A DNA stretch of 64,000 bases from Gammaproteobacteria bacterium (GTDB lineage Bacteria > Pseudomonadota > Gammaproteobacteria > Steroidobacterales > Steroidobacteraceae), in contig PKWJ01000014.1 of assembly GCA_003132025.1 (NCBI GenBank), positions 94,786 through 158,785 of the forward strand, read 5' to 3'. This document shows, one piece after another, positions 1-64,000 of this stretch (positions within the stretch are counted from its first letter, which is position 1; every line of letters begins with the position of its first letter). The notes below the pieces were generated by a model. That model was not told where the DNA came from, ran no database searches, and saw only the letters and a program-made list of their open reading frames with translations. A program made the position numbers and the translations under genes.

Positions 1-2
1 TG

Positions 3-398
<396 letters not shown>

Positions 399-440
399 CA
401 TCTCGCCAGCGCCGCACGGCGCTGCGCATCGGTGGTCGTG

Positions 441-1412
441 ATGGATACCTGGACCAGCGCCATCGCGCAGCATGGCTACGTCATTCTCAGCGTGCTGGTG
501 TTCCTGGACGCGCTCGGCCTGCCGGTGCCCGCGGCGGTGGCGATACTGGTCGCGGGCGCAGTGGCAGCCCGGGGTCTGCTGCAGCCGCAGTACCTGCTCG
601 GCGCGGCGGTGCTGGCGATGCTCGCCGGCGACACGCTGTTGTTCCTGCTGGGCCGCTACACCGGTTGGTGGCTGCTGGGCGCGCTGTGCCGCATGTCGCT
701 CAATCCGGAAAGCTGCATCCTGCGCTCGGCGGATTCGTTCTACCGCCGCGGCCGCCAGTTGCTGGTGTTCGCAAAGTTCGTGCCGGGAATCAACTCCATG
801 GCGCCACCGCTGGCCGGCAGCATGAACATGCGCCTGGCGCAGTTTCTGCTTCTGGACCTGACCGGTACCGTGCTGTATGTCGGCTCGTATTTTGCCGTCG
901 GCTTCGTGTTCAGCGACGCGCTGGGCGTAGTGGTGCACGACTACCAGGCGGCGGGGCACATCCTGGGTGGCATCGTGATCGCGCTGATAGCCATCTATCT
1001 GGTGTATCAGCTGTGGCTGTGGTTGAAAGAGCGCGCACTACCGGGGGTCACGCTGGCCGACCCGGTTGAGGTGGCGCGCGCGTCGCAGACCGGCGCCGCC
1101 ATCTACGACGTGCGCAGCCACGGCTACTTCGACGCCAAGGCCATGCGCATCCGCGGCTCGCGCCGCCTGGACCCGCATGCACTGCATCAGTCGAACACGC
1201 AGCTGCCAGGCGAGGCCGTTATCTATCTGTATTGCACCTGTGCCCGTCAGGCGACCAGTGCGCGCGTCGCGCGCGAGCTGCAGGCGACGCTCAAGGGAAA
1301 GGGAGTACGCATTGCGGTGATCAGGGGCGGTCTGCGCGCCTGGACCAAGGCCGGCCTGCCGGTGGAGCCGGTGCCGCCGGCAGACATGGCTGCCCTGCCG
1401 CTGTTTCGCTAA
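441..1412 (+). CDS. DedA-family membrane protein fused to a C-terminal rhodanese domain
   Basis: The N-terminal 200 residues form a DedA/VTT (SNARE-associated) membrane domain with several hydrophobic segments and the family patch KFVPGINSMAPPLAG. DedA proteins are proposed lipid carriers that act with the proton-motive force. Residues about 205-310 form a rhodanese domain with the candidate catalytic cysteine in YLYCTCARQATSARVA and the closing IRGGLRAWTKAGLP. ATG at 441 is preferred over the in-frame GTG at 432 because a weak GGTGG lies just upstream; neither start is strongly supported. The gene converges with the DUF2802 gene, leaving only 12 bp between them. The sulfur substrate is unknown. 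Confidence 0.85.
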   Translation: MDTWTSAIAQHGYVILSVLVFLDALGLPVPAAVAILVAGAVAARGLLQPQYLLGAAVLAMLAGDTLLFLLGRYTGWWLLGALCRMSLNPESCILRSADSFYRRGRQLLVFAKFVPGINSMAPPLAGSMNMRLAQFLLLDLTGTVLYVGSYFAVGFVFSDALGVVVHDYQAAGHILGGIVIALIAIYLVYQLWLWLKERALPGVTLADPVEVARASQTGAAIYDVRSHGYFDAKAMRIRGSRRLDPHALHQSNTQLPGEAVIYLYCTCARQATSARVARELQATLKGKGVRIAVIRGGLRAWTKAGLPVEPVPPADMAALPLFR

Positions 1413-1424
1413 TCCGCAGCCGCT

Positions 1425-1949
1425 TTAGGCGCAGGCGCCCGATGCCGGGCTCGCCGCCGCCTGCGCCGCCTCGTCACGCCGGGCCCGGGCCGCGGCCAGC
1501 GACGCCAGCAGGCGCGCTTCACCGGCCGGAAGACCGGAACGCGCCGCAATTTCCTCGGGCTTGACGCCGTGCGCCGCCAGTGTGGTTGCGCTCTGATAGG
1601 CGTTGGTGTCGATCGGCGGCGCCACCACGAAATCCAGGGCAGTCGGCTCGACCGGCGCCCGCTCGAGTGTTGGCGGCACCGCCAGCGGCCGCTCGAGCGT
1701 CTCGCGCTCGACCAGTGCGGGCTTGGCCGGCGCCACGGCAGCTGCCGCGCGCAGCGCGGCCTGGGCCTGCGCGTCGAGCAACTGGCGCGATTCCCCGCGC
1801 AGCAACTCGAGCTGCTCGAACACGCGCGCGAGGTTGATGTCCATCATGCGCCGCAGGCGCGCGAATGAACGGATCTCGAGCAGGATGACCAGCCCGAGGG
1901 TAAGCACAGCGGCAGCCAGTGCCGTCTGTGAAACTTCATGCAGCAACAT
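1425..1949 (-). CDS. DUF2802 domain protein, flagellar cluster
   Basis: 174 residues. An N-terminal hydrophobic segment (about residues 8-26) anchors the protein, followed by a possible coiled coil (about 30-70) and an Ala/Pro-rich linker. The C-terminal 50 residues look like a small helix-turn-helix (ATTLAAHGVKPEEIAARSGL, then PAGEARLLASL), which is the conserved part of the DUF2802 family. Such proteins typically sit after motD or among che genes in FleQ-type gammaproteobacteria; their role is not established. It is the last gene of the flhA-to-motD run. The start is supported by AGGTGA eight bases upstream of the ATG. Confidence 0.75.
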   Translation of the reverse strand: MLLHEVSQTALAAAVLTLGLVILLEIRSFARLRRMMDINLARVFEQLELLRGESRQLLDAQAQAALRAAAAVAPAKPALVERETLERPLAVPPTLERAPVEPTALDFVVAPPIDTNAYQSATTLAAHGVKPEEIAARSGLPAGEARLLASLAAARARRDEAAQAAASPASGACA

Positions 1950-1987
1950 CGTTCACCTCTTCACCTGATTGCCTTATGCACACCCGA

Positions 1988-2869
1988 TCAGCGCACGCCG
2001 TCGGCGCTACCGTCGCGATTGAAGATCAGCACTTCCACCCGCCGGTTGGCGTTGCGCCCGGTGACCGTCGTATTGGACATGCTCGGCCGAAACTCGCCAT
2101 AGCCGACCACCGCCAAGCGCTGCGCGGCGATGCCGCGATCCATGAACAGGTGCACCACACTGGCGGCGCGTGCCGCGGACAGCTCCCAGTTGGAAGGAAA
2201 TGCGGCGGTGCTGATGCGGCGGTCGTCGGTGTGGCCTTCGACCCGGATCGCATTGGGAAATGTCTTGAGCACGTCGGCCAGCCGCTGCAGCGCTTCGACC
2301 GCCGGAACCGACAGCTTTGCGATACCGCTGCCGAACAGAATATCAGTGCTGATGTCGACCGCCACCCAGGAGTCGGTGCGGCGCACGCTCACGCTGCCGG
2401 TGGCGATCAGCGATGACAACGCCGCGCTGACGTCATGCGCCACGCGGTCCAGGTCGCTGCCGGGCGCGGCGATGCCCGGTTCCACGAACGATGAAGCGGC
2501 GTCGTGCGATGACGGATCGGTGGGCGCGGCGGCAATTTGCGATCGACTCGACGCCAGCGGCGTATCCACCGCCGGCACGATGTGCCGCACCGGCAGGCTG
2601 GAGGAGATCATCCGATGCACCTGCGTCAGCGGCAGCTGCTCGATCGGCTGCAGGCGTGTGCCGCCGGCCTCGATCGGCTGCGGCGAGCGCGGGGTGCCAT
2701 GGAAGGCTTCCGTGAGCGAGTCCGATAGCACGCGATACTTGCCCTCGTTGACCGACGACATGGCGTACATGACGACGAAAAACGCCAGCAGCAACGTCAC
2801 CAGGTCGCCGTAGGGAATGGCCCAGGCCTCGTGGTTGTCGTGGTCGTCGTGTCGGCGGCGGCGTGGCAT
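1988..2869 (-). CDS. motD: Flagellar stator protein MotD (MotB family)
   Basis: 293 residues, MotB-type. A single transmembrane segment follows the motif PYGDLVTLLLAFFVVMYA (about residues 19-36); Asp22 occupies the position of the proton-carrying aspartate of MotB (Asp32 in E. coli). After a plug and linker rich in Ser/Pro, an OmpA-like peptidoglycan-binding domain covers about residues 205-285 (RVEGHTDDRRIS, GYGEFRPS, NRRVEVLIF). It pairs with MotC to make the ion channel and anchor the stator. The gene lies 27 bp downstream of motC. The name follows the Pseudomonas arrangement in which the pair after fliA is motCD. Confidence 0.92.
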   Translation of the reverse strand: MPRRRRHDDHDNHEAWAIPYGDLVTLLLAFFVVMYAMSSVNEGKYRVLSDSLTEAFHGTPRSPQPIEAGGTRLQPIEQLPLTQVHRMISSSLPVRHIVPAVDTPLASSRSQIAAAPTDPSSHDAASSFVEPGIAAPGSDLDRVAHDVSAALSSLIATGSVSVRRTDSWVAVDISTDILFGSGIAKLSVPAVEALQRLADVLKTFPNAIRVEGHTDDRRISTAAFPSNWELSAARAASVVHLFMDRGIAAQRLAVVGYGEFRPSMSNTTVTGRNANRRVEVLIFNRDGSADGVR

Positions 2870-2896
2870 GACTGTGTTGCGTCCTGGGTATGGGCT

Positions 2897-3637
2897 TTAG
2901 TGCAGGAATCCGAGCAGCTTGCCCTCGATGATGCGCGGATTCTCGCCCTGCGCGATCGCGATCAGGCCCTCGACCTGCATTTCACACAGCTGACTGCGGG
3001 TATGCACCGCGACCTTCAGCTTGTTGGCCACCGGCAGGAAGAACAGGTTCGCCATGCCGATGCCGTACACGGTGGCGGTGAACGCGGCGGCAATGCCGTG
3101 GCCGAGCTTGGACGGATCGTCCAGGTTCTGCATCACCGCCATCAGTCCGAGAACGGCGCCGATTATCCCTAAGGTGGGTGAATAGATGCCCATGCCCTCG
3201 AATACCTTGGCGGCGCGGATGTCGGCCGCTTCGCGGGCATGCAGGTCAAACTCGAGCGTGCTGCGGATGGTGTCGGGTTCGCTGCCATCAACCACCAGCT
3301 GCAATCCCTTCTGCAGAAACGGATCGGGTTCGGACACCAGCAGACGCTCCAGTCCCAGCAGTCCCTGGCGGCGCGAGATGTTGCTCCAGTCGATGATCTT
3401 GCGAATGATGCGCATCGGATCGTGGGTTGGCGGCCGCAGTATCCACGGCAGCATCGTCATCGCCCGTTTCATCACCTGCATCGGCGTCTGCACGCAGATG
3501 GCCGCGACCGTGCCCACCACCACGATCATGAACGCCGCGGCCGATACCAGGGCGTGAATGCCGGCGCCCTTGAGGACGGCGCCGAGGATGATCGCGATGG
3601 CGGCGAGCAGCAGGCCGGTAATGCTGAGTACGTCCAC
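2897..3637 (-). CDS. motC: Flagellar stator protein MotC (MotA family)
   Basis: About 246 residues with four predicted membrane helices, the MotA/TolQ/ExbB fold. Helix 1 follows MDVLSITGLLLAAIAIIL; helices 3 and 4 include IGAVLGLMAVMQNL and AAFTATVYGIGMANLFFLPV. The longest reading frame starts at 3661, but the GTG at 3637 is preferred: it follows GGGGG with a 7-base spacer and gives the usual N-terminus MDVLS of this family. It lies 11 bp after fliA and just before motD, so one transcript is likely. It forms the stator channel with MotD and transmits torque to FliG. Confidence 0.92.
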   Translation of the reverse strand: MDVLSITGLLLAAIAIILGAVLKGAGIHALVSAAAFMIVVVGTVAAICVQTPMQVMKRAMTMLPWILRPPTHDPMRIIRKIIDWSNISRRQGLLGLERLLVSEPDPFLQKGLQLVVDGSEPDTIRSTLEFDLHAREAADIRAAKVFEGMGIYSPTLGIIGAVLGLMAVMQNLDDPSKLGHGIAAAFTATVYGIGMANLFFLPVANKLKVAVHTRSQLCEMQVEGLIAIAQGENPRIIEGKLLGFLH

Positions 3638-3648
3638 CGATGCGCCCC

Positions 3649-4380
3649 CTAGCTGTGCCACTCGGTCAGCTGCGCCTTCAGCCGCAGTAGCGCCTGGCCG
3701 TGCAGCTGGCAGATGCGCGATTCGGTGACTTTGAGCACCGCGCCGATTTCCTTCAGGTTCAGCTCCTGTTCGTAATACAGCGACAGCACCAGGCGCTCGC
3801 GCTCGGGCAGCATCTGTATCGCCTCGATGATCGCCTGGCGCAGCGACTGGTCGAGGGCGCTGGCCTCCGGGTCGGGCGCGCCGTCGGGCAGCCGGTTGAG
3901 CGAGGATTCGTCGCCATCGTCGGCATCATTCAGCCGCAACAGCTGGCAACCGAGCGTGTCCTGCACGATGCGCTGGTATTCGGTCAGCGACACGCCCATG
4001 TGCGCGGCCACGTCGGCCTCGTTGGCCTCCGAGCCGCGCAGTGCCTCCACTTCCCGCAGCGCCTGCGCCGCCGCCCGGGCCTTGCGATGTACCGAGCGCG
4101 GCGCCCAGTCGAGCTTGCGCAGCGCATCGAGCATGGCGCCGCGGATACGGATGCCGGCATAGGTTTCAAAGCTCGCGCCACGTCCGGTGGCGTAGTTCTG
4201 CGCCGCCTCGAGCAGGCCCATCATGCCGGCCTGCATCAGGTCTTCGACTTCCACCTGCGGCGGCAGGCGTCCCGCCAGGTGATAGGCGATGCGCTTGACC
4301 AGATCGGCGTGCTTGCGCACCAGCGCGTCCAGGTCCGGCGCCGGCTGCGTGCTGGCATAGGCGCGTGCGCCGGTGTTCAC
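3649..4380 (-). CDS. fliA: Flagellar sigma factor FliA (sigma-28)
   Basis: 243 residues, the usual FliA length. Region 2 reads VEDLMQAGMMGLLEAAQNY and FETYAGIRIRGAMLDALRK; region 4 carries LPERERLVLSLYYEQELNLK and the recognition helix near VTESRICQLHGQALLRL. It directs RNA polymerase to late flagellar promoters such as those found here for fliC, fliS, flgK, flgM and the HDOD gene. It starts at a GTG that overlaps the flhG stop codon (GTGA), so translation is probably coupled. FlgM (49079-49399) is its expected antagonist. Confidence 0.97.
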   Translation of the reverse strand: MNTGARAYASTQPAPDLDALVRKHADLVKRIAYHLAGRLPPQVEVEDLMQAGMMGLLEAAQNYATGRGASFETYAGIRIRGAMLDALRKLDWAPRSVHRKARAAAQALREVEALRGSEANEADVAAHMGVSLTEYQRIVQDTLGCQLLRLNDADDGDESSLNRLPDGAPDPEASALDQSLRQAIIEAIQMLPERERLVLSLYYEQELNLKEIGAVLKVTESRICQLHGQALLRLKAQLTEWHS

Positions 4381-5279
4381 TTGAGCAGCCTCAGGCGCGG
4401 CGCCGGCCGGCGCAGCATGCGCTCCAGGAAAAATTCCACGCGGCCGCTGGCGCCATCGGGCAACGGCCAGCCGCGGGCCTGGTTCGCCAGGCGCTTGAAA
4501 GCCTGCGCCGCCGGACTCGAGGGAAAGGCCTCGAGCACCGGTCGCTGCGCCTGTATCGCCTTCTGCAGTGCGCCGTCTTCCGGAATCTCGCCGACGAATT
4601 CCAGGGCCACGTCGAGGTAGCGGTCGGTCACGCGCTGCAGCCGGCGAAACACGCTGTCGCCCTGTCCCGCGTGGCGCGTCATATTGGCGAGCACGCGAAA
4701 ATGGCTCACGCCGTGGCTGCGGCTCAGGACCTTGATCAGTGCATAGCTATCGGTCAGGCAGGTCGGCTCATCGCGCAGCACCACCAGTACCTGCTGCGCC
4801 GCCTGGCAGAACTGCAGCACCGACTCGCCGATTCCGGCTGCGGTGTCGACGATCAGCACGTCGATCGACTCATGCAAGGTGCCGAATGCACGCACGATGG
4901 CGGCCTGCTCGGTGGCGCTCAGCGCCGCCATCCGGGCGACTCCCGACGATGCCGGCACAACGCGCACGCCGGCACTGGTCTCGAGTATCACCTCGTCGAG
5001 CCGGCACTCGCCGGCCAGTACGTGCTCGAGCGTGCAGCGCGGCGTCAGCCCCAGCTGCACGTCGACGTTGGCCAGACCGAGGTCGCCGTCGAGCAGCATG
5101 GTGGCGCGCCCGGCCCTGGCAAACGCGGTCGCCAAATTCACCGACACCGCCGTCTTGCCGGTGCCGCCCTTGCCGCCGCTCACCGCGATGACCTGTACCG
5201 GCGCGGGCGCAAGCTCTCTGACGCAGATATCAGGCTGCTGCATGAACACTGCGTCCGTAGCGGCGCGCGAGCAGATCAT
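4377..5279 (-). CDS. flhG: Flagellar number regulator FlhG/FleN (MinD-like ATPase)
   Basis: 300 residues of the ParA/MinD family. The deviant Walker A motif GGKGGTGKTAVSVNLA is at about residues 35-50, followed by the switch region LLDGDLGLANVDVQLGL and the Walker B-type VLIVDTAAGIGESVLQF. In gammaproteobacteria FlhG limits flagellar number by acting on FlhF and on FleQ ATPase activity. The first start (5279) overlaps flhF by 50 bp; a second Met at 5243 would trim that and is possible. It sits in the conserved order flhF-flhG-fliA. Confidence 0.93.
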   Translation of the reverse strand: MICSRAATDAVFMQQPDICVRELAPAPVQVIAVSGGKGGTGKTAVSVNLATAFARAGRATMLLDGDLGLANVDVQLGLTPRCTLEHVLAGECRLDEVILETSAGVRVVPASSGVARMAALSATEQAAIVRAFGTLHESIDVLIVDTAAGIGESVLQFCQAAQQVLVVLRDEPTCLTDSYALIKVLSRSHGVSHFRVLANMTRHAGQGDSVFRRLQRVTDRYLDVALEFVGEIPEDGALQKAIQAQRPVLEAFPSSPAAQAFKRLANQARGWPLPDGASGRVEFFLERMLRRPAPRLRLLK

Positions 5280-6486
5280 CGTCGGCGCAGGTTTGTGCCT
5301 GACGCGACAGTTCGATGGCGCGGGCGGCCAGCTGATGCGGGCGCGCCGGCTTCAGATCGTCCGGAATGCGCGCACCGTCGCAGCAATAGGCGACCGGCAA
5401 CAGCGAACGCGCCAGCGCCGACAGCACGCCCCCCAGGCTGACCGCCTCATCGATGCGGGTCAGGGCGCAGCAGCCGGACACCCCGATACCGAAATTGTCG
5501 ACCGCATCATCGACCACTCCGCCCTGGGCGCTCGCCGGCAGCACCAGCATCGCCTGCAGTGTCTTGCAGCGCTCGCGCAGCGCTCGATACTGCGCGGCCG
5601 CGGTCAGGTCGCGGCTCACCGCTCCGGGCGTATCGATCAATATCATCCGCCCCGGCAGCGCTTCGACCCGTGCCGCCAGCGCCTTGTGTCCGATCACGGT
5701 CTCCACGCGCACACCGAGCAGGCGGCCGAGACTGCGCAGCTGCTCGTGCGATCCGATGCGCTCATCGTCGGCCGAGATCAGCAGCAGATTGGCCGCATCC
5801 TGCTCGAGCACGTAACGCGCCGCGAGCTTCGACAGCGTGGTGCTCTTGCCGCCGCCCGGGGGTCCCACGAGCAGCAGCGCGCCGCTGCGCTCGATCGGTG
5901 GCGCGCACACCGGGATACGCCGCGCCAGCATCGCGTACAGGGTGCGCTGCAGCTGTTCGCTGCCGATGCCGGCCGGCAGGTCGCCGACGATCTGCAGCGC
6001 CAGCGCTCGATCCAGTCCCAGGTTGGCCAGTTCCGACAGTGCCCGCGCCTTCAGCGGTTCGCGGCGCGTGAAATCATTCCAGGCCAGCGCCGCGAGCTGC
6101 TGCTCGAGCAGCGTTCGCAGGCTGCGCAGCTCCTCACCGACCGAGCGATCCGGGGCGCTCGGTTCGTCGGCGCCAAACATGCTGGCGAACGATGCATCCT
6201 CATCGAGCACCGGCGGAGCAGCGATCGCAGTCATCGCAGTCATCGCAGGCAACTCAGCGGCCTCGCGCTCCAGCTGCTGCAGTGCGACCTGCTCGAGCTG
6301 CTTGAGTTCCGCGGATTCCGCCAGCGTGCCCTGCCCGGCTGCCAGTTCCAGGTCGATTGCGGCGCAGACTTCCACCCCCTGCGCAATCGCGCGGCTGCCG
6401 AGAATGACCGCATCGGGTCCCTGTTCCTCGCGGATGATCCGCAGTGCGTTGCGCATGTCGGGAGCCACGTATCGTTTGATCTTCAT
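5230..6486 (-). CDS. flhF: Flagellar placement GTPase FlhF (SRP family)
   Basis: 418 residues from the ATG at 6486. That start gives the family N-terminus MKIKRYVAPDMRNALRIIRE; the frame is open to 6633 but the extra 49 residues overlap flhA and look non-native. A variable B domain (about 40-130) precedes the NG domain. Walker A reads VGPPGGGKSTTLSKLA (about 207-222), a slight departure from the usual GPTGVGKT, and LIDTPGAVSRDL supplies the G3-type motif. FlhF marks the cell pole for flagellar assembly. Alternating Met-Thr-Ala repeats occur near residue 82. Confidence 0.94.
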   Translation of the reverse strand: MKIKRYVAPDMRNALRIIREEQGPDAVILGSRAIAQGVEVCAAIDLELAAGQGTLAESAELKQLEQVALQQLEREAAELPAMTAMTAIAAPPVLDEDASFASMFGADEPSAPDRSVGEELRSLRTLLEQQLAALAWNDFTRREPLKARALSELANLGLDRALALQIVGDLPAGIGSEQLQRTLYAMLARRIPVCAPPIERSGALLLVGPPGGGKSTTLSKLAARYVLEQDAANLLLISADDERIGSHEQLRSLGRLLGVRVETVIGHKALAARVEALPGRMILIDTPGAVSRDLTAAAQYRALRERCKTLQAMLVLPASAQGGVVDDAVDNFGIGVSGCCALTRIDEAVSLGGVLSALARSLLPVAYCCDGARIPDDLKPARPHQLAARAIELSRQAQTCADDDLLARRYGRSVHAAA

Positions 6487-6505
6487 CAGCGCTGCATCTC
6501 CGTAC

Positions 6506-8620
6506 TTATCGGCCGACCGCCGCCACCAGGCGAACGCGCCGGTTATCGGGAATTTCATTCCAGGCCAGCACGTGCAGGCCCGGCACCGTGGCGCGCGTGA
6601 AGCGCGCCAGTGTGGTTCGCAGTTGCGGCGCAACCATCAGCACCGTAGCCTCGCCCGAGGCTTCCTGCCGTTGCGTCGACTCCGCCAGCCGTGCCTGCAG
6701 CCGCTCCGCCAGCCCGGGTTCGATCGCGCCATTGCTGCCGTTCTGACCCTGCAGCGACGCCTGCAGCAGCTGCTCCAGGTCCGGCTCCAGCGTGATCACG
6801 GGCAATTCGGCGCCGCTGCCGACGATGTCCTGCACGATCTGCCGGCCGAGCGCGATGCGCACCTGCGCCTGCAGGACCGATGGGTCCTGGGTACGCGCAG
6901 CGTGCTCGGCCAGCACCTCGACGATGGCGCGCAGATTGCGGATCGGCACCCGCTCGGCCAGCAGGCCCTGCAACACGCGCACCACGACGCCGAGCGACAA
7001 TGTCTTGGGTACCAGATCTTCCACCAGACGCGGTGCGGTCTTGGCCAGGCCGTTGAGCAGCTGCTGCACCTCCTCGTGCCCGAGCAGTTCGTGCGCGTGG
7101 GTCTGGATCACATTGCTCAGGTGCGTGGCCACCACGGTGCTGACGTCCACCACGGTGTATCCCAGTGTCTGCGCCTGTTCGCGCTTGCCGGGCTCGATCC
7201 AGATCGCTTCCATGCCGAACGCCGGATCGCGCGTTTCGATACCCGGCGGCTTGCCGTATACACGGCCCGGATTGATGGCGAGTTCGCGGTCGGGGTAGAC
7301 CAGGCCGTCGGCGATGGCGACGCCGGCCAGGCTGATGCGGTAGGCATTGGGCGCCAGCTCCAGGTTGTCGCGGATATGCACCGACTGCACCAGGAATCCG
7401 AGCTCCTGCGACAGCTTGCGCCGCACGCCGCGGATGCGCGCCAGCAGTTCCCCGCCCTGCGACTTGTCCACCATCGGCACCAGCCGGAAGCCGACCTCCA
7501 GCCCGATCAGGTCCACCGGCTGCACGTCATCCCAGGACAGTTCGCGCTGCTCGGCATCCGCAGCGCTTGGTCGTGCGACCGGCACCGCTGCGGCCGCCGT
7601 CGCCGCCTGGCGGCCGCGACGCTGCAGATACCAGGCGCCGGCACCGCAGGCGGCGGAAAAAAACAGGAACGCAACGTTAGGCATGCCCGGTATCAGACCC
7701 ATGACGCCGAGCACACTGCCGGCAATCGCAAGTCCGCGCGGCTGGCGGAACAGCTGCCGGGTGAGTTCCCCGCCCAGGTCCTGGGCGCGCGACATGCGGG
7801 TGACGATGATGGCGACGCCGGTCGACAACAGCAGCGCCGGGATCTGCGCCACCAGGCCGTCGCCGATCGTCAGCAGCGTGTAGACACGCGCCGCGTCGCT
7901 GAAGCTCAGCCCATGGCTCAGCGTGCCGATAGCGAGACCCCCGACCACGTTGATGATCAGGATCAGGATGCCGGCGGTGGCATCGCCACGCACGAACTTG
8001 CTGGCGCCGTCCATGGAACCGTAGAAGTCGGCTTCGGCGCGCACCTCAGCGCGCCGCACGCGCGCCTCGTCCTGATTGATGAGGCCGGCGTTGAGATCGG
8101 CGTCGATCGCCATCTGCTTGCCGGGCATCGAGTCCAGGGTAAAACGCGCGCTGACCTCGGAGATGCGGCCCGCGCCCTTGGTGACCACCACGAAGTTAAT
8201 GATCGTGAGAATCGCGAACACGACGATTCCGACCGCGTAGTTGCCGCCCACCACGAACTGGCCGAAGGCCTCGATCACGTGCCCGGCGGCCGCGGTACCC
8301 TCATGTCCGTGCAGCAGCACCACGCGCGTCGAGGCAACGTTCAACGCCAGGCGCAGCAGGGTCGCGAGCAGCAATACCGTCGGGAAGATTCCAAAATCGA
8401 GCGGCCGGGCGATGTTGACCACTGCCATCACTACCAGCACCGACAACGCGATGTTGAAAGTGAACAGCACGTCCAGCGCCAGCGGCGGCAACGGCAACAC
8501 CACCATCGCCAGCACAGCCAGCAGCAGCAGCGGCGCGCCCACACCCCGCTGCAGCATCCGCAGCAAACCATGCCACGGAGCGGCTGCCTCGGCGGCGTTA
8601 TTGATTGCAATTTCAGCCAT
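6506..8620 (-). CDS. flhA: Flagellar export gate protein FlhA
   Basis: 704 residues from the ATG at 8620, close to the usual 690-700. The N-terminal 330 residues carry eight predicted membrane helices; between them lies the FHIPEP signature (RISEVSARFTLDSMPGKQMA). The C-terminal 350 residues form the cytosolic ring that docks chaperone-substrate complexes. The 8620 start has the good ribosome site GAGGG, but a sigma-54 promoter at 8634-8649 predicts a transcript beginning about three bases before this codon. If so, flhA is nearly leaderless or starts at an internal codon such as Met22 (8557). The frame extends to 8677. Confidence 0.96.
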   Translation of the reverse strand: MAEIAINNAAEAAAPWHGLLRMLQRGVGAPLLLLAVLAMVVLPLPPLALDVLFTFNIALSVLVVMAVVNIARPLDFGIFPTVLLLATLLRLALNVASTRVVLLHGHEGTAAAGHVIEAFGQFVVGGNYAVGIVVFAILTIINFVVVTKGAGRISEVSARFTLDSMPGKQMAIDADLNAGLINQDEARVRRAEVRAEADFYGSMDGASKFVRGDATAGILILIINVVGGLAIGTLSHGLSFSDAARVYTLLTIGDGLVAQIPALLLSTGVAIIVTRMSRAQDLGGELTRQLFRQPRGLAIAGSVLGVMGLIPGMPNVAFLFFSAACGAGAWYLQRRGRQAATAAAAVPVARPSAADAEQRELSWDDVQPVDLIGLEVGFRLVPMVDKSQGGELLARIRGVRRKLSQELGFLVQSVHIRDNLELAPNAYRISLAGVAIADGLVYPDRELAINPGRVYGKPPGIETRDPAFGMEAIWIEPGKREQAQTLGYTVVDVSTVVATHLSNVIQTHAHELLGHEEVQQLLNGLAKTAPRLVEDLVPKTLSLGVVVRVLQGLLAERVPIRNLRAIVEVLAEHAARTQDPSVLQAQVRIALGRQIVQDIVGSGAELPVITLEPDLEQLLQASLQGQNGSNGAIEPGLAERLQARLAESTQRQEASGEATVLMVAPQLRTTLARFTRATVPGLHVLAWNEIPDNRRVRLVAAVGR

Positions 8621-8633
8621 GTTCCCTCGAAAG

Positions 8634-8649
8634 AGCAATTCTTGTGCCG
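8634..8649 (-). promoter_or_regulatory. Sigma-54 promoter for flhA operon
   Basis: On the minus strand the site reads CGGCACAAGAATTGCT: a -24 GG and a -12 GC with exact spacing, followed by CT as in the other sigma-54 sites here. It lies in the only gap (102 bp) between flhB and flhA, so it should start the flhA-flhF-flhG-fliA-motCD transcript. The predicted start at about 8623 almost touches the flhA ATG. Confidence 0.8.
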
Positions 8650-8722
8650 CCGGCAGCGACAAATTCCCGGCGCGCAAAACGCCCCGCGAGTGCGACCTGC
8701 GTCACATAAATCGCCGCCGCGC

Positions 8723-9838
8723 TCACTCTTGCGGCATTTCGATGTGCGGCGGCGCCGGCGCTCCCGCCCCGCGCCCTCGTGCGGTGCGCAGCTGGTAGAC
8801 GTAGACCAGGATCTTCGCCACCGCGGCATACAGCCGCGCCGGAATCTCGTCGCCCAGCTCGCAGCCGGCGTGCAATGCCCGCGCCAACGGCGGCGCCTCG
8901 ACCAGCGCGACCTTGTGCTCGGCGGCGATCTCGCGGATACGCAGCGCGATCAGATCGCGGCCCTTCGCCACCACCACCGGCGCGCGCATGCGCGCATCGT
9001 CGTAACGCAGCGCCACCGCGTAGTGCGTCGGGTTGGTGATCACCACGTCGGCCGTCGGCACTTCCTGCATCATGCGTTTGCGCGCGATCAGCTGCTGCGC
9101 GCGCCGCACGCGTGACTTGATCTCGGGACTGCCCTCGGTGTCCTTGTGCTCGTCGCGAATTTCCTGGCGGCTCATGCGCAGCCCCTTGTGGTACTGCCAG
9201 ATGGCGAGCGGCACGTCGACCAGGGCGATGACGCCCAGCGCGCCGCCGAGTGCGATCAGCGCCGTGCCGACCAGCGACATCGCGTGGCCGATCGCCGCCC
9301 GGGCGGGTTCGGCGCCCAGCCCCGAGAAGCTGTGGAACTGCTTCCACAGCAGCACCGTCGCCACCAGTGCCACCACCGCGAATCGCGCCACCGACTTGAA
9401 CAGTTCGATCACGCCGCGCATCGAGAACACGCGCGCCAGGCCGGACACCGGGTTGAGGCGGTTGAAATCAGGAACCAGTGCCTGGCCGCTGAAAGTCCAG
9501 CCGCCGATCGCCAACGGCGCGAGCACCGCGGCCGCGAGCAGCAGCCCCAGCAGCGGCGCGGCGGTGAGAAGACCGCGCACCCCCGCGTGTTCAAACTGCA
9601 GCAGCATGCGGCCGGTATCGAGCGCCTCGCCGCGGCCGAAGCTCAGTCCATCGCGCATGATCGACAGCAGCCGCCCGCCGGCCAGCGACCCGAGGAACGA
9701 CAGTCCCAGTCCGCCGGTCAGCACCACCGCCGCGGCGCCCAGCTCGCGCGAGCGCGGCACCTGGCCCCTGGCGCGCGCATCATCGAGCCGTTTCTGTGTC
9801 GGACTCTCGGTCCGGTCGCGATCGTCATACTCGGCCAC
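8723..9838 (-). CDS. flhB: Flagellar export specificity switch protein FlhB
   Basis: 371 residues. Four membrane helices in the N-terminal 220 residues are followed by the cytosolic domain with the self-cleavage motif NPTH at residues 269-272 (DVVITNPTHYAVAL). Cleavage after the Asn switches export from rod/hook to filament substrates, working with FliK. The gene lies 10 bp after fliR. The N-terminal signature RTESPTQKRLDDARARGQV is typical. A short Ala/Pro-rich tail ends the protein. Confidence 0.97.
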   Translation of the reverse strand: MAEYDDRDRTESPTQKRLDDARARGQVPRSRELGAAAVVLTGGLGLSFLGSLAGGRLLSIMRDGLSFGRGEALDTGRMLLQFEHAGVRGLLTAAPLLGLLLAAAVLAPLAIGGWTFSGQALVPDFNRLNPVSGLARVFSMRGVIELFKSVARFAVVALVATVLLWKQFHSFSGLGAEPARAAIGHAMSLVGTALIALGGALGVIALVDVPLAIWQYHKGLRMSRQEIRDEHKDTEGSPEIKSRVRRAQQLIARKRMMQEVPTADVVITNPTHYAVALRYDDARMRAPVVVAKGRDLIALRIREIAAEHKVALVEAPPLARALHAGCELGDEIPARLYAAVAKILVYVYQLRTARGRGAGAPAPPHIEMPQE

Positions 9839-9848
9839 GGCGCGGCTC

Positions 9849-10628
9849 CTAGGCGACGCCGCCGAGCGCGCGCAGGTACTGGAATGCGGAGTTCAGTAAA
9901 TCCAGGAAACCGGTCTGCATGCTCGGCAGTCCGAGCCACACCACCACCAGGCCGAACACCAGCGTCACCGGCAGTCCGACTGCGAACAGGTTCAGGCTCG
10001 GCGCGGCGCGGCTGGTAACGCCGAACGCAAGATTGATCACCAGCAGCGCTGTCATCCCGGGCAGCGCGATGCGCAGCGCGCCGAGGAACATCTGGTTGCC
10101 CCAATCGGCCAGCGTCTGCAACACCTGCGGCGAAAACGCGCTCGGCCCGATCGGCAGGCCGTGGAAACTCGCCACCAGGGTTTCTATCAGCGCCACGTGG
10201 CCATCGAGCGCGATGAAGGTGAGCGTTCCGAGTATCACGTACAGCTGTCCGAGGGCGGGACTTTCGACCCCGCGCAACGGATCGATGTTGAACGCCAGGC
10301 CCAGGCCCATGCCATTGGCGAGCAGCTGGCCGCCGAGGTTGAGTGCATCGAACATCAGCTGCAGCGCAAATCCCATCGCCACGCCAATGAGGATCTGCTG
10401 CACCGTGGTGATGACACCGTCGGCCGACAGCAGCGTCAGGCCGCTGACACTGGGAATCAGCGGCAGTGCCACCAGCGTGAGCGCACCGGCCAGCACGATG
10501 CGCACGCGCGGTGGCACATAGCTGGCCCCGAACAGCGGTGCCACCATCAGGCAGGCGCCGATGCGCAGGAACGGCCAGAAGGCGACCCCGATCCAGCCCT
10601 CGATCTGGGAGTAGGTGTAGACCGGCAT
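9849..10628 (-). CDS. fliR: Flagellar export gate protein FliR
   Basis: 259 residues, strongly hydrophobic, with about six membrane segments (for example GVAFWPFLRIGACLMVAPLF and the run around MGFALQLMFDALNLGGQLLA). The family features GLGLAFNIDPLRG and FLDLLNSAFQYL are seen. FliR joins FliP and FliQ in the core export gate of the type III apparatus in the inner membrane. It lies 15 bp downstream of fliQ and 10 bp upstream of flhB. Confidence 0.96.
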   Translation of the reverse strand: MPVYTYSQIEGWIGVAFWPFLRIGACLMVAPLFGASYVPPRVRIVLAGALTLVALPLIPSVSGLTLLSADGVITTVQQILIGVAMGFALQLMFDALNLGGQLLANGMGLGLAFNIDPLRGVESPALGQLYVILGTLTFIALDGHVALIETLVASFHGLPIGPSAFSPQVLQTLADWGNQMFLGALRIALPGMTALLVINLAFGVTSRAAPSLNLFAVGLPVTLVFGLVVVWLGLPSMQTGFLDLLNSAFQYLRALGGVA

Positions 10629-10643
10629 GGTGGCGTCGCCGGC

Positions 10644-10913
10644 TCAGCCGATCAACGACGGAATGCTCTCGATCAGCATGCGCGTGTAGCTCACCAGCTG
10701 CTTGAGCATCCACGGGCCCGCGATCACCATCGCTGTAGCCATGCCGACCAGCTTCGGAATGAACGACAGCGTCATCTCGTGGATCTGGGTCGCGGCCTGG
10801 AAGATGCCGACCAGAAGACCGATCAGCAGTGCCACCAGCAGCAGCGGCGCCGCCAGCATCATGGTCATCTCGAGCGCACGCTGCGCGATCGTCAGTACGG
10901 TTTCCGGCGTCAT
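10644..10913 (-). CDS. fliQ: Flagellar export gate protein FliQ
   Basis: 89 residues, exactly the family length, with two membrane helices: MMLAAPLLLVALLIGLLVGIF (about residues 17-37) and LVGMATAMVIAGPWMLKQLV (about 56-75). The intervening QAATQIHEMTLSFIPK is a FliQ hallmark. It contributes to the FliPQR export gate. It lies 15 bp from both fliP and fliR within one operon. Confidence 0.97.
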   Translation of the reverse strand: MTPETVLTIAQRALEMTMMLAAPLLLVALLIGLLVGIFQAATQIHEMTLSFIPKLVGMATAMVIAGPWMLKQLVSYTRMLIESIPSLIG

Positions 10914-10928
10914 GCGGCGCTCCGTTGC

Positions 10929-11753
10929 CTAGTGATAGAAGCTCGATGCCAGCGAGCCCATGACCAGCGTCCAGCCGTCCACCAGCACGAACAGCATGAG
11001 CTTGAACGGCAACGAGATCAGCACCGGCGACAGCATCATCATGCCCATGGACATGAGCACGCTCGCGACCACCAGATCGATAATGACGAACGGAATGAAC
11101 AGCAGAAAGCCGATCTGGAACGAAGTCTTCAGCTCGCTGGTGACGAAGGCAGGCGCCAGGATGGTGAGCGGAACGTCCTGCGGACTTGCAAATCCCTTAC
11201 CGCCGGACATGCGCACGAAGGCGGCGATATCGGACTCGCGCGTCTGCTCAAGCATGAAGCTCTTGAGCGGCCCGACGCCGCGCTCGAGCGCTGTGCTGGT
11301 ATCAATGCTGCCCGCCATGTACGGCGTGACTGCATCGGTGCGCACCTTGTCGATCACCGGTGACATCACGAACAGCGTCAGGAACAGCGCCAGGCCAATC
11401 AGCACCTGATTCGGCGGCGACTGCCCGGCGCCGATCGCCTGGCGCAGGATCGACAGCACGATGATGATACGGGTGAATGCGGTCATCATCAGCAGCGCCG
11501 CCGGCAGCAGCGTGATCGCCGTCATCAGTGCCAGCAGCTGAATGGTCAGCGTGTAGGTCTGGCCACCGCCGCTGTTGCGCACGGCGAACGCCGGTATGCC
11601 CGGCGTCGCGCCGGACGCCGCGGTCGCCGTGGTTGCGCCGCTCGCGGCGGCCGCCGCGTGCGCCATCACCGGCAGCAGCAACGGCAGCAGCACCAACGCC
11701 GCTGTCAGCAGTAGTGCGGTACGCCGCACTCGATGCGACCGCGTTATGTTCAT
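10929..11753 (-). CDS. fliP: Flagellar export gate protein FliP
   Basis: 274 residues. An N-terminal signal-like helix (about 10-33) is followed by an Ala/Thr-rich spacer and then the conserved core with helices including [24 protein letters not shown] and [27 protein letters not shown]; the latter region carries the FliP family signature. The motif [20 protein letters not shown] is typical. FliP assembles as a pentamer with FliQ and FliR. Its start overlaps the end of fliO by four bases (ATGA), implying coupling. Confidence 0.96.
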
Positions 11754-12253
11754 TTGCCCAGACTCTTGAGCAGCAGCGACTTGAAGCTCGGACGGCCAGA
11801 CCCGGGATCAGCGCCGGCTTCGCCGGGTTGCGGCATCGACGCCGCGTTACCTGCCGAGGCTTGCGGCTCAAGCACGTGCAGTGTGCGTATGTTGCCTGCA
11901 GCGACGCCGAGCAGCAGCTGGCGATCGCCGACGCGCACCAGCACCGCGCGCTCGCGTGTGCCGAGCGGCAACTGCGCCAAGAGCTCGAGACTGGAACTGC
12001 TGCCACCACCGCCTATCGCACGCATGCGCCGCGCCAGCCAGGCGGCCGCAAGCACCGCGGCCAGCACCACCAGCAGCGCAACGGTCACGCGCAGCAGGCC
12101 GCCGGCGGCACTGGGCACCGCGGGCTGCACCGGTACCGCGAATGGAGTTGCCGACGCTGCGTACAGCATGCGGCTCGCGCCGCCGATCAGCGCCAGCGAT
12201 GCGAGCGGCCGGCGCAAGCGTTGCGTGAAACGATTTGTGGCAATGGTGTTCAA
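11750..12253 (-). CDS. fliO: Flagellar protein FliO
   Basis: About 167 residues from the TTG at 12253. A cleavable or anchoring N-terminal segment is followed by the main membrane helix ([25 protein letters not shown]) and the conserved cytosolic stretch [20 protein letters not shown], with [13 protein letters not shown] after it. FliO stabilises FliP assembly. The frame is open to a GTG at 12391, but a strong sigma-54 promoter inside it (12303-12318) predicts a transcript start near 12292, which excludes that codon; the TTG follows GGAG by 10 bases. It is the first gene of fliO-P-Q-R-flhB, detached from fliN. Confidence 0.85.
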
Positions 12254-12302
12254 CAGCGAGCGGCTCCGTAATTTTTGCAGGATTAATTCGCCTGCAATGA
12301 GG

Positions 12303-12318
12303 AGCAACACGCATGCCA
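12303..12318 (-). promoter_or_regulatory. Sigma-54 promoter for fliOPQR-flhB
   Basis: The minus strand reads TGGCATGCGTGTTGCT, then CC: -24 GG and -12 GC at exact spacing, 6 of 7 matches to TGGCACG and a full TTGCT. The predicted transcript start is about 12292, giving a 39-base leader before the TTG start of fliO. It is what lets the fliO operon stand alone after its separation from fliLMN. Confidence 0.85.
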
Positions 12319-12376
12319 GCCGATGCGCGCTGTGGCTAAGTGGTTCTGCGGATTTGATTTGCGGCGATCGGCTCGA

Positions 12377-12392
12377 TGTGATCCAGATCACA
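12377..12392. promoter_or_regulatory. CRP/Vfr/Clp-type palindrome
   Basis: The sequence TGTGATCCAGATCACA is a perfect TGTGA-N6-TCACA inverted repeat, the core recognised by CRP-family regulators. It is centred about 92 bases upstream of the predicted fliO transcript start and about 227 bases upstream of the DUF4382 gene start, so it could serve either. The regulator gene is not in this window. Confidence 0.7.
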
Positions 12393-12611
12393 ACGGCATG
12401 CGATGCCGGATATTTGGCGCCGCGCTGCGAACGCCTGAATTATTTGCAGTGACTGTCGCCGCGGGCCGACAGATGGGGCCTAACTTTCCGGGGTCGGTGT
12501 ATACGCGTCAACCGAATCTGACGCTGACCGCTGTTCTCCCCACGGCTCGCAGCACCACCACCTTAGGTGGCAGCTCGAGAATGTTATGGAATATCGCATG
12601 GAGGACGGGTG

Positions 12612-14579
12612 ATGAGATTTACAATGCTTCGATACGCCGTGTGCGCGGTCCTGGCGGCTACGGTCGCGGCCTGTGGCGGCGGCGGCAGTAGCAGCTCCGA
12701 TTTATCGTCGAGCAGCGGTTCCAGCACCGCGACCCAGTCCGGCAGCGTGCCGCTGGTCGTGAGCGATGCCTCATCGGATGACTGGGCGCTGGTTGGCGTC
12801 AGGGTATTGAGCATTGCGCTGGTACCGCAGGGCGGCGGCGCCAATGTGACGGTGTTTACAGCAGCTTCGTCTGCGCCATACCTGAATCTCGAGCAGCTCG
12901 ATAACATCGGCGAGATCCTCGGCAATGTCTCCGTGCCCGTGGGCACCTACACCGGCGCGGTAGTCACCGTCGGCGGCAATCCCGGCGACGTGTTGCTGAC
13001 CGTGGCCGCGAACCCGGAGGTTGGCTTCGCCGGTGTGGCGGGATCGAGCATCGCCTCCGCCGACATCCAGATCCAGAATGCGAGCGGCACCGCTCCCAGT
13101 CTGACGGTACCGATCGACGTCTCCTTCAATACACCGCTGGTCGTTACCTCCAGTAGCTCGCCGAACCCGGCACTCGACCTGGAATTCGACCTGTCGCATC
13201 CGGCTTTCATCGTCGGCCATCAGCCGCCGGGTGCCGGCATCACCGAGTGGGCAGTCAATTTCGTCGGCCCGGTGCGCCAACATCCGATTGCCGACATTAC
13301 GCGGCTGGTGCTGCGTCACATGTATGGCAACGTGATGTCAACGTCGAGCGACGGCACCTCGATCACGATCACCAAGGAATATCCGCTGCTGCCGGTGGCC
13401 ACGCCGGAGACGGCGGTCGCAGGCACCCAGCAGCTGACGATCCTGGCGGACGCCACCAACGGCACGCTGTTCTACGACCTGGACGCCAAAACCGTCACCA
13501 CCATCACCAGCTTCAGCAGCCTGACCGGTCTGCCCGGCGAGTACGTGCGCGTCGCCGCGCGCTATCAGCAGAACGGCACGCTGGTGGCGACCCGCATCTG
13601 GGCCAGCACCAGCTTTGCCAACGTATGGCTGAGCCCGGAGGGCCACGTGTTGCATGCCGACACCACCAACCAGACCATCACAGTCACCAACGAATCGGGC
13701 CTCCCGGTATTGATGCAGATCACCGGCACTACGCAGTTCTATCTGCGCCAGCCGTGGTCCGCAATCGCCGATGCGACTCCGATCGGCACCGGCACCGCGT
13801 TCCTGGATGCGGGCAATCTGGTGCGCGGATTCAAGATTCACGCCAGCGTCGAAGATCCGCTGGCCGCGACTTGGGTGGCGCAGAGCATCGACATCGAGAC
13901 CGCCGACTACTCCGGCGCCATCTCGAACCCGACCACGAGCGGCTTCACCTATACGCACAACTACCTGGATGCGTCCGATGACTACGTGGCCACGCTCGAC
14001 TACATCTCTCCGAGCAGCATCAACACCATCAATGACAGTGACAGCTCGATCACTGGCTTCAAGTACTGGAACTTCGCGTTCCCGACTCTGCTGATCGACG
14101 GCAGCACGGCGATCGGCGACTTCATCATGGCCACCAACGGTACTGCAGTCAGCTTCGGAGGCACCGCGGCACCGATCGGAGTGGTCGGCCTGAGCGCCGC
14201 CAGGTGGGCTGACCCCGCCAATCCGACCGGGTGGAGCGTACCGTGGACGGTACTGGAGCCGGTGCCCGTGCCGCTGGCGCTGGTTCAGACCGGTATCGTG
14301 GGCAATGCCTTCACCATCGCAGTGGCCAATGGCAGCCAGCCGGTAACGGTGGACTTCAGCAACGCCAGCGGTTCGGCAACCCTGGTCTACGAGGTCGATC
14401 GTACCGGCAACATCGTCACCATCAACCCGGTGGATATCACGACCATGAGCGGCATGAACTACTTCAGCGCCGCTTTGACTTCCAACACTCCGGTCAAGGT
14501 CTATGGGGTCCCGCAGGCCGGCGGCACGATCATGGGCTACGTGGTGGTCTACTTCACCGGCATGGCGCCGATAAGCTGA
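12612..14579 (+). CDS. DUF4382-type lipoprotein
   Basis: 655 residues from the ATG at 12612, which has the strong ribosome site GGAGG seven bases upstream. A lipoprotein signal peptide ends at the lipobox TVAAC (Cys21), followed by a Gly/Ser-rich linker. Residues about 40-190 resemble the DUF4382 beta-sandwich domain (LVVSDASSDDWALVGVRVLS; VPVGTYTGAVVTV). The remaining 450 residues are rich in Thr, Ser, Val and Gly and look like further extracellular beta domains without a recognised catalytic motif. Likely anchored in the outer membrane; function unknown. It reads rightward, away from fliO, and ends in its own terminator. Confidence 0.8.
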   Translation: MRFTMLRYAVCAVLAATVAACGGGGSSSSDLSSSSGSSTATQSGSVPLVVSDASSDDWALVGVRVLSIALVPQGGGANVTVFTAASSAPYLNLEQLDNIGEILGNVSVPVGTYTGAVVTVGGNPGDVLLTVAANPEVGFAGVAGSSIASADIQIQNASGTAPSLTVPIDVSFNTPLVVTSSSSPNPALDLEFDLSHPAFIVGHQPPGAGITEWAVNFVGPVRQHPIADITRLVLRHMYGNVMSTSSDGTSITITKEYPLLPVATPETAVAGTQQLTILADATNGTLFYDLDAKTVTTITSFSSLTGLPGEYVRVAARYQQNGTLVATRIWASTSFANVWLSPEGHVLHADTTNQTITVTNESGLPVLMQITGTTQFYLRQPWSAIADATPIGTGTAFLDAGNLVRGFKIHASVEDPLAATWVAQSIDIETADYSGAISNPTTSGFTYTHNYLDASDDYVATLDYISPSSINTINDSDSSITGFKYWNFAFPTLLIDGSTAIGDFIMATNGTAVSFGGTAAPIGVVGLSAARWADPANPTGWSVPWTVLEPVPVPLALVQTGIVGNAFTIAVANGSQPVTVDFSNASGSATLVYEVDRTGNIVTINPVDITTMSGMNYFSAALTSNTPVKVYGVPQAGGTIMGYVVVYFTGMAPIS

Positions 14580-14622
14580 CAGTCGTCCGCGACTCCCCGC
14601 GCGCGCGACGCGCGCGATTCCG

Positions 14623-14655
14623 CCCCGACGGTCACCGACCGTTCGGGGCTTTTTT
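14623..14655 (+). terminator. Rho-independent terminator of the DUF4382 gene
   Basis: A GC-rich hairpin (CCCCGACGGTC paired with GACCGTTCGGGG, one bulged base, loop ACC) is followed directly by CTTTTTTG. It starts 44 bases after the stop codon of the lipoprotein gene. Confidence 0.88.
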
Positions 14656-14698
14656 GTACCGCTAGACGGCATTTCCGAGAAAACTACCCAGACATCGA

Positions 14699-14824
14699 AC
14701 CTTAGCCTCGTAGACAGGTGGGCAAGGCGCCCGCCGACGAATCAGAAGGTCCCTGCTTTTCGGTATCGATGCCGCGCAAAGCTAAGGGCCCAGACGCACG
14801 CTGGCGTGCTGGGCCCAAGTTTTT
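14699..14824 (+). ncRNA. Possible structured RNA ending in a terminator hairpin
   Basis: The 125-base stretch between two hairpin terminators has no plausible gene but several helices: CCTTAGC (14700-14706) can pair with GCTAAGG (14781-14787); GGTGGGC (14717-14723) with GCCCGCC (14729-14735); and a terminator hairpin closes it. This layout fits a small RNA or a riboswitch-like element. No promoter was identified and no Rfam family was recognised; the fragment GCGCAAAGC recalls c-di-GMP riboswitches but the rest does not fit. Confidence 0.3.
14786..14824 (+). terminator. Rho-independent terminator, rightward
   Basis: A perfect 8-bp stem (GGGCCCAG at 14786-14793 with CTGGGCCC at 14809-14816), extended by an inner ACGC/GCGT helix, is followed by AAGTTTTT. 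The T tract is on the plus strand, so it does not serve the leftward UrcA gene. The preceding rightward gene already has its own terminator, which is why a separate short transcript is suspected. Confidence 0.75.
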
Positions 14825-14852
14825 GAGGGTGCACGAGGGGGGGCGTGCTGCG

Positions 14853-15233
14853 CTAGCGAGTCCCTGCCGCCGCCACTACCACTGGGGCTGACACGCCGTA
14901 TTGGGAGGCGAAGACAGCGGACAGGGCTGGCTCATCAACCTTGTTCACCGCATCGGCGATGACTTTCTGCAGGCAGGCGTTCTTGTATCGCCTGTACGCC
15001 TCAGTGTTGGTGTACATGCGCCAGCAGACATCCTCGGCCGCGCCGTGTATCCGACCATAGAGGGCCACAGCGCCGCGTGAAGTCGAGAGATCGAGATCGG
15101 CGAATTTGACAACGACCTGCGGGGGTGTCGCGTCGTCCTCAGCGCTGGAGACGGTGGCGAAACTGAAGGCCAGGGCGCTGAGGATCGCTCCGGCGGCCAG
15201 GGTTCGAAATGACTTGGAAGTGATGGTGATCAT
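14853..15233 (-). CDS. UrcA family secreted protein
   Basis: 126 residues with a clear signal peptide (about 1-31, ending near SSA). The mature part shows the UrcA family pattern: a VVKFADLDLSTSRGAVALYGRI stretch, then two conserved cysteines in EDVCWRM and YKNACLQKVI that could form a disulfide. UrcA proteins are small periplasmic proteins of unknown role, common in Sphingomonadales, Caulobacterales and some Steroidobacter relatives. The ribosome site AAGGAG lies eight bases before the ATG. It diverges from the Ser/Thr kinase gene. Confidence 0.85.
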   Translation of the reverse strand: MITITSKSFRTLAAGAILSALAFSFATVSSAEDDATPPQVVVKFADLDLSTSRGAVALYGRIHGAAEDVCWRMYTNTEAYRRYKNACLQKVIADAVNKVDEPALSAVFASQYGVSAPVVVAAAGTR

Positions 15234-15437
15234 AGAAAATCTCCTTGTGGTAGCCGATTAAGTCACTGGGGTTGCCGGATCGCTCGTCGCGAGGCGCTCT
15301 CTTGGCCCTCTGCCGGGATTTCCCGGCGTGCCCAAATCGCTGCCTCACCCATACAGACGCCGTTCAGGTGCCAAACCCGACATCCGACTTGCCGATTGCG
15401 TGGCAAAGGCTTCTCTGGGGCGTTAAGTTGTCCGCCG

Positions 15438-18161
15438 ATGGCACTATCGATTCCTCAGATGGCAAGGATGAGCCAGCTGCTGCAGGCCGCGCTGGGTCTG
15501 GATGAGCCGGCTCGCCGCGCCTGGCTGGAGCGTCTTCCCCTCGAGCATCGGGATCTGGCACCGGCACTCCGGCAAGCGCTGCTGCCCGAGGAGGGGCAGG
15601 CCGAGCACCTGCAAGCGCTGCTGAGCCTGCCGAAGCTCAGTGGCGCGGATCAGGGAAACACGCCAGCCGCGAGCGGCCTGCAGTCCGGCGCACGCGTGGG
15701 GCCGTACGAGCTGATTCGATTGCTGGGTGCCGGGGGCATGGCGGAAGTGTGGCTGGCGCGGCGCGCCGATGGGGCTTTCAAGCGCGAGGTAGCAGTGAAG
15801 CTACCGCGGCTCGCGCACGCGCAGGCGGGTCTTGAGGCGCGTTTTGCGCGCGAGCGCGACATCCTGGCCAGTCTCGAGCATCCCCATATCGCGCGCCTCT
15901 ACGATGCCGGTGTGGATCCGCAGGCGTTGCCCTACCTGGCGATGGAGTATGTGCAGGGTGAGTCGCTGACACACTGGTGTGACGCCCATCGGCTCAGGCT
16001 TCGCGAGCGCTTGGGGCTTTTCCTGCAGGTGCTCGAGGCCGTGCAATACGCCCATGCCAAGCAGGTCATTCACCGGGATCTCAAGCCATCGAACATTCTG
16101 GTGACCGACTCGGGGCAGGTGCGGCTGCTGGATTTTGGCGTCGCTCGGCTGCTGGAGGCTGAAGATACGGATCAGCCGGCGCTCACCAGTGTCTACGGCC
16201 GTGCGCTGACGCCCGACTATGCCAGTCCCGAACTTTTGCGCGGCGACCCGATCGATAAGCGCAGCGATCTCTACTCGCTGGGCGTACTGCTCTACGAGCT
16301 GCTGAGTGGTACCCGACCCTATCGACTCAAGAGCGCAGCCTCGATCGGGGCGCTCGATCGGGCCATCGCCACGCTTGAGGTGAAGAAGCCGAGCCTGCAG
16401 GTCGAGCCGGCGGCAGCCACTGCCCGCGACGGCACCGCCGAACAGTGGGCGCGGCAACTGCGCGGCGACCTCGATGCCATTGTGATCAAGGCACTGGCGT
16501 TGGATCCCGCGCAGCGCTATCCCAGTGCCGCCGCGATGGCGGAGGATCTGCAGCGCTATCTGGACGGCAGACCCATCAGAGCGCGACCGGCACGCATCGC
16601 TTACCGTGCGGGCAAGTTCATATCGCGAAATCGAGTGCTGCTCGCCGTCAGCGCTGCGGCTGCGCTCGCGATTCTGACCGCGGTGGGTTATACGCGCTAC
16701 CGCGAGAACCTTGCGCAGGTCACGGTCAGTGCGAAGATTCTTGCCGTGCCCACTGCAGCAAGCCCCGCTGGTTCTGCTGCTGCTTTTGCACCGCCCGCGC
16801 ACTCGATCGCGGTGCTGCCGTTCGTGAACCTCAGCGGAGACAAGGAGCAGGAGTACTTCTCCGACGGGCTCACCGAAGAATTGCTTAATTCCCTTGCCGA
16901 GATCGACGGATTACAGGTTGCAGCGCGCACGTCATCGTTCTCATTCAAAGAGCATCCGGACATTGCCACCGTGGCGCACAAACTCAATGTCGGCGCAGTG
17001 CTCGAAGGAAGTGTACGGCGCTCGGCGAACACCATCCGCATCACCGTGCAGTTGATCAACGCCGTCACGGGCTTTCACCTGTGGTCCAAGACCTATGACC
17101 GGAACTTGGGCGATGTGCTCAAACTTCAGACCGAGATTGCCACCGCGGTGGCCAGTGCCCTGAAAGTCACCCTCCTCGGGGATGTCGCGGCCAAAGTCGA
17201 GCTCGGCGGTACGCACAATCCGGCCGCATTCGATGCGTATCTGCGTGGGGCAAAGGCGGACAGCTCGATACGCGACACCAAAGACCTCCCAGCCGCCATT
17301 GCCGCGTACACGGAAGCGATTCGCCTCGATCCGCACTATGCGCTCCCATTCGCAGCCCGATCGATCGCCCTTTCCTATGTCGCCGGGGATGCGGCGACCC
17401 CAAGGGCGATGCGTGAAAGTATTGACAAGGCGCAGGCGGATGCGCACCAGGCGCTCGCGCTCGCGCGGGATCTGGCCCAGGCGCACCTCGCATTTGCAGT
17501 CGTTTCGGAGTATGCAATGAACCTCACGCAGGCAAGTGAGGCATACGATCGGGCCCTCGCGCTTGCGCCGGGCAATGCCCAGGTTTTGCGACTAAGCGGC
17601 AGATCCGCAGCCCTCATGGGGCACTTCGATGCGGGCGTTGCGGCCGCGCGCCGCGCAGTCGTGCTCGACCCGCTCGCTCCCGAAAGTCATGCGCGGCTCG
17701 GCCAGGCGCTGTATGTGGCCCGCCGCTATGAGGAGGCGGTTGCGGCATTCGCCGAAGTCATCAGTGTTGAGCCCGATTTCAAGTTGCCCTACGCGGAGCG
17801 CGGGCTCGCCTACTACGGGCTCGGGGATCTGGAGAGAGCGCGCGCTTCATGCGAGACGACGCCGGACTACTGGGAGAGTCAACAGTGCCTAGCGGTGACC
17901 TACGACAAGCTCGGCCGGCACGCGGATGCGGAAGCCGTACTTTCGAAGCTGAAGGTAGCACTGGGCGATACCGCGGCGTATCAATACGCCACGATCTATG
18001 CGCAGTGGGGCAATCGGGCGAAGGCGCTCGAGTGGCTGGACACCGCTATGAGGCTGCGTGACCCGGGTCTATTGAATCTGAAGACCGATCCACTCATGGA
18101 CCCCTTGCGCAAAGAGCCGCGCTTCCAGGCGATCGAGCGCGAGTTGAAGTTTCCGTACTAA
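15438..18161 (+). CDS. Ser/Thr protein kinase with TolB-like and TPR regions
   Basis: 907 residues from the ATG at 15438; an upstream GTG at 15396 is less likely. After an N-terminal helical part, a Hanks-type kinase domain spans about residues 89-370: glycine loop LLGAGGMAEVWLA, ATP lysine in VAVKLPR, catalytic HRDLKPSN (about 212-219) and DFGVARLL. One membrane helix (about 399-417) follows. The outside part begins with a TolB-like domain (IAVLPFVNLSGDKEQEYFSDGL; about 456-575) and ends with TPR-like repeats. All key kinase residues are present, so it should be active. Targets are unknown; no phosphatase is adjacent. Confidence 0.9.
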   Translation: MALSIPQMARMSQLLQAALGLDEPARRAWLERLPLEHRDLAPALRQALLPEEGQAEHLQALLSLPKLSGADQGNTPAASGLQSGARVGPYELIRLLGAGGMAEVWLARRADGAFKREVAVKLPRLAHAQAGLEARFARERDILASLEHPHIARLYDAGVDPQALPYLAMEYVQGESLTHWCDAHRLRLRERLGLFLQVLEAVQYAHAKQVIHRDLKPSNILVTDSGQVRLLDFGVARLLEAEDTDQPALTSVYGRALTPDYASPELLRGDPIDKRSDLYSLGVLLYELLSGTRPYRLKSAASIGALDRAIATLEVKKPSLQVEPAAATARDGTAEQWARQLRGDLDAIVIKALALDPAQRYPSAAAMAEDLQRYLDGRPIRARPARIAYRAGKFISRNRVLLAVSAAAALAILTAVGYTRYRENLAQVTVSAKILAVPTAASPAGSAAAFAPPAHSIAVLPFVNLSGDKEQEYFSDGLTEELLNSLAEIDGLQVAARTSSFSFKEHPDIATVAHKLNVGAVLEGSVRRSANTIRITVQLINAVTGFHLWSKTYDRNLGDVLKLQTEIATAVASALKVTLLGDVAAKVELGGTHNPAAFDAYLRGAKADSSIRDTKDLPAAIAAYTEAIRLDPHYALPFAARSIALSYVAGDAATPRAMRESIDKAQADAHQALALARDLAQAHLAFAVVSEYAMNLTQASEAYDRALALAPGNAQVLRLSGRSAALMGHFDAGVAAARRAVVLDPLAPESHARLGQALYVARRYEEAVAAFAEVISVEPDFKLPYAERGLAYYGLGDLERARASCETTPDYWESQQCLAVTYDKLGRHADAEAVLSKLKVALGDTAAYQYATIYAQWGNRAKALEWLDTAMRLRDPGLLNLKTDPLMDPLRKEPRFQAIERELKFPY

Positions 18162-18299
18162 CTGTCTCAGCGCGCTTCCCGAAACCGGACAGTTGCGACC
18201 GGCTGCAAGGGTCAACTTGAGCCATTGGCTGGTCGCAAAACTCACCAGCAGGAAAGTCCGTTTTCCGGAAAATTCGTTCCTTCACTTACAATACAGGCC

Positions 18300-18479
18300 A
18301 TGCAGGCTGAAATGGGCAGACAGGTCGCTGTAGCGCTTTACGTGGTGGCAATGGTAGCCGTCATAGTTGGTTTGGATGTCGCATTCTTCAGAAACCGATT
18401 CTGGGAACGGCTGATAGCGAACATTGGCGTTGTCTTGGTGTTCGCGGCTTTCTATTTGAGATTCCTAAGGCGTCCATGA
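18300..18479 (+). CDS. Small membrane protein, two helices
   Basis: A 59-residue reading starting MQAEMGRQ with two hydrophobic segments (VALYVVAMVAVIVGLDVAFF and IGVVLVFAAFYLRFL) separated by RNRFWERLIAN. The regular membrane pattern and positively charged ends suggest a real small inner-membrane protein. An earlier in-frame start at 18225 would add 25 polar residues and is less likely. No function is recognised. A TACAAT hexamer near 18288 could be a -10 element but would lie very close to the start. Confidence 0.55.
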   Translation: MQAEMGRQVAVALYVVAMVAVIVGLDVAFFRNRFWERLIANIGVVLVFAAFYLRFLRRP

Positions 18480-18519
18480 ACAAGGCGGTGGTTGGGTAGT
18501 CGTCTGGGAAATGGTACTG

Positions 18520-19848
18520 CTAGTCGAATGATGGCAGCGGTGCACCGGCGACGGATCTCTCGGGCGCGGTCTCCGGCATCAGTGATGCGGCCGCCAGCCC
18601 CAGCAGCGTTGCGCCCATCCAGTACCACGCCGGGGCCAGCGGATTGCCGGTGCGCGAAATGAGCCAGCTGATGACGAACTGCGTAGAGCCGCCGAACACC
18701 GAAATCGCGAACGCGTAGGTAGTAGCGACCACGCCGGCGCGGATTTTTTTCGGCAATGCCTCCGTCAATGCGACGATCACCGGCGGCGTGCCCAGCGCGA
18801 ACAGCGCAGCGATCAGGCCCATCATGCTGTAGACGATCCATGCCGATGGATAGCGATTGACGATCCAGAACACTGGAAACACGGAGACCAGCGTCAGCGT
18901 GTAGCCGATGATGATGATCCTGCGGCGGCCGTAGCGGTCGGACAGGGCGCCGCCAAGGGGGTCGACGATGATGGCGCAGATCGATGTGACGACCACCACA
19001 CCGAATGCTATGCCGGGCGGCAGGTGCAGCGTATTGAGCGCATAGGTGGTCAGGTATTCCAGAACGTAGGAGCCGATGGTGCCGCACGAGAGCAGCACCA
19101 GGCCGAACGCGATGATTGGCAGATAGGGTCCGATGCGTGCCGAAGGTCCGAGCGCGCCCAGCGTTGCGTCGGGCGCGAGCGCGGCATCGTCCGCGGCGTG
19201 CAGGGTCTCGGGCAGGCGATCGCGCAGGAACATCCCGAACGGCACGATGATCACGCCGAGCAGAAACGCAATGCGCCAGCCCCAGTCCTGCAGATGCTGC
19301 GGGCTCAATGTGCTCGAGAGCGTTACCCCGACCAGCGCCGCCAGCAGGTTGGCCGCGTCCTGCGTCAGGTATTGCATGGAACCATACAGTCCGCGCCGAT
19401 GGGGAGGCGCGGCCTCGACCATGTAGGCGGTGGTCGGACCTACTTCCCCGCCGAGCGCAAAGCCCTGGATGAGCCGGAACACCAGCGCCAGGATTGGAGC
19501 GGCGATTCCGATGCGCGCATACGAGGGCGTGAGCGCCAGACCCAGCATGCCGACACCCATCAACACGAACGAGATCAGCATCGCGGGCTTGCGCCCGATG
19601 CGGTCGCCGAGCGTTCCAAGCACAATGCCGCCGATCGGACGGGTGACGAATCCGATCCCGAACGTCGCCAGCGACAGCAGCAGGCTCAACGCGCCGTCGC
19701 TGGAAGGGAAAAACGCGCGGCCGATGTAGACGGCAAACAGCGCGTAGCTCAGGAAGTCGTAGAACTCCAGGCCATTACCGACGAACACCGCAACCACATA
19801 GGACGCCGGTATGGCTCTGTGCGGCGCAGCTGTGCTCGCTTGATTCAC
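18520..19848 (-). CDS. MFS transporter, metabolite:H+ symporter (MHS/ProP-like) type
   Basis: 442 residues with about 12 predicted membrane helices. The loop between helices 2 and 3 has GDRIGRKPAML and the symmetric loop between 8 and 9 has SDRYGRRRIII, both signatures of the major facilitator superfamily; LIQGFALGGEVGPTTAYMVE is typical of the MHS subgroup that carries organic acids, osmolytes or sugars with protons. The substrate cannot be told from sequence. It diverges from the DUF763 gene and lies in the block that separates fliN from fliO. Confidence 0.87.
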   Translation of the reverse strand: MNQASTAAPHRAIPASYVVAVFVGNGLEFYDFLSYALFAVYIGRAFFPSSDGALSLLLSLATFGIGFVTRPIGGIVLGTLGDRIGRKPAMLISFVLMGVGMLGLALTPSYARIGIAAPILALVFRLIQGFALGGEVGPTTAYMVEAAPPHRRGLYGSMQYLTQDAANLLAALVGVTLSSTLSPQHLQDWGWRIAFLLGVIIVPFGMFLRDRLPETLHAADDAALAPDATLGALGPSARIGPYLPIIAFGLVLLSCGTIGSYVLEYLTTYALNTLHLPPGIAFGVVVVTSICAIIVDPLGGALSDRYGRRRIIIIGYTLTLVSVFPVFWIVNRYPSAWIVYSMMGLIAALFALGTPPVIVALTEALPKKIRAGVVATTYAFAISVFGGSTQFVISWLISRTGNPLAPAWYWMGATLLGLAAASLMPETAPERSVAGAPLPSFD

Positions 19849-19953
19849 GGCAGGTCATCCATGGCTCGACCAACGAGCCGCTCTGCAGCAGCCATATTAG
19901 CCCGACCGAAGCGCGAGGTGCGCGCGGGCGCGACGACACGGCACAATGCGGCG

Positions 19954-21168
19954 GTGACCAGACGCACCGGAAGCGCCGATCTGCCGCTGCACCACGGGCA
20001 TGTGCCGCCGTGGCTTGCCACGCGCATGGCGGCGCTGGGCCGGGTGATGGCCGAGGCGATCGTGCATCACTACGGGCGCGACGAACTGCTGCGCCGCCTG
20101 GCCCATCCGTTCTGGTTTCAGTCGTTCGGCGCTGTCATGGGCATGGACTGGCACTCCTCGGGCATGACCACCAGCGTGGTGGGCGCGTTGCAACGCGGCC
20201 TGGCGCCCATTCGTCATGAGCTTGGTATCTACGTCTGCGGCGGCAAGGGCCTGCGCGGCCGCGAGACGCCGGCGCAGCTCGCCCGGCTCGGCGATGAGAC
20301 CGGACTCGACGCGCAGGCGCTGACGCAAGCCAGCCGCCTGGTCGCCAAGGTCGACGGCGCCGCGGTACAGGACGGCTACGACCTGTATCTGCACGCGTTC
20401 ATCGCCGCGGCGGATGGCCGCTGGTGCGCGGTGCAGCAGGGTATGAACCCGCGGCGGCGCGAAGCGCGACGATATCACTGGCTGTCGGAGGGTCTGGACA
20501 GTTTCCTCGATTCCCCGCATGCCGCCATTGACGGCCGCAGTCACGGCGTCATTGTCAATCTGGCGGATGCGCGTGCGGCAGACAGCCGTAGCGCCAGCCT
20601 GGCGCTGGTAGTCGGCGGCCCGGATCGCACCGTGGCCACGCTGCGGCGGCTGCACGCAGCGAGCTCCCCGACACTGCACCTGTTTCCACTGCCCGATCCG
20701 CAGCCGGCGCCCGAACAGTCCTTGCCCCACCTGCAGATGCCGGCGCATCACGACATCCGGGCATCGGACGTAGTGCTCGGGCGCCTGCACGCGGCGCTGC
20801 GCGCCGCGGCCGAGCGCGGACCGAAGGATTTCGGGGAATTGCTGCTGACGCCGGGGGTCGGCGCGCGCACCGTGGCGGCACTGGCGCTGGTGGCCGAAGT
20901 GATCCACGGCGCCCCATCGCGCTTCTCCGACCCGGCGCGATTTGCGATGGCACATGGCGGCAAGGATGGCCACCCGTTCCCGGTGCCACTCGAGGTCTAC
21001 GATCAGACGCTAAGCGTGCTCAGCCAGGCGATGGCACGCGCCAGGCTCGGAAACGACGACCGGCTCTGGGCGCTGGCGCGCCTCGATGCGCAGGCGCGCT
21101 GGCTGGAACGGGCTGCTAGCCGAGCGCGGCCTGCAGCGTTTCCATTTCCGTCTGCGACTCCAGCATGA
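19954..21168 (+). CDS. DUF763 protein
   Basis: 404 residues from the GTG at 19954, giving the family N-terminus TRRTGSADLPLHHGHVPPWL; an in-frame ATG at 19861 would add 31 unconserved residues. DUF763 hallmarks are clear: FWFQSFGAVMGMDWHSSGMT, ASRLVAKVDGAAVQDGYDLY, QQGMN. Near residue 300 the stretch LLLTPGVGARTVAALALVAE resembles a helix-hairpin-helix, which hints at nucleic-acid contact, but the function of DUF763 is unknown. Its 3' end overlaps the oppositely oriented HDOD gene by 53 bp, so the last 17 codons are antisense to that gene. Confidence 0.85.
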   Translation: MTRRTGSADLPLHHGHVPPWLATRMAALGRVMAEAIVHHYGRDELLRRLAHPFWFQSFGAVMGMDWHSSGMTTSVVGALQRGLAPIRHELGIYVCGGKGLRGRETPAQLARLGDETGLDAQALTQASRLVAKVDGAAVQDGYDLYLHAFIAAADGRWCAVQQGMNPRRREARRYHWLSEGLDSFLDSPHAAIDGRSHGVIVNLADARAADSRSASLALVVGGPDRTVATLRRLHAASSPTLHLFPLPDPQPAPEQSLPHLQMPAHHDIRASDVVLGRLHAALRAAAERGPKDFGELLLTPGVGARTVAALALVAEVIHGAPSRFSDPARFAMAHGGKDGHPFPVPLEVYDQTLSVLSQAMARARLGNDDRLWALARLDAQARWLERAASRARPAAFPFPSATPA

Positions 21169-21991
21169 TGCGCACGATCGCCGAGTCGGTAAGTCCCATG
21201 GCCGCCGCCGCCGGCATCTGCGCCAGCGCCGCATCGTCGGCAGCATTATTCGCCATCTGCGTCGCCAGGCTCACGGCGACGATCAACAGGTCCTGTAGAT
21301 CGGCCGGAGCTGCGTGCGAGCGCTCGACATCGTTCTGGCCGCCCACCGCCACCGCGATGTCTTCTGGCAGCTTCCAGTTCTCGATCAACGCCTGGCCGAT
21401 ACCAGGGTGCCAGTCACGCAACACGGCGTCGTCGACGTGCACCTGGACTGCGTCCTTGGGCGTGCGCGCAATGATGTAAACCTTGCCGATGTTGTGCAGC
21501 AGGCCAGCCAGCAGCGCCTCATCGGGACGCATCAGTTGCGACTCCTTCGCCATCGCATGCGCCAGCGCAGCCACACGTATGCCCTCCTGCCAGAAGCGCT
21601 CAAGATCGGTCCGGATATGGGCCAGGTCGGCGGCGTGGCGCACCTGCGCGGTCGCGTAGGCCAGCGCCGCGGCGCGGATGCTGTCGTGACCAATGCGCGT
21701 GACGGCGACCTTCAGGTCGGTGACCGGCGAGCCGCCGCGGTGCAGTAGCGTCGAATTGGCCATGGTCAGGATGCGTGCGGCCAGGCCGGCATCGGAACTC
21801 ACCACGCGCGCAATGCGCTCGCTGGTGATGCTGTCATCGCTCAGCACGTGCTGCACGCGCGCCACGGCATCTGGAAACGACGGCAGGTCGATGCGCCCCG
21901 CCGACAGCTCCCTGGCCAGGTCGCTCAGAAACTGGAACGGCGACCCGGTAGTTTCGGCCTCGGCAGGCTGCGATCTGCTCGTCGCTGACAC
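21116..21991 (-). CDS. HDOD domain signalling protein
   Basis: 291 residues with a single HDOD domain over about residues 25-230 (LPSFPDAVARVQHVLSDD; ISSDAG-like VVSSDAGLAARILTMANS; ALLAGLLHNIGKVYII). The HD-type metal residues are not intact (HN instead of HD), as usual for HDOD proteins, so a non-catalytic signalling or scaffolding role is likely. It starts at GTG with GGAG nine bases upstream. A sigma-28 promoter at 22026-22052 places it in the late flagellar regulon, and it directly follows fliN. HDOD proteins influence motility and biofilm in several gammaproteobacteria. Confidence 0.88.
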   Translation of the reverse strand: MSATSRSQPAEAETTGSPFQFLSDLARELSAGRIDLPSFPDAVARVQHVLSDDSITSERIARVVSSDAGLAARILTMANSTLLHRGGSPVTDLKVAVTRIGHDSIRAAALAYATAQVRHAADLAHIRTDLERFWQEGIRVAALAHAMAKESQLMRPDEALLAGLLHNIGKVYIIARTPKDAVQVHVDDAVLRDWHPGIGQALIENWKLPEDIAVAVGGQNDVERSHAAPADLQDLLIVAVSLATQMANNAADDAALAQMPAAAAMGLTDSAIVRIMLESQTEMETLQAALG

Positions 21992-22025
21992 GTTGCGCTA
22001 CTCCGAATTGCTACTACCGCCTGTA

Positions 22026-22052
22026 ATATCGGCCCGCGGTGGCCAATCTTGA
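22026..22052 (-). promoter_or_regulatory. Sigma-28 (FliA) promoter for the HDOD gene
   Basis: The minus strand reads TCAAGATT, 11 bases, then GCCGATAT, matching TCAAGTTT-N11-GCCGATAA at 14 of 16 positions with exact spacing. The predicted start is about 22019, giving a leader of about 28 bases. It lies in the 69-bp gap between fliN and the HDOD gene. Confidence 0.8.
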
Positions 22053-22060
22053 GGCGAACG

Positions 22061-22411
22061 CTACTTCAATTGACGAATTCGTTCCGCCGGGCTGATGACG
22101 TCGGTCAGGCGGATGCCGAACTTGTCGTTGACCACGACCACTTCGCCGTGGGCTATCAGGGTGCCGTTGACGTAGACGTCGAGTGGTTCGCCGGTCGCCC
22201 GCTCCAGCTCGACCACCGAGCCCTGGTTGAGCTGCAGCAGATTGCGGATGCTGACCCGGCTGCGTCCCACCTCCATCGACAGTGTGACTGGGATATCCAG
22301 CACCACATCGAGATTCAGTTCACGGTTTGTGCCGGCCTCCGGGGTATCGGGCTTCAGATTGCCCAGTGGCGCCGGCTGCGGCTCCGCCGCGTTGGCTGTA
22401 GCGTTACTCAT
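22061..22411 (-). CDS. fliN: Flagellar switch protein FliN
   Basis: 116 residues. After a variable N-terminal 35 residues, the SpoA domain carries the family features LDIPVTLSMEVGRSRVSIRN, QGSVVELERATGEPLDVYVN and NDKFGIRLTDVIS. FliN forms the bottom of the C-ring with FliM and takes part in switching and in binding the FliH-FliI export complex. It overlaps fliM by four bases. In related genomes fliO follows at once; here it does not. Confidence 0.96.
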   Translation of the reverse strand: MSNATANAAEPQPAPLGNLKPDTPEAGTNRELNLDVVLDIPVTLSMEVGRSRVSIRNLLQLNQGSVVELERATGEPLDVYVNGTLIAHGEVVVVNDKFGIRLTDVISPAERIRQLK

Positions 22412-23424
22412 AGTTTTCCACCTATCACGACATTACTTAACACCGGCGGTTTGTGGCGCGAGATGCGTTGTGTGACCTTGACCGCCTGCTGCCCGCGCGA
22501 TGCGCCATAGCTGCCGCGCAGCACCGGTACGCCCTCCGCGTACAGCGTCACGTGGCCGTCGAAGTCACAGGGAATGATGTCTCCGGGCTTGAGATCCACC
22601 AGCCGGCCCACTGACAGAGAGCTCTTGCCCAGCACCGGCACGATTTCGACCTCGGCCTCCTCGATCTCCTCGCGCAGTGCATGGGTCCAGCTGTCGTTGC
22701 GCTCCATCCGATCGCTCTGCACGCCGGAATCCAGCTGGTCGCGGATCGGCTCGATCATCGCGTACGGCATGGTCACGTGCAGCTCGCCGCCGCCGCCCTC
22801 GAGTTCGACTTTGAACGAGGTTACGACCACGACCTCGGACGGACTGACGATATTGGCGAAGTGCGGATTGATCTCCGAGTTCAGGTACTCGAGGTTGATG
22901 TTGGTAACGATGTTCCAGGCCTCGGTCAGATCGGCGAACGCCTGACGCAGCACCATCTGGATGATGCGACCCTCGGTCATGGTGAATTCGCGCCCTTCGA
23001 TCTTGGCGTAGCGGCCACTGCCGCCGAAGAAATTATCGACCATGGCGAATACCAGGGTCGCGTCGAGCACCAGCAACGCCGTGCCGCGCAGCGGATTGAG
23101 CCGGATCAGATTCAGGCTGGAGGGCACATGCAGGTTCTGGGTGTACTCGCTGAATTTCTCCACCCGCACCGGCGCCACGCTGATCTCAGCCGTGCGGTGC
23201 AGCATGTTGTACAGTCCGATGCGAAACTGGCGCGCGAAGCGATCGTTGATCATCTCGAGCGTCGGCATGCGGCCGCGCACCAGCCGCACCTGGGTGGCGA
23301 TATCGAACACCCGTACCTCACCGGGCGTCTCGGGCGGCGGCGCAGTCGGCACCGCGCCGTCGTCTACGCCCCTGAGCAGGGCATCGATTTCTTCCTGATT
23401 CAGGATCTCGGCGCCCATGGTCAT
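22408..23424 (-). CDS. fliM: Flagellar switch protein FliM
   Basis: 338 residues. The N-terminal CheY-binding peptide is visible as ILNQEEIDALL. The middle CheC-like domain has FARQFRIGLYNMLHRTAEIS and FFGGSGRYAKIEGREFT, and the C-terminal SpoA domain has LKPGDIIPCDFDGHVTLYAEGVPVLRG. FliM links phosphorylated CheY to motor reversal. Four-base overlaps with fliL and fliN show a tight operon. No chemotaxis genes are in the window, so CheY must be encoded elsewhere. Confidence 0.97.
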   Translation of the reverse strand: MTMGAEILNQEEIDALLRGVDDGAVPTAPPPETPGEVRVFDIATQVRLVRGRMPTLEMINDRFARQFRIGLYNMLHRTAEISVAPVRVEKFSEYTQNLHVPSSLNLIRLNPLRGTALLVLDATLVFAMVDNFFGGSGRYAKIEGREFTMTEGRIIQMVLRQAFADLTEAWNIVTNINLEYLNSEINPHFANIVSPSEVVVVTSFKVELEGGGGELHVTMPYAMIEPIRDQLDSGVQSDRMERNDSWTHALREEIEEAEVEIVPVLGKSSLSVGRLVDLKPGDIIPCDFDGHVTLYAEGVPVLRGSYGASRGQQAVKVTQRISRHKPPVLSNVVIGGKL

Positions 23425-23936
23425 TGGATCACGAAACTGGTGAAGTAGACGGCCTCAAGCCCCTGGCCATTGGCGCCTTCGCTGTCGAGCACCTTGCGGA
23501 TGATGGCGAGCGTCGCGGCGCGCAGCTTCTCCTTGCCCTCCACCGTCATCAGCGTGGCATTGTCCTGGCCGGAATACAGCATCACCAGGTCGTTGCGCAC
23601 CGCGGGTTCGAAATTCTTCAGGCTTTCCACCACCGTCATGTCGCGCGACATCGCCTCGACCGTGACCTGCAGGTAGCGGGCGCTGCCTTCGCCGCCGAAA
23701 TTGACCACGAATGCCGGATCGAACTTGTAGTAGATCGGGGCCGCGTGCGACGCCGCGGGTTTGGCGGCGGCCGCGCCAGCCTCGGGCTGGGCAGCCGGCT
23801 TCAAGGCAAACCAGGCGCCGGCGCCCCCGCCGATCACCACCACGGCGATGACGATCCACAGCAGCTTGCCCTTTTTCTTGGGCTTGATCGGCTGCACGTT
23901 GGCGGCAGGTTCCTTCTTGGCGGGTTCGGTAGCCAT
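23421..23936 (-). CDS. fliL: Flagellar basal body protein FliL
   Basis: 171 residues: a Lys/Pro-rich cytoplasmic start, one membrane helix (LLWIVIAVVVIGGGAGAWFAL, about 25-45), and a periplasmic stomatin-like domain with YYKFDPAFVVNF, RYLQVTVEAMSRD and the end VYFTSFVIQ. FliL rings surround the stator and support torque under load. It is the first gene of fliLMN and has its own sigma-54 promoter 56-71 bases upstream. Confidence 0.93.
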   Translation of the reverse strand: MATEPAKKEPAANVQPIKPKKKGKLLWIVIAVVVIGGGAGAWFALKPAAQPEAGAAAAKPAASHAAPIYYKFDPAFVVNFGGEGSARYLQVTVEAMSRDMTVVESLKNFEPAVRNDLVMLYSGQDNATLMTVEGKEKLRAATLAIIRKVLDSEGANGQGLEAVYFTSFVIQ

Positions 23937-23991
23937 GTTCGATGGTGCTCGCTGCGTTGCTGTCGGTTGCGGGTCAGGTGCTGTACATCAG

Positions 23992-24007
23992 AGCAAGCGT
24001 TGTGCCA
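23992..24007 (-). promoter_or_regulatory. Sigma-54 promoter for fliLMN
   Basis: The minus strand reads TGGCACAACGCTTGCT, then C, with -24 GG and -12 GC at correct spacing and 6 of 7 matches to TGGCACG. The predicted start near 23981 leaves a 45-base leader to the fliL ATG. It sits in the 121-bp gap after fliK, so fliLMN can be expressed apart from the fliE-fliK transcript. Confidence 0.85.
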
Positions 24008-24057
24008 GCGCGACTTTGCTGATAACGACGGAAAACTGTCGTTGCCGTGGCGCACAT

Positions 24058-25551
24058 TCAGGCGTACTCGTCCACCAGACCCAGACCCTGGGCGGTCGCG
24101 ACTGCGACCGGTTCCACAGCCTGCGCCGCCGTGAACGCCGGCCGACCGGGATTCGCGGCCGGTTGTGACCCGGGTCGCGGATCCTGCCGCACGTTGGCCT
24201 GGCCCAGCGTCAGACCGCCGCTGGCGAAGATCTCGCGCAGGCGCGGTACCGTCTGTTCCAGCGCGGCGCGCGTGTCGGCGTGCGCCGCGCTGAAGTTCAC
24301 GTTCACCTGCGAGTCGTGCACGTCGATGCGCACCTCGACCGGACCCAGATGTTCCGGCGACAGACGCAGGGTCGCGCTCTGTATGTCGTTGTTGACGAAC
24401 CAATGCACCTGCGCGGCCACCGCGTGCGGCCAGTCGCTGTTGGCGACCGGCACGGAAATGGTGGCTTGCACCGACGGCGCCTGCGTTGCGCTGCCGGCAA
24501 AGCTGCGCACCAGTTCAGGCAGGCCGCTGCTGTCGGTCATGATCGACGGCTGCGCCGGCGTCGTATCGGCTATCGCGCTCCTGGCGGATGACCATGCTGA
24601 TTTGTCGGCGGCGGCGTCGCTGGAAGTGGTGGAAGTCGTGCTCGCGCCGCCGGGCGCTGAATTCGTGGCGTCGGGCGCCGCAGCCGGGGCAGCCGTGACA
24701 GCGGGTGTCGAGCTGTTGGCGGCGCTGGTCGCGTTCGCGGCCGTGACGGCGGCGGTGGACGTGTCTGCAAGCTTGGCGGCGGCCGTGGCCGCAGATACGG
24801 GGTTAGTCGCCGCGCTGAGCGCAGCGCTCACGGCAGGGCCGGCGCTCACTACAGGGTCGATCGCCGTACCGGCAGCCGGGTCGGACGCGGGTAGTCCGGC
24901 GGTGATCCTTGCCGCAAGTCGGGTCACGGGAATCGCAGCCTGGTGGCCATCGCCGTCGGTGTCCACTGCACCGGCAGCAGAGTCGGGGGCGCTGCCTGCG
25001 CCGCCAGTACTGCTCAACTGCAGCCCGCTGGCGGCCAGCAGCATCGCCAGTACCACCGGCTCGGTTGACGCCACCGGCGCAGTGTCGTTCTCACTGTCAC
25101 GTGCAGCAGCATTGGTTTTAGCGCCGGCTTTGCCGCTGCCGGCATTGCCACTGGCACCGAGTGGGGAGGAATTCGGCCTTGGCGCTACCTGGCTCTGCAG
25201 CTGTAGCACCTCGTCGCCGATCTCAGGGTTACTTGCGATGACGGCCGGAGTCGCAGGCGTGGTGTGTTGGGGGGTGCCCTCGGCATTGGGCTTGCTCAGC
25301 GGCGTATCTGCGGTGTGCTCGCCGGCATGCGCGGCATCGGCCATCGCCGAGGAAAAGCGGCCACCGCCGCCCGCACCCGAACCCGTACCAGGATTTGCGC
25401 CGGAGCCGGCGGCGCTGCGCGCGCCAGGCGTCGCACTCGCGCCATCCGAGCCGCCATTGCCGCCGGGCGCGCCTGTCGGCGACGCGGCCTTGCCGCCGGT
25501 GATGTTCGCGCCGGCGCTGGCAGACCCGGCCACTGACACTTTGGCGGACAT
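24058..25551 (-). CDS. fliK: Flagellar hook-length control protein FliK
   Basis: 497 residues. The first 340 residues are an Ala/Thr/Gly/Ser/Pro-rich low-complexity ruler region, poorly conserved as usual. The C-terminal type III specificity-switch domain (about 370-465) shows the family core ATLRLSPEHLGPVEVRIDVH and VNVNFSAAHADTRAALEQTV. FliK measures the hook and triggers FlhB to change export specificity. Its start shares a base with the fliJ stop, so the two are coupled. Confidence 0.93.
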   Translation of the reverse strand: MSAKVSVAGSASAGANITGGKAASPTGAPGGNGGSDGASATPGARSAAGSGANPGTGSGAGGGGRFSSAMADAAHAGEHTADTPLSKPNAEGTPQHTTPATPAVIASNPEIGDEVLQLQSQVAPRPNSSPLGASGNAGSGKAGAKTNAAARDSENDTAPVASTEPVVLAMLLAASGLQLSSTGGAGSAPDSAAGAVDTDGDGHQAAIPVTRLAARITAGLPASDPAAGTAIDPVVSAGPAVSAALSAATNPVSAATAAAKLADTSTAAVTAANATSAANSSTPAVTAAPAAAPDATNSAPGGASTTSTTSSDAAADKSAWSSARSAIADTTPAQPSIMTDSSGLPELVRSFAGSATQAPSVQATISVPVANSDWPHAVAAQVHWFVNNDIQSATLRLSPEHLGPVEVRIDVHDSQVNVNFSAAHADTRAALEQTVPRLREIFASGGLTLGQANVRQDPRPGSQPAANPGRPAFTAAQAVEPVAVATAQGLGLVDEYA

Positions 25552-25988
25552 CAGCGCGCTCCGCCCAGTCGCTGGGCATGTTCATCCGATTCTTTCTGGC
25601 TGCGGCGATCCTCGAGCTTCTGGTCCTCGGAGCGCACGTTGGCGATCACTTTGCGCACTGCGCTGCTGCGCGCCGCGGCCTGTAGCCAGCGCGCGCGGGC
25701 ACGATCGCAATCGGCCTGCAGCTGAGTAATCACGCCGTCCTGCTGTCGCACCGCGTCGTCCAGCCGGGCAATGAAGGTCTGGTAGTCGCGCATGCCGGTC
25801 ACTCCGATGCCGGCAGTTGCCCGCCGCCGGAACATGTCCCGATACTCTTCAAGATAGCGCTTGAGCTCGATGCGGCGACGCTCCGCGTCCGCCAGACGGC
25901 GTTGCACACTCGCCATCTGCACCGCGCATTCACGTTCGGTCTCTTCCGCCAGAACGCCTACCGGCTCCAACCGTTTTGATCGCTTCAC
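25551..25988 (-). CDS. fliJ: Flagellar export protein FliJ
   Basis: 145 residues, almost entirely charged helix consistent with the long coiled-coil hairpin of FliJ (heptad-like runs around residues 15-60 and 75-130). It starts KRSKRLEPVGVLAEETEREC, as FliJ proteins do (KR.. RL.PV..LA). FliJ inserts into the FliI hexamer and links it with FlhA. It lies between fliI (8 bp away) and fliK. Confidence 0.9.
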   Translation of the reverse strand: MKRSKRLEPVGVLAEETERECAVQMASVQRRLADAERRRIELKRYLEEYRDMFRRRATAGIGVTGMRDYQTFIARLDDAVRQQDGVITQLQADCDRARARWLQAAARSSAVRKVIANVRSEDQKLEDRRSQKESDEHAQRLGGAR

Positions 25989-25996
25989 TTAGATCC

Positions 25997-27370
25997 TCAC
26001 TTTGGTCTCGGGGCTTCGGACGTTTCCGCCATGGTCGATGCCAGCTGGGCAGTGCTGTGGGCGAAGCTCACACGCTCGCGCATGTCCTGGCGCAGATAGC
26101 CTTCGATCTGCGGCCAGCGCGCGATGGCATTGTCGATACGCGGATCGCTGCCGCGCTGGTAGGCGCCGATCGTGATCAGGTCGCGGTTGTGCTCGTACAG
26201 TGCCGTTATCTGTCGAAAGCGGCGTGCCAGTTCGAGTTGCGATTCCGGCACGATATCGTGCATCACCCGGCTGACCGATGCTTCGACGTCGATGGCCGGA
26301 TAGCGCCCACCGTCGGCGATGCGCCGAGCCAGCACGATGTGCCCGTCGAGCACCGCACGTGCGGCGTCGACGATCGGATCGTTTGGATCGTCGCCCTCCG
26401 CCAGCACGGTGTAGAAGGCAGTGATCGAACCCTCCCCGGCTATGCCATTGCCGGCGCGCTCCACCAGTTGCGGCAGGCGTGCGAATACCGAGGGCGGGTA
26501 GCCCTTGGTTGCCGGCGCTTCGCCGATCGCCAGCGCGATCTCGCGCTGCGCCTGGGCGAAGCGCGTCAGCGAATCCATGATCAGCAATACGTTCTGACCG
26601 CGGTCGCGAAAATATTCGGCGATCGCGGTCGCCAGCCAGGCGCCGTGCAGCCGCATCAGGGGCGGGTAGTCGGCCGGGGTGGCGACCACCACGGAGCGCG
26701 TCAGGCCCTCGCGGCCGAGGATACGTTCGATGAATTCCTTCACTTCGCGACCGCGCTCGCCGATCAGCCCGACGACGATGACATCGGCCGCGGTGTAGCG
26801 CGCCATCATGCCGAGCAGCACGCTCTTGCCGACGCCGCTGCCGGAGAACAAACCCACTCGCTGGCCGCGGCCAATGGTCAGCAGTCCGTTGATCGCCCGG
26901 ATGCCGACATCCAGCGGTTGTGTGATCGGCTGGCGCAGCAGCGGATTGGTCGGAGAACCGGTGAGGCGCACGCTGGCCTCGGATTCGATCGGGCCCAGAC
27001 CGTCGAGTGGTCTGCAGGCGCCGTCGACGATGCGGCCCAGGAGCTTCGGTCCCACGCGCACCGTGCCGGCGTGCGGACGCGGCACCACTCGGGCATTGGG
27101 CTTGAGCCCGTGGATGTCGCCGGTCGGCATTAGATACAGCCGTTCCCCGGCAAAGCCGACCACCTCGGCTTCGATGTGCGAGTCGTCGGCGCTGACGATC
27201 TCGCAGCGATCGCCCACCGCCGCCTGGCAGCCGGAAGCTTCCAGCGTCAGTCCGACCATGCGCGTGAGGCAGCCGGACACCACCGGCGGCGGCACGTCGC
27301 TCAGGCGTTCCTGGTAGCGTGCCAGCGCGCGCGTCCAGCGCCGTGCCGCGGGGGCGTACATGGCGTTCAT
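25997..27370 (-). CDS. fliI: Flagellum-specific ATPase FliI
   Basis: 457 residues of the F1-beta/type III secretion ATPase family. Walker A reads [20 protein letters not shown] (about residues 163-182), the catalytic glutamate lies in [13 protein letters not shown], and Walker B is [16 protein letters not shown]. The order and spacing match E. coli FliI (457 residues). FliI hexamers energise loading of export substrates with FliH and FliJ. Its start overlaps fliH by four bases. Another long minus-strand frame covers the same DNA but has no family features. Confidence 0.97.
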
Positions 27371-27996
27371 CGCCCCGCCCCGCCTGGCGCGGCACCGCGC
27401 TCGTCGCCGAGCACCGCGGCGATCGCGGCGCCGAGGCGCTGTTCGACCTGCGCGTCGATGGTCGAGTTCTCGCTGGTCACGCGGCAGCCCCCGCGCGGCA
27501 GAATCGGATCCTCGGTGATGCTCCAGGCGCGCTCGCTGGTGACTTCGGCCAGCCGCGAACGCACCAGATTTGCGTCCTCGGGATTAAGGTGCACACGTAC
27601 CTCGCGCGACGTCACCGGCAGCAGCGACACCGTGTCGCGGATCAAGCCGATGATGTCGTCGGGTTGCAGCCTGATCTCACGCCGCACCACCTGGCGCGCA
27701 ATGGCGCCGGCCAGCATCGCCAGTTGCCGCTGCACCTGATCGTCGACCTCGGCGATCGGCTTGGCCATGAATTCGAGGATCGAGCCCAGGTGCTGCACCC
27801 GGCGCTCGATCTCGGCCTGCGCCGCCTGCTGTTCCTGCAGCGCGGCCGCCACGCCCGCGGCGTGGCCGTCGGCGTAGCCCTTGTCCCAGGCCTCGCGCTC
27901 GACCGCGTCGAGGTCGGCGCTGCGGCGGCGCCGCGCGAGCACCGGACCGTCGATCGGCGGCAACTCCCACACCGCGGCGGCGGCGGCGTCAGACAT
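27367..27996 (-). CDS. fliH: Flagellar export regulator FliH
   Basis: 209 residues. The N-terminal part ends in a helix-rich stretch with [20 protein letters not shown], reminiscent of the GxxxG repeats of FliH, and the C-terminal domain carries [18 protein letters not shown] and [20 protein letters not shown], the family signature. FliH binds FliI and docks it at the C-ring. It overlaps fliG by 8 bp and fliI by 4 bp. Confidence 0.93.
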
Positions 27997-29002
27997 ATTC
28001 CTCTCCGCCCTTACCGCCCAGCGCCAGGCGGCCTTCGTCCGACATGCGCTTGGCGGTGGTCAGAATTTCCTTCTGCGCCGCCTCGACCTCCGACAGTCGC
28101 ACCGGACCCTTGGCTTCCAGGTCGTCCTTCATCATCTGTCCGGCGCGTTCCGACATGTTCTTGAAGATCTTCTGCTTCAGCGTCTCGTCCGCCGCCTTGA
28201 GGGCGAGGATCAGCTTGTCGCCCGGCACTTCGCGCAGCAGCTCCTGCATGCCGCGATCGTCGACCTCCGCCAGATCCTCGAACACGAACATCAGATCCTG
28301 CAGCTTCTGGCTCAGCGCTTCGTCCACCTTGGCGATCTGCGCCATGATCATGCCTTCGTGCGAGGCGCCGACCAGATTGAGGATCTCCGCCGCCGCCTTC
28401 GGTCCACCGAAGCCGCCGGCGCTCTTGCCGGCACCGTTGCCAGAGAACTGTTTCTCGAGCACCTCATCCAGTTCGTTGAGCGCGGTCGGATGTACTCCGT
28501 CGAGGGTCGCGACGCGCATCAGGATGTCGGCGCGCATGGCTTCCGGCAGCTGCGTCAGGATCTCCGCCGCCTGATCCGAGTCGAGATACGACAGCACGAT
28601 CGAGATGATCTGCGGGTGTTCGTTGCGCAGGATGTCGCCCACGGCCTTGGACTCCATCCACTTCAGCGCTTCCAGTCCGCGGCCGCTGCGGCCGCGCAGA
28701 ATGCGATCGATGACACCGCCGGCCTTGTCGGCTCCCAGCGCTTCGTTCAGTACCTTGCGGATGTAGTCATCGGTGCCGACACCGAATGAGGTCTGCTGCT
28801 CGACGTTGCTGGAGAACGTCGTCAGCACGGTCGACACCTCCTCGCGCGTCACCGAGGACAGTTGCGCCATGGCGGCACCGACGCGCTGCACGTCCTTCGC
28901 GCCCAGATGCTTCAGCACCTGCGCGGCGTCCTGCTCGCCCAGTGCGAGCAGCAGGATCGCAGCCCGATCCACCCCGGAGCGCGACAGCTGGGCTTCACTC
29001 AT
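27989..29002 (-). CDS. fliG: Flagellar switch protein FliG
   Basis: 337 residues. The N-terminal domain (RAAILLLALGEQDAAQVLKH) docks on FliF, the middle domain holds an EHPQ motif (LRNEHPQIISIVLSYLDSDQ), and the C-terminal torque domain has FEDLAEVDDRGMQELLREVP with the charged helix that faces MotC. It ends in the common GGEEYV. FliG is the rotor protein contacted by the stator. It overlaps fliF by four bases and fliH by eight. Confidence 0.97.
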   Translation of the reverse strand: MSEAQLSRSGVDRAAILLLALGEQDAAQVLKHLGAKDVQRVGAAMAQLSSVTREEVSTVLTTFSSNVEQQTSFGVGTDDYIRKVLNEALGADKAGGVIDRILRGRSGRGLEALKWMESKAVGDILRNEHPQIISIVLSYLDSDQAAEILTQLPEAMRADILMRVATLDGVHPTALNELDEVLEKQFSGNGAGKSAGGFGGPKAAAEILNLVGASHEGMIMAQIAKVDEALSQKLQDLMFVFEDLAEVDDRGMQELLREVPGDKLILALKAADETLKQKIFKNMSERAGQMMKDDLEAKGPVRLSEVEAAQKEILTTAKRMSDEGRLALGGKGGEEYV

Positions 29003-30675
29003 TGCTCGCCCACCCAGGTGCGCACGACCTGCGCCACGCGTTTCGGATCCTGTGTGACCAGGCCGCGCGCCTGCACCAGCTGCTGCTCATAGGCCAGCGA
29101 CTGTCCGGGCGCCCCCGCCGCCGCCGGGCGATCGTCCTGAGCGCGCGCACCGGGCGGCAGCAGCTCCGGCGCCGGCGCCGTCAACGCGTGATTCGACAGA
29201 TTCTTGATCAACGGCCGCAGCACCCCCAGGGCGAGCGCCACCAGCACCAGTGCGCCCAGGATCAGCCGCACCACGTCGCGCACCCACGGCCGCTGCCACA
29301 GCGGTATCACTTCCGGCTTGAGGGTCTCGGTGACCTGCGGCAGGAACGGCTGGTTGACGACGTTGACGCTGTCGCCGCGGGCCTCGTTGAAACCGACCGC
29401 ATCCTTGACCAGGCGAGTGATGTCGTCCATCTCGGGCTTGGTCAGCGGCCGCTCGACGGCTTTGCCGTCGGCACCAAGCTGGCGGATGTTGTCCACCAGC
29501 ACCGCCACCGTCACGCGCTTGACGCGGCCAGCGGGCTGACGTGAATAGCTCACGGTACGATCGATTTCGTAATTGCGCGTGCTTTGCTTGGAGGTGTTCT
29601 CCGGCGTGCTCGCCGCGGCACTCGCAGCTGCGGCCGCGCTGGCTTCGGCTTTGGCCGCAGCGTCGTTCTTGGCGCCGGCGCCGCCTGCCGGCGTTGCCGC
29701 CGGCTTGGGACTGGCAGCCGCCGCGACTCCGCCCGCCGGCGGCTGGTTGGTCAGGGCGCCCGGGATACCGCCATTGGCGGCGCTGGGCGAATGCGAAATC
29801 TCCTCCGCGCTCTGCTCGCTGCGCACCACGGCGCCGTCGGGCTTGTACTGCTCATGCGCCTCCTCGGTTGCGCCGGCGTCCAGGTCCACGGTCACCTGTG
29901 CGTGCACCCGGCCGTCGCCCACCAGCGGTGCAATCAGCTGCTCGATGTGCTGGATGTAGGTGTCTTCGATGCGATGCGCGGCCTCGAACTGCTCGGCCGT
30001 GACCGCGGCCTCGGAATTCTTTGGCGACGACAGCAACCGGCCCTGCTGGTCGACCACCGTGACGTTGTCCGAGTCCAGCTCCGGAATGCTCGATGCCACC
30101 AGGTGCACGATCGCCGACACCTGTTCGGCCTGCAGGCGGTTTCCGGGACGCAGCTGCAGCAGCACCGAGGCGCTGGCCGGACGCCGATCGCGCACGAACG
30201 CCGATTGCTGCGGCATTGCCAGGTGAATGCGTGCCGCCTCCACCGCCTGCAGCGATGAAATGGTGCGCGCCAACTCGCCTTCCAGGGCGTACTGGTAGCG
30301 CGCATTTTCCATGAACTGGCTGACGCCGAAGCCCGGATCCTTGCTCATCAACTCGACGCTGGAGTTCTTGCCCTGCGGCAGTCCCTGGCCTGCGAGCTGC
30401 AGGCGCGCGTCGTGCACCCGTTCCGCGGGTACCATGATCGCGCCGCTGCTGGCATCGAGCTTGTATTCGATCGACGCGGTCTGCAGCGCCTGCACCACGC
30501 TGCTGGCATCGGAGTCGGACAGATTGCCGTACAACAGGCTCCAGCTCGGACCGCGCCACCACAGCACCACCGTAACACCGGCAGCCACTGCCGCGGCGAT
30601 GCCCAGCAGCAGCAGCAGCGGCCGGAGATTGAGAGCGACGCGGCCGGAGAAAGCCGCGGTCTGGTTATTCGCCAT
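28999..30675 (-). CDS. fliF: Flagellar MS-ring protein FliF
   Basis: 558 residues. Two membrane helices flank the periplasmic ring domains: LLLLLGIAAAVAAGVTVVLWW (about 17-37) and VVRLILGALVLVALALGVL (about 462-480). Ring-building motifs are clear (NARYQYALEGELARTISSLQ, ARIHLAMPQQSAFVRDRRPA, ASVLLQLRPG). An Ala-rich insertion of about 70 residues (near 305-375) lies in the variable region of FliF. The C-terminal tail binds FliG. Confidence 0.97.
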   Translation of the reverse strand: MANNQTAAFSGRVALNLRPLLLLLGIAAAVAAGVTVVLWWRGPSWSLLYGNLSDSDASSVVQALQTASIEYKLDASSGAIMVPAERVHDARLQLAGQGLPQGKNSSVELMSKDPGFGVSQFMENARYQYALEGELARTISSLQAVEAARIHLAMPQQSAFVRDRRPASASVLLQLRPGNRLQAEQVSAIVHLVASSIPELDSDNVTVVDQQGRLLSSPKNSEAAVTAEQFEAAHRIEDTYIQHIEQLIAPLVGDGRVHAQVTVDLDAGATEEAHEQYKPDGAVVRSEQSAEEISHSPSAANGGIPGALTNQPPAGGVAAAASPKPAATPAGGAGAKNDAAAKAEASAAAAASAAASTPENTSKQSTRNYEIDRTVSYSRQPAGRVKRVTVAVLVDNIRQLGADGKAVERPLTKPEMDDITRLVKDAVGFNEARGDSVNVVNQPFLPQVTETLKPEVIPLWQRPWVRDVVRLILGALVLVALALGVLRPLIKNLSNHALTAPAPELLPPGARAQDDRPAAAGAPGQSLAYEQQLVQARGLVTQDPKRVAQVVRTWVGEQ

Positions 30676-30695
30676 AGCCTGTTCCCATCAGCCGA

Positions 30696-31046
30696 TCAGA
30701 TCGACATGTTCATGATGTCCTGGTACACGCTGACCAGGCGGTTACGTACTTCCGTCAAAGCGCGAAATGACACCGAGGCCTTCTGGCTCTCGATCATCAC
30801 GCGCGCCAGGTCGACCCCGGATACGCCGCGCTCCCAGGCATCGGCCAGCGCGCCGGCGTTCTGTTGACTGTGATTGACCGAATCGATGCCCTGCTTGAGC
30901 AGTTCACCAAAAGCCGGACCGCTGCTCGCGCCGGCGCTGCCGGGTGCTTCGATCGCGGCTGGCGCAGCCGGCTTGACCGCCGTCCCGGCCTGCAGCGACA
31001 TGGAGCGAATCTGTGCCAGCACCTGATCGACGGCGATGTTGCTCAT
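30696..31046 (-). CDS. fliE: Flagellar rod/MS-ring adaptor FliE
   Basis: 116 residues. The C-terminal two thirds are helical with the FliE signature ([38 protein letters not shown]). FliE connects the MS ring to the rod and is the first exported substrate. Its start overlaps the fleR-like gene by four bases, so it belongs to the transcript initiated upstream of that regulator. Confidence 0.95.
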
Positions 31047-32098
31047 GCGGCGCTCCCGGCCGCCTGCGGCTCATCCGACAGATCGATGCCGGCCGCGCGC
31101 AACCGCGCCAGCTTGTAGCGCAGGGTACGGGCGCTGATGCCGAGCTGCTCGGCCGCGCGCTCGCGGCTGGCGTGTGCCCGCAATGCCCGCAATATGATCT
31201 GGCGCTCGGCCAGCGCCAGGGAATCCGCCAGCGCGCCCGACGCTGTGACATCGAGCGGCAGGCCGGCGATCGACGCCACGTGTGACGCACCAGCGCTACG
31301 GCTGATGGCAGCGACGTTGCGGATCTCGGCGCCCGCCGGCTCAAACGCGATATGAGGCGCGCGGATCAGGTCGCCCTCGCACAGCACCAGCGCGCGCTGC
31401 ATGACGTTCTCAAGTTCGCGAACGTTGCCCGGCCAGTCATAGGTCAACAGCAGTTGCGCCGCGTCGGGCAGTAACGCCGGTATGCGCGCACCGGGCTTGC
31501 AATACGAGGCCAGCAGGCGCATCGCCAGCGGCAGGACGTCGTCGCGGCGCGCGCGCAGCGGCACCGGCGTCAGCGGAAACACGTTCAGGCGGTAATACAG
31601 ATCCTCGCGAAAGCGCCCCGCGGCGACGTCGCTGCGCAGGTTGCGGTTGGTGGTGGCGATGACGCGCACGTCCAGCCCAATGGTCTGCCGGGCGCCCAGG
31701 CGCTCGACCTCGCGCTCCTGCAGCACCCGCAGCAGCTTGGCCTGCAGCGACAACGGAATCTCGGAAATCTCATCCAGCAACAGGCTGCCGGCCTGTGCCT
31801 GCTCGAACTTGCCGGGATGCGCCGCCTGCGCTCCGGTGAACGCGCCGCGCTCCCAGCCGAATAAAATCGCCTCGAGCATGCTCTCCGGGATCGCCGCGCA
31901 GTTGACCGCGACGAACGGCTGCGCGGCGCGCAACGAGTGGCGATGGATGTAACGCGCCAGCACCTCTTTGCCGGTGCCGGACTCACCCGCGATCAGCACC
32001 GTGCATTCGCTGCGGGCGACGCGGCGCGCCAGCGCCATCAGCCGCATGGAGACTTCGGCACAGGCCACGGGCTCGTGAAGGTACGTTGATGCTGTCAT
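31043..32098 (-). CDS. fleR: Sigma-54 activator of the FleR/FlrC type without receiver domain
   Basis: 351 residues: an AAA+ domain almost from the N-terminus and a Fis-type helix-turn-helix at the end ([20 protein letters not shown]). Walker A is GESGTGKE (about 39-46), the sigma-54 contact loop is GAFTGA (about 86-91), Walker B is SLLLDEISE and the arginine-finger region [10 protein letters not shown] is present. FleR and FlrC normally carry an N-terminal receiver phosphorylated by FleS/FlrB; here only about 20 residues precede the AAA+ core and no fleS is nearby. The place just before fliE supports the name. It may be self-sustaining or controlled by abundance. Confidence 0.85.
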
Positions 32099-32109
32099 TG
32101 CCTCTTCAA

Positions 32110-32128
32110 CTTCGTCGTGTTGACGAAG
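32110..32128. repeat. Inverted repeat at the fleR-fliE transcript start
   Basis: CTTCGTC (32110-32116) and GACGAAG (32122-32128) form a perfect 7-bp inverted repeat with a 5-base spacer. The transcript start predicted from the sigma-54 promoter (about 32123) falls inside it, so it is more likely a protein-binding operator than an RNA hairpin. Confidence 0.5.
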
Positions 32129-32133
32129 ACAGG

Positions 32134-32149
32134 AGCAATTTGCGTGCCG
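32134..32149 (-). promoter_or_regulatory. Sigma-54 promoter for fleR-fliEFGHIJK
   Basis: The minus strand reads CGGCACGCAAATTGCT, then CC: GGCACG and TTGCT with exact spacing, nearly the consensus. It is placed in the 104-bp gap after fleQ. The predicted start near 32123 gives a 25-base leader. All genes from the fleR-like regulator to fliK are linked by overlaps or gaps of up to 20 bp, so this is probably one long transcript. Confidence 0.88.
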
Positions 32150-32202
32150 CCTTCAATCTGTGACGCGGCTCACGATGGCGGTGGATTGCCGCCCCGGCAA
32201 CG

Positions 32203-33444
32203 TCAAGATTCCGACGCCGCCGTGTCGCTGCCGGCGAGCGAATACTTGCGCAGCTTCTCCACCAGCGTGGTACGCCGCAGGCCCAGCAGCCGGGCCGCCT
32301 GCGCCACCGTGCCGTCGGCGATACGCATGGCGCGCACGATCAGCCGTTGTTCCAGCGATTCCAGATAACTGCGCAGGTCAAAGTCGCTCGGGATCTCATC
32401 CAGCAGTACATCGGCCAGCCGCGGATCGAGCGCAGCGCGCTCGTCATCGTCCGCGGCGACATAATCCGCGGCAGCGTCACCAGCGGTGGCATCGTCCGCG
32501 GCGGCATCGCGCGATAGCGCATCGAGCACCGGTGCGAGCACGCTGATGGCCGGCGCCGACGCGATCAACTCCTCGGCTGCAGGCGCGGCGGCGCTGCCGG
32601 CACTCCAGTCCGCCGGACGGTAGCGCGCCGGCAGATCGGCAATGGTCACGGCGCGTGCGCCGCACTGGATCGACATGCGTTCGATCAGGTTACTCAGCTC
32701 GCGCACGTTGCCGGGCCAGCGGTAAGTCATCAGCGCCTCGATCGTCGCGGCGGCGAACTGCACCGGCGGCCGCCCGGCGGCGCCGGCGCGCTGCACCAGA
32801 TCGGCGATCAGCAGCGGCAGATCCTCGCTGCGGGCGCGCAGCGCCGGCATCTCGATCGGTACCACGTTGAGGCGATAGAACAGGTCCTCGCGAAAGGTAC
32901 CCTTGACGATGGATTCCTCGAGATCGTGATGCGTCGCCGCGATGATGCGCACGTCGCAGCGCTGCGAGACGCAGCTGCCGACGCGTTCGAATACACGCTC
33001 CTGCAGCACCCGCAGCAGCTTCACCTGCATGGTGGGATTCATGTCGCCGATCTCGTCGAGGAAGATCGTCCCGCCCTCGGCGATCTCGAACCGGCCCTTG
33101 CGCGCAGCCAGTGCCCCGGTGAAGGCGCCTTTCTCGTGCCCGAACAGTTCGCTTTCCAGCAGCTCCGCCGGTATGGCACCGCAGTTGATCGGTACGAAGG
33201 TACGCGCCCGGCGCGGGGAAGCCTGGTGGATGGCGCGCGCGGCCACCTCTTTGCCGGTGCCGGATTCGCCAAGGATCAGTACGTTGCTGTCAAACGCGGC
33301 CACCTGGCCGATGAGTTGATTGACGTGACGGATGAGCATCGAGTTGCCGGTGGGCAGAATCGCTACGCTCGGCGCAGCGATCTCGTGCAGATGGCGTGCA
33401 CTTGAATTGACGAATGCGCCTGTCAGGGCGGCTGATTCAGCCAT
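32203..33444 (-). CDS. fleQ: FleQ/FlrA-like sigma-54 activator without N-terminal receiver-like domain
   Basis: 413 residues. The AAA+ core follows after only about 35 residues: Walker [13 protein letters not shown] (about 59-70), GAFTGA loop (about 106-111), Walker [12 protein letters not shown], and [11 protein letters not shown]. An acidic Ala/Asp-rich linker (about 300-355) leads to the Fis-type helix-turn-helix near [17 protein letters not shown], very close to P. aeruginosa FleQ. Compared with FleQ (490 residues) the N-terminal receiver-like domain is missing, and the LFRS c-di-GMP motif before the AAA+ core is replaced by a SVAILPTG stretch. Expected role: master activator of the sigma-54 flagellar promoters. 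Confidence 0.88.
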
Positions 33445-33453
33445 GGACTTATT

Positions 33454-33476
33454 GTTCCTTCACGTGTCGAAGGAAC
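33454..33476 (-). promoter_or_regulatory. Hairpin covering the fleQ ribosome binding site
   Basis: GTTCCTTC and GAAGGAAC form a perfect 8-bp stem with a 7-base loop, ending ten bases before the fleQ ATG. On the minus-strand transcript the 3' arm contains GAAGGAA, the only good Shine-Dalgarno sequence for fleQ, so the folded leader would hide it. This is a candidate for translational control of the flagellar master regulator; read rightward, a T-tract (33484-33488) follows at a distance, so a weak terminator reading cannot be excluded. Confidence 0.55.
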
Positions 33477-33562
33477 AGACTAGTTTTTGGGTTATGGAAA
33501 AAAGAGGGATTACGTCACACTGGCTTTGAGCACAGCGTCGCAAATTCCCTAATATCGGAGTT

Positions 33563-34123
33563 TCATACCCGCGCTTTGCGTGAGTCGGCAACGTGCCGGC
33601 GATGACGCACGAACGCGAGGCGTTGAATAAGTTCCGCCACGCCGGCCGCCAGGCCGACAAATTTCACTTTGGCCGTGCTGCCCTCGACCGAACTGACCTG
33701 CGCCGGCAGTTCCAGCGGCTGCGGCAGCGAACTGCGCAGCTGCACCCGCAGCAATCCATGCCCGCCCACGGGCGGCGTCTGTCCGATACAGCTCCAGGAA
33801 GCGCCGAGGCTGTTGAACAGGATGCTGGTCGCCGGCGGCATGCGATCCTTCGACACCAGTTTTGCCAGCAGCTGCATCACCAGGTTGAGCTTGAAGTCGA
33901 GGCGCGCTATCTCACCGGCGAGCGGGTTCAGGTCTTCGTTCTTATCACGCGCCGGATGTTCCTCGACCGCCAGGCACGCCTGCAGCAGCAGCAGATTGGC
34001 TTCCTCCAGGCCGAGCAATTCGAACCGATCCGGTGGCTCCCACAGCGTCATCCACTGCACCGGCAGCACGTCCTGATACGCGAGCTCGTTGTCGAGTACG
34101 GCGCCATCGAGTTCTTCGAGCAT
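33563..34123 (-). CDS. Atypical PilZ-like (tetrameric PilZ type) protein
   Basis: 186 residues. The first 95 are helical and Leu-rich with possible heptads (LNPLAGEIARLDFKLNLVMQ, then LLAKLV); the second half is beta-rich and resembles a PilZ barrel (GLLRVQLRSSLPQPLELPAQ, then VSSVEGSTAKVKFVGL). The c-di-GMP motifs RxxxR and D/NxSxxG are not seen, as in the tetrameric PilZ family described from Xanthomonas. It lies between fleQ and fliS, a place often held by fliT or by a PilZ gene. Role likely in flagellar or c-di-GMP-linked control, by context only. Confidence 0.6.
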   Translation of the reverse strand: MLEELDGAVLDNELAYQDVLPVQWMTLWEPPDRFELLGLEEANLLLLQACLAVEEHPARDKNEDLNPLAGEIARLDFKLNLVMQLLAKLVSKDRMPPATSILFNSLGASWSCIGQTPPVGGHGLLRVQLRSSLPQPLELPAQVSSVEGSTAKVKFVGLAAGVAELIQRLAFVRHRRHVADSRKARV

Positions 34124-34172
34124 GGGGGCTCCTTGCGCACCGATGCGGGCACGGGCGGCGGCGTTGCGTATT

Positions 34173-34616
34173 CTACGCGTTTGGGGGCACCGCCCGCGTC
34201 ATTTGCCGCACCTCGGGGCCGATGGCGATCCAGGCGCTGCGGATCTCCGCCAGCAGGCTCAGCACCTCGGCGATACACGCCGGATTGTTGTCGACATTGG
34301 CGCGCGCCAGCTGGCGCATCATGTAGTCGTATAGATCACTCAGGTTCTGCGCGATCGCGCCGCCGCGAGTCATGTCGAGGCAGCCGCGCAACTCGGCGAT
34401 CAGGCTGATGCAGCTATGCAACAACTTCGCCTTGCGCACGATGTCGCCGCGCTCCATGCAGCCGCGAGCCGTGTTCATGCGCTCCACGGCCCCGTCCATC
34501 AGCATCAACACCAGGCCGTGCGGATCGGCGTTGGCAACACCACCGTGCACCGACACGCTGTGGTAAGCCGCCAGCTTGGAATTTCGCGCATACGAGCTCA
34601 CGCCGCCCTGCTCCAT
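34173..34616 (-). CDS. fliS: Flagellin export chaperone FliS
   Basis: 147 residues, helical bundle type. The family features AYHSVSVHGGVANADPHGLV, LMLMDGAVERMNTARGCME and LYDYMMRQLARANVDNNPAC are all present. FliS binds the C-terminus of flagellin in the cytoplasm and prevents early polymerisation. A sigma-28 promoter lies 19-45 bases upstream and AAGGA precedes the ATG, so it is expressed with the filament genes. fliD is upstream on the same strand. Confidence 0.94.
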   Translation of the reverse strand: MEQGGVSSYARNSKLAAYHSVSVHGGVANADPHGLVLMLMDGAVERMNTARGCMERGDIVRKAKLLHSCISLIAELRGCLDMTRGGAIAQNLSDLYDYMMRQLARANVDNNPACIAEVLSLLAEIRSAWIAIGPEVRQMTRAVPPNA

Positions 34617-34634
34617 CGATCCTTGATGGTTGAT

Positions 34635-34661
34635 GTAACGGCAGCGCGGGCCGCAACTTGA
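34635..34661 (-). promoter_or_regulatory. Sigma-28 (FliA) promoter for fliS
   Basis: The minus strand reads TCAAGTTG, 11 bases, then GCCGTTAC. The -35 half matches at 7 of 8 positions, the -10 half at 6 of 8, with exact spacing. The predicted start lies about a dozen bases before the fliS ATG. Confidence 0.65.
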
Positions 34662-34684
34662 GGCGGCGCGGCGCGATCGGCGCC

Positions 34685-36139
34685 TCAGGCTTCGGGCGCG
34701 CTCTGTACCAGCGGCAGGCTGGCAAACTGCTGTGACAGGTAGGCAGAGGTGGTCTGCAGCGATGACAGCAGCACGTTGAGTGCCGAGTACTGCTGCGTCA
34801 GGCTCGCCGTCAGTGCGGTCATCTGGGTGTTGAGTTGATTGGTCTGCGTGGTCAGCGCGTTTTCCTGCGCCACCAGCGTGTTGCTGGCCGAAGCAAAATC
34901 TCCGGTGGAACTCAGGTCGGCGGTGATCTGGCTGTTGAGCGACGTGGCCACGCCGCCGGTGCCGCTGAACAGCTGGCTCACGGCGCTGAAATTGGTCGAC
35001 AGCGCATTGCTCAGCGTGGCGTTGTTGATGCTCAGGCTGCCGTCGGAATTGGTCGTGATGCCAATGCTGGCAAGTGAGTTGTAGGTCGACGATCCGGTGT
35101 TGACGACGCTGTAGAGCGCCTGCTGGATCTGGTTGGTGGTGCCGGAGAGCAGCGCATTGCCCAGCATCGGTCCGGCGGTGTTGGTCGCCGCATCGTAGCT
35201 GCCGAGCGGCGCGATCGCAGTCACCATCGTGTTGTAGGCGGTCACGAAGGCGGTGATGTTGCTTTCGATGGTGCTGATGTCGTTGCTGACACTCAGGGCG
35301 GCGGTGCTGCCGGCGGTGGTGGCGGCCAGCAGATTCAGCGTCACGCCATTCAGGGCGTCGGTCACCGTGTTGCTGGGGCTGGTGTAGTTGACTCCGGCAA
35401 TGCTGAAAGCCGCATCCTGCGCCGCCGCTTCCTGGGTGTAGTTGGCGACATTGCCGGTGCTGTAGGTCAGCGCGGCCAGGCCGCCGCCGCCGTCAGTCTC
35501 AGTCACCTGAATCGTATTGGCGGCACCGCTCAGCGACGACGACAGCACCAGGTGGGCGCCGTCGGTGCCCTGCAGCACCGTCGCACCGATGCCCGGATTA
35601 CCGGCGGCGGAATTAATCGCCGCGGCTATGCCCGCGAGCGTGTTGTCGGTGTCATTGATGGTGACGTTGAAGCTCGTGTTGCCGAGCGACAGCGCCAGCG
35701 TGCCGGTGCCCACGGTGCCTGTACCGGTGAACGGATTTGAGAGTAATTGCTGTGCCTGCGCCAGCGCGGTTACCGTCACATTGTAGGTTCCGGCCGCGGC
35801 GCCGGCGCCGGCGGTTGCGGTGAAGGCCGTCTGGTCGGTGCTGTTCGCGGTCTGCACCTGGAACGCCGTGGGCGTGTCCAGGGTGCTGAGCGATGATTGA
35901 AATGTCGAAAGCGCGCCCTGCAGGGTCCCGAGCGCGGAGATCTGCGTGCTGACCGCCTGCGTCTGCGTCGAGATCAGCGCCTGTTGCGGCGCCGCCGTGG
36001 CCGCCACCAGCTGCGACACCAGCGAGCTGACGTCGATGACCGAGCCGCCAGCTGCGTCGGCGCTGGAGTTGCTCGCGATCGAGACCACCGGTTGTCCGGT
36101 GCTGGCATCGCTGCTGCTGGTGCTGCTGGTCGTGGTCAT
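34685..36139 (-). CDS. fliD: Flagellar filament cap protein FliD
   Basis: 484 residues. The N-terminal cap domain includes IDVSSLVSQLVAATAAPQQA and a helix with TQTQAVSTQISALGTLQGAL; the middle is beta-rich and Thr/Ala-rich; the C-terminal helix (TLVAQENALTTQTNQLNTQM to QYSALNVLLSSLQTTSAYL) forms the coiled leg typical of FliD. FliD caps the filament and folds incoming flagellin. It lies 111 bp after fliC, beyond a strong terminator; no obvious own promoter was found, so readthrough or an unseen promoter must serve it. Confidence 0.94.
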   Translation of the reverse strand: MTTTSSTSSSDASTGQPVVSIASNSSADAAGGSVIDVSSLVSQLVAATAAPQQALISTQTQAVSTQISALGTLQGALSTFQSSLSTLDTPTAFQVQTANSTDQTAFTATAGAGAAAGTYNVTVTALAQAQQLLSNPFTGTGTVGTGTLALSLGNTSFNVTINDTDNTLAGIAAAINSAAGNPGIGATVLQGTDGAHLVLSSSLSGAANTIQVTETDGGGGLAALTYSTGNVANYTQEAAAQDAAFSIAGVNYTSPSNTVTDALNGVTLNLLAATTAGSTAALSVSNDISTIESNITAFVTAYNTMVTAIAPLGSYDAATNTAGPMLGNALLSGTTNQIQQALYSVVNTGSSTYNSLASIGITTNSDGSLSINNATLSNALSTNFSAVSQLFSGTGGVATSLNSQITADLSSTGDFASASNTLVAQENALTTQTNQLNTQMTALTASLTQQYSALNVLLSSLQTTSAYLSQQFASLPLVQSAPEA

Positions 36140-36164
36140 CGCCGCTTATCCGTTCAAGCCTCTA

Positions 36165-36204
36165 TAAAAAATCCGAGGGTGGGCGCCTTGCGGCGCCCAC
36201 CCTC
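36165..36204 (-). terminator. Rho-independent terminator of fliC
   Basis: On the minus strand a perfect 13-bp stem (GAGGGTGGGCGCC with GGCGCCCACCCTC) closes over a GCAA tetraloop and is followed by GGATTTTTTA. A second hairpin with an 8-bp stem (36222-36241, GCACCTTG/CAAGGTGC) lies between it and the fliC stop codon and may protect the flagellin message from decay. Confidence 0.93.
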
Positions 36205-36250
36205 CGTGGTCTCATCAAGCGGCACCTTGGAATCAAGGTGCATCGTTGCC

Positions 36251-37477
36251 TTACGGCAGCTTCTGGAGCAGCGTCAATATATTCTGCGGAATCGTATTGG
36301 CCTGCGCCACCATCGCCGTGCTGGCCTGCTGCAGAATCTGCGCCTTGGACAGATTCGAAGTGGCCTGCGCGTAGTCAGTGTCCTCGATCGAGCTGCGGGC
36401 GCTCGTCAGGTTGGTCGCATCGGTGTTCAGACCGGTGATCGCAGCCGTGAAGCGATTCTGATAGGCACCGAGCTGCGCGCCCGTGGTCGCGAGCTGCTGC
36501 AGGGCGGAGTCGATCTGAACCAGCGACAGGTTCGAAGCATCAACCGTCGACACGCTGCTGGCGTTGAGGAAACCACCATTGGCCTCCGTCACGGCCGCGG
36601 TCGTACCGCCGCCGAGGCCAAAGGTCGCACCGGTCTCAGCGCCTGCAGCGCCCAGCGCGGTGGTGAAGGCCGCCGTCGCGGCGCCAATCACCTGGCCGGC
36701 CGTGGTGCTCGACAGGTCGATGCCGCCGGTGGTCGCGTCCACCGTGGCAATCACGCCGCCATCCTGTGAGGACAGCTGATTGATCGCCGCGGCAACGGTC
36801 GCCGCGTCGGTCGTCGGATTACCCGCGAGGGTCATCGCGGCGGTGGTGAAAGTCTGCGCGGCCGCGCCAACCGTCGGCTGCGTCACGGTGAACGTAATCG
36901 TTCCGGTGTCACCGGCGACGATGTTGGCAGGAACCCAGGCGGCACCGGCGACCGTGGACAGCTGGCCGAGATTGTCACTGTTGGCACTGGCGACTGACGA
37001 GACCGTAATGGTCTGGCCGGCGTTGGCACCGACCTGGAACGTCGCGCCCTGGAAGCTGCCGTCGAGCAGATTCACGCCGTTGAACTGCGTCTGCGAGGCG
37101 ACGGAATTGACGTCGTCCACGAGCTGCTGGTACTGCGTGTTCAGATCCGCACGGTCGGTCGTGCTGTTGGTCGCGTTGAGCGACTGCACCGCCAGATCGC
37201 GCATCGTCTGCAGATCGCTGGTGATCTCGGACAGTGCGCCCGAGGCCGTCTGCGTCAACGACACGCCATCGCTGGCGTTGTTGGCAGCCTGGTTCAGGCC
37301 GTTGATCTGTGAGGTCATACCCTGGGTGATGGCATAACCCGCGGCGTTGTCGGCAGCGGTGTTGATGCGCATACCCGAGGACAACTGAGCCAGCGCAGTT
37401 GACAACTGGCTGCCTGAGGACGACAGACTGTTCTGCGCCACAAGTGAATCGATATTCGTGTTTAGGACCAGTGACAT
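36251..37477 (-). CDS. fliC: Flagellin FliC
   Basis: 408 residues from the ATG at 37477, which has AGGAG nine bases upstream and gives the standard N-terminus MSLVLNTNIDSLVAQNSL. Conserved D0/D1 helices lie at both ends (residues 1-140; the end reads SNLSKAQILQQASTAMVAQA followed by NTIPQNILTLLQ). The central 200 residues are Ala/Thr/Val-rich and variable, forming the exposed D2 part. Filament subunit exported by the type III apparatus with FliS. A long leader of about 90 bases separates it from its sigma-28 promoter. Only one flagellin gene is in the window. Confidence 0.97.
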   Translation of the reverse strand: MSLVLNTNIDSLVAQNSLSSSGSQLSTALAQLSSGMRINTAADNAAGYAITQGMTSQINGLNQAANNASDGVSLTQTASGALSEITSDLQTMRDLAVQSLNATNSTTDRADLNTQYQQLVDDVNSVASQTQFNGVNLLDGSFQGATFQVGANAGQTITVSSVASANSDNLGQLSTVAGAAWVPANIVAGDTGTITFTVTQPTVGAAAQTFTTAAMTLAGNPTTDAATVAAAINQLSSQDGGVIATVDATTGGIDLSSTTAGQVIGAATAAFTTALGAAGAETGATFGLGGGTTAAVTEANGGFLNASSVSTVDASNLSLVQIDSALQQLATTGAQLGAYQNRFTAAITGLNTDATNLTSARSSIEDTDYAQATSNLSKAQILQQASTAMVAQANTIPQNILTLLQKLP

Positions 37478-37575
37478 TGCCTGTTGCTCCTGATGTTTAG
37501 TTCCAGCGCCGGACACCGGTCCGTCGCGCTACTACCTCTTGGGCGACCCCCACGGTCGCTTCCTGTTCAGGCCCG

Positions 37576-37602
37576 TTATCGGTGCGCGGCCGGCGAACTT
37601 GA
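37576..37602 (-). promoter_or_regulatory. Sigma-28 (FliA) promoter for fliC
   Basis: The minus strand reads TCAAGTTC, 11 bases, then ACCGATAA: 14 of 16 matches to the gammaproteobacterial consensus with exact spacing. The predicted transcript start is near 37569, about 92 bases before the flagellin ATG. Confidence 0.9.
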
Positions 37603-37656
37603 GGTTCGGAGCGCGAGATTGCTGAAAGTGTGCAACAGGTCACAATCGATCTAACC

Positions 37657-38865
37657 CTAGAAAGTCAGGTACTTAAACAACGACAGCTGCGCAACTGCAG
37701 CATAAGACTGCTCGGCCGCCTGCAGGCCCACCATCTGCTCGTTCAAGGTCGAGACCGCCGAGGCGTAGTCCACGTCCTGCAGGTTGGACTGCTGCGAGGT
37801 CAGGGTGGTACTGGTGGCGGTGTTGGTCGTGGCCTGCGCGGTCAGCATATTGAGGCGTGCGCCGACGCTGGCCGATACCGTCGACAGGTGGCTGACGTCC
37901 TGATCGATATTGGTCAGGGCACTGGCCAGGCTGGTCGCGAGCTGCGCCTTGCTCGCCGACGTGTCCGCCGGTTGTGACAGCGCCATGGTCAGCTGGCTGA
38001 GCGTGGCGAACATGCTCTGGTTGCCGCTCGGTGCGACGTTGAATGAATCGCCCGCGGCCGGCGCGCCGCTCACGGTGACTTCCACGCCGTCAAACTGAAT
38101 GGCAGTACCGGAGGTATAGGTACCATTGGCGACCACCGTGGTGCCGGTGGTGGTGTCGGTGATCTGATAGTTGGTCGGACTGGTGAAGGTCAGCTGGTAA
38201 TTGTCGGGCACCCACTGCGCGCTATCGACCACCGAACCGCTGTCGATGATGCCACTGCCGGTATTGGCCGCATTCGCCGCGGTGGTGAAGCTGCCGTTGC
38301 CGGCCGCTATGTTCATGAAGGCGGTGGCGCCGGTATCGCTGTCGGCCACGCTTTGATTGGGGCTGACCTGAATCAGCCGACTACCGCTATCACCCTCATA
38401 GCTGACGTTGCCGGCGCTGTCGGTGACGAACGGCTGCGTCTGCGTGGAGTAGCCGGAGAACAGGTACTCACCGTTGGAGTCCTGGGTGTTGGCGGTGCCG
38501 AGCAGCGACTGAATGTCGGTCTGGATCTGCGTCGCGATCTGCTGGCGGTCGGTGTCGTTGAGCGTGGCATCGCCGGCCTGCACCGCGAGGTCGCGAATGC
38601 TCTGCAGCGTGGTGGTCGCCGTCGCCAGCGAGCTCTCCTCGAGCGACAGCCGGGTCTGGGCCGACTGCAGATTGGTGCCGTACTGGGTCAGCTGCGCCTG
38701 CTGCTGCTCCAGCTGCACGATCTGCGAGGCCGCGACCGGATTGTCGGCCGCGTTCTGCACCGCCAGGCCGGTCGACACTTCATTCTGCGTGATCTGCAGC
38801 GCGCTCGACTGATTGTCGATCGCCTGGATCGCCTGCGAGGTAATTTCCGCTGTCGAGACGCGCAT
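37657..38865 (-). CDS. flgL: Hook-filament junction protein FlgL (HAP3)
   Basis: 402 residues. The N-terminal flagellin-like helix reads MRVSTAEITSQAIQAIDNQ followed by LQITQNEVSTGLAVQNAADN, and the C-terminal helix ends in VGLQAAEQSYAAVAQLSLF and KYLTF. The middle includes the typical YLFSGYSTQTQPF. FlgL joins the hook to the filament together with FlgK. It follows flgK by three bases and so shares its promoter. Confidence 0.95.
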   Translation of the reverse strand: MRVSTAEITSQAIQAIDNQSSALQITQNEVSTGLAVQNAADNPVAASQIVQLEQQQAQLTQYGTNLQSAQTRLSLEESSLATATTTLQSIRDLAVQAGDATLNDTDRQQIATQIQTDIQSLLGTANTQDSNGEYLFSGYSTQTQPFVTDSAGNVSYEGDSGSRLIQVSPNQSVADSDTGATAFMNIAAGNGSFTTAANAANTGSGIIDSGSVVDSAQWVPDNYQLTFTSPTNYQITDTTTGTTVVANGTYTSGTAIQFDGVEVTVSGAPAAGDSFNVAPSGNQSMFATLSQLTMALSQPADTSASKAQLATSLASALTNIDQDVSHLSTVSASVGARLNMLTAQATTNTATSTTLTSQQSNLQDVDYASAVSTLNEQMVGLQAAEQSYAAVAQLSLFKYLTF

Positions 38866-38868
38866 GGA

Positions 38869-40779
38869 TTAGCTCTGTGCCGAGGATTGCACTGCGGTTA
38901 TCAGCGACTGAAACAAGGTCGAGGACACATTGATGACTTGAGCAGCGGCCTGATATGCCTGCTGGTACTGCACCAGGTTGGCGGCCTCTTCGTCGAGGTT
39001 GACGCCCGAGACGCTCTGCTGCGCATTGCTGGCGTCGGTCAGCACCGCCTGCTGCGCCGTGCTACCGCTCTGCGCCTGGCTGGTCTGGATGCCAATGTTG
39101 GTGACCATCTCATTGACCGCCGAATTGATCGACGTCGTGCCACCGATCAGGCTCTGGTCGAGCAGACCCGCCATCGCGGTCAGGTTGCGGTTATCGCCGG
39201 TGCCACTGGCATTGTCATTGATCGAAAAGCTGTCGCCGGCGGCCGGTGCGCCCGACACTGCCACAGTGATGCCGTTAAAGGTAATGGGCGCGCCGGCGGT
39301 ATAGGCGCCGTTCTGCACCACGGTCCCGGCACTGTTGGTGATCTGGTAGGCCGCCGGACCGGTGAAACTCAGCGTGTAGTTGCCGCGTACCCAGGTGCCA
39401 TTGGTGGCCACGCTGCCCTGATCGATGCTCGCCGTGCCGGTGTTGGTGCTGGCAGCCGCGGTCAGCAGCGGGGCGGCAGCGGCCAGCTGGCTCGGATCGG
39501 TCATCACCACCTGCATGCCGGCTACGGCGCCGCTGGTGGGCTCGATCTGGTAGCTATCGCCGGCTTGGGCGCCGGCACCGACCACCAGCGACAGACCGTC
39601 GGCCACGAACGGGTTGGCGGCGGTGCCGTTGCCGGTCATGGTCACGCTGGCACCGCTGCTGGCATTGCTCAAGATCCAATTGGCACCGTTGTAGCTCAGG
39701 ATGTAATTGTCGGCGGTCAGCGCATTGGCATTGCTGACCGTGGCGCTGACGGTCGCATTTCCGGTGTTGGCGCTGTCGGGCAATACGTTCGGGGCGCCGA
39801 CGGCGAATATCGCGCCACCGAGATTGCCGGACTGATCGAGCCCCGATTCATTCTGCGTATTCATCGCATCGGACAGCACCACGGCGATCTGCCCCAGGCT
39901 GTTGGCCGCAGGATCGAGCATCTGGCTGCGAAACTGCAGCAAGCCACCGAGCGTGCCGCCGCTGATCTGCTGCGTCACATCGATCGGACCGGCGGGGCTG
40001 CTCAGCGCCAGATCCTCCTGCGAAGGGTCATAGGCATTCGGAATTGCAGTCAGGCTGGCGGCAGTGGTGCCAGTCACCAGCGTCTGCCCGGAACCGATAT
40101 AGACATTCACCGTGCCATCCGACTCCTGCGTCGTGGTGACGTTGGCGTAGGTGGCGAGCTGATTGATCAGCTGGTCGCGCTGATCGAGCAGGCTGCCGGG
40201 CGCCTGCGTGCTCTGCGAGGTATCGGCCATGATCTGCTGATTGAGCGTGGCGATGCTCTGGCCCAGCGACGTGACCTCGCTGGCGTCGCTGGTGAGCTGC
40301 GTATTGGTTTGCGATCCCAGGCTCTGCAGGCTGCTGTCGTCGTTTTGCAGGCTGCTCACCAGCTGCTGCGCCTGGCTCAGGAACGCCTGGCGCGACGCCG
40401 AGGAGGTGGGCGAGTTCGCCACGGTCTGCAGGGCGGTCACCAGGCTCTGCAGCTGCGAGGACAGTCCACCGGTGGTGCTGCCCAGAAGATTGTCGACCGC
40501 AGCGGCCTGGGTCGAGAAAGTGTTGAGCTGGTTGTAGGCGCTGGTGGCCGCTACCACTTGCGAGGCCACCGTCTGGTCATAGACGCGCTGCACGCTGCTG
40601 ACCTGAACGCCGTCGCCGACCGACAGATCGCCGATGTACGGGCCGGGTACGCTGACCAGATCGGTGGTCTCGCGGCTATAGCCGGGCGTATTGGCGTTGG
40701 ATATGTTGTTGCTGGTGGTGTCCAGTTCCTGCTGGAATGCCAAGAGGCCGGAAACCGCCGTATTCAGCATGTCGCCCAT
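38869..40779 (-). CDS. flgK: Hook-filament junction protein FlgK (HAP1)
   Basis: 636 residues. The N-terminus MGDMLNTAVSGLLAFQQELD and TTSNNISNANTPGYSRETTD are the conserved rod/hook-type helices, and the C-terminus GVNLDEEAANLVQYQQAYQA followed by AAQVINVSSTLFQSL is the FlgK hallmark. The large middle is beta-rich. It should be transcribed from the sigma-28 promoter whose -35 element overlaps the end of flgJ. Confidence 0.96.
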   Translation of the reverse strand: MGDMLNTAVSGLLAFQQELDTTSNNISNANTPGYSRETTDLVSVPGPYIGDLSVGDGVQVSSVQRVYDQTVASQVVAATSAYNQLNTFSTQAAAVDNLLGSTTGGLSSQLQSLVTALQTVANSPTSSASRQAFLSQAQQLVSSLQNDDSSLQSLGSQTNTQLTSDASEVTSLGQSIATLNQQIMADTSQSTQAPGSLLDQRDQLINQLATYANVTTTQESDGTVNVYIGSGQTLVTGTTAASLTAIPNAYDPSQEDLALSSPAGPIDVTQQISGGTLGGLLQFRSQMLDPAANSLGQIAVVLSDAMNTQNESGLDQSGNLGGAIFAVGAPNVLPDSANTGNATVSATVSNANALTADNYILSYNGANWILSNASSGASVTMTGNGTAANPFVADGLSLVVGAGAQAGDSYQIEPTSGAVAGMQVVMTDPSQLAAAAPLLTAAASTNTGTASIDQGSVATNGTWVRGNYTLSFTGPAAYQITNSAGTVVQNGAYTAGAPITFNGITVAVSGAPAAGDSFSINDNASGTGDNRNLTAMAGLLDQSLIGGTTSINSAVNEMVTNIGIQTSQAQSGSTAQQAVLTDASNAQQSVSGVNLDEEAANLVQYQQAYQAAAQVINVSSTLFQSLITAVQSSAQS

Positions 40780-40836
40780 TTTGGCTCCTGCATGACACCA
40801 CTCGCGGCACTCGGCGCGCCGACTCTACGTTCATGT

Positions 40837-40863
40837 TTTTCGGCAGCAAGTCTCATGACTTGA
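40837..40863 (-). promoter_or_regulatory. Sigma-28 (FliA) promoter for flgKL
   Basis: The minus strand reads TCAAGTCA, 11 bases, then GCCGAAAA: 13 of 16 consensus matches with exact spacing. The -35 half lies at the end of flgJ, next to its stop codon, and the predicted start near 40830 gives a leader of about 50 bases. It lets the late junction genes be turned on after the hook genes of the same strand. Confidence 0.72.
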
Positions 40864-41722
40864 GCCCCGCGGCCCGCAGCTGGCGCAGCGTCGCGACGGT
40901 CGCAACCAGCTTGTTCACATAATCGGGATCGGTGGCGTAGCCGCCGCGCTGCAATCCATTGGCAAAAGCGTGCACGTCCGATCCGGCACCCAGCGCGCCG
41001 GCATAGCGCGGACTGGTCTGCAACAGTGAGACATAGTCACCCACACTCTGCGAGGCGTCGCCGTAGCTGCGAAAAGCCGCGCGGGTCGTGCTCGGCGTGC
41101 CCTGATCGTATTCGGTGGTGTTCGCCTGCACCGCCGCGCCGCGCCAGGAATCGCCGGCCTTGACACCGAACAGGTTGGAGCTGCTGCGCCCGTTGCTGTC
41201 GGTGGGCATGTTGCGGCCCCACCCGGTCTCGAGCGCCGCCTGTGCAATCAGGGTGTCGGGCGCGACGCCCAGGCTTTGTCCGGCGCTTTGCGCCAGCGGC
41301 TCGAGCGTGCGTACGAAGCTGGCCTGTTGCGCACTGGAGATCTTGTCGGCGCCGGCAGCGCTCGCCGCCGGCGTCGCCGCCGCCGCTGCTGGCGTTGCCG
41401 CAGCCGTGCCGTGCGCGGCGTTGGCGCGTGTCAGCTGCTGCATCAGCATATCGGCCAGCCCCAGGCCCTTGCCGTGGGCCATCTGCAATGCCAGCTGCTG
41501 GTCGTACATGTCCTGATAGGTCTTGGTCTCCTCGCTGTCGCCCAGCCCGCTGCCGAGCGAGGCCTCGCGCATCGATTTCAACATCATGGCCGTGAATAGG
41601 CCCTCGAACTGGCGCGCCGCCTCGCGCAGCGCCTGCGGATCCTGCCGCGCCGCCGAGGCGCGCAACCGGTCCAGGCCCTGGAAGTCGGCATAGAAACTCG
41701 GTGCGACAGTCGGCGGGCTCAT
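40853..41722 (-). CDS. flgJ: Rod-assembly protein and muramidase FlgJ
   Basis: 289 residues in two parts. The N-terminal rod-cap domain (about 25-100) carries EAARQFEGLFTAMMLKSMRE and YQDMYDQQLALQMAHGKGLG. An Ala-rich linker precedes a glucosaminidase-type domain (about 140-285) with the candidate catalytic glutamate in QAALETGWGRN and the motif SSNLFGVKAGDSW. The two-domain form is typical of beta- and gammaproteobacteria and opens the cell wall for the rod. It lies four bases after flgI. Confidence 0.94.
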   Translation of the reverse strand: MSPPTVAPSFYADFQGLDRLRASAARQDPQALREAARQFEGLFTAMMLKSMREASLGSGLGDSEETKTYQDMYDQQLALQMAHGKGLGLADMLMQQLTRANAAHGTAAATPAAAAATPAASAAGADKISSAQQASFVRTLEPLAQSAGQSLGVAPDTLIAQAALETGWGRNMPTDSNGRSSSNLFGVKAGDSWRGAAVQANTTEYDQGTPSTTRAAFRSYGDASQSVGDYVSLLQTSPRYAGALGAGSDVHAFANGLQRGGYATDPDYVNKLVATVATLRQLRAAGLKS

Positions 41723-41726
41723 ACGC

Positions 41727-42842
41727 TTAGATGACGATCAGTTCCGCGCGCAGGGCCCCGGCTTCCTTCAGGGCCTCGAGGATCGCCACCAGATCGCCGG
41801 GGGCCGCGCCGACCTCGTTCACCGCGCGCACGATCTCGTCGAGATTCACGCCGGCGTTGAACACGAACATGCGCGCCTCGGGCTGAGTGACCGAGATGTC
41901 GGAACGCGGGGTGATCTGGGTCGTGCCCTGGCTGAAGGCGTTGGGCTGGCTGACGTCGTGGTGCTCGGTGATCGTGACCGATAGCGACCCGTGGGCCACC
42001 GCCGCCGGCGTCACGCGCACGCGTGAACCGATGACCACGGTACCGGTGCGCGAATTGATGATCACGCGCGCCGGGGCATCGCCCGGCTCGATTTCCAGTT
42101 CCTGCAGCTGCGACACGAAGGCGATGCGTTGATTGATGTCGGTTGGCGCCGATACCTTGACCGATACCGGATCCAGTGCAATCGCGCTGGCCCCGCCGAG
42201 CAGCTTGTTGATGCCGTCGCTCAGGTGACTGGCGGTGGTGAAGTCCGGTGTATTCAGGTTGAGCATCACGAACGGCTGGCTCGCGAAGTCGTTCTTCACC
42301 TCGTGCTCGACCGTGGCGCCGTTGGGAACGCGGCCACCGCTCGGCACGTTGACGCTCACGCGCGAGCCGTCCTTGCCCGAGACGCCAAAGCCGCTGACCA
42401 CGACGCTGCCCTGGGCCATGGCGTAGACCTCACCGTCGGCACCGCGCAGCGGTGTCATCAACAGATCCCCGCCGCGCAGGCTGCTGGCGTTGCCGATGGA
42501 ACCGACCGTGACGTCGATGGTCTGTCCGACCTTGATGAATGGCGGCAGCTGCGCGGTCACGGTGACTGCGGCGACGTTCTTGAGCTGCGGATTGACAGTG
42601 GACGGTATCGTGACGCCGAATTTTTGCAGCATGTTGACGATGCTCTGCACCGTGAACGGCGTCTGCGTCGTCTGGTCGCCGGTGCCGTCGAGCCCGACCA
42701 CCAGTCCATAGCCGACCAGCTGGTTGCTGCGCACGCCAGACACCACCGCCAGGTCCTTGATGCGTTCGGCCGGCGCCATTGCCGGCAGCAGAAACAGGGC
42801 GGTCACCAGGCTGAGGCGAAATTTATGCATAAGTGGGTCCAT
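41727..42842 (-). CDS. flgI: Flagellar P-ring protein FlgI
   Basis: 371 residues from the ATG at 42842 (a second Met four codons on, at 42830, is equally possible); the frame runs open to 43046 but that part overlaps flgH. A signal peptide ([21 protein letters not shown]) is followed by the conserved core [35 protein letters not shown] and the end [20 protein letters not shown]. FlgI forms the periplasmic ring around the rod, helped by FlgA. Confidence 0.95.
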
Positions 42843-42844
42843 GG

Positions 42845-43540
42845 CTAGAACGGCATGTAGGGCGAATCGAAGAAACGCGCCAGCCAGGACTTGGTATTGG
42901 TGTCGTCCAGCGCGCCCTGGCCACCATAGGAAATAGTGGCATCGGCCACGCTGTACGAGGGCACGATGTTGTCCGGACCGATGTCCATCGGTCGCACGAT
43001 GCCCTGGAGCTGCACGAACTCGCGGCCCTGGTTGAGCGCGAACCATCGCTGCCCGCGTACCAGCAGATTACCGTTGGCCAGCCGCTTGGCGACCGTCACC
43101 GAGATATAGCCAGTCAGCTGATTGCTCTGCGCACTGGTACCCTCGCCGTCGAATGCACTGCTGTCGGCCAGCGAGCCGCTCAGGACATTACGCCCGTGGA
43201 TGGTCAGCGCACCGCCGAGGATGTTGGCGCCCGGCAGCGACGTCGTGGTGTCCTTCTTGGTGGTCGTGACGGCACTCTTGCTGGCGGCGGTGCTCTCCAG
43301 CAGCTGAATCGTCAGGATATCTCCGACACGGCGCGCCACTGCGTTGTCGAACAGCTCCTGATCGTGTCCTGACTGATAGATTGCGCCGTTGGCGGCGCCA
43401 ACCTCGGGCACCTCCTCGGGCAGTGTCGAGGCGAAGTCGGGCACCTTCGGCGGATGCTGCGTATGGCAGGCGGCGAGTGCGGCCGCCATGGCGATGACAC
43501 CGAGGTATGCCGCGGCCGGAGGTGCGTTGCGGGCCCTCAC
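42845..43540 (-). CDS. flgH: Flagellar L-ring lipoprotein FlgH
   Basis: 231 residues. A lipoprotein signal ends at ALAAC (Cys25). Family features follow: [40 protein letters not shown], and [20 protein letters not shown]. FlgH makes the outer-membrane bushing of the rod. It overlaps flgG by four bases and ends two bases before the first flgI start. Confidence 0.96.
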
Positions 43541-44322
43541 AGTGAGGTGCTCAGGTTCTGCAGCATCTGGTCGGTAGTCTGTATCGCCTTGCTGTCCATT
43601 TCGTAGGCGCGCTGCGTCTCGATCATGTTTACCATCTCCGAAACCACATCGACGTTGGAGCTCTCGGTAGCGCCCTGCTGCAGCGTGCCCATGCCCGACA
43701 GGCCGGGGTTGGCGGTCTGCGCTGTGCCGCTGGCCGCGGATGGCAGCAGCAGATTCTGGCCGTAGGGCTGCAGCCCCGCCTCGTTGATGAAGTCAGCCAG
43801 CTGCAGCGTGCCCACTGTGCTCGGCGCGGTCTGCCCCGCCAACAGCACGCTGACCGTGCCATCGGTGCCGATGGTGATCGACTGCGCACCGGAAGGAATG
43901 GTGATCGCCGGCTGCAGCACGTAACCGCTGGCCGTGACGACCTGGCCGGTCGCATTGGTCTGGAAACTGCCGTCACGGGTATAGGCCATGGTGCCGTCGG
44001 GCATCAGTACCTGGAAAAATCCGCGTCCATTGATCGCCAGGTCGAGTGAGTTGCCGGTCTGGTTGACACTGCCCTGGGTGTAGAGCTTTTCCGTGGACAC
44101 CATCTGCACGCCGGTGCCAAGGTTCATGCCGGTGGGCGCAAGCGTGTCCTGGGTGGTCGAGCCGCCCACCTGGTGCACGTTCTGGTAATACAGGTCCTGG
44201 AACACGCCGCGGGTTTCCTTGTAGCCGGTGGTATTGACGTTGGCGAGGTTGTTGGCAACCACCGCCATCTGGCTTTCCTCGGCATCAAGGCCGGTCTTCG
44301 CTGCCCATAGTGCGCTGTTCAT
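43537..44322 (-). CDS. flgG: Distal rod protein FlgG
   Basis: 261 residues, the standard FlgG length. N-terminus NSALWAAKTGLDAEESQMAV followed by VANNLANVNTTGYKETRGVF; C-terminus VDVVSEMVNMIETQRAYEMD followed by SKAIQTTDQMLQNLS, both diagnostic. FlgG builds the distal rod through the peptidoglycan layer. It lies 25 bp after flgF. Confidence 0.97.
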   Translation of the reverse strand: MNSALWAAKTGLDAEESQMAVVANNLANVNTTGYKETRGVFQDLYYQNVHQVGGSTTQDTLAPTGMNLGTGVQMVSTEKLYTQGSVNQTGNSLDLAINGRGFFQVLMPDGTMAYTRDGSFQTNATGQVVTASGYVLQPAITIPSGAQSITIGTDGTVSVLLAGQTAPSTVGTLQLADFINEAGLQPYGQNLLLPSAASGTAQTANPGLSGMGTLQQGATESSNVDVVSEMVNMIETQRAYEMDSKAIQTTDQMLQNLSTSL

Positions 44323-44347
44323 GGCTCATTACTTCCGTAGGATGCGA

Positions 44348-45091
44348 TCAGCCGCTGGTCTGCAGCAGCTTGGTTGAGGACGTGTCATTGTCTTCGGCCG
44401 CCTTCATCGACTTGAGCTGCATATCGTAGGTGCGCGACAGCTCGATCATGTTGGTCATGGCCGAGGCCATGTTGACGTTGCTGGATTCCAGCGCACCGGG
44501 CACGAGCTGCACGCTCGCGTCGGACGTGGCATCGCCGCCGCTCTGCATTCGAAACAGCCCGCCATCGGCGCGCTCGAGCGCGTCACTGGCGGGATTCACC
44601 AGTTTGATGCGAGCGCACACCGCGACGGTCTGCGGTGTCTGCCCGAGCGGCACGATGCTGATCGAGCCATCGCGCCCGACCGAGATCGAGGCATACGGCG
44701 GCACTGCAATCGGACCTGAATCGCTGAGCACCGGATAGCCCGCGGCGGTGGTGAGCTGACCGTTCGGGTCGACGCGTAAATCGCCGGCGCGGGTATAGGC
44801 CTCGCTGCCAGTCGGACTCTGAACGGCGATCCAGCCCTGCCCCTGCACCGCCACATCCAGGTCGCGTCCGGTCTGTTCGAGCGTACCGCTGCTGGCGTCC
44901 CAACCGACCGAGTTGTCGGTGGCGTAGGCGCGCGAAGGCAGGCCGTCGCCCTGCGCCTGCTGCGCCTGGAACGCCGACAGATCGGCCCGAAAGCCGACCG
45001 TGCTGACGTTCGCCAGGTTGTGGCTGTTGGCGGTCTGGGCGCGCAGCGTCTCCTTCGCGCCCGACATAGCCACATAAACGAGACGATCCAT
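44348..45091 (-). CDS. flgF: Proximal rod protein FlgF
   Basis: 247 residues. It begins MDRLVYVAMSGAKETLRAQT and has NSHNLANVSTVGFRADLSAF at the N-terminus, and ESSNVNMASAMTNMIELSRT with the motif YDMQLKSMKAAEDND at the end, the FlgF pattern. It forms part of the proximal rod between FlgC and FlgG. It sits between flgE (17 bp) and flgG. Confidence 0.95.
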   Translation of the reverse strand: MDRLVYVAMSGAKETLRAQTANSHNLANVSTVGFRADLSAFQAQQAQGDGLPSRAYATDNSVGWDASSGTLEQTGRDLDVAVQGQGWIAVQSPTGSEAYTRAGDLRVDPNGQLTTAAGYPVLSDSGPIAVPPYASISVGRDGSISIVPLGQTPQTVAVCARIKLVNPASDALERADGGLFRMQSGGDATSDASVQLVPGALESSNVNMASAMTNMIELSRTYDMQLKSMKAAEDNDTSSTKLLQTSG

Positions 45092-45108
45092 GAGCGGCGC
45101 CGGTCAAT

Positions 45109-46335
45109 TCAGGATTGAGTAGGAATCTGGATCACGGTCTGCGTGATCTGATTTTCGGTCGAGATCATCTCGGCATTGGCCTGAAACGCGCGCTGCGCGG
45201 TGATCATCTCCACCAGCTGCGTCGTGACATCGACGTTGGATTCCTCCAGCGAGCCGGATTCCACCTGCCCCAGTCCCGCCGTGCCCGCCTGCCCATACAG
45301 CGCTTGCCCCGAGGCCGCGGTCTGCGCCCAGGCGGAATCGCCCTGCTGCGCCAGTCCGTTCGGATTGGCGAAGTTGGCCAACGCCACCTGCCCCAGCTGC
45401 ACCGACTGGCCGTTGGTGTACTGCGCTTCGACCACACCGGAGGTATCGATGTTGACGCCGCTGAGCGTACCGGTGGTCTGGCCATTCTGCTGGATCGCGT
45501 TCACGGCGAACGCATCGCCGAACTGCGTGGTAGTGCTGAGATTAAAATTCATCGCCATCGCGGCAGCGCCGGTGGTGGGCGTGTAGGGACCAAAGTTGAC
45601 TTCACCGTTGGCCGGCACGGTCATCGTGCCGTTGGCGGAAAATGTCAGCGGCTGCGCCGCGCCGACGGCCTGCCCATCCACCGTCAGATAGGCATTCCAC
45701 TGGTTGGCGACCGCGGTCTTGGCGAAATAGACCGTCGCGGTGTGTGCCGCGCCGAGCGAATCGTACACCGTCGCGGTGGTCGAATTATTGTAGCTATTGG
45801 CATCGGTAGGGTTGAATGCCGCATCCACCGGTACTGCGGCATTGGCCGGCAGGTCGAGCGTCATATTGACCGTCGTCGTCGCCATTGGCGCGCTGTCGGC
45901 GGTGGAGATCTGCAGCCCGGTGGTGGTGCTGGTGTTGAAGCCGCCGTTGGCGGTCGGTGCATAGACCTGCAGCACCTGACCCTGCGGATTGACCACGTCG
46001 CCGTCGCTATTGGTCGAGAAATCACCGGAGCGCGTATACGAGAGCGCGCCGCCGTTGCTGACGACAAAGAAGCCCTGTCCGCTCATCGCGAGGTTCAGGT
46101 TATTGCCGGTGGTTTCGATCGAGCCCTGTGAGAAATCCTGCGCCACGGCCGCCACCTGCACGCCGTTGCCGATCGCGTCGGCGGCGACGCCGTTCTGCGC
46201 GCTCGCATAGAGATCGGAAAACTCGGTTACCGACTGCTTGAACCCCGTGGTATCGGCATTGGCGATGTTGTTGGACACGACGTCCAGATCTGACTGGGCG
46301 GCTTCGATGCCAGTCAACGCGATTCCAAATGACAT
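45109..46335 (-). CDS. flgE: Flagellar hook protein FlgE
   Basis: 408 residues. The N-terminus MSFGIALTGIEAAQSDLDVV and SNNIANADTTGFKQSVTEFS and the C-terminus ESNVDVTTQLVEMITAQRAF followed by QANAEMISTENQITQTVIQI are diagnostic of the hook subunit. The middle forms the exposed hook domains (STTTGLQISTADSAPMATTT). FlgE polymerises into the curved hook whose length FliK measures. Confidence 0.96.
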   Translation of the reverse strand: MSFGIALTGIEAAQSDLDVVSNNIANADTTGFKQSVTEFSDLYASAQNGVAADAIGNGVQVAAVAQDFSQGSIETTGNNLNLAMSGQGFFVVSNGGALSYTRSGDFSTNSDGDVVNPQGQVLQVYAPTANGGFNTSTTTGLQISTADSAPMATTTVNMTLDLPANAAVPVDAAFNPTDANSYNNSTTATVYDSLGAAHTATVYFAKTAVANQWNAYLTVDGQAVGAAQPLTFSANGTMTVPANGEVNFGPYTPTTGAAAMAMNFNLSTTTQFGDAFAVNAIQQNGQTTGTLSGVNIDTSGVVEAQYTNGQSVQLGQVALANFANPNGLAQQGDSAWAQTAASGQALYGQAGTAGLGQVESGSLEESNVDVTTQLVEMITAQRAFQANAEMISTENQITQTVIQIPTQS

Positions 46336-46367
46336 ATAGAAGGCTCCTATTCGGTAGTCGGGTGGAT

Positions 46368-47063
46368 TCAGTCGATCTGCTGGATATTCGAGAGTGCAAT
46401 CGAGCCGAGCTGCGGCGTATTCACCGAGGCGCCGGTGCCGCTGCTGGTGTTGAGCGAGACGCTCGACACGGTACCGCCCAGATACATCTGCGCTGCCTGG
46501 GAGGCGCCGCTCACGTTGGCGATCGCCTGGAAGCTGTAGCTGCCCGATGGCGCCTGCGCGCCGCTCGCGGTGCTGCCGTTCCAGGTGAATGTGTTCATTC
46601 CGGTAGCAGCGCTGACGTTGATCTGCTGCACCACCGTGCCGCTGCTGTTGGTGACATTCACGACGACACTGCTGGCTCCGGTCGGCACCTGCACCGCGCC
46701 GGTCAGCGACTGGCCGGCGGTGTACTGCGCCGAGTTCGCCTGCGTCAGCACCGTCTGTCCGACCAGGGTGGCGCTCGACAACGCCTGGTTCGCGAGCAAG
46801 GTCGAACTCAGGCTCGCAAGCGAGGTCTGCATTGAATCCACGCCGGCGACGGTGCCGAACTGCGCCAGCTGCGTGACGAAGGTCGACGGATCGAGCGGCT
46901 GCGTCGGATCCTGATTCTGCAGCTGCGCGGTCATCAATGTCAGGAAGTCGTTGACGCTCAGTGCCGACACCGAGGCCGCAGCCGCGGCCGATGCTGCCGC
47001 CGCACTGTTGTTGGCGTTGGCCGCGTTGGTCTGGCTGTTGTCATTCGTTACAGGACTGGTCAT
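46368..47063 (-). CDS. flgD: Hook-capping scaffold protein FlgD
   Basis: 231 residues. After an Asn/Ala-rich start, the conserved segment VNDFLTLMTAQLQNQDPTQP and LDPSTFVTQLAQFGTVAGVD (about 35-75) identifies FlgD, followed by GQTVLTQANSAQY and a C-terminal Ig-like fold with NTFTWNGSTASGAQAPSGSY. FlgD caps the growing hook and is then discarded. It lies between flgC and flgE. Confidence 0.95.
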   Translation of the reverse strand: MTSPVTNDNSQTNAANANNSAAAASAAAAASVSALSVNDFLTLMTAQLQNQDPTQPLDPSTFVTQLAQFGTVAGVDSMQTSLASLSSTLLANQALSSATLVGQTVLTQANSAQYTAGQSLTGAVQVPTGASSVVVNVTNSSGTVVQQINVSAATGMNTFTWNGSTASGAQAPSGSYSFQAIANVSGASQAAQMYLGGTVSSVSLNTSSGTGASVNTPQLGSIALSNIQQID

Positions 47064-47086
47064 GCGTTCGCTCCGTGGTTAGGCGT

Positions 47087-47518
47087 TCAACTCTGGCCGA
47101 GCTTCAAGGTGTCGAGCATCAGATTGCGGGCCGTATTCATGACTTCGACGTTGTTCTGGTAAGCACGCGACGCCGAAATCATGTCGGTCATCTCCTCGAC
47201 GACGTTGACGTTGGGGCTATAGACGTAGCCGTCGGTATTGGCGAGCGGGTTGCCGGGGTCGTAGTGCGCCTCAGGTGCGGCCTGATTGTCCGCAATGCCG
47301 AGCACCTTGACGCCGGCGCTGGCCTGTTCCGCGGTGTGACTGGCGGCGGCGCCGAGCGCCTGCACCGTCTGAAATACCGGGTGCTTGGCCTGGTAGACCT
47401 GGGTCGGATCGCCGCTGACGCTGTCGGCATTGGCCAGGTTGCTGGCCACCGTATTGAGCCGGACTGACTCGGCGCTCATGCCCGAGCCGGCGATATCGAA
47501 TACATTGAATGAGGACAT
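47087..47518 (-). CDS. flgC: Proximal rod protein FlgC
   Basis: 143 residues from the ATG at 47518, giving MSSFNVFDIAGSGMSAESVR; the frame continues upstream to 47545 but would overlap flgB. Typical motifs are LNTVASNLANADSVSGDPTQ, VYQAKHPVFQ, PNVNVVEEMTDMISASRAYQ and NNVEVMNTARNLMLDTLKLG. FlgC builds the proximal rod with FlgB and FlgF. Confidence 0.96.
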   Translation of the reverse strand: MSSFNVFDIAGSGMSAESVRLNTVASNLANADSVSGDPTQVYQAKHPVFQTVQALGAAASHTAEQASAGVKVLGIADNQAAPEAHYDPGNPLANTDGYVYSPNVNVVEEMTDMISASRAYQNNVEVMNTARNLMLDTLKLGQS

Positions 47519-47534
47519 GTACTGCCTGCCTGCC

Positions 47535-47972
47535 TTACTGGCCAACGATCGCGGTCATCAATTCCTTGAGACGCGCATTGAGAAAGGTGAGCGTGGCCTG
47601 GTATCGCACCGAGTTCTCGGCAAACGCGGCCTGCTCGAGCTGCGTATCGACGGTATTGCCGTCGAGCGAAGGCGCCATCGGCACGCGATACTTGAGATTG
47701 GCGTCGATCGCCGCATTCGAACCGTCGACGCCGGAAGCGCCCAGATGTGCGCCATTGGTGCTCGACATTGCGAGCGTGCTGCCAGTGCCGCTGCCCGATC
47801 CGCCGTCGCTGCCGGCAGCGGCGGCCAGCGCCGCCTTGAAATCGATATCGCGTGCTTTGTAGTTGGGCGTGTCGGCATTGGCCAGATTGGCCGCCAGCAG
47901 CTCGGTGCGTTGCGCTTCAAGCGTCAACGCCTGCGCATGTACGCCCAGATAGCTGTCCAAGTTCATTGCCAT
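47535..47972 (-). CDS. flgB: Proximal rod protein FlgB
   Basis: 145 residues from the ATG at 47972, which follows GAGGG; a second Met at 47966 is possible. The frame runs open to 48287, but that part is the regulatory region with the sigma-54 promoter. Motifs: LGVHAQALTLEAQRTELLAA, NLANADTPNYKARDIDFKAA and, at the end, NSVRYQATLTFLNARLKELM. It opens the flgBCDEFGHIJ transcript. Confidence 0.95.
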   Translation of the reverse strand: MAMNLDSYLGVHAQALTLEAQRTELLAANLANADTPNYKARDIDFKAALAAAAGSDGGSGSGTGSTLAMSSTNGAHLGASGVDGSNAAIDANLKYRVPMAPSLDGNTVDTQLEQAAFAENSVRYQATLTFLNARLKELMTAIVGQ

Positions 47973-48007
47973 GCGGCCCTCGTGAAAAAATCTCTCGAGG
48001 GTGCAGG

Positions 48008-48023
48008 AGCAAGGCTTGTGCCA
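48008..48023 (-). promoter_or_regulatory. Sigma-54 promoter for the flgB operon
   Basis: The minus strand reads TGGCACAAGCCTTGCT, then CC: 6 of 7 matches to TGGCACG, a complete TTGCT and exact spacing. The predicted start near 47997 gives a 25-base leader to the flgB ATG, which includes the GAGGG ribosome site. Confidence 0.88.
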
Positions 48024-48186
48024 CGGCGCGCGGTTGCGGCTCGGCGCGGGCAAATGTGTGATGCAATGCCGCTCACGCCAGTCAACGCAGCGGCCGCAGG
48101 CGATCGATGCGGCAAGATGTTGCCACTGCTCGGCAATGCGCGGCCGCGCAGCGCAGTGCGCGCACGCGGCAGCTACCACGTAGCCG

Positions 48187-48213
48187 TTATCGACCATCCG
48201 GCCGCGCGCTTGA
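48187..48213 (-). promoter_or_regulatory. Possible sigma-28 promoter facing flgB
   Basis: The minus strand reads TCAAGCGC, 11 bases, then GTCGATAA. The -10 half matches at 7 of 8 positions and the -35 half at 5 of 8. It would give a leader over 200 bases long and pass the sigma-54 promoter of flgB. Weaker than the other FliA sites in the window. Confidence 0.4.
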
Positions 48214-48238
48214 GTGCCAGAATTCCGACGCCGCCGCG

Positions 48239-48254
48239 TGGCACGGCAATTGCT
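48239..48254 (+). promoter_or_regulatory. Sigma-54 promoter for flgA
   Basis: The plus strand reads TGGCACGGCAATTGCT, then CC: a perfect match to the consensus TGGCACG-N4-TTGCT. The predicted start near 48265 leaves a 27-base leader to the flgA ATG at 48292. Confidence 0.92.
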
Positions 48255-48291
48255 CCTTAAGCCTTGCCTACACCACGCACGAGTCACCTAT

Positions 48292-49008
48292 ATGATTTCG
48301 ATCCACCCGCGGCGGCTGCGCCTGATGTTGCTGAACCTGGCAGCCGCCAGTGTCGCCGTGAGCGCCGCCAACGCCCAGGTCGCCGATGTCGCATCACTAC
48401 AGAGCGCGGCCGAGCAGGCGGTGCGTCGCGAGATTCCCCGCGGCGACGGCCAGGTGATCGTGCACGCGCAGAATCTGGATTCGCGCCTGCGGCTGGCGGA
48501 ATGCGACCGCCCGCTGAGCGCGGCCATCGCCGGCGATGGTCAGGCGCGCGCGCACACCACGGTCGCCGTGCGCTGCGACGGCGTGGTGCACTGGACGGTC
48601 TACCTGAGCGTCGCGATCGACTCGGAATTCTCCGTGCTGGTAGCCAACCGGCCGCTGGCGCGCGACGCTGAACTTACCGCCGTTGACTTCGACCTGATGC
48701 CGCGGCACCTGCCGGGACTTACCACCGACTACGTGACCAAGCCGTCGATGCTTACCGGGCAGCGGCTGCGCCAGGCCATCGGCAGCGGCGAGGCCCTGAG
48801 GCTGGAGGCGCTCACGCCCAGCAACCTGATCCATCGCGGCCAGCAGGTGACGCTGGTTGCCGGCGCGGGCGACTTCCAGGTACGCATGAACGCGGTCGCG
48901 CTGTCGGACGGTCGCCTGTCCGATCGCATCCGGGTGCAGAACCTGAGCTCGCAGCGCGTGGTCGAGGGGATCGTGCGCTCGGAAAGCCTGGTCGAAGTGC
49001 CATTATGA
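48292..49008 (+). CDS. flgA: P-ring assembly chaperone FlgA
   Basis: 238 residues from the ATG at 48292; the frame is open from 48214 but that part contains the promoter. A signal peptide (about 1-28, ending ANA) exports the protein to the periplasm. The C-terminal SAF/ChapFlgA domain carries NRPLARDAELTAVDFDLMPR, GQRLRQAIGSGEALRLEAL and IRVQNLSSQRVVEGIVR. FlgA holds FlgI before ring assembly. It lies 70 bp upstream of flgM and probably reads into it. Confidence 0.93.
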   Translation: MISIHPRRLRLMLLNLAAASVAVSAANAQVADVASLQSAAEQAVRREIPRGDGQVIVHAQNLDSRLRLAECDRPLSAAIAGDGQARAHTTVAVRCDGVVHWTVYLSVAIDSEFSVLVANRPLARDAELTAVDFDLMPRHLPGLTTDYVTKPSMLTGQRLRQAIGSGEALRLEALTPSNLIHRGQQVTLVAGAGDFQVRMNAVALSDGRLSDRIRVQNLSSQRVVEGIVRSESLVEVPL

Positions 49009-49023
49009 CAACTCACGAGCGCC

Positions 49024-49050
49024 TAAAGTTTGACGGCTGTCGGCCGATAT
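49024..49050 (+). promoter_or_regulatory. Sigma-28 (FliA) promoter for flgM
   Basis: The plus strand reads TAAAGTTT, 11 bases, then GCCGATAT, matching the consensus (T[AC]AAGTTT, GCCGATAA) at all but one position with exact spacing. The predicted start near 49057 gives a 22-base leader, which contains AAGGAG. It makes FlgM part of the FliA feedback loop. Confidence 0.92.
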
Positions 49051-49078
49051 CCGCTTTGACGACTTCAAGGAGACCGTA

Positions 49079-49399
49079 GTGGCAGACCGGATCAAGGGAC
49101 TGGATAGTAGTTCGCTCGGGGCCAGCGGCAGTGGCAGCCCGATCGAACAGATACGCGCCAGCGTCGCGGTCAGCACCGCGACCAGCGCGCCGCAGCCAAG
49201 CGTCGACAGCGTCAACATCACTGACTCCGCGCGCCGGCTATTCGCCCTGGCGCAGGCAGTACAGGAAGCACCCGAGGTCGACACCGAGCGCGTTGCGGCA
49301 CTGCAAAACGCGATCGGCAACGGCCAGTACACCATCAATCCGGACCGCGTTGCCGACCGACTGCTGCAGATGGAGCAGGATCTGGTGGCGGCGCACTAG
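49079..49399 (+). CDS. flgM: Anti-sigma-28 factor FlgM
   Basis: 106 residues starting at GTG with AAGGAG six bases upstream. The first half is polar and disordered; the second half holds the FliA-binding helices (VNITDSARRLFALAQAVQEA, VDTERVAALQNAIGNGQYTI and NPDRVADRLLQMEQDL). FlgM keeps FliA inactive until the hook is finished and FlgM is exported. It is read from its own sigma-28 promoter and probably also from flgA. Confidence 0.95.
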   Translation: MADRIKGLDSSSLGASGSGSPIEQIRASVAVSTATSAPQPSVDSVNITDSARRLFALAQAVQEAPEVDTERVAALQNAIGNGQYTINPDRVADRLLQMEQDLVAAH

Positions 49400-49409
49400 T
49401 CGTCCCGAC

Positions 49410-49895
49410 ATGACGCTCCAACGCGCCGACGTGCGTCAGCACCTGAGCCGCATTCTGGATGAGGAAGCGCGCCTGCTGAGCGACCTGGAAGCGCTGCTGC
49501 GTGACGAAACCGAAATCCTGAAGAGCGACGACGTTGACGCGATTGCGCGCATCGGCTCCACGCGCCAGCGCTGCATTGATGCACTGACGCGTCTCGACGG
49601 CGAACGTGCGGACAATTGCCGCATGCTGTCGTTCGGCGAGGGACGCGGCGCGCTCGGCAGGCTGTATGCCTGGTGCGATGCCGGCGGCACGCTGGAAGCA
49701 CGATGGCGCGCCAATCTGAAGATTGCCCGTCGCTGCCAGCAGCTCAACGACACCAACGGCGCCATCGTCACCGCCAAGCTGTCGCGCGTACAGCAGCTGC
49801 TGATGGTGATCCGGGGAACTCCCGCGCCACCGGTGTATAACGCCCGCGCCTCGCGTTACGGCGTGCTCGGCAGGCGCGATCTCGGCCGCGCCTAG
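49410..49895 (+). CDS. flgN: Junction-protein export chaperone FlgN
   Basis: 161 residues, mostly helical, as expected for FlgN. The motif LSRILDEEARLLSDLEALLR near the N-terminus and NLKIARRCQQLNDTNGAIVT and KLSRVQQLLMVIRG in the C-terminal half match the family. FlgN escorts FlgK and FlgL to the export gate. The ATG at 49410 lies 10 bp after flgM. It converges with pgl, leaving 12 bp. Confidence 0.9.
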   Translation: MTLQRADVRQHLSRILDEEARLLSDLEALLRDETEILKSDDVDAIARIGSTRQRCIDALTRLDGERADNCRMLSFGEGRGALGRLYAWCDAGGTLEARWRANLKIARRCQQLNDTNGAIVTAKLSRVQQLLMVIRGTPAPPVYNARASRYGVLGRRDLGRA

Positions 49896-49907
49896 GGCGC
49901 GCAGCGC

Positions 49908-50624
49908 CTACGGCGCCCAGTACACCGACACCGGCACGCGCTGCTGGCGCAGCAGCGCCCGCACCGGCATCTCCGCAATCGGACCGGCCCCGCAGGCGCG
50001 CTCATAGGTGACCCATTTGCCGCTGCCGATAATCAGCAGCGCAATATGCCGCGCATCGAGCAGCGCGCTCAGATTCAGGCTCACGCGCTCGTGCGGCGCC
50101 ACCGGTGCCACGGTGCCGAGACAGCCGGACGCCTGTTGCAGATCGAGCCCGAGGTCCAGCGCCGGCGAATCTGGAAACAGCGATGCGATGTGGCCGTCAT
50201 CGCCCATGCCGAGCAGCACCTGATCGAACGGCCGCGGCAATTTCTCGATCCCCGCCCAGCTCGCCGCGGCACCGCTGTCCGGGTCCGCGTCGTCCGTTTT
50301 CAGTCCGACAAAATTGGCTTTCGCGGCGGCGTTGCGCAGCAGATGCTCGCGCACCAGGTGCTCGTTGCTGTCGCTGCTGCTGGTCCTGACCCAGCGTTCA
50401 TCGGTGAGCGTCACCCAGACGCGGCTCCAGTCGAGCGCCATGACCGACAGCTGCTCGAATAGCGCCACCGGCGAGCGCCCGCCGGCGACCACCAGGCTCG
50501 CGCTGCGGCCAGCACGCAAACGGTGGCCGAGCGACGCGGCGATCTCCGCCGCGAGCGCCTCGTTCAGCGCCTCGGTGTTCGCGAATTTGCGCAGCTGTGT
50601 GTCAGGTTTCGCCATGCCAGACAT
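49908..50624 (-). CDS. pgl: 6-phosphogluconolactonase
   Basis: 238 residues of the DevB/NagB-like family. Key features are [37 protein letters not shown] and [18 protein letters not shown]. It hydrolyses 6-phosphogluconolactone to 6-phosphogluconate, between Zwf and Edd in the Entner-Doudoroff and pentose phosphate routes. Its start overlaps the zwf end (by 23 bp, or 14 bp if the Met at codon 4 is used), so the pair is co-translated. Confidence 0.93.
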
Positions 50625-52089
50625 AACCGTCCTTTCCGATCAGGGAGCTGGCGGCCGCGGGACCCCAGCTGCCGGCAGTGTAACTCTTGGGCCGCTCGTC
50701 CGACTGCATCCAGGCCTCGCGCAGCGGGTCGATCCAGCGCCAGGCCGCGTCCAGCTCGTCGCGGCGCATAAAGAGCGTGAGATTGCCCTTGATGACGTCG
50801 GTCAGCAGTCGCTCATAGGCATCGAGCTGCGGCGTCTTGACGCTCTCGGCCATATCGAGCCGCAGGTCGACCGGCCGCAGGCGCATGGTCTCACCGGGAT
50901 TCTTCGCCAGAATGGTCAGCGTGATCGAGTCGCGCGGCTGCAGCGAAATCACCAGCCGGTTGGCGCCCGCCGATGCCACGCGCTCGAAAATCGAATGCGG
51001 CACGTCCTCGAAGTGGATCACGATCTCGGCGATCTGTTCCTGCATCCGCTTGCCGGTGCGCAGATAAAACGGCACGCCGGCCCAGCGCCAGGTGTCGATG
51101 TGCGCCTTGATCGCCACAAAAGTCTCGGTGGTGCTGTCGGGCGCAATACCCTCCTCTTCCAGATAGCCCGCCACCGGTACACCGTTCACCGCACCGGCCC
51201 GGTACTGGCCGCGCACCACGTTGGCGTCGACATCGGCGCCCAGCAGCGGCTTCAGTGCGCGCAGCACCTTGAGCTTCTCGTCGCGCACCGCGTCCGGGTG
51301 ATTCGACACCGGAGGTTCCATCGCCATGATGCACAGCAGCTGCAGCAGATGGTTCTGCACCATGTCGCGCAGTGCGCCGGTCTGGTCGTAAAACGCACCC
51401 CGACCCTCGACGCCCAGCTCCTCGGCCACGGTGATCTGCACATGCCGGACACGGCCGCGACGCCACAACGGTTCGAACAGACTGTTGCCGAAGCGCAGCG
51501 CCAGCAGGTTCTGCACCGCCTCCTTGCCGAGGTAATGATCGATACGATAAATCTGGCGTTCCGGGAAAATCGCACCGACGTTCTGATTGATGTTGTCGGC
51601 CGAGGCGCGATCCTGGCCCAGCGGTTTCTCCAGCACCACGCGCGCTGCCGCTGTCACCAGCCCGGCCGCCGCCAGGTTCTGGCAGATGATCTGGAACAGC
51701 GCCGGCGCAGTCGACAGAAAAAACACCCGCACCGCGGCCGGATTGTTTGCCAGCTTGGCCGCCAGCTTCTGATAGTCGGATGCATTGGTGGCGTCGAGGC
51801 AGGCGTAGTCCAGGCTGCGGCTGAACGCAGTCCAGCGCATCGCATCAAGACCGGCGGGCAGATACTTCTTGCTGCTTGCCTCCACCTGTGCGAGATAGTC
51901 ATCGCGCTCGATGCCGCTGCGCGCGACGCCCACTATTCGTGCATGTGCGGGGAATTGCCCCGCAAGGTAGCGCCGGAACAGTGCCGGCAGCAGTTTACGC
52001 ATCGCCAGATCACCGGTGCCGCCGAACAGCACCAGGTCGAAGTCCGGCAGTTGCTTGGCCGGCGTAGAACGTTCCCTGGAAGAAGCCAA
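50602..52089 (-). CDS. zwf: Glucose-6-phosphate 1-dehydrogenase
   Basis: About 495 residues. The nucleotide-binding motif [17 protein letters not shown] is near the N-terminus and the active-site signature [14 protein letters not shown] lies near residue 185. TTG at 52089 is chosen because AAGGAG lies five bases upstream; the GTG at 52095 would place the codon inside that ribosome site. It feeds glucose 6-phosphate into the Entner-Doudoroff pathway. It diverges from edd across a gap of 90 bp that carries a tandem repeat. Confidence 0.95.
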
Positions 52090-52100
52090 TCGCACTCCTT

Positions 52101-52128
52101 TATATGGTCACATCTATATGGTCACATC
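52101..52128. repeat. Exact 14-bp tandem repeat between zwf and edd
   Basis: TATATGGTCACATC occurs twice, head to tail, with no spacer. It ends seven bases before the zwf ribosome site (AAGGAG at 52095-52100 on the minus strand comes almost at once) and 52 bases before the edd start. Its AT-richness in GC-rich surroundings and its place between two divergent sugar-catabolism operons suggest an operator, possibly overlapping both promoters. Confidence 0.6.
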
Positions 52129-52179
52129 AGGCCCGGCCTGTACTATATTCTGGCGACAGCATATGCGCGTACCGCACCA

Positions 52180-54021
52180 GTGACCCAGCATAAATTTCCG
52201 ATCGCCTCGCTCCACGCCGGCGTCGCCGAGGTCACCGAGCGTATCCGGGCGCGCAGCCGGCACACCCGACATGATTACCTCGCGCGCATGCAGGCCGCGC
52301 GCGGTGGCGGCGCGGCGCGCGCCGGCCTCGGCTGCGCCAATTTCGCGCATGGCTTCGCGGCCGCCAACCCGGGTGACAAGCAGGCGCTGCGCGCGCTGGT
52401 GTGGCCCAACATCGCCATCGTGTCGGCCTACAATGACATGCTGTCGTCGCATCAGCCGCTCGAGCGCTTCCCGGCGCTGATCAAGATGGCGGCGCGTGAG
52501 GCCGGTGCGGTGGCGCAATTTGCCGGCGGCGTACCGGCGATGTGCGACGGCGTCACGCAGGGCCTGGCGGGCATGGAGCTATCGCTGTTCAGCCGCGACG
52601 TGATCGCGATGGCGACCGCGGTGGCGTTGTCGCACGACATGTTCGATGCCGCGCTGTGCCTGGGCGTGTGCGACAAAATCGTGCCTGGTCTGCTGATCGG
52701 CGCATTGTCGTTCGGTCATTTGCCGGTGATCTTCGTGCCTGGCGGGCCGATGCCCTCCGGGCTCGCCAATCAGGAAAAGGCGCGCGTACGCCAGCTCTAT
52801 GCCCAGGGCAAGGCCGACCGGCAGACGCTGCTCGAATCCGAAGCCAGGAGCTATCACGCGCCCGGCACCTGTACCTTCTACGGCACCGCCAACAGCAATC
52901 AGGTGCTGATGGAGGTCATGGGGCTGCATCTGCCGGGTTCGGCGTTCGTGCCGCCCAACACCCCACTACGCGACGCACTGACGCGCGCCGCGACCAAGCG
53001 CGCCGCTGCAATCACCGCGCTCGGAGCGCACTACCTGCCGCTGTGTGACAACATCGATGAGCGCGCCATCGTCAATGCCATCGTCGGCCTGCTCGCAACC
53101 GGCGGCTCCACCAATCACACCATTCATCTGGTGGCCATGGCACGCGCCGCCGGCATCGCCATCAACTGGGACGATTTCAGCGACTTGTCGCGCGCGGTGC
53201 CGCTGCTGGCGCGCATCTACCCCAACGGCAGCGCGGACGTGAATCACTTCCATGCCGCCGGCGGCACCGGATTTCTGATTCGCGAACTGCTGAGCGTCGG
53301 GCTGCTGCACGCCGACGTGCATACCGTCATGGGAAGCGGGCTCGCGCACTATGCCGAGGAGCCCACGCTGATCGATGGCGAACTGCGGTGGCGCGCCGCG
53401 CCGCAGGAGAGCGGTGATCCGAGCGTGTTGCGGCCGGCGGCCAATCCCTTCAGCGCCGATGGCGGATTGAAGCTGTTACGCGGCAACCTCGGGCGCGCCG
53501 TGATCAAAACCTCGGCGGTTGCCGACGATCGCCGCGTGATCGAGGCCCCGGCGCTGGTGTTCGACGATCAGGCGGCCGTTGCGGCGGCGTTCGCCGCCGG
53601 CACGCTCGATCGCGATGTGATCCTGGTGGTGCGCTTCCAGGGACCGCGCGCCAACGGCATGCCGGAGCTGCACTCGCTGACGCCGCCGCTGGCGGTACTG
53701 CAGAAGCGCGGCCATCGGGTCGCACTGGTGACCGACGGTCGCATGTCGGGCGCGTCGGGCAGCGTGCCGGCGGCGATTCACGTCTGTCCCGAATGCCTGC
53801 ACGGCGGACCGCTGGGGCGCGTGCGCGATGGCGACATCATCCGGCTCGACAGCATCCAAGGCACGCTCGAGGCACTGGTGCCGGAGGACGAGTGGGCACG
53901 GCGCGAGTTGCCGCGGCCGCGGCTGGCGGCCAATGAACACGGCATGGGCCGGGAACTGTTCGGCACCTTCCGCGCTGCGGCCGGCGACGCCGAATCCGGC
54001 GCACTTAGCTGCTTCGCATGA
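52180..54021 (+). CDS. edd: 6-phosphogluconate dehydratase
   Basis: 613 residues from the GTG at 52180. It belongs to the IlvD/Edd family: [60 protein letters not shown] and [18 protein letters not shown] include cysteines expected to hold the iron-sulfur cluster. It converts 6-phosphogluconate to KDPG. The frame runs open far upstream, antisense to zwf, and that part is not coding. It overlaps eda by four bases. Confidence 0.95.
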
Positions 54022-54665
54022 AAGCCAGCAGCGCAAAAATTCGCGACATCATGGCCATCTCACCGGTAATCCCGGTGCTGACCATCCAGCAGCTCGAACA
54101 TGCGGTACCGTTGGCCGAGGCGCTGGTGCGCGGCGGCTTGCGCGTACTGGAGGTCACGCTGCGCACCGCGTGCGCGCTGGATGCGATTCGCGCCATACGC
54201 GCCGCAGTGCTCGATGCAATCGTCGGCTGTGGCACGCTGACGCGGGTGCGCGATTTCAGCGACTGTGCGGCGGCCGGTGCGCAATTCGGCGTATCGCCGG
54301 GCCTGACCGCGGAGCTGATTGCGGCGGCGACGAAGTCCGCGCTTCCGCTGCTGCCCGGTATCATGACTCCGGGCGAGCTGATCGCGGCCCGCGCTGCCGG
54401 CTTTGACGCTTGTAAACTATTCCCGGCGCAGCAGGCCGGCGGCGTCGGCATGCTCCAGGCCCTGGGCGGTCCGTTTCCTGATCAGGTGTTCTGCCCCACC
54501 GGCGGCGTCTCGCGCGCCAATGCACAGGAATACCTGGATCTGCCGAACGTGCTGTGTGTCGGCGGCTCGTGGATTACCCCGGCCGCGGCCATGGCCACCA
54601 GCGACTGGGCGGCGATCGAGTCGCTGGCGCGCGATGCGTCCGCGCTGCGTGCCCGGCGGCCCTGA
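54018..54665 (+). CDS. eda: KDPG/KHG aldolase
   Basis: 215 residues of the class I aldolase type. The catalytic glutamate lies in [10 protein letters not shown] and the Schiff-base lysine in [34 protein letters not shown] and [20 protein letters not shown] are typical of Eda. It splits KDPG into pyruvate and glyceraldehyde 3-phosphate, completing the Entner-Doudoroff route with Edd just upstream. Confidence 0.95.
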
Positions 54666-54730
54666 AGCGGGCGAAAATGCGCTATTGTGGTAGAGGCGAA
54701 ATAGCCGTTGAGACCCTTGAAGCCTAAGCC

Positions 54731-55051
54731 GTGAACATTGCCAACCCACTTAGCGCCCTGCGGCGCTGGCAGCTGCGCCAGCTGGTGGCGCTGATAGCAG
54801 TGCTCGCGGTGTTCGGCGCCGGACTTGCGCAGGCCGCGCATTTCCACAAGAACGAGGGCCTGCGCGGTGCCGAGACGCACCTGCAGTGCCAGCTGTGCAT
54901 GCACGCCGATCGTTGGGCCGGACCACCCGAGCTGCCGCAGCAGCAGGGTCCGATACTGGCCGTCAGCGCGGTGATAGCACCACTCACCACCGCGGCTCAT
55001 AGCCGGCCGCCGGCCGGTTTCTACGACGCCCGCGGTCCACCCCTGATCTGA
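54731..55051 (+). CDS. DUF2946-like small membrane/periplasmic protein
   Basis: 106 residues, GTG start. A membrane helix or signal (LVALIAVLAVFGAGLAQAAH, about 18-37) is followed by LQCQLCMHADRW, a CxxCxH cluster that could hold a metal ion, and a Pro-rich end. Proteins of the DUF2946 group often sit just before TonB-dependent receptors linked with copper or other metals; the same arrangement is seen here. The assignment rests on this pattern rather than a strong family match. Confidence 0.6.
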   Translation: MNIANPLSALRRWQLRQLVALIAVLAVFGAGLAQAAHFHKNEGLRGAETHLQCQLCMHADRWAGPPELPQQQGPILAVSAVIAPLTTAAHSRPPAGFYDARGPPLI

Positions 55052-55148
55052 TCCTGTTCCCCGCCGTTCGCGGCGCGCTACCAGGCAATCGCCGGCGCCA
55101 ACGGGTGATTCCGTTCGCGCTCCAATTGGCTTACCCAGGATGAGATCA

Positions 55149-57341
55149 ATGCATTTTTCGAATTTGCGTATGACACTGGCCGTCGCGCTGCAATGCATGC
55201 TCGTCGCGCCGGTGCTGCAGGCAGACGAAGGCGATGCCACCGCGGGCACCGAAGACATCGTGCTGCCGACGGTGGTGGTCACCGCGCAGCTGCTCAATGA
55301 GAAGCGCGCCGCCATCGAGACCCAGACCGGTGCGTCGACCTACACCATCGATGATGCGGCAATCGCCGCAGCCCCGGGTGGCGGCAACGTGCTGCTCAAT
55401 CAGGTGCTGCTGCAGGCGCCGGACGTCGTGCAGGATTCATTCGGGCAAATCCACGTGCGCGGCGATCACAACGATCTGCAGTACCGGCTCAACGGCATCA
55501 TCCTGCCCGAAGGTATCAGTGTCTTTGGACAATCGTTGAGCCCGCGGCTGATCTCATCGCTGAGCCTGATCACCGGTGCGCTGCCGGCGGAGTATGGCCT
55601 GCGCACCGCCGGCATCATCGACATGACGACCGGCAGCGGCTTGCTCCAGCCCGGCGGATCGGTCTCGCTCTACGGCGGCAGTCACGGCACCTTCGAACCA
55701 AGTGCGGAATACGGCGGCAGCTCCGGCAATCTGAGCTACTTCGTGTCGCTCGACATGCTGCGCAACGATCTGGGCATCGAGTCGCCCGATGGCAGCTCCG
55801 ACCCGCTGCACGATCACAGCACGCAAGTGCACGCCTTCGGGTATTTCGAGGACATCCTCGATGCCAACAATCGCCTGTCCCTCGTGCTCGGCGCCTTCAA
55901 CGGCGAGTACCAGATTCCCAACCAGCGCGGTCTGCAGCCCGGCGGCGTCGCCGGCATCACCGGCCTGGGGCCGGGCGGCATACTCGAGGCGAACGGCCAG
56001 AGCCAGTTCCTCAGCAACAATCTGAATGAGAACCAGCACGAGCTGACGCAGTACGGCATCGTGAGCTGGCAGCACGCCCAAGGCGCGCTCGACTGGCAGA
56101 GTTCCCTGACCAGCCGCTATACCAGCCTCGACTTCGAACCGGATTGGACCGGCGATCTGCTGTTCAACGGCATCGCCCAAAACGCCTTGAAGCAGGACAC
56201 CGCCTTTGGATGGCAGACCGATAGCGCCTACCATCTGAACGACGCTCACACGTTGCGTGCCGGATTTTATCTGCAGCACGACAACTCCATCAGCGCCACG
56301 ACCTCGCAGGTGCTGCCGATCGACGGCGGCGGCGTGCAGACCAGCGATATTCCGCTGGCGATCCCGGATAATGGCTCGCAGACGCAATGGATCGAGAGCC
56401 TGTATCTGCAGGACGAGTGGAAGGCATTCACCAACCTGACGATCAACTACGGCCTGCGCGCCGATCATTACAATGCCTTTTCCAGCGGCGGCCAAATCAG
56501 CCCACGCGTCAATGCAGTCTGGCAAGCCCTGCCGGGCACGACGGTGCACGGCGGCTACTCGCGTTATTTCACACCGCCGCCGTTCGAACTGGTGGGCAGC
56601 GAGACGTTTACCAAATTTTCCGGGACCAGCGCCGTGCCGCCGCAGTCGGTCACCGCCGATACCGCGCCGGTAGCCGAGCGCGCCGATTACTACGACTTCG
56701 GTGTGCAGCAAAAGCTGCTCGCCAAGAGCCTGACGCTGGGCATCGACAGCTACTACGAATCCTCGCAGCATCTGATCGACGAGGGACAATTCGGCGCGCC
56801 GATCATCCTGACGCCGTTCAACTATCGTTTCGGCAAAATCGCAGGCGTGGAGTTCACCGCCAACTACGCCATCAGGGGCTTTTCCACCTACGGCAGCCTG
56901 GCCTTCCAGAGCGCCAAGGGCAAGGACGTCGAGTCCTCGCAGTTCAACTTCACCCAGCAACAGCTGGCCTACATTGCCGACAACTACATCCACCTGGATC
57001 ACGAGGAGCGGGTCTCGGCTTCAGGCGGGGCCTCCTATTTGTGGCACGACACACGGCTGAGTGCCGACATGATCTTCGGCACCGGCTTGAGGCAGGACCT
57101 GGTGCTGGCCGACGGCTTCAACATCCCGAACGGCGATCACACGCCAAGCTACGTACAGGTCAATCTCGGCGCCAGCCACGCCTTCCGCTTCAACGACAGC
57201 GGTGCGCTGACGGTGCGCTTCGACGTCATCAACCTGTTCGACAAGGTGTATGAGATCCGCAGCGGCACCGGGATCGGCGTCTTCGCCCCGCAGTATGGCG
57301 CGCGTCGCGGGCTGTTCGCCGGGATATCGAAGGACCTATAG
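55149..57341 (+). CDS. TonB-dependent outer membrane receptor
   Basis: About 730 residues. ATG at 55149 has AGGA eight bases upstream; the ATG at 55140 does not. A signal peptide (to about residue 26) and a possible TonB box (IVLPTVVVTAQ) are followed by the plug (LLQAPDVVQDSFGQIHVRGD, then QYRLNGIILPEG) and a barrel of alternating hydrophobic strands ending in VRFDVINLFDKVYEIRSGTG. The compact plug and the DUF2946 neighbour suggest a metal or metal complex as cargo, but this is a guess. Confidence 0.85.
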   Translation: MHFSNLRMTLAVALQCMLVAPVLQADEGDATAGTEDIVLPTVVVTAQLLNEKRAAIETQTGASTYTIDDAAIAAAPGGGNVLLNQVLLQAPDVVQDSFGQIHVRGDHNDLQYRLNGIILPEGISVFGQSLSPRLISSLSLITGALPAEYGLRTAGIIDMTTGSGLLQPGGSVSLYGGSHGTFEPSAEYGGSSGNLSYFVSLDMLRNDLGIESPDGSSDPLHDHSTQVHAFGYFEDILDANNRLSLVLGAFNGEYQIPNQRGLQPGGVAGITGLGPGGILEANGQSQFLSNNLNENQHELTQYGIVSWQHAQGALDWQSSLTSRYTSLDFEPDWTGDLLFNGIAQNALKQDTAFGWQTDSAYHLNDAHTLRAGFYLQHDNSISATTSQVLPIDGGGVQTSDIPLAIPDNGSQTQWIESLYLQDEWKAFTNLTINYGLRADHYNAFSSGGQISPRVNAVWQALPGTTVHGGYSRYFTPPPFELVGSETFTKFSGTSAVPPQSVTADTAPVAERADYYDFGVQQKLLAKSLTLGIDSYYESSQHLIDEGQFGAPIILTPFNYRFGKIAGVEFTANYAIRGFSTYGSLAFQSAKGKDVESSQFNFTQQQLAYIADNYIHLDHEERVSASGGASYLWHDTRLSADMIFGTGLRQDLVLADGFNIPNGDHTPSYVQVNLGASHAFRFNDSGALTVRFDVINLFDKVYEIRSGTGIGVFAPQYGARRGLFAGISKDL

Positions 57342-57392
57342 CCGCGCGGTCCGGCACGGTATAGTCGCGCCGTCCAATGGCGAGGATACGCG

Positions 57393-58265
57393 ATGCCGGT
57401 AGTGCTCAAAGTGTTCGTGCTGGCGCTGGTGCAGGGATTCTGCGAGTTGCTGCCGGTTTCAAGTTCGGCGCACGTGATCATCGCCGAGAAGCTGATGGGG
57501 CTGGATCCCACGACGCCGGCGATGACGTATCTGCTGGTGATGCTTCACACCGGCACCATGCTGGCCGTGATCGTCTATTTCTGGAATACCTGGCGCAGCC
57601 GCTTTTTCTCCTCGGCGCCGGCGTTCTGGTCGTTCGCGCGCAACGTCGTGCTGGCCACCGCCTGCACCGGCATCGTCGGCCTGGGACTGATGCTGCTGAT
57701 CGAGCGCGTGGTGCTGGGCGGTGCGCCGGGGGCGGACGTCGAGCAGCTGTTCGGGAACACCACGCTCATTGCGATCGCACTGGCCACGGTCGGCGTCATG
57801 ATCATCGTGTCCGGTCGGCGCAGCGCCGCGGCGAACCAGCGGCCGGCGATGCTGCTGAAGGATTCGATCTGGATCGGTACGGTGCAGGGACTGTGCCTGC
57901 CGTTCAGGGGCTTCTCGCGCTCGGGCGCCACGATCTCCACCGGCCTGCTGCGCGGCCTGCGCAAGGACCTGCTGGAGGATTTCAGTTTCGCGCTGGCGGT
58001 GGTGCTCACCCCGGCGGTCATCGTGCGCGAGGGCCATCGGCTGCTCAAGGCGCAACACCTTGCCGGTAGCGGCGCGGACGCCCTGGGGCCGATCTGGCCC
58101 TACCTGATCGGCATGCTGCTGAGCTTCGCCGCCGGCTGGCTGTCGCTGAAGTGGCTGTCGCGCTGGCTCGAGCACGGCCGCTGGCAGTTGTTTGGCTATT
58201 ACTGCCTGTTCGCCGCGCTGGCGGTATTCATCGCCGGCAGGCTGTTCGCCGGGGCCGCCGTCTAG
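57393..58265 (+). CDS. uppP: Undecaprenyl-diphosphatase UppP/BacA
   Basis: 290 residues with about eight membrane helices. The two active-site motifs are ELLPVSSSAHVIIAEKL near the N-terminus and LPFRGFSRSGATISTGL near residue 170. The second usually reads PGxSRSG; here the proline is replaced by arginine. UppP recycles the lipid carrier for peptidoglycan and O-antigen and can confer bacitracin tolerance. It lies 51 bp after the receptor gene and on the same strand. Confidence 0.92.
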   Translation: MPVVLKVFVLALVQGFCELLPVSSSAHVIIAEKLMGLDPTTPAMTYLLVMLHTGTMLAVIVYFWNTWRSRFFSSAPAFWSFARNVVLATACTGIVGLGLMLLIERVVLGGAPGADVEQLFGNTTLIAIALATVGVMIIVSGRRSAAANQRPAMLLKDSIWIGTVQGLCLPFRGFSRSGATISTGLLRGLRKDLLEDFSFALAVVLTPAVIVREGHRLLKAQHLAGSGADALGPIWPYLIGMLLSFAAGWLSLKWLSRWLEHGRWQLFGYYCLFAALAVFIAGRLFAGAAV

Positions 58266-58356
58266 GGGCCAGCGCCCTTTGCCGTCGCCGGCGCGGTGCG
58301 GCGTGCGCGCAGCGCGCGCGGGACTCGTTCTATAATCCTGTTAGATATTAAATGTT

Positions 58357-58395
58357 GTTAACTAATCAATGATTTACGGTTAGTCCGGTTAACTA
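58357..58395. repeat. Direct repeats GTTAACTA upstream of mdtA
   Basis: GTTAACTA occurs at 58357-58364 and again at 58388-58395, a centre distance of 31 bp or about three helix turns, with a related GGTTAG between them. The region (58330-58400) is strongly AT-rich compared with its surroundings and lies about 90-130 bases before the efflux operon, so it may hold the promoter and a regulator binding site. Confidence 0.4.
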
Positions 58396-58484
58396 TCGCG
58401 CGCCGTGACAGTCAGGGCAACGGTAACCATCGATGCGCCTGCAGGAACGAGCGCGGCGAATCACAGCTCGACACGGAACAACAC

Positions 58485-59831
58485 ATGACTGCATATCCTT
58501 CGCCGAGCGACGCCGACGATGGCGCGCCGACTGAACCCAAGCGCCGCTCGAAAATGCTGTGGTGGATCATCGGTGGCATCGCGCTGCTGGTGCTGATCGT
58601 TCTTGGAGCCCGCTATCGCGCGGCCACTCCGGCCACCACCGGACGCAGCGGCTTCAACGGTCCGTTGACGGTCGGCGTTGCCAGCGTCGGTAAGGGCGAC
58701 ATCCCGATCACCATCAATGCGCTCGGCACGGTGACGCCGCTGGCTACGGTCACCGTGCACCCGCAGATCAACGGACCGCTGGTCAAGATCGCCTTCACCG
58801 AGGGACAGACGGTAAAGGCCGGCGACTTGCTGGTGCTGATCGATCCGCGACCCTATCAGGCCGCGGTCGATCAGGCCGCCGGTCAGCTCAAGCACGATCA
58901 GGCTTTGCTCGCCAACGCCAAGGTCGACCTTGAGCGCTACAAGACTCTGCTGGCGCAGAACTCGGTTTCCGATCAGACCTACGCCACGCAGGTCGCCACC
59001 GTCGCGCAGGATGAGGCCACGGTCGCCACTGACCGCGCCTCGCTCGAAGTCGCGCAGCTCAATCTGGAGTATTGCCGCATCACCTCGCCCGTCGCCGGCC
59101 TGGTCGGTCTGCGGCAGGTAGACATCGGTAACCTCATGCAGGCGAACGCGTCGACCATCGTGGTCGTGACGCAGATGCAGCCGATGTCGGTGCTGTTCAC
59201 CGTACCGGAGGACAGCCTCAGCGATGTGCTGCAGCGCCTGCGTAGCGGCCAGAAGCTTTCCGTCGAGGCCTACGACCGCAGCCTCACCAACAAGATCGCC
59301 AGCGGCACGCTGTCGAACTCCGACAACGAGATCGACACCACCACCGGCACGCTCAAGCTGCGGGCAATGTTCGACAATTCCAAATTCGAGCTATTCCCCA
59401 GCCAGTTCGTCAACGTGCGGTTGCTGCTCGATACGCTGCACGACGCCATCGTCGTCCCCGGCGCCGCCATGCAGCAAGGCGCCTCGGGCAGCTACGTCTA
59501 TGTCGTCAAGGCCGACAACACCGCGAGCATGCGCGCGGTCACCACCGGCCCCTCGAGCGGCGATCTGGTCTCGATCACCAAAGGCCTTGCGATCGGCGAA
59601 CGCGTGGTGGTGGACGGTGCCGACCAACTGCGCGACGGCGCGCACGTCGTGGTTCCGGGCGCGGCAGCCGGCGCGGCCAGTGCCCCGCCTGGCAGCGGCC
59701 AACACCAGCATCGTCACGACGCGGGTGCGGGCAGCAGCGGTGGTGGCGGCAGCAGCGGTGGCAGCAGCAGCGGCGGCCATATGCATCACCAGCACAGCGC
59801 CGATAACCCGGGCGGCGCATCCCCGCCCTGA
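58485..59831 (+). CDS. mdtA: RND efflux periplasmic adaptor, MdtA-like
   Basis: 448 residues. A basic N-terminus and one membrane helix (MLWWIIGGIALLVLIVLGAR) are followed by the adaptor domains: barrel-sandwich motif GTVTPLATVTVHPQINGPLV with FTEGQTVKAGDLLVLIDPRP, a helical hairpin (about 120-185) and the beta-barrel with VLFTVPEDSLSDVLQRL. It links the inner-membrane pump to a TolC-type channel. Unusually, the last 55 residues are Gly/Ser-rich with seven histidines (GQHQHRHD, HMHHQHS), a possible metal-binding tail. Confidence 0.92.
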   Translation: MTAYPSPSDADDGAPTEPKRRSKMLWWIIGGIALLVLIVLGARYRAATPATTGRSGFNGPLTVGVASVGKGDIPITINALGTVTPLATVTVHPQINGPLVKIAFTEGQTVKAGDLLVLIDPRPYQAAVDQAAGQLKHDQALLANAKVDLERYKTLLAQNSVSDQTYATQVATVAQDEATVATDRASLEVAQLNLEYCRITSPVAGLVGLRQVDIGNLMQANASTIVVVTQMQPMSVLFTVPEDSLSDVLQRLRSGQKLSVEAYDRSLTNKIASGTLSNSDNEIDTTTGTLKLRAMFDNSKFELFPSQFVNVRLLLDTLHDAIVVPGAAMQQGASGSYVYVVKADNTASMRAVTTGPSSGDLVSITKGLAIGERVVVDGADQLRDGAHVVVPGAAAGAASAPPGSGQHQHRHDAGAGSSGGGGSSGGSSSGGHMHHQHSADNPGGASPP

Positions 59832-59847
59832 TCGCGCGCCTTGACGC

Positions 59848-62800
59848 ATGAATCCTTCCCGTCCTTACATCGAACGACCGGTGGCGACTTCGCTGCTGAT
59901 GGCCGCAATCCTGATCGTCGGCAGCATCGGCTATTTCTTTCTGCCGCTGTCGGCATTGCCGGAAGTCGACTACCCGACCATCCAGGTGCAGACCTTCCTG
60001 CCGGGGGCAAGTCCCGAGGTCATGACCTCGACCGTGAGCGCGCCGTTGGAGCGCCAGTTCGGTCAGATGCCCGGACTGAAGGAAATGTCGTCGCGCAGTT
60101 CCGCCGGCGCGTCGGTGATCACACTGCAGTTCGATCTCGCCCTGAACATCGATATCGCCGAGCAGGAGGTGCAGGCGGCGATCAACGCCGCAGCTAACCT
60201 GCTGCCGCAGAGCCTGCCGGCACCGCCGATCTACGCCAAGGTCAACCCCGCCGACGCGCCGATCCTGACGCTCGCCGTGTCCTCGACCTCGATGCCAATC
60301 ACCCAGGTCGAAGACCTGGCCGATACCCGCATCGCACAGAAGATTTCGCAGATCGCCGGTGTCGGTCTGGTCAGCATCAACGGTGCGCAGCGCCCGGCGG
60401 TGCGCATTCAGGCCAACCTGCAGGCGCTCGCCGCCTATGGCCTGAACATCGACGATGTGCGCACCACCATCTCGAACGCCAACTCGGACGCCCCCAAGGG
60501 CAGCTTCGACGGTACCGCGCGCTCCTATTCGATCGACGCCAATGATCAGATCGCCAGCGCCGACCAGTACGCCAGCATCATCGTCGCCTATCGCAACAAC
60601 GACCCGGTGCGCCTGTCGGACATCGCCACGGTGACGCAGAGCGCGGAGAACAACAAACTCTCCAGCTGGATGAATACCACGCCGGCCATCCTGCTCAACG
60701 TGCAGCGTCAGCCCGGCGCCAACGTGATTGCGGTGGTCAATCAGATACGCAAGGTGTTGCCCGATATCCGCACTTCGATGCCGGCCAATGTCGATGTCAC
60801 CGTGCTGTCCGACCGCACCAACACCATCCGCGCTTCGGTCAACGACGTGGAGTTCGAGCTGTCGCTGGCGGTGGCGCTGGTGGTGCTGGTGATCTTCCTG
60901 TTCCTGCGCAACATACCGGCCACGATCATTCCCAGCCTGTCGGTGCCGCTGTCGCTGATCGGCACCTTCGCAGTGATGTATCTGTGCGGCTTCAGCCTCA
61001 ACAACCTGTCGCTGATGGCCCTGACCATCGGCTCCGGTTTCGTGGTGGACGATGCCATCGTGATGATCGAGAACATCTCGCGCTACATCGAAAAGGGCGA
61101 GACGCCCATGGCCGCCGCGCTCAAGGGCTCGGGCGAGATCGGCTTTACCATCGTGTCCCTGACGGTGTCGCTGATCGCGGTGCTGATCCCGCTGCTGTTC
61201 ATGCGCGAGGTGGTGGGTCGGCTGTTTCGAGAATTCGCGATCACGCTGTCGATCGCGATCCTGATCTCGGCGGTGGTGTCGCTGACGCTGGTACCGATGC
61301 TGTGCGCCAAGATGCTGCGGCCGCACGCCGAGACGCGCGCGCGTACTCAGAGCGCGCTCGCGCGCCGGGCCGAACGCGCCTTCCAGCAACTGATCGCGCA
61401 CTACGACCGGCTGCTCACCTGGGTACTCGATCACCAACCGCTGGTGCTGTGGGTTGCCGTGGGCACGGTGGTGCTGACGGTCGCCCTGTACGTCGTCATC
61501 CCCAAGGGTTTCTTCCCGCTGCAGGACACCGGCATCCTGCAGGGCACGACCGAAGGCGCGCCGTCGATATCCTTCAGCGCGATGATCCAGCGCCAGCAGG
61601 CGCTGGCCGACGTGCTGCTGCACGACCCGGACGTGGACAGCCTGTCGTCGTTCGTCGGCATCGACGGCACCAATACCACGCTCAACAACGGCCGCTACCT
61701 GATCAACCTCAAGCCCAAGGCTCAGCGCAGCGACGACATCCAGGCGACCATGGCGCGGCTGGGCAACTCAGCGCGCGCGGTGAGCGGCATCAGGCTGTAT
61801 CTGCAGCCGGTGCAGGATCTCACGATCGACTCAACGGTGGGCCGGGCGGCCTATCAATTCATCCTGGGAGCAGCCAACGCCGCCACGCTGCGGCCGTGGG
61901 TGCCGAAGCTGCTCGAGCGACTGGCGCGCGCCCCGCAACTCGCCAACGTGTCCACCAACTTCGTGGACAGCGGCCTGACGGTCCAGATCGATATCGACCG
62001 CGATACCGCCGCGCGCTTTGGCGTCACCGCGGCGACCATCGATAACGCGCTCTACGACGCCTTCGGCCAGCGCATCATTTCGACCATCTACACCCAGTCG
62101 AATGAATACCGGGTGATCATGGAAGGCGACCCGAAGCTGCAGAGTTCCATCGACTCGCTCAACGACATCTACGTGCCCTCGGGTACTTCCAGCAGCAGCG
62201 GCCAGGTGCCGCTGGGCTCGATTGCACATCTTTCGGTCCAGGCCGCGCCGCTGGAAATCGATCACCTGGGCCAGTTTCCCTCGGCCATGTTCTCATTCGA
62301 CGTCGCGCCCACGGCCTCGCTGGAGAACGCAGTGGATGCGATCCGTGCCGCCGAACTCGATATCGGGCTGCCGGTCAGCATCTCTACGACGTTCGAAGGC
62401 GCGGCGCTGGCCTTCCAGTCCTCGCTGCGCAACGAGGTGCTGCTGATACTGGCGGCGATCATCACCGTCTACATCGTGCTCGGGGTGCTGTATGAGAGCT
62501 ACATCCACCCGCTGACGATCCTGTCGACGCTGCCGTCCGCCGGTATCGGCGCGCTGCTGGCGCTGATGATCGCCGGGCTCGATCTCAACATCATTTCGAT
62601 CATCGGCATCATCCTGCTGATTGGCATCGTCAAGAAAAACGCAATCATGATGATCGACTTTGCGCTGACCGCCGAGCGCGAGGGTGGCAAATCGCCGCAG
62701 GCGGCGATCCACGAGGCGGCGCTGCTGCGCTTTCGCCCGATCCTCATGACCACGGTCGCCGCCCTGTTTGCCGCGCTGCCGCTGATGCTCGGCTCCGGCA

Positions 62801-63006
62801 CCGGCTCGGAACTGCGCGCACCGCTGGGCATATCGATCGTCGGCGGGCTACTGGTGAGTCAGCTGCTGACACTGTTCACCACGCCGGTGATCTATCTGTA
62901 CTTCGACCGGCTCGCGGCCGCCGTGCGCCGGCGCCGGGTGCGCGCCGGTTACCGGCCCGCGGACAGCCGGCCAGCGGACGGACAGCCGGCACCGCAGGCC
63001 GACTGA
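59848..63006 (+). CDS. mdtB: RND efflux permease, MdtB-like
   Basis: 1052 residues, standard for the HAE-RND family. Twelve membrane helices and two periplasmic porter loops are visible; the N-terminus reads [20 protein letters not shown] and the proton-relay helix 4 region includes [32 protein letters not shown] lies in the helix 10-11 region. MdtB works as a mixed trimer with MdtC to export drugs, bile salts or metal-linked compounds. It is 16 bp after mdtA and 7 bp before mdtC. Confidence 0.94.
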
Positions 63007-63013
63007 GCGCGCC

Positions 63014-64000
63014 ATGAACATCGCCGAGCCGTTCATCCATCGACCCGTCGCCACGACCTTGTTGACGATCGGGCTGGCGCTGTCGGGTGGCGTGGCCTTT
63101 TTCCTGCTGCCGGTCTCACCGTTGCCGAACGTCGATATGCCGACCATCGTCGTCTCGGCGTCGCTTCCGGGCGCCAGTCCCGAGACGGTCGCGACCAGTG
63201 TGACCACGCCACTGGAACGACACCTGGGTGTCATCGCGGGCGTGACCGAGATGACCTCGCAAAGCGCGGTCGGCAGCTCGAGCGTGGTGCTGCAGTTCGA
63301 CCTGTCGCGCAACATCGACGGCGCGGCGCGCGACGTGGAAGCCGCGATCCAGGCGGCCCGCATCGATCTGCCGAGCTCGCTGCGCAGCAATCCGGGCTAT
63401 CGCAAAGTCAACCCATCCGACGCGCCAGTCATGATCCTGGCGTTGACCTCCGACACGCTGACCGCCGGACAGATCTACGACTCGGCCTCGACCATCCTGC
63501 AGCAGAAACTGCTGCAGGTGCAGGGCGTAGGCGACGTCACCATCGGGGGCAGCTCGCTGCCGGCGGTGCGCGTGGAGCTCAATCCGCGCGCGCTGTTCAA
63601 GTACGGCATCGGGCTGGAGGATGTGCGCGCGGCGCTGTCGGCCGCCAATGCCAACAGCCCGAAGGGCGGCGTCGACTTCGGCGATCGGCGTTATCAGATC
63701 TATGTCAACGACACGGCCACGCACGCGGCGCAGTACCAGACGCTGATCGTCGCCTACCGCGACAACGCAGCCGTCAGGCTGCAGGACGTCGCCACCGTCA
63801 GCGATGCGGTCGAGAACGTCCGTAACCTCGGACTTGCCGACGGCCACCCCGCGGTACTGCTGGTGCTGCACCGCCAGCCCGGCGCCAACGTGATCGACGT
63901 CGTGGACCGCATCCGGGCGCTGATTCCGGAGCTGCAAGCCTCGATCCCGGCGAGCATCCGCATCATCCAGACCAACGATCGCACCGAGACCATCCGCGCC
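63014..64000 (+). CDS. mdtC: RND efflux permease, MdtC-like (N-terminal part)
   Basis: 329 residues are visible before the window ends. The N-terminus NIAEPFIHRPVATTLLTIGL and the porter stretches TPLERHLGVIAGVTEMTSQS, DVEAAIQAARIDLPSSLRSN and VRVELNPRALFKYGIGLEDV match RND permeases, with the MdtC-type start. Two adjacent RND permease genes after one adaptor are the mdtABC arrangement. Any outer-membrane channel or regulator would lie beyond the window. Confidence 0.93.
   Translation, partial: MNIAEPFIHRPVATTLLTIGLALSGGVAFFLLPVSPLPNVDMPTIVVSASLPGASPETVATSVTTPLERHLGVIAGVTEMTSQSAVGSSSVVLQFDLSRNIDGAARDVEAAIQAARIDLPSSLRSNPGYRKVNPSDAPVMILALTSDTLTAGQIYDSASTILQQKLLQVQGVGDVTIGGSSLPAVRVELNPRALFKYGIGLEDVRAALSAANANSPKGGVDFGDRRYQIYVNDTATHAAQYQTLIVAYRDNAAVRLQDVATVSDAVENVRNLGLADGHPAVLLVLHRQPGANVIDVVDRIRALIPELQASIPASIRIIQTNDRTETIRA

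What the first reader, a model, noticed from the sequence alone, without database searches (positions are those of the whole stretch)
12253..22061. About 9.8 kb of non-flagellar genes between fliN and fliO
In most FleQ-type gammaproteobacteria fliL-M-N-O-P-Q-R-flhB are contiguous. Here fliLMN ends at 22061 and fliO starts at 12253, both on the minus strand. Between them lie an HDOD gene, DUF763, MFS, small membrane, kinase, UrcA and DUF4382 genes in mixed directions. fliO has a strong sigma-54 promoter of its own, so the split operon still seems to be served. The block could be an insertion or a rearrangement scar.
Basis: partly seen in the sequence, partly recalled or inferred. Interest (0 to 1): 0.6.

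Follow-up and report, generated by a model that had tools for sequence, protein, structure and literature searches.

The report
Flagellar operon opened at a promoter
In a group of related bacteria the genes for building the flagellum are interrupted at one fixed spot that carries its own predicted on-switch, and unrelated genes have repeatedly settled there; it is a modest but informative example of how a conserved gene block can be broken apart without being destroyed.

Summary
In detail: 9.8 kb with seven non-flagellar genes lies between fliN and fliO. It is neither recent nor unique. In clade A of the genus, HDOD follows fliN in 6 of 6 species and DUF4382 is on the fliO side in 5 of 5 readable ones; G011 has only this pair. 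What lies between differs by species: in the window DUF763 is shared at this site only with G008, while MFS, small ORF, kinase and UrcA were seen at the site in no relative. Sister clade B (6 of 6) keeps fliN-fliO together, yet carries a good sigma-54 site in that junction, which 12 outgroup genomes lack. In G007 an integron follows fliN. Best reading: the junction gained a promoter, became a tolerant seam, was opened once or twice, and collected cargo. HDOD has a conserved sigma-28 (FliA)-type site, and three of its four nearest relatives follow cheB in chemotaxis clusters, so it is probably a motility gene. A CRP-type palindrome is conserved before fliO in clade A. All promoters are predictions; whether promoter or split came first is unsettled (two scenarios cost equally many changes on the tree).

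The parts
23992..24007 (-). sigma-54 promoter-like site upstream of fliL
   Evidence: TGGCACAACGCTTGCT, 1 mismatch
22408..23424 (-). fliM
   Evidence: Pfam FliM, FliMN_C
22061..22411 (-). fliN, last gene before the break
   Evidence: Pfam FliMN_C 88 bits
22027..22052 (-). sigma-28 (FliA)-type promoter site of the HDOD gene
   Evidence: 0 mismatches; 6 window hits at up to 1 mismatch against 0.27 expected; 0 mismatches in G008, G011, G009, 1 in G005, absent in G010
21116..21991 (-). HDOD signalling protein, fixed neighbour of fliN in clade A
   Evidence: Pfam HDOD 129 bits; after fliN in 6 of 6 clade A genomes
19972..21168 (+). DUF763 gene, layer shared at this site with G008 only
   Evidence: Pfam DUF763 404 bits; found in 6 of 60 genomes, at this site in G000 and G008
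18520..19848 (-). MFS transporter, probably moved here in the window lineage
   Evidence: Pfam Sugar_tr, MFS_1; closest G008 gene (82%) on another contig beside an M20 peptidase whose closest match in this genome is on C1
18225..18479 (+). 84-aa small ORF, no family, atypical codon use
   Evidence: no hit; codon z -11.4
15396..18161 (+). Ser/Thr kinase-TPR; relative of an ECF-kinase pair, here without the ECF gene
   Evidence: Pfam Pkinase 162 bits; 75.8% DNA identity to the G000:C18 copy from 15436 on
15323..15430 (+). upstream DNA that at C18 lies before the ECF sigma gene, here next to the kinase
   Evidence: 74% identity over 109 nt; sequences
14853..15233 (-). UrcA-family gene
   Evidence: NCBIfam TIGR04433 61 bits, cut-off 25; codon z -4.2
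12612..14579 (+). DUF4382 gene, fliO-side neighbour in clade A
   Evidence: Pfam DUF4382 27.8 bits, cut-off 25; orthologues at the site in G008, G011, G005, G009
12377..12392 (.). CRP-type palindrome TGTGATCCAGATCACA
   Evidence: only exact hit in the window; 74-75 nt before the sigma-54 site in 5 of 5 clade A genomes
12303..12318 (-). sigma-54 promoter-like site of fliO
   Evidence: 1 mismatch; conserved in clade A, and in the junction of unsplit clade B
11750..12253 (-). fliO, first gene after the break
   Evidence: Pfam FliO 73 bits
8723..11753 (-). fliP, fliQ, fliR, flhB following fliO
   Evidence: ORFs, named by sequence and order; order kept in relatives

Best explanation
The fliN-fliO junction is a promoter-equipped seam. 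In this genus the junction acquired a sigma-54 promoter, so fliOPQR-flhB no longer depended on read-through from fliL. The operon was then opened there on the stem of clade A by a motility-regulated HDOD gene and a convergent DUF4382 gene, and in a separate lineage (G007) by an integron. In clade A the pair became fixed, and other chromosomal genes later landed between their convergent 3' ends, and in one genome just before the fliO control region, where they break no flagellar transcription unit. In the window: fliLMN from the sigma-54 site at 24007, HDOD from a sigma-28 site (late class), fliOPQR-flhB from the sigma-54 site at 12318, possibly tuned by a CRP-type regulator. Shown: gene order, distribution over the tree, conservation of the three sequence elements, codon-use mosaic. 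Inferred: that the sites work, that the promoter came before the break, that HDOD tunes motility.
For: Clade A is one group in a ParE tree (99/96, 5 rows) and in a nine-protein flagellar tree (100, 6 rows). HDOD after fliN: 6 of 6 clade A. fliN-fliO gaps, estimated from alignment ends, 9810, 9971, 3297, 5157 nt in the 4 genomes with both on one contig. DUF4382 on the fliO side in 5 of 5 readable. Sigma-54 site in the junction of unsplit clade B: 6 of 6, 0-1 mismatch; in none of 12 outgroup genomes between fliN stop and fliO at up to 2 mismatches. No other junction examined in the genus is opened by more than 600 nt, apart from two rows that I read as search artefacts. G007: integron integrase 461 bits, two strong attC-like hairpins. 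Sigma-28 site before HDOD. HDOD groups with four genus g4 copies (100/99), three of which follow cheB. Younger layer: MFS, kinase, codon use.
Against: On the tree (A,(G007,B)) a split on the genus stem that was closed again in clade B costs two changes, the same as two independent splits, so promoter-first is not proved. G007's fliN and fliO lie on different contigs; the integron between them is inferred. G010 ends after HDOD, and its fliN-linked HDOD lacks the sigma-28 site. G009 is in two contigs that I join by inference within DUF4382, and its cargo lies on the other side of DUF4382. The sigma-28 pattern was written after I had seen the site, from a recalled consensus. The fourth g4 HDOD copy (G285) is not in a che operon; it stands before an MCP gene. 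No expression data exist.
Confidence: 0.7

Rival explanations
1. The split came first, on the genus stem; the fliO promoter arose as a rescue, and clade B later lost the inserted DNA and closed the junction, keeping the promoter as a relic.
For: Equal number of changes on the tree; both split lineages and clade B carry the promoter.
Against: No gene common to the inserts of clade A and G007 was found. Clade B has a tight junction of 68-74 nt in 6 of 6, so a precise deletion is needed.
Confidence: 0.25
2. A recent horizontally acquired island in the window's species alone.
For: UrcA, kinase and small ORF have atypical codon use; the lowest-GC 1-kb window lies in the block.
Against: HDOD and DUF4382 are clade-wide with native codon use; no integrase, tRNA or near-identical flanking repeats in the window; the kinase's closest relative in the search is in the same genome.
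Confidence: 0.03
3. The genes between fliN and fliO form a functional flagellar accessory cluster kept together by selection.
For: HDOD has a FliA-type site and che-linked relatives; DUF4382 is retained at the site in 5 of 5 readable clade A genomes.
Against: The middle genes differ between species and are absent from the site in G011 and G009. DUF4382 relatives of 56-59% occur in three other genera, with no flagellar genes seen around them.
Confidence: 0.1
4. Assembly artefact or binning chimera.
For: The clade A records with titles are metagenome bins.
Against: The same bracket is found in separately assembled public records.
Confidence: 0.01

Closest known systems
fliLMNOPQR-flhB block of FleQ/FlrA-type polar flagellates (recalled)
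   Same: Gene set and order apart from the break; 68 of 80 records fetched by FliM keep fliN and fliP within 1.2 kb (7 of the other 12 are cut by the record end)
   Different: Here the block is two units, and fliO has its own sigma-54 site, which 12 outgroup genomes lack in that junction
Division of operons with rewiring of promoters in Epsilonproteobacteria (PMC3847290, passages read)
   Same: Conserved gene runs divided into separate transcription units by gain of promoters
   Different: There it is described genome-wide, in the passages seen for sigma-70 promoters; here it is one junction of one flagellar block, with an unsplit sister clade that already carries the promoter
HDOD motility regulators SadB, GsmR, PSPTO_4229 (PMC6543031, PMC11004494, PMC11813219; passages read)
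   Same: HDOD domain; PSPTO_4229 is also a short HDOD protein (273 aa) that affects swimming
   Different: SadB has an extra YbaK-like domain; the window protein sits after fliN with a FliA-type site; its function is untested and I did not compare the sequences
Chromosomal integrons, e.g. beside ilvD in Xanthomonas (PMC3826837, passages read)
   Same: Integron integrase plus attC-like sites in G007
   Different: Lies just after fliN, apparently inside a flagellar block

Membership tests
Sigma-54-dependent flagellar transcription unit (fliO) | -24/-12 element upstream of the first gene | tested here: met
   TGGCATG-N4-TTGCT in 5 of 5 assembled clade A genomes, plus G007
Sigma-54-dependent flagellar transcription unit (fliO) | Transcription depends on RpoN and an enhancer-binding activator | not testable with these tools
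   Two Sigma54_activat genes lie in the cluster; no expression data
FliA (sigma-28) regulon (HDOD) | Sigma-28 promoter upstream | tested here: met
   Exact in the window; 5 of 6 fliN-linked copies at up to 1 mismatch, G010 fails
HDOD family | HDOD domain over the gathering score | tested here: met
   128.7 bits against 22.9
Genomic island | Integrase, tRNA or flanking direct repeats | tested here: not met
   None seen in the window block
Genomic island | Deviating composition | tested here: inconclusive
   3 of 7 genes deviate in codon use, 4 do not
Integron (G007) | IntI integrase | tested here: met
   TIGR02249, 461 bits against 265
Integron (G007) | attC sites between cassettes | tested here: met
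   Two strong hairpins with R boxes, L115 13173-13236 and 15090-15149, by my own scan; the Rfam scan gave no attC family
Integron (G007) | attI site | not tested
   -
CRP/Vfr-regulated promoter (fliO) | TGTGA-N6-TCACA palindrome and a CRP orthologue | tested here: met
   Palindrome in 5 of 5 (last base G in G005); the G005 protein matches solved CRP at about 1e-76; a like Crp-type HTH hit in 10 of 10 genomes, whole proteins read for G002, G005 and G010 only
CRP/Vfr-regulated promoter (fliO) | Binding and effect on fliO | not testable with these tools
   The site may instead serve the divergent neighbour

The most novel reading that the evidence does not exclude
A promoter evolved inside an intact flagellar operon first, and made that one junction a tolerant seam; it was then opened independently at least twice (a sigma-28-driven HDOD gene with DUF4382; an integron). 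In clade A this uncoupled the export-gate genes from the C-ring genes and put the former under an extra CRP-type input. The clade B / clade A pair would be a before-and-after case of operon break-up.
Probability: 0.4. Interest if true: 0.65.

Novelty: new variant of a known kind. Interest (0 to 1): 0.48.

Why it matters
How conserved operons break without loss of function is an old question: does a new promoter precede the break, or rescue it? This genus offers unsplit relatives with the promoter, split relatives with the promoter, and outgroups without it, all at one junction, so the order of events can be tested with more genomes and simple reporter fusions. It also points to an untested HDOD motility gene and a possible cAMP-type input to the flagellar export gate.

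Tried and rejected
Foreign island by GC: no clear contrast, though one 1-kb window of the block is the lowest. Rfam on window 8000-27000: two sub-threshold hits, one on a terminator-like stretch after DUF4382. Rfam on two G007 loci: one sub-threshold hit, no attC family. rpoB as a species marker failed in 7 of 25 genomes, and the gyrB search also returned parE and genes with a large insert, so ParE was used. A first ParE tree had mistranslated rows and was redone. A first sigma-54 scan had an indexing error and found nothing; corrected. AlphaFold2 model of DUF4382: mean pLDDT 40.9, so not searched. The first HDOD tree had long rows; it was rebuilt without four of them and with L035 added. The junction between fliN and the clade B promoter folds in 6 of 6 but in differing forms; I make no claim on it. 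In one search two flagged junctions are search artefacts by my reading (G009 fliJ-fliL: fliK missed; G005 fliI-fliK: weak fliI hit).
Full report
WHAT IS THERE. The window is G000:C42:94786-158785 of a 4.2 Mb genome in 61 contigs. The family is therefore very probably Steroidobacteraceae. The minus-strand flagellar cluster reads fliF-G-H-I-J-K-L-M-N, then 9,807 bp, then fliO-P-Q-R-flhB-flhA-flhF-flhG-fliA-motA-motB. The block holds HDOD (-), DUF763 (+), MFS (-), an 84-aa ORF (+), Ser/Thr kinase-TPR (+), UrcA (-) and DUF4382 (+).

HOW OLD. fliM was found in 42 of 60 genomes and fliP in 41 of 60, the window's own included. The genus has 15 genomes here; 13 have at least part of the main flagellar cluster (G014 has no hit; G006 has an isolated fliM and a second, divergent set). 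ParE (20 rows) and nine concatenated flagellar proteins (22 rows) both give clade A = G000, G008, G011, G005, G009, G010 (G011 is missing from the ParE tree) and clade B = G001, G002, G003, G004, G012, G013. G007 is nearest to B (93). In clade A, HDOD follows fliN in 6 of 6. DUF4382 is on the fliO side in 5 of 5; G010's contig ends after HDOD. Where fliN and fliO share a contig, the gap estimated from alignment ends is 9810 (G000), 9971 (G008), 3297 (G011) and 5157 nt (G005). In G011 the insert is only HDOD and DUF4382, tail to tail. In the 6 clade B genomes and the 12 outgroup genomes examined, fliN and fliO-fliP are adjacent (290-601 nt from fliN to fliP). Of 80 records fetched by FliM, 68 are contiguous, 7 are cut by the record end, and 5 are not contiguous within the record: four clade A records and L035.

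THE MIDDLE IS A YOUNGER LAYER. Between HDOD and DUF4382: G000 has DUF763, MFS, small ORF, kinase, UrcA; G008 has DUF763, GST, POT transporter, desaturase, DUF1993, a beta-propeller-like gene; G005 has one PMT_2 gene; G011 has none; G009 has none there, but four annotated genes or fragments (carbonic anhydrase, two histidine-kinase-like, one TonB-plug fragment) between DUF4382 and the fliO control region. DUF763 occurs in 6 of 60 genomes, at this site only in G000 and G008. The closest MFS in G008 (82%) is on C4, 45 bp from an M20 peptidase; the closest match of that peptidase in G000 is on C1, while the MFS matches C42; the 59% homologues of G009 and G005 lie on contigs other than those of the flagellar genes. 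So the MFS gene was probably moved into the seam in this lineage. The kinase is closest to a second copy in the same genome (C18, 73% aa). There an ECF sigma gene stands between the shared upstream stretch and the kinase; in the window that gene is missing and the 109-nt upstream stretch lies next to the kinase. In G008:C4 a UrcA gene and a partial ECF gene lie about 3.4 kb from the MFS gene, which suggests, but does not show, that UrcA, kinase and MFS came from one segment in changed order. Codon use against 27 other window genes (z): HDOD -0.5, DUF4382 -0.6, DUF763 -0.9, MFS -1.1, but kinase -3.6, UrcA -4.2, small ORF -11.4 (fliK in the reference set reaches -2.6).

THE PROMOTER SEAM. A sigma-54 element TGGCATG-N4-TTGCT ends 49 nt before the TTG start of fliO in the window and stands before fliO in G008, G011, G009 and G005 and, as TGGCATGCGCATTGCT, in G007. 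In the window 6 sites have up to 1 mismatch against 0.55 in shuffles. The six unsplit clade B genomes have the element in the short fliN-fliO junction with 0, 1, 0, 1, 1, 1 mismatches (G001, G002, G003, G004, G012, G013). The 12 outgroup genomes have no match at up to 2 mismatches between the fliN stop and fliO; each has a match (1 to 3 mismatches; the 1 is G029) 106 nt before the fliN stop, inside fliN, at the same place in all 12 and so probably a coding effect (my arithmetic). The promoter is thus at least as old as the genus and occurs without the split. Whether it preceded the split is open: two independent splits cost 2 changes, and a genus-stem split with closure in B would also cost 2.

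SECOND OPENING. In G007 fliN is followed by a 47-nt inverted repeat, an integron integrase (TIGR02249, 461 bits), genes with low GC at third positions, and two strong attC-like hairpins. The contig ends there. The fliO contig ends in small ORFs, one of them DUF4926. That the integron bridges the two is inference. No inserted gene common to clade A and G007 was found.

HDOD IS PROBABLY A MOTILITY GENE. A sigma-28 scan of the window (TMAAG-N14-GCCGATA, up to 1 mismatch; pattern from a recalled consensus, written after I had seen the site) gives 6 hits against 0.27 expected. One is exact before HDOD. Four others precede fliS, the flagellin, flgK and an ORF that I read as flgM from position and sequence (the flgM name is my own reading); the sixth lies in the 5' part of an ORF with a flagellar rod domain. 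The HDOD site is exact in G008, G011 and G009, has 1 mismatch in G005, and is absent in G010, whose second HDOD copy on C275 has one with 1 mismatch. Up to 1 mismatch occurs in 0.075% of shuffled and 1.0% of real 300-nt windows. Of 31 HDOD places scanned, G285, G001_C31, G002_C25 and G003_C16 also have exact sites; most of the others have none or 2 mismatches. In the HDOD tree the fliN-linked group joins four copies of genus g4 (100/99, four long rows left out). In G017 and G081 cheA, MCP, cheW, cheR, cheD and cheB precede HDOD; in G237 cheD and cheB do (contig end beyond); in G285 HDOD instead stands before an MCP gene. In the unrelated record L035, fliN is followed by STAS, cheA, MCP, cheW, cheR, cheD and HDOD, and no fliP was found in the 9.6 kb after fliN; its HDOD falls elsewhere in the tree on a long branch. 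Published HDOD proteins affect swimming: SadB, GsmR, PSPTO_4229 (passages in PMC6543031, PMC11004494, PMC11813219). The function of this one is inferred.

EXTRA CONTROL OF fliO. Upstream of the sigma-54 site clade A (5 genomes) shares TGTGA-N6-TCAC(A/G) at 74 nt (75 in G005), ACTTAG at 23 nt, and CGCCAAA at 102 nt (113 in G005). In the window the palindrome is the only exact match, among 6 at up to 1 mismatch against 1.2 expected. It keeps its distance in G009, where another gene, not DUF4382, is the divergent neighbour, so it seems to go with fliO. The genus encodes a CRP-type protein: the G005 protein matches solved CRP at about 1e-76 and Vfr at 1e-72, and a like HTH hit occurs in 10 of 10 genomes, the window's included (whole proteins were read for G002, G005 and G010 only). 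A role at fliO, up or down, is a guess.

LITERATURE. Eight searches of the held library, of which only the first 5 to 15 papers each were listed, showed by title and abstract start no paper on this split, on a sigma-54 promoter between fliN and fliO, or on an integron inside a flagellar operon. I read passages of seven papers. PMC12403147 notes absence of FliO in some Steroidobacterales; here FliO is present.

VERDICT. The arrangement is an old, clade-wide opening at a junction with its own promoter, with a younger variable filling. The parts are all of known kinds; the informative point is the unsplit sister clade that already carries the promoter.

Noticed in passing
L108, L110, L112, L119, L121, L124, L126 (G001, G002, G003, G012, G013, G034, G029): fliM is missing from between fliL and fliN in 7 of 25 rows; in G002, G003, G012 and G013 fliM lies on another contig; near it Pfam finds a methylmalonyl-CoA-mutase-type gene and an SDR gene (L111) and a thiolase (L118).
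   Followed up: partly
L267 3414-7547 (G000:C25); also G008:C22, G013:C228: GyrB with a large in-frame insert; in G000 Pfam finds Intein_splicing and LAGLIDADG_3 domains.
   Followed up: partly
L035 11020-18812: A chemotaxis gene run ending in HDOD directly after fliN in an unrelated, lower-GC bacterium.
   Followed up: partly
L115 10519-10690 (G007): 47-nt inverted repeat, 87% complementary, just after fliN and before the integron integrase.
   Followed up: no
window 21116-21168: HDOD and DUF763 overlap tail to tail by 53 bp; in G008 the called ORFs do not overlap.
   Followed up: no
window 32159-32174: CRP-like palindrome with 1 mismatch close to the sigma-54 site before the enhancer-binding regulator gene 31043-32098; about 1.2 such hits are expected by chance in the window.
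   Followed up: no
G000:C35: rpoB matches fall in three pieces near a contig edge; frameshift or assembly problem possible.
   Followed up: no
L251 7681-8589 (G010:C275): A second copy of the fliN-type HDOD gene (62%) with no flagellar gene seen around it, with a sigma-28-like site.
   Followed up: partly
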